Assembly: GCA_932294295.1 (NCBI GenBank)
Contig: OW028580.1
Coordinates: 9,329,374-9,393,373, forward strand
Reading direction: 5' to 3'
DNA: 64,000 bases
Source: Alitta virens
Lineage: Eukaryota > Annelida > Polychaeta > Phyllodocida > Nereididae
Below, in pieces: positions 1-64,000 of this stretch. The notes under the pieces are model-generated. The model made no database searches. It saw nothing but the letters and a program-made list of their open reading frames with translations, and was not told where the DNA came from. The position numbers and the translations under genes are program-made. Numbering within the stretch: the stretch's first letter is position 1; each line of letters begins with the position of its first letter.

Positions 1-191
1 ACCTTTCCAAAACAAAAAAATTCTAGTTCTCTAGTCGAGCTAAGAAATGCTGCAGCATTATTATGGAACATTTTTTGAATCAGCAGTGCAGCTTAATGAG
101 TATTCTGAATCTGGGATTCTCCTATAATTCAAGGTGCTGTCACATGTAATATTAGCATTCATCTCAGGACAAATTATGTGTTACATTTCAG

Positions 192-365
192 GTCAGTGTG
201 AGAGTTATAACACGGAAGAAGAATGTCGCAATGCCCATCCTGGGGTACGATGCGTTTGGACAAAAGAAGGCCAGCAGTGTTTATTGCCTGACCAAGCAAG
301 ACATAAGATCAGCTTGAAGACAATGACAGAGTTTGAGGATCCAACTTGTCCCAATAGCCCTCCTG
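192..365 (+). pseudogene. Copy of attractin exon 12 (first PSI module)
   Basis: The open stretch begins [18 protein letters not shown], behind a TTTCAG acceptor and in front of a GGTAAT donor. It differs from the parental exon at 22615-22788 by one visible residue (TEEE here, TEEK there). It keeps the PSI cysteines. It has no upstream kelch exons within the window. Confidence 0.85.
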
Positions 366-465
366 GTAATTGAATATTCAATTACAACAATTTTCTCATT
401 GTATACATACTTTCTTGATTTTTTTTAATATTGCATATTATTCACAAGGTTACATTTTTTTACAG

Positions 466-584
466 AAAGTGCCGCAGTCTGCCAGGACTTCTTGACGTAT
501 CCCAGTTGTGTCGGAAACAATTACACTTGTGTTTGGTGCCAAAATAAATGCATGCTGGCCAAGTCTTGTACTGAAAATTCTGTG
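466..584 (+). pseudogene. Copy of attractin exon 13 with a lost PSI cysteine
   Basis: Same length and splice sites as 22396-22514. The parental [10 protein letters not shown] reads FLTYPSCVGN here because TGT became TAT at 498-500. Loss of a disulphide cysteine in an otherwise near-identical exon fits relaxed constraint. Confidence 0.85.
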
Positions 585-698
585 GTGTGTTTGAATTTTA
601 CCTCTATATTTTAGAAAATGTTTGATGCCATCAGTACATTTTCATAGCTACATTTACTACATGGTATTTAATCTGTTTATATTGTATCTTTCTTTCAG

Positions 699-825
699 AA
701 GGCCCATTCGTATGATCAGTGCTACATCAAATTTAAGAAAGAGTCGCTAGAATGTCCCATCATCCACAATTGTCGAGCATGTCGAGCAACTCCAGAATGC
801 CACTTCATTGAAAATGCCAAGTGCG
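699..825 (+). pseudogene. Copy of attractin exon 14
   Basis: Colinear copy of 22155-22281, encoding [12 protein letters not shown] onward to the NAKC end, with acceptor TTTCAG and donor GGTAAG intact. The downstream partner exons 15-20 are absent from the copy. Confidence 0.85.
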
Positions 826-1278
826 GTAAGTGCTTTGGGTAATGAAAACTTTAAATGAAGGGTCACAATTGAAATACATTTAAGGGCATAGATTGTTCAC
901 TTCATTGGTTATCATAGATTTAATGTTCACAAAAATATTACTTAAGAAAGGAAGAAGTTGATTGTAATGAGCAGCTTATTTTTATAACCTTATGAATCTA
1001 TATGTGCAACTTAAAAGACAACCAGTAGTACATGGTAGCCAAAGAAATGATTGATAATTCAGATACATTACATCTTGTAAGAACACAATTGTTGTTTGCA
1101 CAGTAACTGATAAGGGCAAGAAAGTAGAACTAGAAATGGGGCCAATCTGTTGTGTGTAAATGTTAGAGTCATCAAACAAGTAGATTTAGTATTGTTTACA
1201 TATTGTTTTCATCATAATATTATGTCAGAATGATGTATGCTGCCATTAACAATGGTGTTTCTGGTTTATTAATTTCAG

Positions 1279-1375
1279 ATATTTTTCTCGCAATTCCCCC
1301 AAATAGATCTTGTTCATTTCTTCTGCTGTTTTCTGGAAGGTCAAGCAGTGATATGATATATTCTGTCGTGGTCAG
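1279..1375 (+). pseudogene. Copy of attractin exon 21, transmembrane helix disrupted
   Basis: This is 97 nt against 138 nt in the parent (18665-18802). The 41 missing bases match parental 18718-18758, which encode the first two thirds of the membrane helix, and 41 is not a multiple of three. Acceptor and donor (CAG|GTGTGT) are retained. Confidence 0.85.
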
Positions 1376-1532
1376 GTGTGTAACGTAGCTCAGTGGAACA
1401 GGCACTCTGGGTCCTATGTAACTTTGGATGACACAATTGTGGATGACAAGTTAACATTAAAAACCTAGTCTACGCTATACTGCACTAAACCCAAGAGTTT
1501 TGTGAATTTTATATTTGTGTACTCATAATCAG

Positions 1533-2400
1533 CTTAAGTTTGATACTCGGGCCTGCATGGAAGCGGGATTTGAACTGGACCACCCAATTAGATGGGGAAT
1601 GGTGTAAGGCTGCTTTGGGTGGCAGTGGTTGGTGTTGCGAGGCTGAAGGGGGAACTGGAGAGTATTCCAACACCGAAGGAAAACGTTTCTGGCAGAGGAG
1701 GCCCAGACCACCAAAGGCACCACCTAAGGAGACCATGGAGGCCATTGAAGTGTATGAGCAAAGTAGACTGAGAAGACTGCTGTGGCCCCAGACTGCCTAA
1801 TGAACCCGGAGGCTGAACCGATGGCTGGACAGACGGGGAAGCGGTGGTGGTGACTGTGCGTCCTGTCTCCATATGCTCAATATGCAGGGAGAGCGGGAGA
1901 GCAGTGGTAGAAGGCAAGGGGAGTTTGGCTGGAGGCCATGTCCGAGCCCCTGGATTGGCAGCAGGCTTGCTCTTCTTTATTCGGAGACCGTTCCACTGGA
2001 CGTGGCCCGGGGCGCTTGGGAGCGCGGTCCTAGGTTGATCTCTTCTCCAGCCAAGAGCGCTGGGGAGAGGGTTCAAGAGAAGAGTCGAGAGCACACCCCG
2101 CTGTGGCAGCTGCCGATTGGTGCTGGGCAGAGGTAGCCTTAGGGGAGGGAGTGTAACGTGGCATGGCAAATAAATTGTAAAAATAACAGTGATGTGGTCA
2201 CTGGAAGTGAACAGAGCGGTGAGAGGTCAGGCACAAGGTGCGGGCCGCTTAAATATGCCCAGAGAAAAACAGTTAAGTCTGATCACAGATTGCTGTGCCA
2301 AAAGGGTTCTTTGTTTTATTTGAAGGACCGTGAGTTTAAACATCATAACTTTTTTTTAAGTGATTTTATTTATTTGTATTTCAAACTTTAAAATATGAGT
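1533..2400. mobile_element. GC-rich block, possible LTR-retrotransposon remnant
   Basis: Immediately after the duplicated segment the base composition becomes GC- and purine-rich to about 2150. A purine tract (AGGGGAGGGAG, 2140-2150) is followed by TGTAACGTGG, which looks like a polypurine tract next to the start of a 3' LTR. The sequence near 2270 (GTTAAGTCTGATCAC) weakly resembles 1533-1550, which would fit short LTRs. Overlapping open frames on both strands (for example 1588-2169 minus) have no recognisable protein and probably reflect composition. No reverse transcriptase or gag is visible. The family call is tentative. Confidence 0.3.
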
Positions 2401-2741
2401 TTTTGTTTTCCTAAGGGATTGACCTGGAATTTTTTTTTTGTTTGTCGAAAGACATTTTAGAAACCTAGGCTGCTGCAGCATACCCTCGGCAATTTGAGAG
2501 AATTAAATTATTGATACTGTACCATTGCATAGACAATGATTAATAATTAGTGAAGTGCTTTTAAATATTATTTATTAAATAATAGGCGAAAGGCAAGTTA
2601 TCATATTATTTCCTCATAATTATATAAAATTATTAAGGTGGTTTTTATTTCTTTCATAAAATATGATGTCTTATATGCAAAGAGCATAACAGGTGGATTT
2701 TCAAAATACATACACTTAATCTTTACAAGTAAAAGTACTAT

Positions 2742-3375
2742 GATTTAGACATTTTAAAACCTATACTTTTTGTATTTAGGCATAATAGTAGTTGAGATGG
2801 AGAGGTGTGGAATAATAGGAATTTTCCTCATCATATATCCTAAATAAAAGTAATATGTCCATATGGTTATCAAATTTAAAAAATATACATTATATTCACT
2901 AAACATAGTGCCTGGGTTTAGGGAATGTGGCAAACGACAAAATTTTAAGCAATTTTTTCATATTGTCCATTATTATGAAAATAGCGTGTATTATGTCACT
3001 ATGATTTTGACAAATTATGGCCAAATCTCATCAGCTCATATATAGGTATAATATTAGTTGAGATGTGTATGTTTAGAAAATTATGAATTTTTCACGTTTT
3101 TTCGCCATTACCATATTTTTTGACATATTATGACAAAGTTGCAATCATGTAGGTGCAGTAGTGTCACTGTTCTGCTTCGGAAAAGAAAATTATAAATTTT
3201 TTTTACATTTTTTCCCAATTTTATGAAACATAGCTTAGACATGTCAATGAGACTATATATATATATATATCAAGGTGCATGCAACAGTGTTGGTGTTATG
3301 CTCCAGAACAAAGTATGCCGCCGGCCCATCAGCTCCGCCTGCCCGGCTGACCGACACCTTTTGACCAAAGTAACT
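2742..3375 (+). repeat. Dispersed repeat R1, copy 1
   Basis: It shares ordered blocks with 31430-31990: an AGACATTTTAAAA block, a TAGGGAATGTGGCAAAC-like block, a GAATTTTTCAC block, and ATGTAGGTGCA followed by GACA(T/C)GTCAATGAGACTAT. A related piece lies inverted at about 36680-37000. Blocks are partly repeated within a copy. No TIR, tail or protein was seen. The superfamily is unknown. Confidence 0.6.
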
Positions 3376-3489
3376 ACAATACCTTCAGCAAAAGCATTTT
3401 GATTCACAATTGTATGTGTTCCCGCCAAATTTTTTAAGTACAGAATGAGCCAAGGACGCTTCATCGGCTGAGGTGCCCAAATGAAAGTT

Positions 3490-3970
3490 TTAGTTTAGGC
3501 TACAGGCTGTGGTTTCTTGGGAGTTGCGTAAAACAGCATCATGCTTGGGAAAATTATATAATAGTATAGATGATGGTGAACAATTCTGCATAATTCCCGT
3601 AAATCCCACAAGTCTGGCAATTCCCAATAACTCCTTCTGAGTCCTGTAGTGTTCTGCATTTCCCTTACATCCTGAACAAGTCCCACAAAATCCTACGCAA
3701 TTCCCACAAGTCTCATATTTCCCTGTGGTGTACTCCCATAAGCCCCTTATGTCCTGAATAATTCTGTAAAGTCCTACATAATTGCTGTAAATCCCATCAG
3801 TCCCTACGATAGCCTGCAATTCCCAATAAGCCCTGTAATATTCTGCAATTCCTATACATCCTTAATAACTCCACTATCTCTATATGGGTCCCATGAGGTC
3901 CTTCAAGTCCTATCTAATTCCAGCATTTCCTATAACTCCTCCAAGTCCTGCAATTCCCAAATTGGAGTCC
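3490..3970. repeat. Degenerate tandem array rich in TCC and ATTCC
   Basis: Units of roughly 25-35 bp built on the pattern 'ctgcaattcccaataa(g)tcctgtaat' recur with many substitutions. An open frame on the minus strand (3490-3819) is a by-product of the array and reads as repeats such as GNCVGFCGTCSG. Confidence 0.55.
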
Positions 3971-4489
3971 CATATGGGAATTATGGGGTTAAATGGGGCC
4001 TCCCAATAAACTGTATGACCCTCATTTATACAGCCAAAGATGTTTGTAGGATCCACTTGATTCTTTTGCAATATCATTGAACTTGACAATTCTGGAAACT
4101 TAACAGCAAATGTCTAACCGCATGATGAGCATATCTTGTATGATTTATTTTTTAGGTCAACCACTTGTCAGACAAAAGCTTCAAGTCTGCTGATAATTCC
4201 ACCAGTCAACACATGACTGCTTCAAGCAAACTTTGGATGACTGTTTCATAGAATTGAGAATATTGAATCACTAGACCTACTTGCTAAGATTCAGGAACCA
4301 ATCTACCTTGGATAAATCATACCTAATACTGTTGCCTAATAAGGAGAAAAAATAAGACAGCCACAAGTGGGACTTTCTTTGTCACAGTTTTCATATTAAA
4401 ATTACATGTATACCATATGTACATTATGTTGAAGTAAATAAACATAATATGTTTCTATGACTCAGACTTATGTTGTAAAGTAAATCATT

Positions 4490-4641
4490 GCCTGAATGCA
4501 TCTTTGCATGCACATGTGCCTCTTGGATGCGCTTTGAGTGTACATGCATGCACTGTGATGCACATGCACCTTTAAATGCATGTCCATGCATACATGCACT
4601 TTTTTTCTGCATGTGCATCTTTAGATGCACATGCAGTCTGA
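4490..4641. repeat. ATGCACATGCA-type palindromic repeat, left part
   Basis: The motif TGCATGTGCAT and its complement recur many times. It includes a 30-nt near-perfect palindrome at 4607-4636 (14-bp arms, 2-nt loop, arm CTGCATGTGCATCT). The same motif family resumes at 5505-5560, so the repeat is split by the element at 4642-5502. Confidence 0.65.
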
Positions 4642-5502
4642 TAGTGATGCGGACCGAAGCGGATGGGGGTGGTCCAGGACTGCCAAAATGGCCCAGGGTG
4701 GTACAAGTCCGGTCCAGGAGAAAGGGTTATGGTACTCAGCATAGACCGGTCCAGGAGGCAGTCCATCGGCAGTTTTTTCTTCTTTTTGTGTGTGTGTGTG
4801 TTGTAAATAATAATGTCAAACCTTATCTTCATTCAAAATAATTTATTGTCCTTCAAAAATAATTCTGCTATGCCAGGATAAGCCCATCTCCCGGACATGA
4901 GAACAAACCTTATATATATACTTTCTAGTCTTTCTTAAACTTAGGTACCCTAATGAACTTGCATATAGATCAGATTTGTCTTTAAAATATTTGCTCACGT
5001 GTGAACTAAAGTTTACATCCTAATCTACCATGTATATAAAAAAATCAGATATATTTATATTTATAGGAAAAATATATATTGTATAGATTTAAGATTAACA
5101 TGACAATGACGATGACATAACTTGTTCACTTAAGTGGATTAAGATCAAATCACTTAAAAATATCACAAATATCAAGTTATCAAGAATTACACATTGTAAG
5201 AATCTACATATATGGCAATTACCTAGCATATGAAAGTACATTATGATTATAGTATACTGCATGATTGAATCTGAGTGAATGAGTAGCATTGAGTACGAGT
5301 GTACAAGTGAATGAGTATAATAACCTCACTACTAAACATAAAAATTGCAAATTGGTAAAAAAAAAAAAGACCCCTAGAGGTTCCGGACCGGTCTAGAGGC
5401 TTGTGGACCGGTACTAGGTGGTATTTGTCAGGGGGTCCGGTACAAGTCCGGTCTGGGTAAAAATACCGGACCGGTCCAAAGCGGTCAGGTCTGCATCACT
5501 AA
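4642..5502. mobile_element. Non-autonomous TIR element (about 0.86 kb)
   Basis: The left end TAGTGATGCGGACC and the right end (reverse complement TAGTGATGCAGACC) form imperfect terminal inverted repeats. Both termini are rich in GGACC and GGTCCGG motifs, while the core is AT-rich. The string GTACAAGTCCGGTC occurs at both ends in direct orientation. The element lies inside the ATGCACATGCA repeat. No clean target duplication and no transposase frame were found, so the superfamily is open. The TIR start would suit hAT but is not decisive. Confidence 0.55.
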
Positions 5503-5504
5503 AT

Positions 5505-5560
5505 GCAGATAAAGATGCACATGCAGATAAAGATGCATGTGCAGAGAAAAATGGCACATG
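5505..5560. repeat. ATGCACATGCA-type repeat, right part
   Basis: Direct copies of ATGCACATGCAGATAAAG lie next to ATGCATGTGCAG. This continues the repeat interrupted at 4642. Confidence 0.6.
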
Positions 5561-7508
5561 CGCATGCCATTTTGCAGGAAATTATATCCTGTTGAACCAG
5601 TGCCACCCCAGGCTGTGTCCCAGTGTACCCCATGCCTGGGGACAATTTTTAAGGTCCCACAGTCTGCCTCACCAGATGGCTTTGAGCATCACACCTGGTT
5701 CATTTTTGTTTTTTTAACGAGTTATTTAATTTAATTGTCCCAAAGGGCACCGTACCTGTAGTGTGTTTCAATATTTAAATGACAAAGCAAATTCTTTTTT
5801 TTTTGTAAATGATGTAGCAAAATTTTATTATTTTTTTAGCATGAGGAATATGCCACAAACTGAAAAAGGCAACAAAGGAAATGATAACAACAAATACATG
5901 AATAATATGAAACAAACTCGTAAATGCAACTGTTCAAATAGTGTATGCTTAATGATGTCTTTCATTTCATATCCAATATAATATTATCCATTCCATGCAT
6001 GAAAACAGCAACGACTAAGCCTGTTCTGACAGATAATATTATGACGTTTTGTAGCTCTAACCGACAAATATTATATCGTGACCTATTGCACAAACTCAAG
6101 CTACCAAAGGTACTACATTAATCAAATATATAATTAGCTTTTCTTTTAACAAATGCACACAAACTAAAGAGGAAAGAAGAAAATATGAAGTATCATGCCC
6201 ATCTGTATAACAAATCTAACAGAAAACCTTGAGATTTTTGTAACCTATCAGCTTTCTAAAGTCTGAATTAATGCCAGCCATCCTATTCAAAGTCTACATT
6301 TTTACGACTCCACATATTTAACTTCTTGCTGACCACTTTAACATCAGCATCTTCCTAAAATGACCACTTTGTCGTAGACTCCCATCAATACTAATGTTTC
6401 TTTACCAGTTCTATACCAGCACATACTCTTTGTTTACTGTTTTTTGTAACATTTCTCAAACTTGCAGACTTCAAACATACACTAAAACAAAGTTATCAAC
6501 TGGATAAATTACAAATTCTTAAAGTATAATGAAGTATTATCTAATTAAAGGAAAACAACCATTTCAGGTTAAATAAAGGAATGGAGTTATATTATAAAAT
6601 AATCGGCAGCTTATTAATACAGAATACACATTTCAACTAATGTTTATCAAACTAATTACGGTTATATACCAAGAATATCAAAAAAAATTACTAATTATCC
6701 TTATAGTTGTGTATTGTATATTCAAAAGTCTAAGGCTCCGCTAGCTATAAGTCTAATGATTCTGCCTTTGATAAATGTGTTAAATACTGTTTCTAAAGGC
6801 AGATGAAAATACTGCAAATTTAAAAGGAAAACTTTTCATCAACGATTGCAACAGACAGTAAAGATCATACATTTTTGTATTGTCATGAAATATATTATTT
6901 TTGCTTATATGATAATTAAATGAATGATTAAGAGTACAGATAAGAAAGCATTAAGTAATATATTCAATAATCAGTCAAGAGTAAATATGTTCTTGCAAGC
7001 ATGAGATCTAATACGAAAAGTGAACAACTGGATATTAGTTGCAAAGAAACTAAGGACACGGCATGTAGTATATCTATAGGACCACTTATAACTAAGATAT
7101 TTGAACTGTTCACAACCAAGACAATTCAATATATATATCGACCAAATATGCAGAAAAATTTACCAATTGAAACAAACCTACTAATCAGAAATAATAACCA
7201 GGTTGTTTAAAGTTTTAGAATAGTTGTAACTGAAGAAACAAACTGCAACTCAAAGATATATCTATAAAAACTACACTTATTTTCATAATAGGTTGAATTT
7301 GAATAAGCTAAGTACAAAGTAATTACTTTTTAACAATAAAAACTAATGCAATAACAAAAATTTGGTTTTAAAAAAAAACCGGACATTTTGTATAATACAT
7401 ACTATTTTCACTAACATATAAAGGTATATAATATAAAGTAAAGTTTATGGATGATTTGAATATGTATAGATATGCTACTAGCTCCAACGCTGTCTGACTT
7501 GCACAGTT
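5561..7508. other. Gene-free AT-rich interval
   Basis: No reading frame with recognisable protein similarity and no splice-consistent exon was found. 5580-5730 is less AT-rich and could be an old retroposon, but I cannot classify it. The rest is AT-rich sequence downstream of the attractin-like gene. Confidence 0.5.
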
Positions 7509-7537
7509 CATGGACGTAAAAGCCTTTTACGTCCATG
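7509..7537. repeat. Perfect 29-nt palindrome
   Basis: CATGGACGTAAAAG and its exact reverse complement flank one central base, giving 14-bp arms. The string GCACAGTT lies just outside on the left and CACAGTTT on the right. It sits 1.6 kb past the attractin-like stop codon, in the 3' untranslated or flanking region. Confidence 0.9.
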
Positions 7538-9171
7538 CACAGTTTAAAGATTGTCATAAGATGATAAATCTCTTTTAGAATATACCGAAGCTCTGTTTAT
7601 GAAACTACTCAATCAGTCATAACAACCTTATCCACATATGTTGACTTTTTAATTAGAGAAGCCCTGTCTGGTACAAGGAATAACAACACTTAAATGTTTG
7701 ATTGTATTATGAGGCAATAGGGGTACTACATTTTGGACAGCGACTAATGAATATACAAGAATTTGAAACAATCTTTGGCAAATATTTGAGACTAAGTGTC
7801 GCTCATGGAAATCATAAATATTAAGTACACAACGACATAAATAATCGGATTTACATGAATGAATATCATACAGTCCAGTAATTATGATACAGTATGCACA
7901 ATGCAAATCATGTACATTCCTTTACATACCCTGAGCAAATACCAACTTTAAATTTCAACCAACACACCTTATTTCATCTACTTTGTAATGTGCATGATCA
8001 TAATCCAAAACTAAATTGTATTTATTTCGTTCATTAGCTCTCAGGTGAATAATACTACAGTGTTCTATGTTCAGGATTTTCTTAAAATAATTCAAAAAGA
8101 AAAACTTCACAGGAGTCATACTTTCGGAATTTCACCAGACTTCAAAACAACCATTTCTTCATTTAATTTCTTCCAATCTGTCCAAAGTAAAACGCCCACA
8201 TTAAATGTATTACTTTTCATAATTTTCTAAAAACAGCATTAACAAATTGCACATCAACTTAAACACTCAACCGGACTCCTGTTCGTTTACTTCACCAATT
8301 CAATATATTTTCAAAATGAAAAACAATGTAATCTGATGAAATTACAAAAGTTGCCATTAGACACAATAATATGTTGCTCAAACAAGAATATTTTCAAGAT
8401 GAAAACATGTCTGAATCATGTGACCTTAAACACAAATAAAGCCTCAAAGGCAATAATATGTTAATAATAACAACATAATTACAACTTGACAATTTCTTTT
8501 GACAATGAAACATAATAAACAGGAAGAATTATGTCAACTACATTTCATCAGAAAAATTCAACAAACAATGCTACTTACAATAAGGACTTGTTCATGAATA
8601 TTATTACAGCCACTACGTACATAACTTAAACATTAATTTACTCAAGGCAATAAAAAAAGGCTTAAATATGAGAGAGTATTGATATAACAGAATGTCTAGC
8701 ATGAATTATTGTAGAGGTGTGCTTGTGTATTCATCCCATAATCACAAACCAGCAAAATCTTTATCTCTCATAGCGGCAATCGAACAAACGTATCAAGCAT
8801 ATCACAATTGGACGCACCTCCCAATGCAAGCAAAGAACAGTCAAGGGAGATATCTGCAGTTGGGATTGAAGACAAGGTGACGAATCCTGTTTTCACACTT
8901 ACAAAAAAATGTCATGAGATCACATTCACACGCTGTTCGACCAAGAACGCTGTAGCGACCACCAAGAGACTGTCCAGCAATCCCTCAACACTTTGTGTGT
9001 CTCGCTTCCGAGTCAAGGTCTGAACAAATCCAGTCTAGTTCTGTGTTTATCCACCAGGAGTGAATACTGTGGTGCCCCCTTCTGGGATTGGATGGAATTA
9101 CGCTGCAGTCTTTGTCTTTCACATACAATGTAAAAGTTAATTCAATAGAACAACTAAGAGGTGATGAAGAC
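7538..9171 (-). other. 3' untranslated region / flank of the attractin-like gene
   Basis: This follows the stop codon at 9172-9174 on the minus strand. It is AT-rich and has no recognisable coding sequence. The polyadenylation site could not be chosen because several TTTATT strings (minus-strand AATAAA) occur. Confidence 0.4.
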
Positions 9172-9708
9172 CTATATACAGTTCTCGGGTCCATTTGAAC
9201 CTCCTGTGGCCATGTGCTTTCGGTGTTTCATTTTATCACCTTTGCTATGTTCTAGGCTTTGTTTTCTTGAATTTCCTGCAAATGAAATACAAAAACCACT
9301 ATAATTACAATTCTTACATCAAAAGCACTCATTATTTAAATTAATCTATTCCTGGCTGAATACCATTACAATTTACTATAACTAATTATAAGAAGCTTTC
9401 AAAGAGCTTCTAACTCGTAATTTTGTAGTTATTTCATTAAATATTCATCTGAAGACAGAATTTTTGTTGTATAAAACAAAAAACAAAACATCTGTACAAT
9501 ATACTAAAACAGCAACAATACACAACTCCTAAAATATTTAGGCAATTTTCCTCTTACCTAAAGTGACTAGTGCACTGCCTATGCAAACTCCACTCTGACC
9601 AGAAGGAGTATAGTCCTCGTCTCCAGTCGGTAGTCGGACTATTAATGATAAAACTGCAGCTTTGTGGCCATAAATTGGCTCTAGAGCTATAGGACTTGGC
9701 TTTGCCAG
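9172..9708 (-). CDS. ATRN: ATRN exons 23-24: C-terminal tail and stop
   Basis: Exon 23 (9558-9708) encodes [24 protein letters not shown], then [17 protein letters not shown], matching the vertebrate PIALEP, VRLPRG and PPGQSGLAVASALVDI blocks. Exon 24 (9172-9275) encodes [20 protein letters not shown] to PENCI and ends at TAG (9172-9174). Vertebrate attractins end in a similar short Cys-containing tail. Confidence 0.92.
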
Positions 9709-12700
9709 CTGAAATGAAAATAATTCAGTTTTAATGACTATGACTAAGTTGAAAATATTTCTGTCTTGCTTTTCCACCGCATATATTCATTTCATAAAAT
9801 CAATCACAAAGAAACTAGAGCACATAGAAATGTGCAAATGGCGCCCAGTATGTGTGTGAGGAAACACTAGCAAAATGTAGTAGATGTCAGTATTGAGTAC
9901 TATGGAGAAGAAACAGATGTGGAAAAAAGCACATTATATATACATGTATGGAACGTCCAACTATTAACTGTACTTCCAAAACGATTGTCAATGGCCGCAG
10001 ATAAATATTTGTGCCTATTTATGAGTGTCGACGAATTCACTTTCTCGAGCCGAATTCACTATTTTTTCCGGCGCCGAATTTGCATTGCGCCAAATTAACC
10101 AGTCACCCCATTTGACAGCTGACCTTATCAAGGCGAACGTTCGCTAACCACGAGGATGACAGGTGAATTCAGCGCAAGTCAAATTCACCGCGCCAAATTC
10201 ACCTATTTCGACCTGTCAAAAATAGTATATTTGGCGCAGTGAATTTGGCGCGATTATAATTAAGTGAATTATGAAGTAGGCAGGAGCTGCACGTGTGTTC
10301 TATTTCGTCTATTCATTCCTACTAGGCATTGATACTAGGCAGTAACTTGATATGATCGAGTGTTCTGTGCTGGTTTTTCTTCAAAACAAACCCCAACCTT
10401 AGCTGTGTATGCTGAGACAGGCAGGTTTCCTCTTATGGTTAGACAGAAGATAAATATGATAAAGTACTGGGGAAGATTAATGTCACTGCCATCCTATGAC
10501 ATCCTAAATAAATGCCTCAAAATTCAAGAATCTCTCTACATTAAGGGTCAGACCAACTGGTACAATAAAACAATACACATCATTAATGAATGTAATATAA
10601 ATAGTTGGGAAACAAAGGAGCCAGGGACTCTGGTCTCTGAAATCAAACTTAAACTGTATGAAAGTGAACAATCAAGGATCCTTAGGGAGATTAATGACTC
10701 TGAGAAGCACCCAAAACTAAGAACATACAAATTATTTAAAACTACGTATTGCTTTGAACCTTATCTAAATCTCAACCTCCCCAAGAAAACCTATAATAAC
10801 ATAGAAAGATTTAGACTTAGCTCACATAACCTCAAAATTGAAACCGGAAGACATGAGACCCCTAAAATACCATTAGAAGAAAGAAAATGTAATAAATGTG
10901 ATAGTAATGAAGTAGAAGATGAATTACATAGTCTCTTAATTTGTAACAATTATGCAGAACCCAGAAATCAATTAATCCTAAAAGCAAATAAACTGATTCC
11001 AAATTTCCATAACTTAGATAAAATACATCAATTTAAAGCACTAATGTCAAATAAAGAACCTGAAATGATATATGCTCTTGGTAATTTCCTAAATAAAGTA
11101 ATGTAGACTTTAATTACAACTGGGCTCCTCCGATATGACACTCCCTGACATGACTGTCAACACAAATTAGAAGAGCCAAATGTCAGGGTCAGCGCAATGT
11201 TGCCTGGTACTTTTTTATTTTTATACATGTGAACATTCTTATCTTTTTGTGTTAATTTGAATCTTATTGTGGTATTATGATCAGTATTTGTGTATATTTT
11301 TGTAAAATTTTAATCTAATATTGATATTATAATCAGTATTTGTGATTTGATCTGTGATTTTATTTGCTATCTTTTATGTACTTATATATATATATATATT
11401 ATTTCGCCTTAATACTGAATGTTTAAGAGCAGGACTCTGTCCAGAAAACATCAAATTGTGGCAACTGGGACCTTAAATGTTAAGCTGTATATTATGTATA
11501 AAATAATGAGAACTTGTACATCAGATTTTTGTAGATGTAGTTTTAGATAGACGTAGTGAGTAGATATGTGACATATGTATCTTTTCTGATATGAAAAAGT
11601 GTCAATAAAAGCTATATATATATATATTATTCATAATTAATAAGTGCTAGTTTATTTGCTGTCGTCAATTACACGTCTATGCCATACATACCATTTTTAA
11701 TCTACTTGCATAATCTTGCCCAAGTGCAATCAAGTTGGACTTCCAAGACATTCAATGACAATCAATAAAGCTCTGTGATGAAAGAGATTACACACATATT
11801 GTAACACTGAGAATTGCCTGGAATCAACCACGACTACCGGAGCACATAACTTCGTGAAAAGTTGATCAAATTTCACAAAGTATACATTAAATAAAAGCCA
11901 GAACGTCATAGAATACCTTTCTGAACAAAAACGGTAACCACTTACTCTCGAAACTGCAAAATTCGCTGTTTTTTAGCCGTACCATTTGACAGCTGACCAT
12001 TAAACTAGAATGCACATGGGATATGCAGAGCTCTGCCCATTGCAGCAGGGAGAGTGTTAGTCGTAGTGGGGGCGAAATTGCTGAACATAATAGGTAGGCT
12101 AATATGTAGCTGTCAATGCCAGGAGTGAGCGAAGCCTTCAACCTGTAGGCCTACCTGCCCATTTTGTCAAATAAAATTAGTCTTGAGGTGGTAAAGAAGA
12201 AAGTCTTAAAAGAACAGGGACTCATTTAAGTTGTTATGATTTCTGAACTATACACTGACTGCCCTATAACGCTAGTACACATCGTACTGACCATGTAGAT
12301 TTTTGAATTTTCAAAATTTGACAATAAATAATGATTTTAGAGGCAAAATAAGTGAAGAGCTGCTCAGGAATTGTAATGCGTACCTTCAGTCGCCAGGGGC
12401 GCTGCGATCGCTTACACTTGCCCCCTGGTGTGAAAAAATGTTATCGTCAAACAGTGGCATGACTAGCGCGAACGTCATCGATTCAAGGTTATTCGTCAAA
12501 TATTCTGGGCGCCCCGTTAACATAGACACCCGTTCTATGTACCGTTAGAATTTTTACAGTCAGAAAAACAAGTTTTCTCCATGTTTGAAGCTGGGTGTGT
12601 ATTCGTTAAGAAATTATGGACATCACAACTGTTGAACCGACGACGTTGTTTTGACGTGATGACGTAGTCTCGTTCTGGACCATTGGTCAAAAAGCGATAT

Positions 12701-14840
12701 TAAGTTGATCTTCCATAGGATTACATGTATTTTAGAAATTTTGAGACACTTCCGGTTCAGCATGATCACTGTGCAGCCTCATTTTGAAACCTCTCTCTAC
12801 AGGAAGTGAGCTTCGCTCACGGCCTACGGCCGTGATGAGCTTCGCTCATATAACAGCTGTAAACAATAGATGACAGTGACTTATCTGGAGAGGCAGAGGC
12901 CGTGAAATGCTCAAAAACGGCAACTTGTGGCAAAACAGCAACCTTGCTGACTGTGGGCTTGCCCCGCTGCGAGGATTCCCTTAATGACGTCATACGGACG
13001 TCTCGTGCGATGGCGAGACTAGGCAGGAATTAAAGGAGCCACGGCGTTGCTAAGAATGCCTGTGTGTAGGACACTATTATCAGGCTGTAAAAGAAGATGT
13101 ACCTACAAAATACGGGATGTAGCGAAAGACAGAATAAGGAAAGAGGCCCCCCGTTGGTTTTTCACAATTGAACCAAAGGTAAGACACTGCAAGAATTCCC
13201 CGCCAGGGGCCTCTCGCCCAAACATGCACGAAGCTGTACAACGCACTTCGGTCATTTACGTCGGAGTTCGCAATCTTGTGACTGGAAACAGCCGAAAGGA
13301 GCAGCGTAGTCAACAAACAACAATTTAAAGAAATGTATGGAACATATACAACATAACATGAGTGCAAAACACTCCAAAGACAGTTCACTAAAGATGGACA
13401 ACGTGGCAAGGCGCTATGACATGTAGAAGTATGCTGTATACACGCTTGAACGTACACCCGCACGGCAAATGGCAAACCGGAAGCATTACGCGTAAACGCC
13501 TCCCCAATACAAATGAAAGTATTGGCGCTGCGCGCCAATAATTAGGCTTAGCCTAATTATTTAACTTATATTTATGCAGTTTACCACTAAACCTAGTTCA
13601 CACGAAAATGGAATTTAAGTATGTCTAAAACTTTCTGATTTATTTACCTTGACTTTTCTTCTTGAGGCACGATAATCCGGTGGTTCTTTTTTCAAAGCAA
13701 CCAGAGTGTTATTGTTCCCAATCTCCATGGAAACGATGGAGAAGGGACGACTTGCCATCCTCTCCATTTCAAAAATGATGCGCTGCAATAATAGATGAGA
13801 AAAATTGAGCAATAATTCAAATAAGTGCAAAAATTCATTAGAATCTAGGTCAATAAAGCAGTATTCCGAAACCAGAATACTGAAGAATGTAAACATTACA
13901 GTATGACTCATATGGAATTGTCCATGTTTCGCCGACATTTGGGGAGACACGGGATGTCACGGATTGTAGCGGGGCATTGCGCTTACCCCCCATGGCATGG
14001 CTAATTGCTTTGCGGGGCCTCTCTCGGACTTTTGCCGACCTGTGGGGAGTGTAGGGGCTTTACCCCGCTATTTCTTTTATCCCTTTTAACCCCATCAAAT
14101 CCTTGGTCCCTTTAAGAGCAGGTGTTACATATCATGGGGGTATATAGATATCAGCGTTTAATTGCGCAGAGGGGGTTGAAACTGATACCCTGAAACCCTT
14201 GTGTAGTAAGATATAGGACACATGTTCTACCAGTCTTGAGTGACAACAATAATTTTTCTCCTTCATTTGAAGAAAGTTACTCTATTTTCATTGGATAGCT
14301 CTCTCCTTCTAGATTAAGACCATGCAAATTTCATTGCAATGTGATCAGTTGATCCTGAGATATCTATTATCAATAAATTTATTTACATTTAACCACATCT
14401 ATACCAGTACCAGTTCATTATATCTTAGATAAACCACAGTTTAATCAAGATTATATGAAGTGATAAATGTGTCATTATAATTTAGAAATAAATATTTTAA
14501 ACTACAGATGTATCATGCTATGTTTGTGGCGTTGAATAAAGTTATGTTGTGGTTAACAATCACAATATAAATCTCCCCAATAAAACCACTATCAAGACCG
14601 ACGTGTCACAATAGCTCACAATTGTATTACGCAAGTCCACTGTTCCATCAAGACTACTGAACAGATAAATACATTGAAACGACTAATGAGATCCCCTCAC
14701 AATTAAGACCTCACAATTTCGGACCTGTCTGCATTCTGTTTTTTTATGAAGGCTACTTTGACTATTGCTAGATAGATAGATAGATAGATGGATAGATAGA
14801 TGGATAGATGGATAGATAGATAGATAGATAGGTAGTTAAG

Positions 14841-14884
<44 letters not shown>

Positions 14885-14900
14885 GAGATGGATGGATAGG

Positions 14901-14932
<32 letters not shown>

Positions 14933-15369
14933 GAGATAGAGAGATAGATAGAGAGATAGATGGATAGGTAGAGAGATAGAGAGATAGATAGTTATTTAGG
15001 TAGATAAATAGCTAGCTAGATAGATAGGTAGGTAGATAGATAGTTTGCAACATTATATACAAATATATATTAGTCTTACTGGAAATGATGGTGTCCTAAA
15101 TCATTTTTGGCTAAGCTGAAATTATTTTTAAAGGTTATTATTTATATTAAATTCAACTATATTTACCATATATTGTCACAGAGCCTTGACAAATGGTTGC
15201 TATGGCAACGGCAAAGACAGAGATAAACAGGAGCCCAGGGACAGGAGCACTGACCTACATATAGATATGTAGGTCAGTGGACAGAACTGACTGACTGACT
15301 AATTTTGTGACTGAGCAACCAATGATAGGAGACATGAGTTTGTAGCAATTGACACCTGTTCAATCAATT

Positions 15370-15405
<36 letters not shown>

Positions 15406-18400
15406 CCCAACTTTTAGGCATGAGACAAACTATTTTTGAACAAGCAGCCAACTTGCTGTGACCTATGACACATATTATTTCAGACAAAAAAAAAGTTTTT
15501 CTGACTCTCCACTTACTTGGGTTTCTTCATTTGAGATTCAGTGACACAATATGATTACTATATTCCCCATGGCATCCATCTAATGGTAAATCCATGAGTA
15601 CTTGTTATGTTTACAAGGAATTATGAGGTCAGTCCTGGCCAAACAACTGCTGAGTGCAAAATGACCCAGAAAGTTTGTCCTAATCAGGTCACCCCTTCTG
15701 TAACACCCACTCCCCATCACTGATACAGGGTGACTGGCAGTCTGTCAGTAATACCAGGGTAATACCTTAGTCAGTCAGTCATAATAATCTGTGCTGGCAT
15801 TATAAATACAGCAGTCAGTCAGTCAGTCAGTCAGTCATAATATTGGCTGCACCAAGCCCTTATTCAATAATCTGTGCTAGTATTATTAAGCCAGCAGTCA
15901 GTCAAATCAGTCAGTCAGTCAGTGTTATATTAAACAATATTTCAGGAATGTGAAACTTATTTTTGAGAATTATTTCGGATCTATGAAATGTGAAATTTAT
16001 GGAGAAACATTAAAAATTATGGCCTACTGTGAAATGAAAATACAGCAACATTAACATACAGCAAGTGATACAGATGGACATAATGTGTTTGCATGGTATG
16101 ATTGAGCACTGTTTATATTCAATATGTTTTTAGTTACATTGTCATTTTTCATATCACTGGATCTACCTAACATAATGCAATAAGATTTATATGCTCTTGA
16201 TCTAGAAAATTAAAGCAACCCAACAAAAAGTAAGTCATTGGTGTATAATAAGAAAATTAGAAAATAACTATTTTGACTCAAGAGTAAGTAACTAAGCATG
16301 TTCTTTGATCTGGCCTGGAGCAATCACTTAAATGAGGGCAACCCATGCAGGGCCATGGGGGGTGGACGGGAGGAGGGGGTTATTTGCTCGACCGGTCATT
16401 CCTCAGCGCACAGCTTAACAAATTGATAACATAAAATTTAAATAACCAAAAATACAACTCAATATAATTAATTTTAAGAACTGAATATTCCGAACTCACA
16501 GTTTTTCAAAGCAAATAGAGTCCTTTAGAGACACAGAGACCGCATAAGAAAACAATCACATTTTTGTCCAAGTTAGATCTTGGATCCAAAGGATAAAAAT
16601 ATTTTATTTGCATGCTCAGGCAATATACATTGTTTATACCTTTAATTTTGCATTGTTGCTATGACAGGTCTCAATAAATAAAAAAATAATAAGATTAAAA
16701 ATAATATAAAAACAGCTTCCACTGCTTGAGACATCCTCTAGAAATATGTTCACTCAACATAATGCCCAGTGTGCTTTGACCACAGTTAATAACCCAATTT
16801 CTTTCTTGTGACTACTCAATGTGGTATTCAGCAGACATTAGATAATCTATTTTAATGTAACTTACACAACAACATTTGAAGGACAGGTTAGAGAAATAAG
16901 TTTCACATTTGGTTGACTTATGACTTCATGTCTTTTTATCTTGAATGTATAGTTCAGTGACATTTTTGTGCTTTATAGAACTCCAATAATATTATAATGT
17001 AAAATAAGCCCTTGAGATATGTGAATTCATGCATTTTACCCCTGCCTTCCAAGTTATCTGAATGTGATAAAATGGAAATCTGACACAGATAAGAACACAT
17101 GTGGCTGATGAGGGCAAAGGACCTCTGACCACCACACACATCAGCCCACGAAGCTCATATCCGTAACAAGGGGCAAGGAGGCGCGACTAGCCGCTGCAAG
17201 CCAACACCAGCCGCAAATTAATTATAACCAATTAGTCAGGAATGTCTTTCAGCATCACGCCGACTTACGCCGCGTTTCGGGGTGTTTTGCCGTGATGTCG
17301 GCAAAACATGGACAATTCCATATGAGTCATACTGTAAGTGTTACATCAACAGAATTTTTAAACAAAAAGAGAGAAAAAAAGAAAGAAAATGTTTTCATGA
17401 CCCCATAACCTAAAAGCAGAATAAAATTACGCATTTTTATCATATTTGAGTGGTTCTGACAGCGTTTTTTGTTTTTGTTTTGTTTGAATTGATGGTAGCC
17501 TGCTGCTTAATTAGCCAGGACAACCAGCTGTTATAGGAAAATAAGATGGAGTCTCAGATTCACACCAAATGTGGAACCTTAATTCAACCCAGGACAGACA
17601 CGAAGTGCAATGCATTTCTGATAAATAGTCTCAAGGTTACATCCTTTTGAGTTTCAGGCCAAGAATTGAACACAGGGCCCCATGAAGAGCAGGGCTTGTA
17701 ACTGCACTACAAGGCCACCTCATACGTCAATGACATATTATTGTGCCAATAAGTTTGCAGATCATTTATTGGAAACAGGAAAATAGATATACATATACAT
17801 AAAAGTAAGCCATGCAGCATGCACCATGTTTACAACATGTTATTAATGTAAATGTGTGTGGGTTTTCTGTCTGCCATCTCGATTTACATGAGCTCTGCTG
17901 ACATCACAATTTACAACCTTGGCAGGCCTGTTCAAGCATGAATCTTTCTCAACTCCCCGGAGAGTATACCCTCAATCTGCAGCCGTTAAGGTGCACTTAG
18001 ATCAATGCACTCTACAATTGCTCATCACTTCCTATAGTCAAGTACCCATATACACAAGGGTGGAGTGAACCAGTGGTTCAGGGAGGATCTGATCAGTTCC
18101 TCCATGCCGTGGCTGGAATTGAACCCACGACCTTGCGCGTATGAGTCCAATGCCTTAACCACTAGGCCACGGCATCCATTTTAGCATAAGAGCTATAACC
18201 ACCTCCATGATAAGACATGGAACTGACAAAAATAAGTGTATTGGCAACACAATTATGATGTCCAAAAATAACATGCAATATATATCATTAGGAATTATTA
18301 CCAAACCATTGTAAAAGAAAATGTTGAATACTTAAAAATATCACTGGGTCATAGCCTGACATGGCTGTTACCAAACTCCTTTCTCCTCAAAAAAAAAAAA

Positions 18401-21400
18401 AAAAACTAAATTCAGCAAAATATGGTATATGATTTAGTTTTCATAGAGCATCCAAATTATCTGGGAATGATTGTTTTGGTCAGGCTGTGACCCAGATGCA
18501 TGAATTTCTGATTATGAGTGAACAAATATAAAATTCACAAAATTCTTGGGTTTAGTGCAGTATAGCGTAGACTAGGTTTTTAATGTTAACTTGTCATCCA
18601 CAGTTGTGTCATCCAAAGTTACATAGGACCCAGAGTGCCTGTTCCACTGAGCTACGTTACACACCTGACCACGACGGAATATATCATATCGCTGCTTGAC
18701 CTTCCAGAAAACGGCAGCGATTATTAGAAGCGACAGGAAACAACTGAAGAATGTCACGAAGAAATGAACAAGATCTATTTGGGGGAATTGCGAGAAAGAT
18801 ATCTGAAATTAATAAACCAGAAACACCATTGTTAATGGCAGCATACATCATTCTGACATAATATTATGATGAAAACAATATGTAAACAATACTAAATCTA
18901 CTTGTTTGATGACTCTAGCATTTACACACAACAGATTGGCCCCATTTCTAGTTCTACTTTCTTGCCCTTATCAGTTACTGTGCAAACAACAATTGTGTTC
19001 TTACAAGATGTAATGGATCTGAATTATCTATCATTTCTTTGGCTACCATGTACTACTGGTTGTCTTTTAAGTTGCACATATAGATTCATAAGGTTATAAA
19101 ATTAAGCTGCTCATTACAATCAACTTCTTCCTTTCTTAAGTAATATTTTTGTGGGGACAATTTGAGATTCTACAAAACAGACCTCCCTCACCTGTAGTAA
19201 GAATGGTGTGTGGAAATCATAGACATAAACGAGAAATGTTGTGTTGTCATCTTTCCCAAAATGGTAGTCTTTGTAAGAGAACTTCTCCTAAAATAAGGGA
19301 AAAAGCGATATTCAACCATGAATGCTACACATTTATAGACACAAATTCAATAAAAGACTGTAATACGATTTTTCTAAATTATGTTATGATCATAACACTC
19401 CTACCTTGAAGAGGTTGCACTCCCTCCCTTCTAACAGAGAACGCTCAGTGGGTGCAGACGTACTCTTGACCGTGATGTTGAGGTATGCTTTTGCCGAGCA
19501 GTTAATGCTGAAGTCCACATCTCTGTCAGGCTGTCAATATGAAAAAGATTTAAGTACAAGATTTAAAATTAATTCTTACTCTTTTACTGGACAATGTGGA
19601 CATGAATATCAAAATATCTTGCTTTTTACATCAAAACCATCTGAATTGGAAATGGCCACTGGATGAAAAGTAAATTTGGATACTGTAAGTGGCAGCTGAG
19701 AAAAATGAGCTAACGATTGTCTGCATGGCACCCATTTTGCGCTGATTTTATATTGCCATAATACCCATCAATCACAGGGAGTCACCGGTGTTTCTATGAT
19801 AGGCCATAACCTAAAAGTTAAGTAGCTTAAGAAAATATTCTTCCCTTTTTTAATTGCCCAATTATGTTACCTGCAGCAAAATATCAAAGAAAACATTCAA
19901 ATTGTTTAATACCGTAGGTGGCGTGTTCATGAACTTGATTTCGGTGTAATACTTGTCATCCTCCTTGGATAAGTTGAATGTGAATTGAAAGTCAATCTGC
20001 AGGGAATCTGAAGGATAAGAAGTTCAGTCATTAATTGGAGGAGTTTGATCACAAATTAATCTAATCTGTGATAATTTGATACAGAACATTGCACATCATC
20101 TATACTGGCCCCTGATGTTGCATTACATTATCAATACAGATTATAAACATCAATTGAAAATTCAGGTGCTTGATGGACACACAAAGAGGGCGTCAAATAG
20201 CCAAAAAGAGAAATTACATTGTTAGAAATTGTTTTTCCCCCAACGATATCAGTAGAAATAATTGTCAAATCCATTTGTAATTACACTCACAATAACACGT
20301 TCCACCATTCTTAGGATTGCCGACATAATGGTGCGGCTCATCACAAACATCGCATCTGTCTCCGGTGGTCCCTCGGGTTCGGCAGTAACATTTGCCGGTC
20401 ATGGGGTTGCACATGTCAGCCTGACCGTTGCACTGACAGGCTGTGCAATTCCCACCGTTAGTTGCTTGACCGTAGAAACCATCCTGACAGCTCTCGCACT
20501 GTGGCCCAGTGGTCAAGTCCTCACAGCTGACGCAAGATGAAGTGTTTTCGTAGCAAGTGCTGTGTCCATTGCACTGGCATACTATGAAGAAAAATCAGTT
20601 TTATTTAATCCTTTCTTCAAGCGTCTTGTCATCGAGTCAGCAAGTAAATTGTTCCCCTTTGTTACAAGAGATGTCATGTCTCGCTAAACAGTAAACATCG
20701 TCAATATAAAAGGAACCCAAATCTGAACCTGATTATTCATAATGCAGCAGAACACTAGTACAGATATGTTTGTCATCCAAAGCCAAAGGACAACTGAGCC
20801 AGTTCCTTGGAAAATGGCAATTTCTAAACTTCAATCAATGTGGTAAAACACAATATCCTTACAATCGATTGAGAAAACGTAAAAAATAAATTAATAAGAC
20901 ACACTGCACAGCTGTCACACAGCTAAGATATACTTACATGGGCATTCTGTGAAGTACCACTGGTTTGCGGCACATGACCCTAGGCTTGCAGTGGCACCCT
21001 TCTCATTGACTATGTATGGCCCAATTGCACCTCCTTCCATGCATTGCCCAAGACCTGTGTTGGTTCCATCATCACACCACCCACAGGCCGGATTCCTCTG
21101 GCATTGGTCGCACGTCTGGAGATCTTTGCATCTCGTTCCTATGGACAGTGCATCAAATATCAATAAAAAATATGGTTGTGTGGCATTGGTCAGTAGAGTG
21201 GGCTTTCTATAATCAAGTATCTGTATGTGCATGGAGTTGTACCTGAGACAAATTTCATGTTTCTTTTATGACAATAAATGATTTTCATATTTTATACAAG
21301 TAAAGAGAATGTGGCAATTACATACATACATTACTTTAAGTGCAAAAGGTCATCATAAGTGCTAAGGTCCATGAAGTATAAGCATATTGCCATATTGGTA

Positions 21401-24400
21401 CACTGCCCTTTAGCATATTGAGGTACAATGTCCTACGTGTATTGCAAGAGCTTTCTTAGTGGAAATTACATTTACATAAGATTTCATATTTTTTGCTGTG
21501 CTAAGCCAAAAATAAATGTCAACAGAGTAACAAATACTGTTCCATCTCTCACAAATTCCAACTGTTAAATCAAAATCCTTACTTTAATTTTATCAAAAAT
21601 AATTGCAGTTCCTAAGCCATGGTCATCCAATCAGTCTGATTGATTAATGTCTACACTTTATTATAGCTGAGGTCAAATTTAACCTAAATACATCACCATA
21701 CTTTACCTGGACATTTCTGTTTCTGAGTGGTCCACTCCATGCACTGTCCATAAGGAAATGATGCCACATAAGAGTTGGAGTCCACACACCTCTGTTGGTT
21801 GGGGCACCACATACAGGACTCTTGCGTGCAGTTCTCACAACTTGTGTGGATGTAGCAAGGAAGTTTGCATTTGCTGTGGTAATCTTGGGCAGCGAATGCA
21901 TCTGAAATCATCATCAAAATATTGATTATCAAAATAACAGGGATGCCAATGATTAGTCATATAAACTCTAAAATCTGTTAAAAGCTCTAAAACTGTTTAC
22001 AACAACATTTGATATGTTCACTGAAAGGTTAACATGTTTAAGTAAATATGTGAACATTAAATCTATGATAACCAATGAAGTGAACAATCTATGCCCTTAA
22101 ACGTATTTCACTTGTGACCCTTCATTTAAAGTTTTCATTACCCAAAGCACTTACCGCACTTGGCATTTTCAATGAAGTGGCATTCTGGAGTTGCTCGACA
22201 TGCTCGACAATTGTGGATGATGGGACATTCTAGCGACTCTTTCTTAAATTTGATGTAGCACTGATCATACGAATGGGCCTTCTGAAAGAAAGATACAATA
22301 TAAACAGATTAAATACCATGAAGTAAATGTAGCTATGAAAATGTACTGATGGCATCAAACATTTTCTAAAATATAGAGGTAAAATTCAAACACACCACAG
22401 AATTTTCAGTACAAGACTTGGCCAGCATGCATTTATTTTGGCACCAAACACAAGTGTAATTGTTTCCGACACAACTGGGACACGTCAAGAAGTCTTGGCA
22501 GACTGCGGCACTTTCTGTAAAAAAATGTAACCTTGTGACTAATGTGCAATATTTAAAAAAATCAAGAAAGTATGTATACAATGAGAAAATTGTTGTAATT
22601 GAATATTCAATTACCAGGAGGGCTATTGGGACAAGTTGGATCCTCAAACTCTGTCATTGTCTTCAAGCTGATCTTATGTCTTGCTTGGTCAGGCAATAAA
22701 CACTGCTGGCCTTCTTTTGTCCAAACGCATCGTACCCCAGGATGGGCATTGCGACATTTTTCTTCTGTGTTATAACTCTCACACTGACCTGAAATGTAAC
22801 ACATTTTTTGTCCTGAGATGACTGCTAATATTACATGTGACAGCACCTTGAATTACAGGAGAATCCCAGATTCAGAATACTCATTTAGCTGCACTGCTGA
22901 TTCAAAAAATGTTCCATAATAATGCTGCAGCATTTCTTAGCTCGACTAGAGAACTAGAATTTTTTTGTTTTGGAAAGGTATTTTCAATTTAGCAGTAAAA
23001 CGATGCATTCTGAGTCTTACACACAAACCATTGAAAGATGAATGAAATATTCCGCATTCCGAATCATAATATCACCTTTCATATTTGCTAATTATCATAC
23101 ATTTGCATCAAGAAAGGAAATTGATAGCTTCTGTCATTTCTTACCAGGTGTGTACTTGTACATGTCATTAAGCATCAGGCCGTTAAAACCACCAAAAACA
23201 TACATGAACCTGCAAGTATAGAACAATTATATTGACAAGCAACCCAATAATTCATTGTTACACATGGGGGGGGGGGGGGGGGGGATTGGGTACACAGATA
23301 TCTTATTTGGCATTTTATCTAAAATTCTACATCACTGCTACAGGAAAAAGATATGTTACCCTTCTTGAACTTCAGCGATGTGGCCAAACCGAGCAATGTC
23401 CTTCTGCAAGTGCGGAGAATCCAGTGTGTACCAAACACCACAATCTGAAATCACAGCGAAGCAGAACATGCAGACATTAACAGATTAACCAATCAATAGT
23501 ATTTCAAATATAATCAACATATTCCATCGAGGGAAAATCAAAGAGGACTGACAAACTTACCAATATCATAAGCAAGGAAATTAGAGGAGAAACATTTGGC
23601 CCCACGGCTGTGGGAAGTGTCATTGTGGGTGTTCCCACCAAACACAAGAACCAATCCCGAAATAATGACCATTGAGTGGAGGTACTTGGGTTGGCCGCTA
23701 CTTCGCAAAATTAGCCTGAAATGTCAAAAGTTATGATAATTGAACTACGAAATATATTCCTCCCTTGAACTATTCTCTGAGCTTTTTCCCATGCCTTCCG
23801 CATTAAACAAGTTGAGCAAATTTGTGAAGTGGAGGTCTCTACTAAAACAGCCTCACAACCACAGATAATACACATGATAATAGTGCAATTAAAGCATAAA
23901 TGATAATTGCATTTGATAGGAGTGTCAAAAAAAATTCCCGTTTACAAAAACAAGCACGAGTTTATCTCAGACTGTGTAGTACGGACCATTCCTTAGTGCG
24001 AGGATTGTAAGAATACAGATGATCAGTCAGATGGTAGGTTGCTGTGGGCCGAGAATGGTACCCAGCGTGTACATAGATGAGATCAGTCCTGGTGTCCATG
24101 ACACTAGCATGGCCGTAGCCACCTTGCACAATTGCTCCTTTCGTTGTGGGGATAGTCCAGGTGAAATTTGCTGAAAGGATCATACGGAACACTATCAATG
24201 TCAAGATACTCATAAATATAAAACAATTGTTTCCCTATAATGATCACGTCATGTTTGTGCACAATGATTGAAAAACAGTTTCAGTACGAAGCCATGGGTA
24301 GTGAATTGTAAATTAAGCTAAACCTTGTTAACTTATAATAACGAATTGCACACAGGCAGAGATTTTACAGATGTATACTCAACAGTCATCATTTGGACAT

Positions 24401-27400
24401 CAAAAAAGAAAAGAAGGCCATCCATGCCAAAAGCCTGTATTGCATGGACTGAACAGCTTCATTAAATAAAAGTTTGCTATGGTAATTCTGATAGTGAAAT
24501 GACTCACCAGACCTTCGATTCCATACAAACTCCAAATAAGTCTATAGCATCCAGCATCACTACAGCCAAATCAAATTAACTATTGCTATACTGAGACGTT
24601 AGAACTAAAAAGATTTTATTGGTGTACTAACCAAGATTGCATTCTTGCACAGTGTTCATATAGCCATAGACAGGACTGTGACCAAATATAACCAGCATGG
24701 TGTTGTTGTAGATATGCGCAGTATGGGCCACCACAGCAATGACCTCATTTTTTCGTTCATCCTCGTCACTTTCAGCCTCCGTAACTTTGATGAGTTTCCA
24801 TTCCAATGTTGTTGTATTGAAACTCCACAACTCTGACGTGATATTCTTTCCTTTCAATCCTCCATACATCAAAATAGCATCCTAACAAAATAAGACACTC
24901 ATTTCAATTTTACTCAACATATATTTCGTCACAAAAACCATGGTATTTGACATTTGAATCAGTATTTTAATATTGACATTTTTAAGTAGTGCTTTACTTT
25001 CTAGAAAAAAACCATACAAATTGACAGTATTATAGAATACAAAAACACAACAGTTCCAAAGAGCACAGACTACTGAGATCGCTTTACATTCAAAGCAAAA
25101 TTTTGACATATTTCAACTCAAATTACACCATTCATTCACAATAGGGACACCCACAAGCAAAAAAATCTCTATTTTCTGTAATTTAAGATGACAATCCCTT
25201 CAACAAACTTTTGTTATTACACAGGGAAAGGCAATAACACTATCGATGCATGTGGATAATGTTCTAAATTATACTTACATGCCACAGAACTAATGAATGA
25301 CCATATCGCTGGTCAGGCCATGGACTGTCTGCTCGATTCTTGTCAATAATTGTCCATCTTTGTGAGAAAAAGTCAAACCTGAAAAAAGGCAAAGTGATTT
25401 CTTTAAAAAGATCACATCATTAATATTCTTAAATCTGTCTTGGTTAAAAACCTCTTTTTAAGCAAATCCCATTTAATAGGCAAAGAATATGTTTGTATTT
25501 TACTATTCAAATTCACTAATAACCCGTTTATACCTGCATAAAAGACAGGTATGTGCAAACAATTTATAGAACATCCAGATTGCATCGCACAAAGTAAATG
25601 TATTATATCGTCTTTCAGTATTTTTGTGTCTGAATGTCATGCAGTCTCAATTTTACTGGTCTGAAACTTTGCAGTTGATGTGACAAGCTGTAAGCAGCAG
25701 ACATAATGAGACAAACAGCATTGAAGGCCACATCAGGTCTGTTAAATATTATATTTGCAAACATCATACCGAGCCAGTTCCTGGAAAGGATGACCAGGAA
25801 AGCTGTCACCAGACACAATGTACATGACGTCACCCTGAACGACCGATTTATGCGATGCTCTCGCAGAGGGAGCATCTACCAGATCCACTGGTTCCCACAC
25901 TCCTTTCTCAGGGGGTATGCTGCAGTCCATGCCTGTGATTGAACATAATAACCAAGACATATCACAGCTTACAATTACATAATGTTTGCTCCATTCCTTA
26001 CAAACTGCTACATCACTTTTGTGTCCTTTTAGATTATTACATTGCCTTTCATCCCATTTCTTACAAATTATATGCAACATGAAGGTAGATAATTTGATAC
26101 AGTAATCATATGTGTATGTGACCAAAAAGGAGAATAGGCTTTGCAGAAACATTTCTATCGTAAATACACAGTGTAGCAACTCTTGTCTAAATGTATAGCA
26201 GCTTTATTTTACCGACTTATTTTTAAACCTGAAACAAAGGGCTTTTCTGAGGTTAATATGCTACTTTGTAAATGCACTGGGTTAAGAGTCAGCCTCCACA
26301 TTATGGCCATACCAAAATATAAATAAAAGCAAATAGTCAGACGCTTACCTCTCCATCCATTGTGGCACTGACATTTGCGCTTGCTGCCTATTTCAGTGCA
26401 ATCCCCATGTCCCGAACAAGAATTGAGACACTCCTCAAACTCACAACCATCACCCGTTGTCCCGGAATCGCAACGACAAGTAAAGTCAGGCTGACAAGTC
26501 CCCCGAGTTGAGCAATCCAAAGGACATGCATCCATTCTGAAAAAACCATACAAAAACAAATTACTTCGGCAACACAAACTGGATCATCTTTAGCACATGC
26601 AGTAATTACATGACTCATTTAACAGAATGTAAAGGCTGTGTTGAGAAAGCAGTTTTTTAATTTCAACTGATTGATTAGGCTTCACCATCCTATGGTTAAG
26701 ACCTTCATTTTGACAGTATTCTCCCCCCCTCCCCCCCCCCCCCGTTTTATTTTCGAGTTCGATCGCGACACTTTTTCAGTATGTACCTTGTGGAAAGACA
26801 TTAAATTAACCCGGTATTAGTGACCTTGACCTATTTTTCAAGGTCACAGAGCTCCTCAAAGACGAAAATCACAATATTTCAAAGTGGATTTTTTTCCTGT
26901 GATTAATGAAGTTGCAGAAAAGTGGCTATAACATGTTTGTCAGTGACTAAAATACTACCACCATGCATCTTTAAAAAAATATTGTAATAAAGTGTGTCAT
27001 TACCTCCCCCCCCCCCCCCTCAATCAACTGTCACAAACATAATGAGCATGTAGAAATATGCGGCACGGAATCTGGTGTTGATCAATGAAAAAGTTAGGGA
27101 ATTAGGGCACTTCAAAAATGTCATAACTTCGGATTAAGTACATCAATTTTAACCAAATTAGGGTCATGTACAGTTCTAGGATAGAGGAATATAGTTATGC
27201 AATATGAGTGACCTTGGGCCAAAGGTCAAGGTCAAAGGTGACCTCAAAGTAGCAGATTTTGAAAATTCATATCTTGGTGAATTTTTGTATTAAAATTTTG
27301 AAACCAATATTATGCAATCTTGGTTTAGTTTGCTTTGAAATTATTATATCAAATTTGCCCTAAGGGCAACAAAAGGTCAAATGTCAAGGTCATATGTGAA

Positions 27401-30400
27401 AATGTCAGTCTACAAGTTGACTGCTTAATAATTATTTAGCACTCGCAGTCAACCTAAACTCACATGGACTATATTTACGTTATCACTACACACATTAAAA
27501 TGTATTGCCGGCCGCACAAAATAGTCCTATGTTCACTGCACTAGATTGCCTCACAAAAAGTATATAATATCCGAATTTTGACGGATTTGTATTCCTTGTA
27601 TGATACTGAGCAACTTTGAATCAAGGACCATAGGGCAATAGTGGCTGGGTTAGTTGTGTGAGAATTTGGTGCTCAAGTTGTTCCAAACGAGTTTCCAGGG
27701 ACCCTCACAATTCGAGGGTCCCGATCAGAGACAGTGAAAAAGTAGTAATTTTTCTAGTTAGGCTTCACATATTACCATACTATGGTCCATAGGTGAAGAA
27801 TATTGTTTTTGGTATTTATTACATTGACCAAGTTTAAGTGACACTGACCTATTTTTCAAGGTCACAGGTCAATTTTTGTTCAAAATTGCAAGAATTTAAT
27901 ATTTAATAAATCTGAAACCATTATAGTAACATGAAAATGGCCTTGAATCTTGTTTTCAGTCTGCCATTGACACAGCCAAAACCAGAGCACGTAAGAAGCC
28001 AATGAGGGTGTCAAAAGTTGCCTTTTACTTGGGGCCAGTGCAGATAGAACTTTGAAGTGGATATCTTCAAAGCTTTTTTAAATATTGAAAAATAGGTAAG
28101 CATGTCTGTTTCACCATGATATATTTGTTTTAGCTTATAACATGCTATAGTAAACTACCTCAAACATGTACCCAAACAATTTGTCAAATTTGACCTTAAA
28201 GGTAATTTTCAAGGTCCTTTTGACTGTTAAATGGGAAACAAGCTTTTTTCAAAAAATCTAAAAAATATCTTAGAATTTAGCTTTTGAACTGAAAGGTTTT
28301 GCATTGAAGACATTGACATGTACATTATCAATATGTAACTGATTTTGAGAACATTATTTGTAGATTTGAAAAAAAAATAAATACGGGCAACTGATTTCTG
28401 AAAAATGAAATAGTGAAAATGGCCATTTTCAATGAGAAATATTCACTTTAGACAAATGCAAACCATTGTTGACCTCCCACAATGCACATGTGAGCTTTCA
28501 GAATCTGTTGTCAATTTTAACCTTTGACCTATACGTCTGACTACGTCAAGGTCAAATTCAAGGTCAACCGATTTACCAATAGTGAAATTGTGTTATTTAT
28601 TAATTTCAAGCATAAAAAATAATTCGATTTGAAACAGGCACGAGTAATTTATAATTATAATCAGGGTACACTAGAACTATGGAAACCTAACCCTTACTTT
28701 AACCTTAAAGCTAACCTTAACTCTAGCCCTAACTTTAACCTTAACCCGAACTTTAACCTTAACCTTTGCGCTAACTCTTTAACACATTTACTACATACAT
28801 CAAGTTGGTGAAACCTATTAACAGTTACAGAGTTCTAGTTAATTTTTATTACAAAATTACAGTTTTGGTGAAGCCCATGTATCTGTGACACAGAAATAGG
28901 AGATATATTTTCCTTAATATTTACACAAGTATTACCATTATTATGCACTGTTACACTTTCTATTGACGTCTTAAGTCGGTGAATATAACTCTTTATATTT
29001 GGGTTTCATGAGATGCTTTTAGAAATATCAAAACCAGACACCTGAGACAAAGAATGATTACATGCTTAACATAGCGGAACAACATGAGCAATGCCCAGTA
29101 CTATCGATCAATGACTGACTGACAACTGGATTGACAAGTGCTTAAGTATTCCACATCAGCAGATCAGAAAAAGCTAAAATGTGAATTGAAATATTGCAGA
29201 TTTGAAAATGTCAAGATATTTCTCATTTTTGTCTTTTCCTCTTTTTTTATGAGAATTTATGGCGAGTCAAAATTTCAAGGATGGGAAAATTCCGACATTT
29301 TCTAAATTTTGCCGGGCCGGTGACATTTTCTATAATTTCTGCCATTATCTGGAATATCTGTGTAACCTTGTGTCTACTTTATTTTCAATATGATCCAAGC
29401 CTTAACAACTGCTGCTGTACATGTTGAGTGAATAAGATAGTGAATTTATGTACACGCAGTATGGTGCAATCTGAGACAGACAACAGTAAATTACATATAT
29501 TGATCACACAACTGATCCTACCATTACACCAGAGGTGTTTATGAACCTCACCTGATTGTACATGGTCACTTTTACTTCATAATTCCACAAGTGGCATGAT
29601 CAGAGAATGTGAGGATAATATTTTCCAGAAAATGTCAGATTATGCCACCTTGGAAGATTTTGCCAAGCTGGAGAATTCCCAGTGGTATATTCCAGAAATG
29701 ACATAACAAATTAATTCCGAGATAATTGAAAATATCACCTGCCATTTTGTAGCATCATACCACCCTCAAGAACACTGCGTTCAAATAACTGCTAGTCAAA
29801 TACAGTGCAACACCATGATATCTCATTAGTACTTTTATTCTAAATCATAATACACCGGTTTACCACATTGTGGCACATTCCCATTAGAGCGCTGCATTGC
29901 ACAAACCTATTTGCTGTTAAAATAGTTCTACATAATATGTGGCGCGCCACGGGAAAAGGGGGCTTACGGGTGGTGACGTCATAACTGCGAAACTGGCGGG
30001 AAAATGCAAGCAAGCCATGCTGCGTAATAAATGATTGTCACATCAAAGACGGATAATCATACTGCTCTCTCCCTCTAAAATTGAATGGACTCACCCATGT
30101 TAGTCCCATTTCTGGGAAATGGGCTAGTTCATTTCAGTTTTAGGGATTAAAGCCAATATGCCTAAAAATAGTTTTACTACAAAATCGTTGAAAAACATTT
30201 GTCAAACATAATTCATAAAGAAATACAAAACAGGTATAACCTCTTTAGTGACAGTGTTATCATACCAGTCAGCGGCGGATCCAGAATTATGAGGAGGGGG
30301 GGCACAGTCATTAAATTACCTGTACCCTTGCTCTGACTGATGGCTATTTGGCAATGTAAAATCAGCGTGAAGGGGGGGGGGGGGGGTAGGGGCGCGTTGT

Positions 30401-33400
30401 CACCTAAATGCTAATTTCAAACGTGTATGTAGGTATGATAGTTAGGATGCAGATGTCTTAAATACAAAGAATATTTAATTCATAAAGACACATTTTTACG
30501 GAGCCAGTAAGAGGACAGGGCAGAAAAAAATATAATTTTCCCGTGCGCACGAGTTAATTCAAGAAATTTTTTATTTTTTTTTCCGTGCGCACGAGTTAAT
30601 TAAGTGGTGCTCACGAGAAACATTTGGTACGGACGGAAAATTTTTTTTCAGTTTAATTAAGTCGTGCGCACGAGATAATTAAGTTGTGCGCACGAGAAAA
30701 ATGGGCGCACACTTCTATCACTATCTTTTGTCTAGGCCGAATAGTTTTTATTTATTAGGAGTTAAAAATGCCGTTCCATTCAATGGCCAAGCCATCTGTA
30801 GTGAAGTGCACTCAGAGACCCCAGCCAATTAGGACATATGTCAGAAAGTTCATTAGATATATCTTGATTGCAAAAATGTATTGTGTTGTATTTCAGCAAC
30901 TAAAAATGCAAGAAAGATGGGGTTTTCAATTAAGCACATGAAATAACATGTTCTACCAAAAGATGGCAATCTTGTATATGTAGATTTCTACATGTATTTT
31001 GTACTTTGCTCTGTAAATTCAATAAGCATTTACATAGCTAGACAGACAGATAGATAAGTAAAAGATAGATATAGATTGATAGATTGATGGGTATTGATTG
31101 ACCAGTTGATATAACATCTACATGTGTGATTGATTGATTGATTATTGACCAATTGATATACCATATGTGTGATTGATTGATTGATTTGTTCATTGTTTAC
31201 TGTAAGGACTATTTTTCATTGCAAGGAACAGCATTTTTAAATGCAGTACTACCTAGAGAGAATTTGTGCAAATGTTTCTCGAGCACACCAAATGTTTCTC
31301 ATGCGCACCAAATGTTTCTCGTGCGCACAGGAAAAAAATATATTTTTCGTAAATTAACTCGTGCACACCGCAAATTTTAAAAACATTCATGTATATATAC
31401 ACTTAATTCTTGAAAAATGTGTGATATCAGCGCAAACAGAAGAATACCAGGGGTTATGAAATGTAGCAAACAACACAAGTTCAGCAATTTTGCATAATTG
31501 CCACAATTATAAAAAAGAAAGGGAAATATATGTCAAAATGAGGCTTCGAAATTGAAAGTATTACGATGTAGACATTTTAAAAGACCAATAACATGTATTT
31601 AGGTACACTACTAGGTGAGACCCAATTGATACAGGTTTTAGAAAACATGAATTTTTCACATTTTCCCTCATTACCAATTTTCTATGGTATTTATGGCCAT
31701 AAGGACACAAAAAGGCACAACTAAAATATTTTAGACATATAATAACAAAGCATGTAGGTGCAATAGTATCAGAGTACTGCTTGGAAAAGCAAAAAATTTT
31801 AAAAATGTTTTCCCAAATCCTTAAAACAAAGTTGAGACACGTCAATGAGACTATCAAAAGTCACAACTTGGCCATAAAAACTAATAAAAAATTATATCAA
31901 TGTATATACAATAGCGTTGGAGTTCTGCTTTGGAAATTAAGTGTGACAAACCCACCTGCACACACACTACATGTATAACTTTTTAATAGAGTATATATAC
32001 AGAAAGTCAACAGTGTAAAGCATGGAACAGCTTGGCAATGTTATTATAAGATCTACAAATAAAGAAATCAATCAAGTTCAGTACATCTGCAGTCTACAAT
32101 TGGTCTGCATTTCTATGCAGGTACTTCAAACCTCTGCCTGGGATAATAAAGCTAAAATATGGAAAAAAATTTAGGTGGTCAGCGTGATAATTTAAAATTA
32201 TTGGATGTTTCCTATTCTTGTTTTTTTTTTACCCACTCTTTCCGACTCATATCCAGCCTAATAATTTAATTGCAATGCTATAACTATAAAAGAAGGTGAT
32301 GTTATTGCATGCATTGGACTTCCAGAAACATTTTGAGACCGTTTTTCATTAGAAACTCAAAAGAGAACAATAATTTTAGGGGATCCGAAGAAAAAGCAAA
32401 CCAATTCAAGAAGTCTAATTTTTTAAAGGATCTTTTTCATGAATATTGCAATTAAAAAATGTCCAGCCATATGAGTTTAATATAACATTGGACCTGACTG
32501 TAATTTATTATAATAATCTATATGGGCCGTAAAGAAGGTGGGGTCACCGCACTTTTTTTCAAGAAAAACTGACCTTTTTATGATGTCCCCAATTGTTCCG
32601 AAATAATACTAAAGATATTGACCAGCAAAGCCATATACTTAAAGTTGAGCCTTTGGGCTATCATTTGGTATATTTGGCATAATTTTAGCATTAGATCTGA
32701 ATTAGTGCTGTCCCTTTTTAGTTCTATGTTCTTACTCTCATATACGGAAGCCTTTTAGTGCCACATACAACTTTTTTTTGGCGTTTCTGGCCACTTTATT
32801 TTTTTTGTTTTCGCTCAATTGGTTCAAGAAGGAGTTAAATGATATTGCATTTCGAATATTTGCATTTATTTTGCAAATATTTGAGTTTTTTACCACAATT
32901 TTTTTCAGAATTTGTGTCTTTTGCTACATAATTTTTTGCTCTGCTCAATTGGTTTCAGAAGGAGTTAAATAATTTTGCGTTAATTCGCAAATGTTTGCGT
33001 TTATTCACAAATGTTGTGAATAATAGCAAAATGATTCAACTATACTGTAAAATAATATATATAATAAATAATTTAAAAAACATTATGTAATGAAAAACAC
33101 AAACTCAAAAAAATTGCGTAGCAAAAAATGCACACAGGAAAAAATTATGTTGGACAAAACAAAGTGAAAAAATGTTATGTAGCGAAAAACACAAATGACG
33201 AAAAATCATGTAGCAAAGAACACATTGTAACGAATTATGTAGCAAAAAGTCACAAATAAAAAAAATATCATGTAGCAAAGAATGCATACTGAAAAACATT
33301 ATGTGTGAAACCACACAAATAAAAAATTATAATGTACCAAAAATGCCAAAAAAAAAAAAATGAAAAAACAATTGTATCATAAAAACACAAGCCAAAAAAA

Positions 33401-36400
33401 GTATGTAGAAAAAACGCAAATTAAAAAAATTATACAGCAAATAACCCAAATTTAAAATTATTTTTATCAAAAAACACAAATCTAAACAATTAAGTAGAAA
33501 AAAACGCTAAAAAAAAAAAGAAGTTGTGTGGCACTAGTACGCTTCCGTAGTTAGAATATTAACCTCAGCTGGTAGCTGATGTTTGAGGCTCAATTGTGTT
33601 AAAAATGTTGCACATATAATTATGAAATTTCAGAAAGATTTAGAAAATCACGACAAACACAATGCCAGATTTTGGTAATTGTTGGTGGATGAGCACCCAA
33701 GATAAAAAACCAAATACGGAGGGTGTCTTTACGTCGGAAACCGGGTTTTTAACACGCCAATTTTGATGTTGATTTTTACAAAAAGTTATTATTGTAGCAG
33801 CTCACAATTTTAGTTGAATATAGAACAGTTACCTTATGATTACATATCCAAATCGCGTAAGTTTTGAACAACGGATGGCGAAGATATGTCATAAAGTGTA
33901 ATGCATAGTTTTACAAGCGCCTGTGTTGCTCCTCGTTACGTCTGCAGTGGTAATATGCGCGAAAACATCAAATTTTCAAATACCCCATATGACCACTAAA
34001 TATTGAGATATCTGGAAATTTTTTACATTTCCAAAAACTAAACATGTTAGACAATAACTTGCCATCAAAAACTAATTTTTGAAAAATCCACCCATTAGCT
34101 CCCTTTTTACACGGTGCGTCACATATACAGAAAAATACAATTATGCACACACTGCACCATGTTATATAACTCCCAAGCTGAACAGAATGAGCCGACTCAG
34201 CCGAACATGGTAATTAGTAGGGCAATGCAGTTCACGCAGGTCGAGGGACATTCACAGGAATCAATCAAGGCGGACAAAAAAGAAGCCAGAGGTGTGGATG
34301 AACCTCACCTGTATGTGATGTTGAAGCCACTCATGTTGTACGCAGCATCGCTGTAAAAATGCAAGTAGGCTGAGCCCGATTGTACGACTATCTCTGGTAT
34401 CGTTTTCTCAGCATTTTCTGGGATCACCAAACCACTGGAAAAAAAAAGACATGACATATAATTTTTATAACCTATAACAGTAAGGTCAACTTTAAGCAAC
34501 TAGTCTTGAAGTATACTACAGTAGTAACAAAGATCAAGAAAATCATCTGGTACATGTATGGGATGCACTTCTGTAAACCCCACCTAAACAGGCTTCCAGG
34601 AATATCCACACTTCAAAACGAGTTACTCCCGCTCCCGAACAAAGAATTTCAGAAACCAAGAAAAGGAAATTTCAAATTTAGAAAGGAAATTATGAAATGT
34701 AATTACCATGAAACGTCCATCCAAAACAATGTAAAACATGATCATTCTGATAGTGAGGAATCAAAATGGCAAATTAGAAATTGTAACAAAACTGGCCTTG
34801 GTACATGTATAACATAGGCTTTCAATATTGGAAGCGCAAAAGGCAAATCAAACAACAAGTATATTGGCGGCAGGCCCAGATGGAAAGTTCACATTTACAT
34901 ATGATGTACACTACACCAATTATACAGCACCTGACAACTCGATATCTAATTAACATATGATCTGACAACAAGTTGTAGCGGACATCTGCCTGATCATATG
35001 CTGATAGCATTTGTAAATGTAAAGAGTACTAAAGTAATGCAATATACCAACAATAATAAGGCACAATGGAAGTTCAGTCACAGCAATTGTGAATCAAGTG
35101 ATCACAATGCCAACCAATTATCACCATGATCATAATTGTTGTTTTACATTTGAATTAATAGCCGGTTGATATTAACTAGAAATCATTAACAATTAATGAC
35201 TATTGTGTAGACAGTCATGTTGCACAGTCAACAATTAGCGGAACGAGAAGCCTCATTATTGCTGAATATTGAAAGCAAATATAGCACAATTTATCATTGT
35301 TCACACAATCTGGCATAGCAGTTTTACTCGGCGCATTCATAGCAAATTTCGAAGTGCTCATGCTTGCCACAATTTCCTTGTACATGTACATTGTCTAGAC
35401 GTATACGTCAGAAATGACATTCAGATCTATGTCAATAAAAGTATATATTTTCGTATAATTACGACACACTATTGTGATACTAATAACAAACGAGTATCAA
35501 AAAATATCATATCCTTGAAGATATCATTTGCATTGGTCTATCGCATTACCAGCATGTACATGATCAGTTATTGACACAAGAAACCATAAAGTGATAACAC
35601 AGGATAAATGGCCAAAAATAGAAACATTAGGCTGCGCTGCAGCAAAACCCTCAGCGAATCCCACATAGCACACAGACATCATCAAAATTGTTCAGTGTCC
35701 ATCCTACAGGCAGGAGGGCAGGGGTTACACAAAACTCTTTAACATGGCATAGTCACACTGAAATATCTCCTATCGGCGCTGAATCCAGAAGGGGGTGTTA
35801 CTCTTGTATTGATTACTGATAGTACCAACTATAGTGCAGAGGTACACATTACTCTGATACAATATTCATGTCATCATTTTCATGACGCAATCTTGTCTCA
35901 AGCACTCCAGCAAATGCTCCAGTAAATAAGTCGACATAGGGCTCCAAAATAGCAAATCAGCAGAGAGCCAAACCTTATACTTAAGTGAGTTGACCCTTAA
36001 AAGGGTTAAATTTCACTGCCCATTAACCACGAGGGTTTTGTTAACTAAAGAAATGGTTTGTACACATCAATTGAAGCTATAAAAAAAGTAATTTTGGCGT
36101 ATTTATATAGTTTTCACACTCCATATCAGTGAATATCATACACTGTGAACGGATGACAAGCCCATGTAATTGTTTCTGTTAGTTTGAAAGCTCTGACCAC
36201 GTTGACCACATGAGTATATTATGAAAATGCCCCAACTTTGTGGAATTTGCCTGGGGTACCTTTCCTGGGTGGTCTCAAGTGGCTTATGGACCTGATATAT
36301 ATCTGCACAATACAGTACAATAAGGTTTTTGTTTTTTGGTTTTTTTATATTTTTCCTTGTTTTCTGTCTGCCAAATGAGGTTAATATCGCGAGGGAAAAA

Positions 36401-39400
36401 TCCAACTTCATACATACTGCGCATATGTATGACACCACAATAGCATCCCACTTATTCGCAGAAAGTGCAGCAACTAGTGTATCATTGTCTACAGGCTTGG
36501 CGGTATAACAAAGCAATGACTAGAGCTGACGCTTCTCATAACGGAGAAACAGTTATGTAGTACTGAGGTACACCGTACACCCTTTGAGACTTGAAAAGTT
36601 TTTTAACCTTCAGCGAACAAAGTTCGAAGAGGGTAATTGTGTCTTTTCTGACATCTTTCATCAATAAAATTATATATGTTATTGTTATCGCCAGTGTCTG
36701 TCCGACGGGCGGGCGTAACAATTTTGTTTCTGGAGCAGAATTGTAACAGTAAATTACTGACACTAATACACTTAATCTAACGAAATTTTGTATAGTAATA
36801 CTCTATATGGCCCAGTGGTGCCTTTGATAGTCACATATGTCACAAAACTTTGAAAAAAATATTAATTTGTTGGTTTCCGGAGCAGAACTCTTGACACTAC
36901 TGCACCTACATGCTTAAAACTTGCCATATTATGTCTAAAACTGTGTAGTGGTGCCTTTAGGGGGTCTCATTGCTGTTGACTAGAGAATTTTTTGAGATAA
37001 GGGAAAAATATGGAAAATTCTTACTTTTTCAAACCTCCATACCAAAGACGCTATATACCCTACATGAGTGAAGTTTCATTAATAACATTTCTAAATTACA
37101 TTCATTTTAAGGCGTTGGGCTGCTTAATCAGGGCTGGAAGTACAGCGGTTCGAATCCAGTCCTGGGAAAGCCCTTTTTTTCTTTTTTTTCAACATGTTTA
37201 CATTTAATTTAATTAATATCTAGGATCGACTATTATCAAACAAGTCTGGTGCAGGTCTCTTTTTAAAGAGAGCTTTCCTTGTTATTACATAAAGTACTGA
37301 TTTGTTACAGCGTTGCCAGAATAATGGTTAAAATACAATATTTATTCAGATTGTACGATCAGCAGCAGACAGAAATAATGATGAGTTGATATAGGGATGC
37401 AAAATTCCCGGGAATTTTCACCGTGGAAATTTTCTGTGGAAATTTACGGGAAAATTGGAAATTTATGGGAATTTATAGGAAAATATGGGAATATAAGGGA
37501 ATTTATGGACATTATATGGGAATATAACTGCTAATGATTGAAATGATAAGAAAGGTGAATGTCTATTACCGTCTAAACATGCTAAATGATGTGTCAGCCT
37601 TTCAGCATACTTTTATTTACTCAGAAGACATCTGAATGTTTAGAAATATAGTTAGAAGAACAACAAGAAATGTTGCAACAGGTGGCAAGAACTTCAAGAT
37701 TCAAAATCACTTACAAAACAACAGAGATTAAGATAGGGTCAAAAGTATCAATTAAAGTACAGAACTAAGTTTGTCATTAAATCATACAACATTTTACTTC
37801 TGATCTTTAAACTTCATCGTCAATATCATTAAGTTTATATTCAGCAACAGATTCATAAGTAAGGCTTGTTGAAGAATCCAGAGATGGCTCAAACAACTGC
37901 AGGTTGGACTTGATAGAGACTAGCTGCTCCACCCTTTCATTGGTGAGCCTATTGCAATTTTTCGTGTGTACTCGGCTGAAAGAACCAATGCAGAATGATA
38001 CAAACGATCCCAGGATCCAAAGTTCCAAACTTCGCTGCTGCCACCTTGATGACAAAATATGCTGCAGTGGCTCCCAGACTAGAACAACCACTGGTGACTG
38101 TAAAGCACTATCACGCTATCTGCAGAGAGCCTGATTATGAAAGTTCTTTGTTCTTAGACAATTTCATTCCAGAAATATAAAATTTAAACCATGAATGGAA
38201 GTAAATCACGGAAAACAAAATGAATAACAAGCATTGACAAGAAATGTAGTTAGGCCAATAAGAATGTAAAAAATAAAATAAAAGGCCTTTCATTTTGAAA
38301 ATTCCCAATATTCCCAAAATTCCTGACGCTATAAATTCCCAGAATTTTTCTATGGAAAATTTCCAAAATTCCCAGAAACTTTCCCGGCCTTTGCATCCCT
38401 AAGTTGATTTTGGCATGGGGTCATGGGGTCCCCTCATCATTGCTACAATCTTATTACATCAAGCCCATAATTTTGGTCTTTTACTTGCAGCTGCTCAGTA
38501 TAGATGCCAATCATTGCAAAGTTATGTGGAAGTCTGTTTATCATTGTTTAAGATTATCATATGATTATCCTAATCATACTTACAAATTATATACATTTGT
38601 ATATGCTATAAGTAGATTAATTTTACATATTGTCACATTATGTCTATCCAGTCATGAGTAACAATGTAGTGTCCTGGTATCACAACTCTTATCCTTATCA
38701 TACTTACAAATAATGTAAATTTTAATATGCTAATAAGTAGATTAATTCTACATATTGTCACATTCTATCTGGTCCAGAGAAACAAAGTCCAGTGTCCTGG
38801 CACCCCAGGACAGACTTACCACTGTTTACCTGAACATCTTGGACTTAGAAAATTCATGAGACCATAATAACGTGACAACAGGTCTTAGTAAAAATAAAGA
38901 TGACGCTAAAAACACTTATCAAACTAACGCGACAGATCTCTCCGTCATCAATTGTCTTAGCGACAACAGATCAATGCCCTCCACGACCAACATCCATTAC
39001 TGGCATTAGGATGATTTGTGGTCCTTGTGAATTTATCATGGTGCGAAGTTTGCTGACCAATGAGAAATAACAGAGGACACAAGTTTAACAAATGTTTAAA
39101 GACCATGGGTTGAAGATATAAGTTTGCAGAAAGACTTGACTAAAACTGAGTAGTTGGTTTTGCAATCAAAATGATGAAAATTTACCAGGAAAGTCTCCCC
39201 CACCACTGTTCACAGCTTTCAGCCATGCACAAACCGTAAATGCTACATTAACCTACATGCACATTAAACTGCGGCAATCAAAATGCATATTATCACCTTA
39301 TTTTGACTAATAAAAATTGAGAACACCTCAAGTTGCTGGGACCCAAAACGGCGATGACAATGTAAAAGGATTCCAGAATTCATAATCTGACCATTCCATT

Positions 39401-41328
39401 ATTTATATAAAATGAAGAGTTATGCTATCTGAATTTTCATTGCATGTTTTACCCCTCTATTTAACGTCCACCTGTCTTTTAAAGGTCAAATTGGTCAAAT
39501 AATTCCCTTGCGCAACCAACCGCTTAACATGCTTAACGAAGGTTTGACTGTAGTTGCAATTTAGTTGCAATTTAGTAATATATCAGTGTTAATGTCATCA
39601 ATAGAATTAGTGATGACTGAAATTCACTGAATGTATGTGCCATGTCCATATATTTTGACCTAGAAGGTGGGGTATTTCTTTCACCCTCCAATGACTAATC
39701 ACCCTGCTTTTAAGGCATTTTTGACTGTTCAGTTGAGTAGATTCGCTTGACTGAATCCAGAGTTACATATCTGTGATCTGTGCCAAGGCCTAAATGTAGA
39801 AGCTACATGACATTTACCGCATTGAAGTCTAAGGAGTTCTACAAATGATGTATGAATTCTATCAATACTAACTTATCATACTTAGCTTGCACAATCGTGG
39901 CAGACATAGCGATGATATGGTAATAACACACACCAATTAGACACCTTTACCCCAACGGGTGGGGTTTTGCAGTCTCTGCTCAGGCACTGAGTACATGGTA
40001 CAAGGCAGCACCAGTCCTATCTCATGAGACTGCATTGTATTTAATTTGCTGCCGGTCTAAAGTTGAGTCAACTTATATAACCAGCTGCCCGAGGCAGATA
40101 CAATGATGAGATGTTAAGACTTGCGAGTCCACAACATGTCCGTGGGTAGGTATTTTACTGGCCGAATCATTGACACAAGGCAGCACTAACTCAACGTCTC
40201 CTGCGACTGACATTCGGTGGAGATATATCTCGGACTGGGATTCCAACCTGCGACCTTCAGCGAAGCTAGCCAGGGGCTTAACCATGTTAACCACTAGAAT
40301 ACTCCTCTTCCAAATTTCATAAACAGTTCAGAGCTTGAGTTGGAAATAAAACCCACAATAGCCATTGGAATCCCCAATTACCAGAATGTTGTTACTAAAC
40401 TACTTACGCCTACAAACGTTTAAATTTATTCTGAACCATAGCAAACCGTTAAGATCCCTCAACACTTACTTGAATTCATGCAATGAATATCTATTGTTAC
40501 AGTATTACTTGTCAATTACAAATACATTGTGTACACTAATCGGAATGTCACTCGCTGAACTACAGCTGTTATCTTAAGGGGGACATGTGCGCACCGCGAA
40601 TAAGGGAGGTTCGCGTTAATTAGAGGCGCGATGTAACGAGGTCAGACTGTAATGACGAATCATCATCATTCAGCAAATAATGTCAAAAAACACCAAAGGA
40701 CCAATTTATAACACAATAGGATGTCATTACAGAATCTTCGCAGTTGTTCACCATGAAGCCAAGGCCTTTTTCTGCATCACAGATTGGCCGCCAATCAGAT
40801 GTCACTCTTCCGTTACCAAGGCGATGGGAAATTGAGAATCTGCTCTCGAATGTGTCTCCGCAGAGGATGTTTGGAGGTTGCTGTGGCATTTGCCGCTCGA
40901 GGACTTCACCTGCTTTTTTTTATTACCTGTATTTTCTCAATGTCTTTTGTTAAAAATGGTCTTCTGGCGACTACCTGTGACAGTTGCCTGCAGCTGGTTT
41001 TGGTTCACAATGGCTTTTGTTCTAATATAAGGTCAAAACTGATATCTACTCGAGATAAAAAGTTATAACAAGCAATGGAGGTTTTATCTCTGCTACACTA
41101 AAGAGTCCAATGACAAAAATGATGAGTATTTGATGAAAAAGAGATTGGATTTATTTAATTATTTGACAAGACATCAGTGGCAGATGTAATGATGAGATGA
41201 CAACAATGCGACTCCACATAAAGCTTATATAAAATTAAAGGAAACCGAACAAAGAACTGGGCTCAAATCGGTTCAAATTAAAAATGTTCAAAAGCATCAG
41301 TGAACTGAAAAACCCACTCAATGTCTCA

Positions 41329-41365
<37 letters not shown>

Positions 41366-44300
41366 TTAGTGTTTAGAAAATGGTGAATCCAAATCATGTA
41401 AATTGAAGGATAAACAGCCTCAACCTAAGCCAACAGACCACAAAGTTTAACATACACTAATATTGCTGTCTTTTCAAATTTTGCTGTAAGTGCGAAACAC
41501 ATTTTTGTTCTTTAATCAGCTGACTGGAGTGAGTCATTCAAACAAGTAACATCATGTAAATTGTTTTCACACTGTTCCTCATATTACATTAGCAAGACTA
41601 GCTTGACAAAAACAAAAAATTTTAACAGATGGTCATTCACAATAATTTACTGAATATTAGCATTTTAAATAAGCATGTATACAGTGGACATTTTCCAAGC
41701 CTCCCCCGATATCCAAAAAGCTGTGGACCCAGACTTTCAAGAGAGAAAAAACTGGACTCTTGCAGATTTAAACTTTTCGTCATGACATTCATGGTCATTA
41801 TGATGATCATAAATTTAAGCAGGTTTTGCCAACTACAGGAGTAAATTAAGACATCTTGAGCCATTCTATTGGATGGAATTATCATCATGTCATGAAAGAC
41901 CAATTTGTGAATATGTCTCAGGGCATAATCTAAACAATAATAGTACATTGTGTAAATCTGCAGGTTCTGCACTAATCATGTGAGCTGTTACAGTTCATAA
42001 CATTTTCTATGCTCCACTTAGACTGTTTTCCTATTGTTCTGAGCCGGCAATAACCAACGAAAATGTTAGGTAACTCCCTCCTGGTGCAAACTGAACTTGT
42101 TTTGAGTGACATTAAAACAAAACAATCAAACAAATTAGTAAATATACCTAATGGAGTATAAGTTAGTTGTAACTAATACTTCGACCTTATTTTCTGACTC
42201 ATATGAATTGAAACAACTCACTCATTAATGATTGACACAATCAAGTGACTGAAAAACTCAATATGGTCGCTTCCTTTTCAAATTTGCTAAACCAAGTCAT
42301 TGTTGTTTCATTGTTCACAGTTTGAGGAAACACATCGGTCGCTTTGTGAAATGAATAAGCCAATTCCAAGAATGGTTGCTATGGCAACCACAAATTTGCT
42401 GTTACGCAATTACAAGAGCACAGGATCTACAACGCATTATGCAAAAACTGCTATATACAGCTGTATAATGCATACATCAGCACCTAATGCAGTAAACATT
42501 TACATTGTTCATGTTGTTTTTTTATGCCAGTGACAGACAGACAATTCATTTAGGTGACTCTTATTTAATTTTTAGCTTCTCTGATCTGCAGAAATGATAA
42601 ATCTACCCCCCCCCCCCCCCCAAAAAAAAAGTTACTATTTCATATGAAATTCTGTTTAATTTTTGACATACCAACCCATAAAATATTCAAAAGATCCGAG
42701 AATGCTAAAGATCAAATAAGCACGATCTAATAAAATTATGAATCTGTGCAGCTCAATACCCATATGTTAGAGGCAGATGTAATGATGAGACCGTAACACT
42801 TGCTATGGGGTAATATGACAACACTTGACAAGGCCCTATGTCTAGCAAGATCACATCCATAATAATTCAAAGTATAATGTCAGTGATTTTGTTTGATTCA
42901 ACTGCTGAAATATGATCTTGGACCTGGTAAATTCACATGATGCATGCATGATAAAAACAGATATTAATCGTGCTAATTTGTCCAACCTCGACACAAATAC
43001 AACGGTAACAGTCAATTTAACACTGCAACATGATTTCATGATTATCCAAAATTACAGAGGAAAATATCTGGTACATCGCATGCATTTTAAAATCAGACAA
43101 TTGGCAAGTGTTAAACTCAGTACTTATTTGTAGCTAACAAAGCAACAAATACAATTGTACCATTCAGCATACATCATTACATCTATAAACTGGAGACCAT
43201 ACATCACTGCTAACAAACCCATGGGAACCGCAGTCAAGTTCGCAGCCCCACAGAACTACATTTTCAAATTGTTTGTGCAATTCCCAAGAGAATTCAGCCT
43301 TTCAGAGCACTGGTAATGTTCTAACTCAATTTGACAAATGAGATTAGTGCACGTCTCCTGTAAACACGTAAAAGCTTTCATACTGAACCTAAATTCCTCA
43401 TAGTATAAATGTGTTAACACTGCTAATTTGATAGTCTTCCAACCTCCTTTAAAGTTTAGAGGTTTTAATGTCAAGTGCCAGTAAATAACTGGTAATTAGA
43501 TTTTTACCAATTTAATTCTTTTGGTCTAAGATCTAATGTGGGGGGGGGGGGGGGGGGGGAGTTCCTCACGAATCATTCATTGTGCATGAAGGTGCTCACA
43601 GTCAACAACAGCTCAAAAATGCTCAAATTGAGTAATTACGATAATAAAATCTTTGATCAAGCAAATACCATTCCATAATATCTAGTACTTATCTACTATC
43701 TACCATGTATAGCTTGTGACATTCACAGGGAAAATCCTCATTCATAAAGCAAGCCAGATGAGGTGTCCTAATACTTATCATGCAGTCTTCCCGAAGTACA
43801 CCGGACCGCCGGACCTGACCGGCAAAATTTCATTCGGTCTTCAAAAGACAACCTATTTTACAATGATATTTCATAAAGACAGGGGCTCATTTTGACATTC
43901 GGTCAGGCAAAGGACATTTGAACTTCGGGAAGATTGCTTATGACAAACTCCCTTTGGATGATCTTTTTAACAATAACATCATACATGCAAATTCTCATGA
44001 TCTTTTTAACAATAACATCCTACATGCAAATTCTCTAACACTCGACACGTATAAAACTGTCCCGATACTTCACAGGGGCACTGTACACAATTGAATTATT
44101 GTACATGTATACTTCATGTGTATAGCATTGACCACGCATTATCCAACATTTTTAAAACACTGTTTAACTCATGCTGGTAGCATTGTCTTGTGCTCGACTC
44201 CAACAGCAAGCCACGACGAACAAGACTTGTTGATTCGCATCATGCAAATGATGAACAAAATGACAAGACTAGCTGATTCAGCCTCAGGACCAAGAACTGT

Positions 44301-47300
44301 AGTACCTGGGACCATCTCAGTGTCTTTGCTGAGGCAAGTAAAATCCCCAATCATGTGGGTCAATGTGTAACATGGTGTGGACTCCAAGCTTTATCATCTA
44401 ATCATTACGTCTGCCTCTGGCAGCTGGTCATGTAAGCTGACTAAGTTTCAGATCCAGTAGCATTGAGAAATAACATAACAATGCAGTTAGCAGGCGGCCA
44501 GTATTTCTTGTGGCCTATTGTCATATCTGTTTATAATCATTTGCCTACATCAACTCTTTCAATCAAAGGTGGGTGCTTTTTATAGAACATATTGCAGTTG
44601 GCCAACTGTAACATGACAAAATGATTCATGTGTATACTTCCAAGTTGTCATAAAAATCACACAAGTTGGTTGGCATTGACTGTTCAAGATCATTGCACTA
44701 TTAGCCTTCAACTTGAAAGGCAACAGGAACAAGCATCTCAGATTCAACAACTCAATCTTAAAGGTCACAGCTTGTAACAAGATGTAATTGACAAAAAGAG
44801 GCTTTTATGTCAGATATGTTAATAGTTTGATTCACCTTTTCACTAATTCATTGATAATTGCTGCTGCTCACACATTCCTGGACAAAAAACATCAGTTCAC
44901 CAGACATACTGTAATATCCATCACTCCATCTTGGTGTATCATATGATCATGCTTGTTTTTGATGGAACAGTTCATGGAAACTTTCAATAATGACCTTTAT
45001 GCTTTTATTTTTACGGAAAAGAAACCACGAATAGATTGCAATAAATTTCACACAAAATGAAACATCGTCTTTGCTGATTTGGCAAGTTTCTATAACAAAT
45101 GTGATAAACTCACCTTAATACAGCAATTAGCGGATCAAACACAGACGTCCCATCAAATATGTATAAATGATCCCAGCTGCACTCGGTGGCAAAGTGCTGG
45201 AAACGAAGACGTATGGTGGTGTCCGGAGGTCCCTTGATGAGCCACGAACATTTTGTGTCCGATGTGTAATTCCCGTACCCTTCATGTATTGTGCCATTCC
45301 GAGCGTTGAGTCTGCAACACATATAAGAAAAATACAAAACTTTGACAAGATGATGAGCAGCCAGTCATACCATAATGGCATTGTTATGATATGAAACCAG
45401 TCCAAAGTTTTCTGCTAATTGTTTGAATGATATCCTACAGAGATGCTGATCTCAATCTATTCATTACAATGTACAAGGAAGATAATGTAGAATGATGACA
45501 GACATGACAACACGCATGTAACATACATAATTATGTCATAATCCTCAGCACTAAAATACTGGGTTCTAATGCCTTGACTGAAAATAAAAACTGCGATGAT
45601 GACTAATTTTGTTCATTTGCCATCTACATAAAAAATGTATTAAAGCATTGATTTCGGTGGCCAAATTAAGTACACTTAAAACCAGGTATAAGCCAGGATT
45701 AAGTTAATAATTGACAAAGAAATCGAAACATCTCTATCTTTTACCAGACAAAACACATCCCATTAACATGAACAATCATAATCTGATCAATGATGATGAA
45801 TACATAGAATGTCTGAGACCAATAACATAATAGAGGGAGCAATTTATTGCACAAATTAGATAAAAAATCTGTGTCACACTTAACAGGTAAAGCAATACTG
45901 ACATGTAGAAGTGTAATCTTAATTTGTTGCAAGAATACACATGAAGTAAATAGTTTCATCATTTTTTTTAATTCAGTAAACATTGTAATTTTCAAGACAC
46001 ATAAAAAACCATCTAGGCAATGCAATTTAAGGATTCACCAGTTGTGATACATCCCTACTTTATTAATAGCTATGACGATTATGATGATACTTGTAATACT
46101 TCCAAAGGCAGAAGTGATGCACAATGATAATGTTGCAGCTCGTGAGTAAAATGAGTTCGATCAGAACTATGAAGGTTATTCAAGTCCAAAACAACAAATT
46201 ATGTTTCAGCTAATTACGTAGACCACTGCCATAATAGCTTCTGTAGTTTGAACGGCTGAGCTGTTCTCAGCTGTTGAAACTGTGTAAAGGATCGACAGAA
46301 ATGAAAGCATTGAGAATAAATTGATCTTTACAGTGATTAAAGTTCACAACATCAAACAAAGCACAAATGCTCAATCCTATTATTTTATTTTATTTTGTTC
46401 TTCTCTCTGTAGCTCTGTAACACATGAACAATAAAAACTGATATTACAGATTTCTATTTGCCCAAGTATTCGGAGCCCTGTTATCAGTTTCCCCTAAATG
46501 AAGTGATTTATCTGCTGATGCAGGAATTAGATAGTAAAAGAAATCTTACATCTCTAGGTTATTCATTCCTCAAATTTTTATTTCAAAAGATGACACATAA
46601 TGCTGGCAATACAACACTGTAACTTGTAACAAACACAACAATTCATTAAAATTGTCAGATACCACTGTTTTTAACAATATATAACAAACTGTTACAAACT
46701 AACAAACACCTTGCATTAATAGTGGCATCACAAATCTCTCAATCAATATTTATTCAACAAACTTCCTGGAATAGTGGAAATTCCGACATTCGATTTTCAC
46801 ACTTTTTGATGGGTGCTTATGCTTGCAGTACACTGAACATTGTGCCAAATGAGAACTACAACATTATTTACGGTACTACTGTATATGGTTCATATAATCT
46901 ATTTATCCCACAAGATTTCAATTTGCAATACAAGTACATACACAATGATAATGGAGTCCAGTCAGTTGTGATTCAACTTTCATTCAAGACAAATTCAACA
47001 CTGAGTACTTTTTGCTTGTACAAACATGGTCAGACATCTTATTTGCAATTAGCAATTAACAAATTGGCAATCAGTGTTTCTACCCAGACTCTTGACACTA
47101 CGCAGTGCTTCTTGCAATGTACTTCTCAATTGCCAGTAACAAAGTCAATTTATATCAATCATCAGTTCTTGTGACAAATTTCAACCAAATCACGTTGTCA
47201 TCTATTTCAACACTGACTTAATGTCAAAGTGGTATGTATGATTGTCGTAAATTAACAATGCATTGTCAAAATGACCGCCAGCAAACATGGTAGATTTTAA

Positions 47301-48205
47301 CTTTAAAATTTTATATTGCATTGGATCTAGTTACTGCGGTCTATACTTTACCAGATATCAACATCTGAGCACAGATGAACTTAAATGGTTAAGAGCTAAT
47401 ATGCTATGAAGCTTTGACAGCAATTTAAGTTTACACATGATCCAGTCTTCCCGAAGTTCAAATGTCCTTTGCCGGATCGAATGTCAAAATGAGGCCGTCT
47501 TTATGAAATATCATTAAAATAGGTTGTCTTTTGCAGGACCGAATGAAATTTGGCCGGTCAGGCGTACTTCGGGAAGACTGCGTGACATCAACATGATTAC
47601 ATCAAGTTGTAGTTATTGGAGGTGTCTATGTTCTTTTAATATTTGTCTGAATTTGAATATGCTAAAAAATCCATTTTTGGTAAATCACAATAAGGAAGTG
47701 CAACTGGAACCATTCCATGATAATGATGTACTAACGAGAGCAACTCAAGTATTGGCTCATTCATTCTGTGACTTTGTCACTGTTTCAATGTGTCAACAAT
47801 TTGACAGAACGAAGAAAGCAGCTCAAAATACAACAACATTATTCAATAATGACGCAATAAACAGTACTGATCCACAAATAACATTTAAAGGCAACCACCT
47901 CCTTAATTCAACAAGGATTAGAGGACTTTTAAACCGAGAATAATTGTGTGAAATACTCACTCTAATCTGCCCCCGCAAGCTTCGCAGGAAGGTCCAGCCC
48001 AACCTCGGAAACATTCACACAGATTTGTGGTCTGATTTTTGCATATTCCATGCTTACAAGTGTACTTCCCACATGATTCATTGGCTTCAACTATTACTAA
48101 AGAACATGTAATCAATAAAATTGTAGTCCAAAATAACATATACTGATAGTTCTGCCAACAATAATTTGACTTTCTTTCACTTGATTTTGTTAACAAATCC
48201 GCCAT
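9172..48205 (-). CDS. ATRN: Attractin-family type I membrane protein (24 coding exons)
   Basis: The exons, read right to left, are 47961-48205, 45114-45311, 34309-34434, 26349-26536, 25770-25932, 25279-25378, 24632-24881, 23987-24170, 23561-23715, 23360-23444, 23145-23209, 22615-22788, 22396-22514, 22155-22281, 21707-21901, 20938-21138, 20291-20581, 19913-20007, 19405-19530, 19192-19287, 18665-18802, 13648-13782, 9558-9708 and 9172-9275. All junctions are GT..AG and the frame stays open for 1236 residues. Domain order is signal peptide, EGF, CUB, EGF pair, kelch, PSI modules, laminin EGF, transmembrane helix, tail. Attractins act as cell-surface regulators; in vertebrates they are linked to melanocortin/agouti signalling, E3-ligase complexes with MGRN1, and myelination. 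The C-type lectin domain of vertebrate attractin is missing between exons 14 and 15. I cannot separate ATRN from ATRNL1 orthology; in an invertebrate one pro-orthologue is expected. Confidence 0.95.
9815..10270 (-). mobile_element. Helitron-like element with GAATTCAC repeats
   Basis: On the minus strand the 3' end is a hairpin GCACAT-TTCT-ATGTGC, then T, CTAG and T (9814-9835 on plus). Sequence to about 9945 matches 56040-56185 on the plus strand. Inside, 10028-10260 has many GCGCC(G/A)AATTCACC-type units in both orientations, as also found at 50512-50630. A hairpin close to a CTRR end is the Helitron pattern. No Rep/helicase protein is present, so it would be non-autonomous. Confidence 0.5.
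10345..11635 (+). mobile_element. 5'-truncated LINE, copy 1
   Basis: This is a non-LTR retrotransposon fragment with an intact C-terminal frame, a 3' untranslated region and a TATATA-rich tail near 11610-11630. A second, older copy is at 56220-58555; both share protein sequence (VRQKIN..YW.RL, KCLKIQ, RGQTN, EQSR.L.EIN.SD) and the 3' block CAGGGTCAGCGCAATGTT. It lies in attractin intron 22. Confidence 0.8.
10360..11106 (+). CDS. LINE ORF2 C-terminal fragment (post-RT region)
   Basis: 248 codons, starting inside the element rather than at a true initiator. It carries a CCHC-like motif, CNKC followed by [12 protein letters not shown], which is the usual C-terminal end of LINE ORF2 proteins where a cysteine knuckle follows 'P..ER.C..C'. 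No reverse transcriptase catalytic motif is included, so the copy cannot move by itself. Clade not assigned. Confidence 0.75.
   Translation: MFCAGFSSKQTPTLAVYAETGRFPLMVRQKINMIKYWGRLMSLPSYDILNKCLKIQESLYIKGQTNWYNKTIHIINECNINSWETKEPGTLVSEIKLKLYESEQSRILREINDSEKHPKLRTYKLFKTTYCFEPYLNLNLPKKTYNNIERFRLSSHNLKIETGRHETPKIPLEERKCNKCDSNEVEDELHSLLICNNYAEPRNQLILKANKLIPNFHNLDKIHQFKALMSNKEPEMIYALGNFLNKVM
12806..12849. repeat. Three consecutive short palindromes
   Basis: GTGAGCTTCGCTCAC (12806-12820), CACGGCCTACGGCCGTG (12818-12834) and ATGAGCTTCGCTCAT (12835-12849) follow each other; the outer two share the GAGC-TTC-GCTC core. They lie in the copy-specific part of the Helitron-like element. Confidence 0.9.
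13537..13561. repeat. Perfect palindrome at the element edge
   Basis: AATAATTAGGC and its exact complement are separated by TTA. It overlaps the terminal palindrome ATTGGCGC..GCGCCAAT of the Helitron-like element and may mark the insertion target. Confidence 0.85.
13648..13782 (-). CDS. ATRN: ATRN exon 22: juxtamembrane cytoplasmic tail
   Basis: Encodes [20 protein letters not shown] to [14 protein letters not shown] is the conserved cytoplasmic motif of attractin and ATRNL1. Acceptor TTGCAG, donor AAG|GTAAAT, exactly 45 codons in phase 0. Confidence 0.93.
14769..15043 (+). repeat. (GATA)n microsatellite
   Basis: About 275 bp of GATA/TAGA units with GGAT, GAGA and GTAG variants, inside the 3.4 kb TIR element. 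Confidence 0.95.
15361..15405 (+). repeat. (CAAT)n microsatellite
   Basis: CAATCAAT units with one interruption near the start. Confidence 0.95.
15769..15922 (+). repeat. (CAGT)n runs within a larger tandem duplication
   Basis: Three CAGT runs are separated by two related spacers (CATAATAATCTGTGCTGG and ATAATCTGTGCTAG), so a unit of about 80-95 bp has duplicated around the microsatellite. Confidence 0.85.
17500..17721 (-). mobile_element. Putative tRNA-derived SINE
   Basis: On the minus strand from 17721: GTGGCCTTGTAGTGCAGTT resembles an A box and GTGTTCAATTCT a B box, spaced as in a tRNA. An unrelated body follows to about 17500. Weakly conserved and probably old. Confidence 0.45.
17890..18177 (-). 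mobile_element. tRNA-derived SINE
   Basis: The minus-strand head (18177-18102) folds like a tRNA: TGGCCTAGTGG is an A box, GGGTTCAATTCC a B box, and GCCGTGGC pairs with GCCACGGC at the ends. A body of about 200 bp follows. It has no RNA-gene-like flanks and lies in attractin intron 21. Confidence 0.7.
18665..18802 (-). CDS. ATRN: ATRN exon 21: transmembrane segment
   Basis: Encodes residues 1062-1107. [20 protein letters not shown] at about 1075-1094 is the membrane helix, followed by a basic stop-transfer [12 protein letters not shown]. It is nearly identical to vertebrate attractin over the helix. Donor CAG|GTGTGT. This is the exon that is broken by a 41-bp deletion in the copy at 1279-1375. 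Confidence 0.95.
19192..20007 (-). CDS. ATRN: ATRN exons 18-20: membrane-proximal ectodomain
   Basis: The exons are 19913-20007 ([20 protein letters not shown]), 19405-19530 ([20 protein letters not shown]) and 19192-19287 ([20 protein letters not shown]). They match the vertebrate stalk between laminin EGF and membrane (YSLLIDYQFTFSLLQEDD and YEKFNF). All junctions are in frame. Confidence 0.92.
20291..20581 (-). CDS. ATRN: ATRN exon 17: laminin-type EGF modules
   Basis: Residues about 859-956 read [67 protein letters not shown] and NGGTCY. These are two laminin-EGF modules with the spacing seen in attractin and close sequence to it. Confidence 0.95.
20938..22788 (-). CDS. ATRN: ATRN exons 12-16: PSI modules without a C-type lectin
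   Basis: The exons are 22615-22788, 22396-22514, 22155-22281, 21707-21901 and 20938-21138. They encode successive cysteine-rich PSI units: [23 protein letters not shown] with [39 protein letters not shown] and [16 protein letters not shown]. In vertebrate attractin a lectin domain of roughly 120 residues lies between the third unit and the CMWC unit. Here those exons are joined by a 253-bp intron (21902-22154) with no coding capacity. The phases are consistent. Confidence 0.93.
23145..25932 (-). CDS. ATRN: ATRN exons 5-11: kelch propeller
   Basis: The seven exons are 25770-25932, 25279-25378, 24632-24881, 23987-24170, 23561-23715, 23360-23444 and 23145-23209. Kelch signatures include [84 protein letters not shown] and [17 protein letters not shown]. 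Frame requires that exon 8 ends at 23987 with donor TG|GTCCGT, which gives [16 protein letters not shown], matching the vertebrate TWTILKESG region. That donor is weak; the alternative downstream GTs break the frame. Confidence 0.92.
23266..23284 (+). repeat. Poly(G) run in attractin intron 10
   Basis: Nineteen consecutive G within the 150-bp intron between exons 10 and 11. Similar runs occur at 26723-26743 (C, one T), 27006-27019 (C), 30372-30386 (G), 42606-42621 (C) and 43540-43559 (G). Confidence 0.95.
26349..26536 (-). CDS. ATRN: ATRN exon 4: EGF pair
   Basis: Residues about 190-252 form two EGF-like modules: [17 protein letters not shown] to CEF, and [15 protein letters not shown] to CQCHNGWRG. 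They sit between the CUB domain and the kelch propeller, as in attractin. Confidence 0.95.
26700..28630 (+). repeat. Intron 3 segment with repeated TCAAGGTCA motifs
   Basis: Exact TCAAGGTCA occurs at 26838, 27226, 27384, 27856, 28546 and 28558, all on the plus strand. The longer string GACCTATTTTTCAAGGTCACAG appears twice (near 26829 and 27845, split here by one base difference outside the core). It reads as an old dispersed repeat. The motif equals a nuclear-receptor extended half-site. Confidence 0.6.
28685..28775 (+). repeat. Degenerate telomere-like repeat (CCTAACCTTAAC)
   Basis: CCTAACCC, CTTTAACC, TTAACCTTAACC and CCCTAACT units run for about 90 bp. They resemble decayed CCCTAA telomeric repeats, or a simple repeat of similar composition. 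The open frame read across them ([11 protein letters not shown]) is an artefact. Confidence 0.75.
28800..30276. other. Attractin intron 3, unannotated part
   Basis: No gene or clear repeat seen. A short GC-rich patch with GGCGCGCC lies at 29940-30005. Confidence 0.45.
30277..30390 (+). mobile_element. GCGGATCCAG-type transposon terminus
   Basis: AGCGGCGGATCCAGAATT followed by G-rich sequence resembles the ends of widespread animal DNA transposons. No matching right end was found, so this is a fragment. Confidence 0.35.
30540..31372. mobile_element. Element with arrays of GTGCGCACGAG at both ends
   Basis: The left block (30540-30712) holds GTGCGCACGAG at 30543, 30584, 30664 and 30686, with TTAATT next to several. 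The right block (31270-31370) holds the reverse form, CTCGTGCGCAC and variants (CTCATGCGCAC, CTCGTGCACAC). The inverted arrangement of sub-repeats suggests one element of about 0.83 kb. Core 30713-31270 is AT-rich without a protein. The family was not recognised. Confidence 0.5.
31430..31990 (+). repeat. Dispersed repeat R1, copy 2
   Basis: It shares the ordered blocks of 2742-3375: GAAATGTAGCAAAC, AGACATTTTAAAA, GAATTTTTCACATTTT, ATGTAGGTGCAATAG and GACACGTCAATGAGACTAT. Confidence 0.6.
32743..33552. mobile_element. Non-autonomous TIR element with internal tandem repeats
   Basis: The left end TACGGAAGCCTTTTAGTGCC (32743 on) pairs with the right end, whose reverse complement is TACGGAAGCGTACTAGTGCC (33533-33552), and the similarity continues into CACA(T)ACAACTT and a T-rich block. 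Inside are a repeated GCTCAATTGGTT(T)CA(G)AAGAGGAGTTAAAT-type unit (left) and about ten AT-rich units around ATGTAGCAAA (33105-33500). TA dinucleotides border both ends. No transposase. Confidence 0.6.
34309..34434 (-). CDS. ATRN: ATRN exon 3: CUB domain, second part
   Basis: Encodes [16 protein letters not shown], then [19 protein letters not shown], matching the vertebrate stretch FFSDAAYNLTGFNIFY. It is separated from exon 2 by a 10.7 kb repeat-filled intron. Confidence 0.95.
36680..37000 (-). repeat. Dispersed repeat R1, copy 3 (partial)
   Basis: Inverted relative to copies 1 and 2. CTGCTCCAGAAACAAAA, CCCGCCCGTCGGACAG and GCATGTAGGTGCAGTAG (minus) match the corresponding blocks of copy 1, including its end at 3290-3350. 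Confidence 0.5.
37106..37170 (+). repeat. tRNA-Ser-like fragment (3' two thirds)
   Basis: TTAAGGCGTTGGGCTGCTTA followed by a variable-arm-like stretch and the exact B box GGTTCGAATCC resembles tRNA-Ser with a GCT-type anticodon loop. The 5' acceptor strand and D arm are missing and a T-rich tract follows, so it is a relic or part of a SINE and not a gene. Confidence 0.45.
37392..38401 (-). mobile_element. hAT-family transposon, decayed
   Basis: TIRs start TAGGGATGCAAA on both sides (37392 and the complement ending at 38401), continuing into A/T-rich CCCGGGAA-like sequence. The flanks AGTTGATA (37384-37391) and AGTTGATT (38402-38409) are a near-perfect 8-bp target duplication, as expected for hAT. 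A transposase C-terminal remnant is read on the minus strand. Size 1010 bp, so it is internally deleted. Confidence 0.85.
37807..38091 (-). pseudogene. hAT transposase C-terminal remnant
   Basis: The frame contains [20 protein letters not shown] then [18 protein letters not shown]. This resembles the end of the hAT dimerisation region (xRNRLx..xVExLVxxxxNLxL). No DDE catalytic part remains in the element and upstream frames are broken. The initiator is not genuine. Confidence 0.7.
38565..38805 (+). repeat. Two-copy tandem duplication (about 122 bp unit)
   Basis: ATCATACTTACAAAT, TAAGTAGATTAATT, TACATATTGTCACATT and AGTGTCCTGG occur in the same order in both units. Confidence 0.8.
39480..39556. 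mobile_element. pogo/Tigger-like terminus 1
   Basis: The end CTTAACGAAGGTTTGACTGTA has the form of the pogo/Tigger TIR (complement of TACAGTCAAACCTTCGTTAA) and ends in TA. No partner end was identified. Confidence 0.35.
39950..40311 (-). mobile_element. tRNA-derived SINE (GGCAGATGTAATGATGAG family)
   Basis: The minus-strand head at 40311-40214 has an A-box-like TATTCTAGTGGTTAA and a B-box-like GGTTGGAATCCC. The body includes CTCATCATTGTATCTGCC, which recurs as a tail fragment at 41165-41215, 42768-42800, 44395-44460 and 62845-62905. Confidence 0.55.
40585..40653. mobile_element. pogo/Tigger-like terminus 2
   Basis: The complement reads TACAGTCTGACCTCGTTACA, then GCGCCTCTAATTAACGCGAA, a pogo-type TIR with a terminal TA. 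It may be a solo end. Confidence 0.4.
43783..43936 (+). mobile_element. MITE M1, copy 1
   Basis: 154 bp bounded by CAGTCTTCCCGAAGT and ACTTCGGGAAGATTG. It is homologous along its whole length to 47443-47580 in the opposite orientation. No coding capacity. Confidence 0.9.
43958..44036 (+). repeat. 39-bp tandem duplication
   Basis: The unit starts ATGATCTTTTTAACAATAAC and ends CATGCAAATTCTC; two copies with one visible difference (CATCATAC, CATCCTAC). Confidence 0.95.
44395..44460 (-). mobile_element. SINE tail fragment
   Basis: TCATCTAATCATTACGTCTG followed by CCTCTGGCAGCTGGTCATGTA matches the body of the SINE at 39950-40311. Confidence 0.5.
45114..45311 (-). CDS. ATRN: ATRN exon 2: CUB domain, first part
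   Basis: Encodes residues about 82-148, including [44 protein letters not shown] and PLIAVL. These are the conserved CUB strands of attractins, close to vertebrate [18 protein letters not shown]. Acceptor TTGCAG, donor AAG|GTGAGT. Confidence 0.95.
45312..47442 (-). other. Attractin intron 1, unannotated part
   Basis: AT-rich. The longest frame (46722-47174, plus, 150 codons) has no recognisable domain, begins at a non-ATG codon and lacks exon signals, so I treat it as chance. Confidence 0.5.
47443..47580 (-). mobile_element. MITE M1, copy 2
   Basis: 138 bp with termini CAGTCTTCCCGAAGT and ACTTCGGGAAGACTG, inverted relative to copy 1. It lies in attractin intron 1. Confidence 0.9.
47961..48205 (-). 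CDS. ATRN: ATRN exon 1: signal peptide and first EGF
   Basis: The ATG at 48203-48205 has a good context (ACCAACATGG). A TTG-initiated extension upstream was rejected. Residues 1-20 are polar, 22-39 are hydrophobic ([17 protein letters not shown]), and a six-cysteine EGF module ([11 protein letters not shown] to GWAGPSC) follows from residue 45. The exon ends in phase 2 before GTGAGT. The sequence over the start codon, CAACATGGCGG, also resembles a YY1 site, which is common at start sites. Confidence 0.9.
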
Positions 48206-48535
48206 GTTGGTCAACTAACTTCGACACTAATTTGGATGAACTAAGTCAAAAAGCAGAAAATATATTTTAAACGTACAAAATGTGTATCAAAATATTTGTT
48301 ATCTATGTAAAATTAAGATATCAATTGAATTTAGCGAGTGATAAACAAATAATCAGATTTGTTTTCGTTAGCTTTAGTTTCGCGAGTATACACAAGAGGG
48401 CCACAGACTTTGGCCACCTAGCGTCAAGCAAGAACATCACAAATAGGAATAACACGTGTTTTCGGAAACCTGTGTATTTTGTCAACGTAACCGGTTGATT
48501 TTCTGCTTATAGTGTCAAAATAAACTAAGACTACA
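48206..48535. promoter_or_regulatory. Head-to-head intergenic gap, probable shared promoter
   Basis: It separates the attractin-like ATG (48205, minus) from the proposed NOC3L ATG (48536, plus) by 330 bp. It has an E-box CACGTG at 48453-48458, the MYC/MAX-type site often found at ribosome biogenesis genes. No TATA box was identified with confidence. The transcription start sites are unknown and the promoter call is inference from geometry. Confidence 0.5.
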
Positions 48536-51500
48536 ATGGTTTGTATTACCTAGCTATTCTTGCGACAATTAAGTTTGTCTGTCATTAGAACTTTAGCTTA
48601 GAATAACGATGTGAGTGATAATTGGGGTTCCAGTATTATAAATTCCTAATGTTTTCATTTGCTTCCACTGACACTACATGTCTGTGCTGTACCTGTCAAG
48701 TATGATGTCTGATATGAATGGAATCGGGGCATATATAGCATGGCATGCACTACGAAACCTTTACCTGTAATCACAGCCGTGCTTCGACCATAAATGTCTC
48801 CGATGACTCTGTTGAAAAATTTTCTTTGTCAAAGCATGGAATCCAAAAAAAATCAATCAATTTCACGGCCATTTAGCCAATCAGGGTATCGAGTCAATTC
48901 GTCGACACGCAAAATAGTCAAGAAAATTAAATAAGTTGCAACCACCTTTTTTCGACAGCGAAGTTTTTTATAGTGGCATGGCATGTTGTGCACCATGAAA
49001 ATGTAATGCATAAATGTGCACTATGAAAACAATGGAAAATGGTATTTACAACAATTCTATCGGAGGTATAAACATGGCAAAAGATATTTGGTAAGCAGAA
49101 AGGATAAAACAACATAGAAACCAAAGCTCATGGCTTTATCTAGCTTAGTTTTGAAGCAGTGGCTGCTTAAATATGGTATGGATTTTATTTTTATAATAGC
49201 GTGACACAGTGGTTCAAAGTACACTTAATTTGATTTAATTTTTAGATTCTCTAGGAAAAGTTGGCTCTAGTTAGTCAATTTCTAACTTCTACAGACAATG
49301 CAGTGAAGTAATGAGAGTGCAAAGTTGGACGAAAGTGCATTTGTGAAAAAACGAAATGATTTTATACATACTGGTTGCAGATATGGACCTATAATTTGAG
49401 ATTGGCCAATTAGTCTGTTAGATGTGCAACTCTATAAATTTTTTCAGACAATTCTGAGAGGGTGACCCTGAGAAATTTCTGAGAAATTTCTGAGAAATTG
49501 GTGGATTCCACAGTTTATTAAATGAATTTTTTGATTTTCACCTTACTAGAAAAAGAACAAGAAGAAGCTAACCAAAACCAACAAGGTGTCAAAGACAAGT
49601 GCTTCTAAACTGTCAAACAAACGTCTCAATAAATTAGCAAAGAGGGGCCAGCTGAAGAAACACCTCAGTAAGGAAAAATATTTGCAATTGCTTCGCGAAA
49701 AGGCTGGACCCAAGAACGGACCGCAACCGAAAGCTTTGAGGTATCTTGATGAAGAAGAGGAGGGGGAAGAGAAGGACATTCCATTGGTTGAAGCCGACTA
49801 TGAGTACTTCGATCGGCCTGACAGAAATCTCAACTTTCTGACAGAACTACCAGAGGAGTAAGTGCTTCATTATCATTTTACTCAAAATGTTGCTAAGACC
49901 GTCGTGATTTTCAGTGACAACCGCCATTTTGATTACTTTGTGTTATGCGCTGTCATTGGTCGAAATGGGTTGACCCAAAATATAACAGCCAATCAGTGAT
50001 TAGCTTGCTTGGAGCAGTATCAAAAACATACTGTATAGGATTTTCAACCTCTTGGTACACACGTTGATCTTGGGTTTGCCCTGAATGTTTAAACTTGGAT
50101 AAACCATAGTTTTATCCAATTGAGGTTTAAATAACTTACTGACATTTTTTTGTAGACTATGAAGTGCATGTTGACTCAGCAAAAATATGTAGTTGCTTAA
50201 TACAACATGACATGCAAATATATACCACGAAAACAACAAAAAACTCATTAAATAATTAATAAATTCCTTCTTTTTTTTTTCATGAAATGATAAAGTGTAA
50301 TAGATTGGAATAGTTCTTCATGAAAAAATAAAATTATTTTACATCACAATAAAACTTTCAAATATTTTATGTCCCATTACTTGCTGAATTGAATGACAAG
50401 CAATTGTGAAAAAAAAAAATATATAATTAAAGTTTTTTACTTTCTGATTTTTCATTTTCAATAATACAAGTTAATCGTATTTTACACATTCTCTTTTTTC
50501 TCTTTATATCTATGGCGCCGAATTTACCATTCGCCAAATTCACTAAGCTGAGTTCACTATTTTTTGCGCAGAATTCACCGTTCTAGAAGCGCCAAATGTG
50601 TATTTGCGCCGAATTCACCCGAATTCCTTTTATTCGACAGCTTCATGTCATTCATGACAAACGGATATCTCTTCAGAAATGACTTCTATGACGTTCTGCC
50701 TTTTATTTAATGTATACCTGCGTGCCAATTTGCACATTTCTATGTGCTCTAGTTTAATAATTATATTAATAATTAACTGGAATCAGCACTACAGTAAACT
50801 TAGCAAGCTCTTTGTAAATGTATTTGTGGTAATCATTCCGAATGTCTGAGTCACTTCCACTTTGATCTTGAAGATTGCAGATGGTGTGGTCTAGCATTTC
50901 AGTGTCCCTTAAAGTTGTCAAATCATTGCTAAACATAATAGCTAACACACATTGACTGACTTGCACTACAACTTTCAGTAGTGAAAAAGCCAAAAAGAAA
51001 CGCCGAAAAAGAAAACACGAGGGAGAAAATGAAGATGATGACCTGGAGAGACAGTTCGAAAATTCAGCGAAGGGGGACCGACTTCAGAACAAGACCAAAG
51101 CACTTCTTCCGATCAAAGATCAAGATGGTGTCATTATAGCGAGAAGCGAAGATGTAAATGAGGAATCAGACGGTGAGTTACAACTTGTCACAGAAATTTT
51201 TATGATAATACATTTTATGGTTCTTCAGATAAGATTTAAGCTCCAACATGATTGGTTCAGCAACGTTTAACTGGAGACTTTATTCTGCTTCCTTTTTTCC
51301 CCTAGATGATCATGTTGAAGAAACAGAAAAAGAAATAAAGCCTGACAAACCCCTGCCAGCACTCAGTGTCACAGAATTGTATGCCCTCCGTCATCATAAA
51401 CTTGAAGAAATGAAAGTTAAAATTGCAAAACTAGGAAATAACATTCTGGAGAACCCTGAGGAAAATGTGAGTGTTTATTATTGTCTGAATAAACCCATTT

Positions 51501-54500
51501 TGGGTTTATTCCATAATTTGTTGAACATGCTTACATTAATGAAGCAATATGTGGTGTCAGTGATACTTATCTTTGTTAATCAACTTTCAAGTTGCAATTA
51601 CAATCCATTCCGCAAAGATTTGAATAGATCTGTGTTATAATATATGATATTCTTTCATTGACTGATCAATAGTATAGTATATTGTATAGTAGGTATCAGC
51701 CTCATTAGAACAAGAATAAAATAAACAATGGTGTGGCCATTTATAAAATCAAAATGGATGTACAATGAACTATTTTTAATATGTTGTGTTAGGATGTCTA
51801 TTCATGATTGGAAGTAAATGTTGAACTGCAACCAGTGCAGATTCTGGACGTAGTGCAGGCTGATCATGTATTTCTTGTTTACATTTCATTCCAGATAGCG
51901 AAGTTGAAGGAAATGCGATTGTTGCTTGACACAGTAGATCCTGATATTGCTGTGACTACTAAGAAGTTAGTTTTGGTTTCATTAATGGAAGTCTTCAAAG
52001 ACATCATTCCGGCCTACCGTATACGTGTGGCGACTGAAAAGGAAAAGGCGCAATCTGTAAGGGCAAAAAATTATTTATCCGAACACTTGCTGGACCTGTT
52101 TTACGATGTTTTCTTTAATTTGGGAACTCTACTTCCAGGCAAAGAAAGAGACAGTAAAGCTTAGGAATTTTGAAGAATCTCTGGTCAATAACTACGAGCT
52201 GTATTTGGAACATATGACAACTTTGATAAAAGGTACGGTACATGCACATTTGAAAATATAAATATGCTTCAACCTGTATTAAAATGCTATTGAAATAAAT
52301 GTTAAACTTTTCCAGGGAAAATGCCTAAACCTAAGGACAAGAAAGTGCGCCAGTTGAATCAGAAGATAAGAAACTTTCCTGAGAAATCCATGGAGGTGAG
52401 ATTGGAACTCAAATATGTGTGCAATATGTTGTAGTCTCGATAAATAATGAGGAAAATCAGTCTTGAATATTACCAGACGAAAGATCAAGATTGTGTTTGA
52501 GCCTTCAGTCTTTGCATCAGATCTGCAAAAAAGATGTCGCACTGTTTTCAATGATTTTAAGTTTGTTATGAATTGAAAGTTTTTGCATCATGCATTATCA
52601 TAATAGTCATGAAGTGTATTATTAATTATGGTTTTAGTGCAGTATAGCGGACCCAAATTTATGCCCATATTTTGCGCCCATTAAAAATCAAATTTTATCA
52701 AATACTTCACAAGTTTGAAGTTCTAGCACAATTAAAATAACATTTGGTGTAGATAAGCAGGGGTTTGGGGGCAGGAGCCCCCAAGAAAAAGCAAAAATAA
52801 ACGCTGTCTGTACTGTGAAGATGAAACCGCCGTCATAACTACATTTGTTTGTGACGTCATACATAGATTTCAAGCATTTTAACGTCATAGGCCTGGCAAT
52901 GCGACTCGTTAAATATGGTCATAAAGCTGGGTCCGCTATACTGCACTTTTTCCTTAATTATTCACAAATTTGTTGTATATACATTGCCACTATGGTACCT
53001 CAATTAGTATTTTGAACAAATTTATCTTTTTGCTTACAGAGCATCATCGAGATTTGTGTAAAATGTATGGGAGAGTTGCTGGTCACACATCCTCATTTTA
53101 ATTTCCGTACCAATGCCATTACCGCACTTATGCCTTTCATTGCAAAAAAGAATAGTCCTGTGAGTTCTCCATATATTTTAATTTAACTATTAACTATTTG
53201 ACACCTGTTTTGAAAGGTGTAGTTGTGTCTTTTCTTGTCAACAATAATTTTAAAACACCAATTTTAACAAATGTTGTATGTTTCAATTTCATTTATTAGC
53301 TCTCAGACTTGGTGTGTGAATATGTTCGCAAAATTTTCAAGCAAGACAGAGATGGAGAAGTTACATTAGAAGTGAGTTTGAATATTTTTCAGTTAATAAC
53401 TTACCCTCCTGTCTCCCGATTCATGTGATCTTTTGGTGCCATGTTTCACTATTGAATATGATTGAATGCTTCTTTGTTTTGTGTTCATAGATTGTGAGAA
53501 CAATAGGTAGAATCATTAAAGCAAGGCATTACAAAGTGCCTAGTAAGGTGAGGACAAAATTATTTTATGATTTTCAAATTTATTTATGTGCATGTTTCTG
53601 TAACAGTCACATACTTTTGTTTGCAGGTCGTCAGAACGTTCCTATCTTTGAAAATTAAAGAAGTGATGACAGAAGAAGACAAAAATGACACAAAAAAGAA
53701 TCGGCATCAGAATTTCCGAAATATGTCGCGAAAAGAGAAAAGGGTATTTAAATTCCTGTGATGAAGGCAAACTTTACGCACCACACAGTCTGTGCAGAAT
53801 GATTTTGTACTATTCTTTATACTTACCAAATCCATCTTTCTTTCTCAGAGACACAAAGATATGGCTCATCTCACCAAGGAATTAGAGAATGCTTCTGTGG
53901 AAAAAGACAAGGGAAGGTTACGTCGAGTTGTAAGTATCAAATTTGCTGGATAACTTATCAGGCGTACTAGTTAGCATGTCAGATAATTTTATGTTTTTAT
54001 ACTGTCCATCATATAAACATTTCTAAGAGCTGTTTGTTGAATGGAACGCTTTTTTAAACCTTGACTATTGTCTTTCCAGAACACAGAAATTATCAACATG
54101 GTTTTCCTAACCTACTTCCGCATTTTAAAATTAGCTGAAGGGTCTGCGCTTTTATCTGATGTTCTAGAAGGCCTAGCTAAGTAAGTTATTATTGGCGCGC
54201 AGCGCCAATACTTTCATTTGTATGCGGAGACGTTTACGCGTAATGCTTCCTGTTTGCCATTTTCCGAGCGGCAAATTTGAACTTACATGTTAATCCAATG
54301 GGGCCAGTTCGGGTGTACGTTCAAGCGTGTATATAGCATACTTCTAAAAGGCGTAGCGCCTTGCCACATTGCCCATCTTTAGTGTACTGCCTTTGGAGTG
54401 TTTTGCACTCCTGTTATGTTTTATGTGTGCCATACATTTCTTGAAATCGTTGTTTGTTGACTATGCTGCTCCCTCGGCTGCTTCCGGTCACAAGATGGCG

Positions 54501-57500
54501 AACTCCGACAGAAATGACTGAATTGTGTTGTACAGCTTCATGCATGTTCGGGCGAGAGGCCTCATGTGGGTAATTCTTGCAGTGTCTAAGCGTTGATTAG
54601 TCGTTAAATTTTGAAAACCCACTGGGGGCCTCTTTTCTTACTTTAATGTATTCGCGCATGTGCAATGACGTGTTTAGACGGCTATGTAAGTCACAACAAA
54701 ACCAAATGTCTGTGGAAATTGCCGCATAACACGGCAAATTTTGCGGTTTCGAGAGGGAGTGGATACCGTATTTGTTCAGAAAGGTATTCTATGACGTTCT
54801 TGCTTTTATTTACCGTATACTTTGAGAAATTTGATCAGTTTTTGACGAAGTTATGCGTCGTGGTTAGCGAACGTTCGCTTTGATAATGTCAGCTGTCAAA
54901 TGCTACGGCTACAAAACGGCGAATTTTGCAGTTTCGAGAAGAGTGGATACTGTTTTTGTTCGGAAAGGTATTCTATGATGTTCTGGCTTTTATTTAATGT
55001 ATACTTTCTGAACTTTGTTAAACTTTTGACAAATCTATGCACTTCAGTCGTCGTGGTTGGCGAAAGTTCGCTTTGATAACGTCAGCTGTCAAATGAAACT
55101 GTTTATATCAATTCTGGCTGGACTATCGACCAATGATTACCAATCCGATTCCAGATACAGAGTAAACTACAATTCGTTATGACCGTTATACCAAATGCCA
55201 ATTAACACTCAGCCAAATATGGCTGATTTTCAAGGTGGCTTCTTTTTCATTGTGAATTGCAAAGCACACATTAAACCTGTAATCCAGGTATGTACGGAGG
55301 CAATTGCAATTAAATAATGACAATTAACCTTTGTGAAGGACTTCTTAACATTTGGCTAATTGAATTGATATATATTATTACATATATTTACATATTGTAA
55401 ATATTATTTATGTTATAATATATTTAAGTTAAAGGGTAAATGCCTATCTATAGATAGCTGTTATAGCTCTATAGACATCTCTTATTAATAAGCTCTATAG
55501 ACACACATATAAATATATCTATATATATATTTATAGCTGTACCTAACACAAAAACGCATTGTAATGCTTTTTATTAAAAATCAAGCTACAATTAACAATA
55601 ATAAGCATACACATCTTTATTGGCAAACTACAACGTTGAAACAAATCAACAAACACACAGGGGGAGAAAAAACAATGTCTAGGGCGAGTTGGTTTTGTGG
55701 CGAGTTAAATATGGGTGAAAAATATTAGGGCGAGTTGACTAGCCTCCGTCGTGGTAAATTAGAGGTGTATTTGCCTTGGAAATATTGCGAGGTACAAGCG
55801 TTAACGATGTTCGTTGACATCCTTTCTAGTTGATTCGTCACTGTGTGCTTCGTATCCCCCCAAAACGAGTCCATTCGTCACTTTAAAAAAGTCGGTTCAT
55901 CAACCAAAATTGGTCGCTTCGACACCCGTAGTTTTCTACATATTTTATATAGTAGCAGTGAAGATACACTAATCGAAAGGATTTAAAGTTAGATGCAAAC
56001 CATAAGTTGCAGACACAGGCCATCTACCAGCCAGCCAGCCCTACTAAATACTACTCTCCACGATGTTCTTTTCCCACATCTGTTTTTTCTCCATAGTACG
56101 CTTACTGATATATACTACATTTTGCTAGTGTTTCAGCACACACATACTGCGCGCCATTTGCACATTTCTATACATGTGCTCTAGTTTTTAAGAACAATTA
56201 CAACTGATGAAGATGGTAACAAATTGATATGGTGGAAATCGAATTGATATAGTTAAAATTTCAGTGAAATTGTTTCAGAAAGTATATGTGACAGGATTAT
56301 AACAGAGAGATGAAGTAACCTTTCATATGAAGAAATTAAAAAATAACAAAGCATCTGGAATAGATGGCATTCTTGGGGAATTTTACAAATATGTCACAGA
56401 CAAACTTTTTACCCCTTTCTGTGCAATATTTAACTATATATTTGACACTGGTGATTATCCATCCCAGTGGGCGGAGGGACTCATAAATGCATAACACAAA
56501 AAAGGAGATCACTAACCCAGACAATTACATGAAAAATTACTATTACAGTTGCTATGGCCAAAATTTTGCTGTCGATTCTTAATGCTAGGCTGTACTTTAA
56601 AAATTATTGTTGTCACTTGATGACCTTTCCAGTTCGGATTTATGCCCACTCGTAGAACGACCGATTGTGTATTTGTGTTGAAGTCTGTGATACGACATCA
56701 ACAGTTCAATTAAAAACCAACCTTTTTATGCTTTGTTGATTTTACCAAAGCTTTCGACTACACAAATAGAAATGCCCTATACCTTCAGTTAAGAAACCAG
56801 CAAATTGGTACGAAAATATTGAAGATCATCATGAGCATGTTTGATAAGGCAAGAGCTAAAGTGTACCATGAAGATAGAGATAAATGGTACACATTTCACA
56901 CATCTCCTATATGCAGATGACATAGTCCTTCTATCTGGATCTGCTGAAGGTCTACAAAACAGTATTAATTCTCTGCACAGGTTCTGTGCCAAATGGCATT
57001 TACTGGTGAATACAACCAAAACCAAAGTTTTGCAATTTGGGTAAAAACGATCAACTAATTTCCTGTACAATGAACAATGTATTGAAAAAGTAGAATCCTA
57101 CAAATACCTCGGTCATATCCTTAACACTCACAAATCTATACACAACAAAATGCCAGAACATCTAATAACACAAGCATGCGCTTCATGATGGAACAAAACC
57201 TTCCTTGGATATATAAATTTTTACCAATCTCGGAATACAATAACACGTTATGGTCACAACAGAACCCATGTCACAACATGGACAAAGTATAACTAGGATA
57301 CTTGAGTCAAATTTTAGGTGTTAAAAAGCAAACAACTACCCTAGCCATATAAATGTGGAAACAGGTTGCTTTCCCCCTTCATGTCAGACAAAAAGTTAAC
57401 ACAGTAAATTATTGGGTAAGACTATCAGCGCTGCCCCAAGATGACGTCCTTTACAAGTGCCTTAAAATTCAATCTTGAATCTCTGCATGCCAGGGGACAA

Positions 57501-60500
57501 ACTAACCGGTAAAATAATGTAATGCATATCATTGAAAAATGTGGCATAACTAAATTGGAATCAGAAGCATCTGTAGTTAACAGAGTAAAATTAAACCTTT
57601 ACTCTTATGAGCAAAGTAGAAACCTTAATGAGATAAATAACTCTGATCAAAACCCAGGGATGTGATTGATGATTGTTAAAAAAAACCTGAACATCTCAGG
57701 AGCAGTAAGTGTGAGTATTTGCCATTCTAGTGGGAGTTCTGACATTTCTTTTTAACAAATAACTGACATTCCAAGCTATTTGAGGGGCAACTTCTAGGTA
57801 TTACAAGGCAAGACTTCTTGTGGTGTCTGCAACCTTGAGTCAAACTACACCTACCCTTAAATCATGATACTTGCAGAGCCCCCTCTCCTCCCTCTCCCCT
57901 CCCCCCTCCAAAAAAAAATTTGAATTTGCACGAATCTTGAGAGTCAATTTCACATCCAAAAAAAATGGATTTCCGGAAAAAAACTTTCACAACCTAGACA
58001 TTACAGAGAAATTTGAAGCACTATTATCATGAAAAGAACCTAGCTGATACATGCACTAGGCGATAAATAAAGTCCTATGAACAACCTGGTCTCTCTGGCA
58101 TTACCTACAATTCCCCATATTGTATCTTTGCCTGTGAAAAAAGCCAGAGTCAGCGTATGTCTGGTATTTTTGTTCCAGAATTGCATTTTACAGCGACACA
58201 AGAAGAAACACATTAAGAATGCTAAGTCTAAGATCAGCGCAATGATGCCTGATATACGTATACTTCCTTTCCCCCATCTTTTTCTGTGACAATAGACTCT
58301 TTCGGAAATGCCAGGGTCAGCGCAATGTTCCATGACATTTTCCACCCTTATATATATTGAGTTTTCATGTTATAATCTCTACTTCTGTGTGTAACAATGT
58401 ATATTTGTTCTGTGGCCTTAGCTGTATTGTTTTACAGTATTACCTGATATTCACCTGTGATTGATGTATGTACACTTAGACTAAAACTTCTAATATTTGC
58501 TAGTTCTTAATCATGCTCTAATGTGTATATATTTATTATTTATCATTTTCTTTTGGTAATTATTGGCACGCAATGCCAATACTTTCGTTGCTTGGAGGAG
58601 GCGTTTTCGTATAATGCGTCCGGTTTGCCATTTTGCGAGCGGCAAATTCGAACTAACGTGTTAATCCAATGAGGCCACTTCGGGTATACCTTCAAGCGTG
58701 TATACACCATACTTCTACATGTCGTAGCACCCTGCCACGTTGTCCGTCTTTAGTGTCCTGCCTTTGGAGTGTTTTTCACTCATCTTTTCTTTTATGTGTT
58801 CCATACATTTCTTTAAATTGTTGTTTCTTGCCTCCGCGAGTCCCTCGGCTGTTTCCAGTCACAAGATGGCGAACTCTGACGGAAATTACCGAAGTGTGTT
58901 GTACAGCTTCGTGCATGTTCGGGCGAGAGGCCCCAGGCGGGGAATTCTTGCAGTGTCTTATACCTTTTATTGCTTGTTCAATTTTGAAAACCCGCCGGGG
59001 GCCTCTTCCTTACTGAATATATTAGCGCATGCACAGTGACGTGTCTAGACTGCTATATAGGTCACTACTACAACAGCTCGAAATGGCCGTGCAAATTGCC
59101 GCATAACACGGCGAATTTTGCTGTTTTCACAGGGAGTGGATACCATATTTGTTCACAAAGGTATTCTATGACTTTCTGCCTTTTATTTAATGTATACTTT
59201 GAGAAATTTTTCATCACGTTCTGCGTTCCGGTTGTCGTGGTCAGCGAACGTTCGCTTTGATAACGTCAGCTGTCAAATGATACCTACGCTACGGCAAATT
59301 TTGCAGTTTCGAGACCAAATGGATACCGTTTCTCTTCAGAAATTAATTCTATGACGTTCTGCCTTTCATTTCATGTATAACTGCGTGCCAATTTGCACAT
59401 TTCTATGTGCTCTAGTTGGAACCAGCAATCAGCTTTAAGTAATTACTTTAAGGAAATTATTAATTTGTTCAAATGTTTTATGTTTGTGACGTAGTAGAAA
59501 TTGTAGTTATTTTATTTTAATTTTTATTGTACTATATAACGAATATATCTCACTATGATGGGAAAACGTCAATAAAATACTATATATCTATTGTGATTAA
59601 CGTTGTGTATGTTCTGAATTTCAGATTTGCCCATCTAATCAATGTGGACTTCTTTGATGATTTATTCTCTGTGATAAACCAACTAGTAGACAGTAATGTA
59701 AGTGTATTGCGAAATATGGTGCAACATTGTCTGTTAATTGTGCTGCTATTTGATAATATTCACAACATTAGATTTACATTTTCAGACTTTGTCATACAGA
59801 GAATCCTTGCACTGTGTTCAAACTGCATTCACAATTCTCAGCGGACAAGGAGAAGCCCTCAACATAGATCCAATTAGGTTTTATCGTCATTTGTATGGGA
59901 GCCTTTTCAAATTGCATGCTGGTAAGCACGATACATTGTATTTAATATTAGCAGATGGTGTCTGTAATTTATGTGTTAGGGATTAACTTCAGCCTCTGTA
60001 TTGCATTATATCCTGGCAGCCAACGGTTTTTACGATATCGCTACGTATGTGCAACGTATTGCTGACTGAACAAACGTTTGCCGGTCCAGATTGCTTTGCA
60101 GAGAGCAAATAATATCCTAATGTTGGCATGAAACTTACTATAGATGGCGCAAGGGGTCGACTTGTAGACAGGTAATATCTATAAATATTCAGTCAAGAAA
60201 TGCACTGCAGGCACTTCTTGTAATTATAAAACAGATACCATCTTTAATTTTGAATTTATTGTTAATATGTTCACTTGTCCCTGTCTGTTTAATATAAGAA
60301 TTTATGTTCTTTTAATAGGCATATATACATGTACATCTATTCAGGTCTCCGCTGCCTTATGTACATATTGTAAAATATAATTGAATGTGAAGAAGGTAGT
60401 GAGTTTGCAGTCTTAATATGGGTGATGCTTTGTTTTTGCAGGAACATCAAGTGATGACTTGCCAATTGCTCTGACTTGTTTAGATTTAATGATAAGCAAA

Positions 60501-63402
60501 CGTCGGAAGCAAGTGTCTCATGAACGAGTTGTAGCTTTCATCAAGCGATTGACAACCTTAACTCTTCAGCTAGAGGGGAACGGAGTGCTGAGCACTTTGG
60601 CGACCACAAGAGCCCTGTTCCATGTAAGTTAGACATAACTAGAAAGAAAGATGTAATTTTAAAGGATGGTGCAGTCAGATTTCGGATACTATGTAATGGA
60701 CTAATGAGTGCATGTTTCAATCAAATTTGTCTCATATCCATTGTTACCGATTGAATAGTGCACTTGACACTAGACGATTAAAAGTAGTTTACAAAACCGA
60801 TACATGACAATCGTGATTTACTTTGAATGTGTCCATTATTATAAAAACAGTTTGCCTCGTTTTGTAACAGGCATGCAAATAACAAAAGTCCAATTGTAAT
60901 GAGATCATTGTCCATGAAGGGATTTTATGCCTGTCTTCAAAATAGACACACCTATATTATACCACTGTATATTTATCGTCATGAGGTAATCGTGTTTGTA
61001 TTTGTTTTATTTTCAGGCAGACAAAAAGAGTGATATTGTCCTAGACACAGAAGAAAGTGCAGGGAGCGGTTTATATCTGCCAGAAATTGATGACCCTGAG
61101 CACTGCAATGCCAATGCTACAGCTCTATATGAACTACATTCTTTGAAGGTACACATCCTTAGTGTCTCCTTGATATAAATAAACATTGCCATAAAATGTT
61201 GCAAACTCACTGCTTCTGTGTGAAAATTAGAGACTTTCAAATTCAGCTGCCAGAAAAAGTGGTTTAAGAGCTTACTGAAGTCTCATGGCATTCAATAACT
61301 AGAGATCTCTGTGAGCAACAAACTGGAACAATATATAAACAGTATGATACATTCCTGTTGTAATTACCACTAAGATGTACTTGTTTTGATTGCAGCGACA
61401 TTACCTTCCCATTGTGCGGAATTATGCTACTCACATCACAGCTGGAGCCCCAAGTCAAGGAGCAGGGCAGTTACCAGCGCAAATGGCTCAAAAGTGAGTA
61501 AATTTTTTTGACTTGCACCAAAGCAAAAAAAATAAAATCTTTTCATCTCATGATTGGTACAAGCTAAGCTTCTGAGGAGTATAATTAAGACTGTAAGATA
61601 CAATTAAAGAAATACCACTTATAGCATGAAAAAGGAAAAGGACATCTCGATTGTTTATATATTGCATAATTTTCAGGACATGACTGACACCTGCCCTGCA
61701 AATGTCACTATACATTGCATGTGCCAGTGTAATCAAGTTATGGGTATACCATCTCTTGTCAAAATGAATCAATATATATATATGCAAAATGAACTCTTCC
61801 GTGCTATTCCTTCATAAATGAATTAGTTGAATTAATTGTAATGATGGCATTTTTGCTTGGCTAATTAACAGTCTAATTAAAACAATATCTAAGGTTAATC
61901 AAATTCAAATGTTATGAAGTAAGGAGTTATATATGGATTATCTCTCTCTTTTTTAGAACACATCATCAGCTGTTTAAGGAGTACCATCCTGATTTAGTGT
62001 CCAATCAAATTCAGCCTCCAAAGAAGCAGGGTGATCGCATTAAAGTAAGTGTAAAAAAGATATTATTCTTACCACATACTTCAAATCAATGGAATGAGGG
62101 AAGGGAAAGAAAACAAAAGATGACAGAAATTTGAACAGGAATAAGTTTATATGACTCTATGAGAAGTGTTGTGGATGCTTGGTTGAAGTGAGCTACTAGT
62201 GGCGCCATCTATATACATAGGTGGCCTGTGTCAAAGCATTAAAAGCCTATTATGTCACTTTTTAGTGATTAAATAGGAACAAAACTGATACTGATGCTCA
62301 TGTTGGATATCCCCATACGCCATAGTACATTATTTTAGTGTCCAATTCAATTATTTAGTACATATAAGTTGGAAAACTGTGTCCATCTCTGTTAGCTTGA
62401 CGAACCACAATCATGGATGTGAGTGTGGCTTATAGTGGGTGGCTCTGCCAGTCAGTATTACGATCCTTCTTATGGTGAAGTGGGAATGATGAGTGGAGTT
62501 TCTGACAGTTGATGGATACGGTTCACCCCCCCCATGTTACGACTGTTGATCCGTTACACTTCTGACCCCCTCCCAGAAGGATCCTAATTCTAAATAATAC
62601 TAATTTATTTTGTATACTGTAAAATCCTTGTAAATGCTCAGAAACGGTTTACATTAATAATTAAAGTAATACTAGCACGATAGAAAACCTATGCAATATG
62701 TATACAGAGCAACCTTTCCAGAGATCAACTGGGAGGGAGCTCCATAATCGTGTAGTACTTGTCTTGTGGATCTGGTCTGAGATATTGTTCATCTGTGCTT
62801 TGCTTTCTTTGGTCATATGGTTGGATTCCAACAACAATTTGCAAGCTTTATCATCCATCTCATCGTTACATCTGCCACAAGCAGCTGGTGAGATGAGCTG
62901 ACTCTGCAGAGTCAATATCAACCCAAAAATAAAATAAAAACAGCAAGAAAAACGCAATGTGGACCTTTAAAAGTAGAGGTTATTGTGGGTACTGTCATTA
63001 TTTGATAGAGAGGGACTAATTTGTGAACATTACCATTGGGCATTTTTGGTATTCCACTGAATGCGGGCATAATATTACTGCTGCAGCCTCTTTCATCAAG
63101 GAATTGCGTAACAATGGTGGACCTATTTCTTTCCACCCAGTGAAACCATGGAGTCAGTATAGTGACTCCATGGTGAAACTATGCTGCAGTTCATTGCACT
63201 CTTTTCCCTTTTTTACAGAATTCAATTCATAATATAACCAGAACAATATTTGCTGTTTCAGAGTTATGGATCAGCCTCATCGTGTGTTCAAGAAGAGATG
63301 GAGAATTTGGTTCAGCAGCATCTTGCAACAATTGAAGAATTGAATTTCTCAGATAATCTTAAATTTCAATGTTTTAATGGAAAATCTCAGAATAAAGGTT
63401 GA
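48536..63402 (+). CDS. NOC3L: NOC3L, nucleolar complex protein 3 homologue
   Basis: Nineteen exons join in frame: 49550-49857, 50979-51172, 51306-51466, 51895-52056, 52139-52232, 52316-52395, 53040-53159, 53300-53371, 53491-53547, 53627-53743, 53849-53929, 54080-54180, 59625-59697, 59786-59921, 60442-60623, 61017-61148, 61396-61493, 61957-62044 and 63262-63402, giving 798 codons plus stop. Human NOC3L has 800 residues, so almost nothing is missing. The start is unproven: ATG at 48536-48538 sits directly on a donor (ACAATG|GTTTGT) and would supply only Met; another ATG|GTATGG lies near 49170. The product works with NOC2L in nuclear maturation and transport of pre-60S particles and is implicated in replication licensing. 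The large 54181-59624 intron is swollen by transposons. Confidence 0.93.
49550..51466 (+). CDS. NOC3L: NOC3L exons 2-4: basic/acidic N-terminus
   Basis: The exons are 49550-49857, 50979-51172 and 51306-51466. The first opens [12 protein letters not shown] (basic, nucleolar-type) and includes [19 protein letters not shown]. The second has [13 protein letters not shown], then [17 protein letters not shown], matching human HLLPIKDKSGIIPQ. The third ends in [20 protein letters not shown], start of the NOC3 domain. Confidence 0.93.
50512..50752 (+). mobile_element. Helitron-like element with GAATTCAC repeats
   Basis: The body repeats GCGCCGAATT(C/T)ACC and GCCAAATTCAC units like 10028-10260, then runs through TCTATGACGTTCTGCCTTTT, and ends with the hairpin GCACAT-TTCT-ATGTGC (50732-50747), T, CTAG (50749-50752). 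It is in the intron between NOC3L exons 2 and 3. Confidence 0.5.
51895..53929 (+). CDS. NOC3L: NOC3L exons 5-12: NOC3 domain and linker
   Basis: The exons are 51895-52056, 52139-52232, 52316-52395, 53040-53159, 53300-53371, 53491-53547, 53627-53743 and 53849-53929. Diagnostic stretches are [72 protein letters not shown] and [13 protein letters not shown]. They match human [20 protein letters not shown] and VSLMELFKDITPSYKIR. Confidence 0.94.
52636..52947. mobile_element. MITE M2 with perfect 20-bp TIRs
   Basis: AGTGCAGTATAGCGGACCCA (52636-52655) and its exact complement (52928-52947) bound a 312-bp element flanked by T-runs. No coding capacity. The first 14 bases also occur at 18554-18567 and, inverted, at 1474-1487. 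Confidence 0.9.
54080..54180 (+). CDS. NOC3L: NOC3L exon 13
   Basis: Encodes [20 protein letters not shown] to SDVLEGLAK, the start of the CBF/MAK21-type region. The exon ends AA|GTAAGTTATT, and a transposon begins 10 bases into the intron. Confidence 0.94.
54191..55098 (+). mobile_element. Helitron-like/INE element, copy B
   Basis: It begins with the palindrome ATTGGCGC-GCA-GCGCCAAT (54191-54209), then a leader shared with copies A and C. About two tandem units of roughly 180 bp follow (GGCAAATTTTGCGGTTTCGAG to GCTGTCAAATG, 54735-55098). The 3' hairpin is absent, so the copy is 3'-truncated. Confidence 0.65.
55430..55560. repeat. Palindrome-rich AT stretch
   Basis: CTATCTATAGATAG and two AGCTCTATAGACA units frame TCTTATTAATAAG; followed by TATA repeats. 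Confidence 0.5.
55690..56184 (+). mobile_element. Helitron-like element, third body type
   Basis: It starts within GGGCGAGTTG repeats, continues through TTCGTCAC units, and from about 56040 matches 9815-9945 (minus). It ends with the hairpin GCACAT-TTCTATAC-ATGTGC (56160-56179), T, CTAG. The loop is four bases longer but the stem is preserved. The 5' boundary is uncertain. Confidence 0.45.
56220..58555 (+). mobile_element. LINE, degenerate copy 2 with reverse transcriptase
   Basis: Broken frames encode reverse transcriptase blocks in order: [64 protein letters not shown] (motif A) and [20 protein letters not shown] (motif C), then [10 protein letters not shown] and the same C-terminal region as 10360-11106. 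Many stops and frameshifts, with an apparent deletion around motif B. The 3' region has three related blocks (58143, 58231, 58309) built on AAGTCAGCG(CAATG). Confidence 0.85.
58562..59416 (+). mobile_element. Helitron-like/INE element, copy C (both ends present)
   Basis: The 5' end is ATTGGCA-CGCAA-TGCCAAT (58562-58580). The leader matches copies A and B. One full and one partial tandem unit follow, then GCGTGCCAAT (inverted match of ATTGGCACGC at the start), the hairpin GCACAT-TTCT-ATGTGC (59395-59410), T, CTAG (59412-59415), T. About 855 bp, no protein. It lies in the same NOC3L intron as copy B. Confidence 0.7.
59625..63402 (+). CDS. NOC3L: NOC3L exons 14-20: CBF/MAK21-type C-terminus
   Basis: The exons are 59625-59697 ([14 protein letters not shown]), 59786-59921 ([20 protein letters not shown]), 60442-60623 ([18 protein letters not shown]), 61017-61148 ([20 protein letters not shown]), 61396-61493 ([20 protein letters not shown]), 61957-62044 and 63262-63402. 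This is the best conserved part. The stop is TGA at 63400-63402. An AATAAA at 63391-63396 lies inside the last codons and is probably not the polyadenylation signal. Confidence 0.95.
62845..62905 (+). mobile_element. SINE tail fragment
   Basis: TTTATCATCCATCTCATCGT then TACATCTGCC, AGCAGCTGG matches the tail of the SINE at 39950-40311. It is in the last NOC3L intron. Confidence 0.45.
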
Positions 63403-64000
63403 CGACTGTCCGTTTTAATGGAAAATGGTTTTGTTGTGTCTTAACAAGTTCTGTCATCAGCTAGGAAGCATGCTATGTAACATATGCAGTGACTCAGTGT
63501 ATTGTTAGAGGAAATTCCTGACTAAATTGCACATTTTGTTGCATGCGGCTGCCTTCAGCTCTGACTGCATCAGTAAAAGGGATGAATGGAATACTTCTTT
63601 GTGATTGGCCAAATCACTGTATTGGCAGCCTTGTACTGTTACAACTACGTAGCTTATTTCTTGGAGACGGTGTTTACCTCTATAGCAGGAATATACCTTT
63701 ATGCAGGACTACATTGGCTGGGTTTTGAATGCGAGACTTGCTCATTTCGAAATTGGGCCAATGTTTATTAATTCCCAATGAAGACAGCACATTGACTGAG
63801 CAAATTCAGCTGCCAGCGGCAAAATACTGTGACTTTGGAATTTTTTCTCTAAGAGATCAAATCAGAACCTTCAGCAATTCAATATTTCTCAAGTTAAGCA
63901 ATTTTACAATTACACATTCCTCTGTTTACATTATTTTCTACAAAAAACGCAAATCAAAAGTTTACGGTTATGCTTTATTGTGTAAAAAACTATCAATTTT
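63403..64000 (+). other. NOC3L 3' untranslated region / flank
   Basis: No recognisable coding sequence. No strong plus-strand AATAAA was identified here within the first 300 bases, so the transcript end is not placed. Confidence 0.4.

Follow-up and report, generated by a model that had tools for sequence, protein, structure and literature searches.

We are fairly confident that the first 1,532 bases of the DNA analysed here are the right-hand part of a broken, inverted 2.8-kb copy of the central portion of the attractin gene, which retains introns, carries four deletions and a stop codon, probably came to lie between two old mobile repeats through the repair of a DNA break and is likely without function. 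From its sequence we read this copy as an unprocessed, partial and inverted pseudogene fragment. The window, that is, the whole stretch of 64,000 nucleotides of Alitta virens DNA under analysis (C8:9329374-9393373), lies inside a 41.4-Mb contig of a genome of 671 Mb in 23 contigs. A further 55 kb were read to the left of the window, where coordinates are counted with position 0 standing for the base that immediately precedes window base 1.

The attractin gene and its inverted copy

The parental attractin gene was modelled by hand on the minus strand at 9172..48205, with 24 coding exons and 1,250 codons that are open throughout; exons 22, 23 and 24 lie at 13782-13648, 9708-9558 and 9275-9172 on the same strand. 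Pfam recognised the attractin/LZTR1 propeller, the attractin GBD-like, EGF, CUB and PSI domains and kelch repeats in this model. Protein relatives numbered 593, and among the best 120 of these the closest was from the annelid Owenia (50% identical), with brachiopod, mollusc and nemertean relatives next at 45-49% identity. By Pfam, the model is without a C-type lectin domain. Since PF00059 was listed in only three of the best 120 of the 593 relatives, the two named being a fish and a frog, this lack looks, from the sequences compared, normal for invertebrates.

Several further features were observed in and around the gene. A stop-to-stop open frame of 251 aa at 10351-11103 (+), situated in an attractin intron, belongs to no Pfam family and, judged by eye, looks like a retroelement remnant. 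Related dispersed repeats, approximately 82-86% alike, are found upstream of the gene at 54185-55003 and 58556-59379, and reverse-oriented matches to them occur at 13135-13466 and 11825-12002 in an attractin intron. Downstream of the attractin stop codon, 7495-7552 (-) contains a near-perfect 20-bp inverted repeat (7503-7522 and 7524-7543) with a predicted folding energy of -19.5 kcal/mol (z = -3.9 against shuffles), which may represent either a hairpin of the small-RNA type or a palindromic element. ARAGORN called no tRNA gene; a weak Rfam tRNA match at 18104-18174 (-), scoring 29.8 against a 29-bit cut-off, probably marks a short repeat derived from a tRNA and situated just outside the source segment of the copy, at its right edge.

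The first-pass annotation had proposed an inverted and internally deleted attractin copy at window 1-1532, and BLAST and alignment bore this out, pairing 1-1532 (+) with 22979-18508 (-). When window 1-5000 was used as a query against the window itself, three minus-strand blocks were obtained with E-values of 0 to 1.3e-97, pairing 1-945 with 22979-22038 (98.0%), 928-1323 with 19153-18758 (98.7%) and 1323-1532 with 18717-18508 (96.7%); chance as their origin is excluded. Exons 12, 13, 14 and 21 are indeed present in the copy with intronic sequence, under a numbering that is the same in our 24-exon model, and the splice AG and GT are still present at both ends of all four. On the plus strand, the copy of exon 12 (192..365) carries K597E, that of exon 13 (466..584) carries C656Y and that of exon 14 (699..825) shows no difference from the parent, while the copy of exon 21 (1279..1375) has a 41-bp deletion after 1323 and a TGA at 1349-1351 in the parental frame.

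Extension into the genome, together with BLAST, established that the pseudogene fragment at 1..1532 (+) is the right-hand 1,532 bp of a longer copy. The right limit proposed earlier stands, whereas the start at window base 1 does not, as homology runs left to -1298 (C8:9328075). The whole copy occupies C8:9328075-9330905 (2,831 bp) and corresponds in reverse orientation to 6,295 bp of the gene (24802-18508), the source segment at 18508..24802 (-) reaching from the middle of exon 7 to intron 21. It contains parts of exons 7 and 8, full-length exons 9-14 and exon 21 less 41 bp, and exons 1-6, 15-20 and 22-24 are absent from it. The large internal deletion proved to be one of 2,899 bp, with its junction at 928..931 (+), exons 15-20 gone and CACA at both ends of the deletion in the source; others of 459, 77 and 41 bp have to be added to it, making four deletions in all. 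The copy is inverted and lies 17 kb from its source, as had been claimed, but exon 21 is not the last exon of the gene: the copy ends inside intron 21, approximately 7.6 kb beyond the attractin stop codon, and exons 22-24 are located between the copy and the source segment.

Differences between copy and source are equally frequent in exonic (21/1,040) and non-coding (42/1,770) bases. As introns and exons were copied alike, the duplication took place at the DNA level and not by retroposition, in agreement with the earlier suggestion. A processed (retroposed) pseudogene was considered as a candidate and rejected, introns being present throughout.

A genome search with 1-1532 gave, among the best candidates, at least three matches, which were the copy itself and two parental blocks. 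A six-frame protein search gave at least 38 matches (37 of 85 candidates scored), comprising 24 parental matches, 8 to the copy and 6 distant ones, the latter with 24-47% identity and situated on C14 (four), C10 and C7. No further attractin copy was found in these genome searches, which covered the best candidates and whose counts are lower bounds. Three of the distant matches, with 29%, 47% and 38% identity and open frames of 423, 403 and 93 aa, are spread over approximately 51 kb at G000:C14:30420094-30471263 and possibly represent, on this similarity, a second, attractin-related gene. Among the literature matches listed, none was to the point by title on attractin pseudogenes.

Divergence and decay of the copy

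Across the whole copy, 63 of the 2,810 bases aligned to the source show a difference. When these were counted from left to right in fourteen bins of 200 bases (12, 11, 5, 4, 2, 1, 2, 6, 5, 1, 2, 3, 2, 7), the profile was uneven, with a permutation P of 0.0007 overall and of 0.009 inside the single 2,040-bp block. At the left edge 23 of 400 bases differ (5.8%), and the zone from -538 to 93, which is mostly introns, has 4 differences in approximately 630 bases; the longest identical run, of 245 bases, is not exceptional (P = 0.18). Gene conversion between copy and parent is hinted at only by this profile and is possible but unproven, and uneven mutation could also give such a profile. It appears rather unlikely that the inverted arms are still recombining, with conversion keeping the centre of the 2-kb block near-identical. 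Were they to do so, conversion could pass broken sequence, such as the cysteine-to-tyrosine change, to the only close attractin gene found, and crossing over could flip the last exons of the gene. The proposal of the first-pass annotation that the arms promote inversion is possible in principle, and nothing shows that this has occurred.

The coding part of the copy was analysed through its 18 changed codons, 13 of which are non-synonymous (one of them a stop) and 5 synonymous. For the whole copy this proportion is compatible with neutrality (P(<=13) = 0.40), and the probability of 13 or more non-synonymous changes under constraint was 0.00004 at an omega of 0.1, 0.006 at 0.2 and 0.049 at 0.3. 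The window part taken alone (5/8) gave P = 0.028 at an omega of 0.1 and 0.18 at 0.2, and excludes constraint only at 0.1 or below. Four of the residues changed in the copy were compared across 120 homologues, none of which has the residue of the copy: that of the parent is found in 120/120 at C656, where the copy has Y, in 119/120 at H393, in 116/120 at R1118 and in 88/120 at S1077. At T374 and K597, in contrast, the residue of the copy is commoner among the homologues than that of the parent (30 against 5 and 14 against 2, respectively); these changes can therefore not be assigned to the copy. A shift towards A+T was weak, both in the window part (15 against 5; P = 0.04) and in the whole copy (31 against 17; P = 0.06). 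Frameshifting changes comprise the 77- and 41-bp deletions and a 1-base insertion near the end of exon 9.

Taken together, the copy is to be read as a decaying paralogue and not as a misplaced allele, with a coding part that appears free of selective constraint, because its exons differ like its introns, 13 of its 18 changed codons are non-synonymous, including a stop, and a conserved cysteine has been lost. It could otherwise be envisaged as an assembly artefact, in which the attractin allele of the other haplotype was misjoined in reverse, and the divergence of approximately 2% would fit this, lying as it does within the possible heterozygosity of a marine invertebrate. However, an allele would have to account for the unconstrained pattern of change and the loss of conserved residues, for the four deletions and for junctions into two repeat families of which the parental locus shows no more than short matches, and the copy is interior to a 41.4-Mb contig. 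We consider a misjoined allele very unlikely, the doubt over assembly being largely removed by the contig interior, the flanking repeats and the type of changes seen.

A truncated, soluble attractin encoded by the copy was also tried as a candidate and rejected, as exons 1-6 are missing and exons 8 and 9 carry frameshifts. Exon 14 of the copy spliced to exon 21 of the copy would give an open frame for a short stretch.

Flanking repeats and junctions

To the right, the copy adjoins a dispersed repeat, family A, which was delimited by genome matches and flank comparison at 1533..4001 (+), the end near 4001 being approximate. Its part at 1533-2700 has at least 76 matches, itself included (40 of 108 candidates scored), and 14 copies have flanks that are alike upstream of the point where attractin starts at this locus; since these flanks resemble each other there, the cut in repeat A falls at 1532/1533. 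An LTR-retrotransposon-like nature is suggested by TGTAAC, which follows a purine tract at 2141-2151. No protein domain was found by Pfam in the four open frames adjoining the copy, and a protein search with the 88-aa frame adjoining the copy found nothing; open frames, among them one of 155 aa, were present in the 6 kb that lie upstream in a single copy of repeat A. At 2269-2273 the repeat A relatives L012, L015, L016, L025, L027 and L035 are longer than this locus by 779-830 bp and L022 by 566 bp. A local deletion at this point is likely but not proved, because the more distant L017 is also without the stretch. One further repeat A copy, L013 (G000:C7:12716400 and around), holds a stretch matching 1529-1664 three times, approximately 630-765 bp apart, and is a local tandem arrangement.

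The left flank belongs to a different repeat, B, with at least 82 matches, itself included (40 of 601 candidates scored). Repeat B continues past the attractin edge at the seven places that could be read across the edge, and in an eighth stretch (L060) the edge motif was not found. The continuation of repeat B, taken from three copies, had no match within the 119 kb read, and three 6-kb stretches from upstream in repeat A copies gave 8 short matches, none of them adjoining the copy. Each edge of the copy thus cuts a different dispersed repeat, and neither the window nor the 55 kb read on its left side yielded the missing part of either. As both repeats continue elsewhere and their missing parts are not nearby, each flank is the torn end of an element.

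The position of both edges inside repeats could be taken to mean that the fragment was captured and carried by a mobile element, either repeat A or repeat B. The two edges belong, however, to different families, no other place in the genome matched the attractin part among the best candidates, and the introns are unspliced, which argues against capture through RNA; we find little to recommend capture by an element and judge it highly improbable.

At the four deletions, the overlaps of the ends amount to 2 bases (459 bp), 1 base (77 bp), 4 bases (2,899 bp; CACA) and 1 base (41 bp). The 4-base overlap has a chance probability of 0.023 for one deletion, and the overlaps of 2, 1 and 1 bases are at chance level. 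The left outer junction shows 0 bases of microhomology and the right outer junction 1 to 5 bases, depending on which repeat A relative is chosen as the ancestor. A larger copy may once have existed, with the present edges created by deletions at a later time.

Origin and significance of the copy

On the simplest account, a break in repeat-rich DNA would have been mended with attractin DNA copied from close by in the opposite orientation; alternatively, a larger inverted copy might have been trimmed later at both ends. Later deletions and point changes would then have eroded the copy as an unprocessed pseudogene fragment. Microhomology-mediated break-induced replication (MMBIR) predicts discontinuous inverted duplicates with 2-5 bp of microhomology, according to the portion of PMC2621351 drawn on here. 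The copy resembles such a product in that DNA from nearby has been duplicated discontinuously and in inverted orientation and abuts unrelated sequence, and agrees with that microhomology only partly, with 0 bases on the left and 1-5 on the right, at edges that may themselves be later deletions.

Two other accounts of the inverted arrangement were weighed against repair of a break. The first-pass annotation had suggested antisense or hairpin transcripts against attractin, in which the copy would be a regulatory inverted repeat whose RNA silences or edits the gene. The 2,040-bp inverted block (-1109 to 931), with approximately 98% identity, could pair if co-transcribed with the gene, but to become self-complementary the parental transcript would have to run on from the stop codon into the copy across ten AATAAA and four ATTAAA motifs, and the copy decays as if unconstrained. 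The suggestion thus gained no support, and we attach hardly any probability to it. A chromosomal inversion with staggered breaks might likewise leave an inverted duplication behind, and for Drosophila mojavensis the excerpt of PMC3355041 consulted describes two inverted duplicates, the one intact and the other shortened by deletions (7.1 kb and 2.7 kb). This account can be dismissed almost entirely, as each duplicate in that model keeps one ancestral neighbour, whereas at this locus the parent runs without a break into exons 1-7 at one end and exons 22-24 at the other and so retains both neighbours, and the copy has retained neither.

Duplication with subsequent decay places the copy among known systems. 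In the sections of PMC2728529 relied on, newborn duplicates in C. elegans are frequently inverted and adjacent, their median span is 1.4 kb, and roughly one half of young pairs are partial or chimeric; partial duplicates are also discussed in PMC3449122, as far as its excerpt goes. Like the young partial duplicates described there, the copy is inverted, on the same chromosome near its parent, partial, intron-bearing and short; unlike them, it has lost the reading frame and both gene ends, is separated from its source by 17 kb and has repeats on both sides. It resembles an unprocessed (duplicated) pseudogene in keeping introns, in its frameshifts and stop, in showing no sign of constraint and in having an intact parent nearby, and differs from a typical one in being inverted and a middle fragment of the gene only. 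The finding is thus an ordinary one, an eroded member of a described class.

The most likely reading of the inverted exons is genuine duplicated DNA in decay, as opposed to a retrocopy, a second attractin gene or an error of assembly. For annotation, C8:9328075-9330905 should be marked as an attractin pseudogene fragment, and reads, probes and primers from exons 7-14 and 21 may match both copy and parent. If gene conversion between the two were confirmed, the locus would offer a modest example from nature of sequence exchange between a pseudogene and the one close parent gene that it has.
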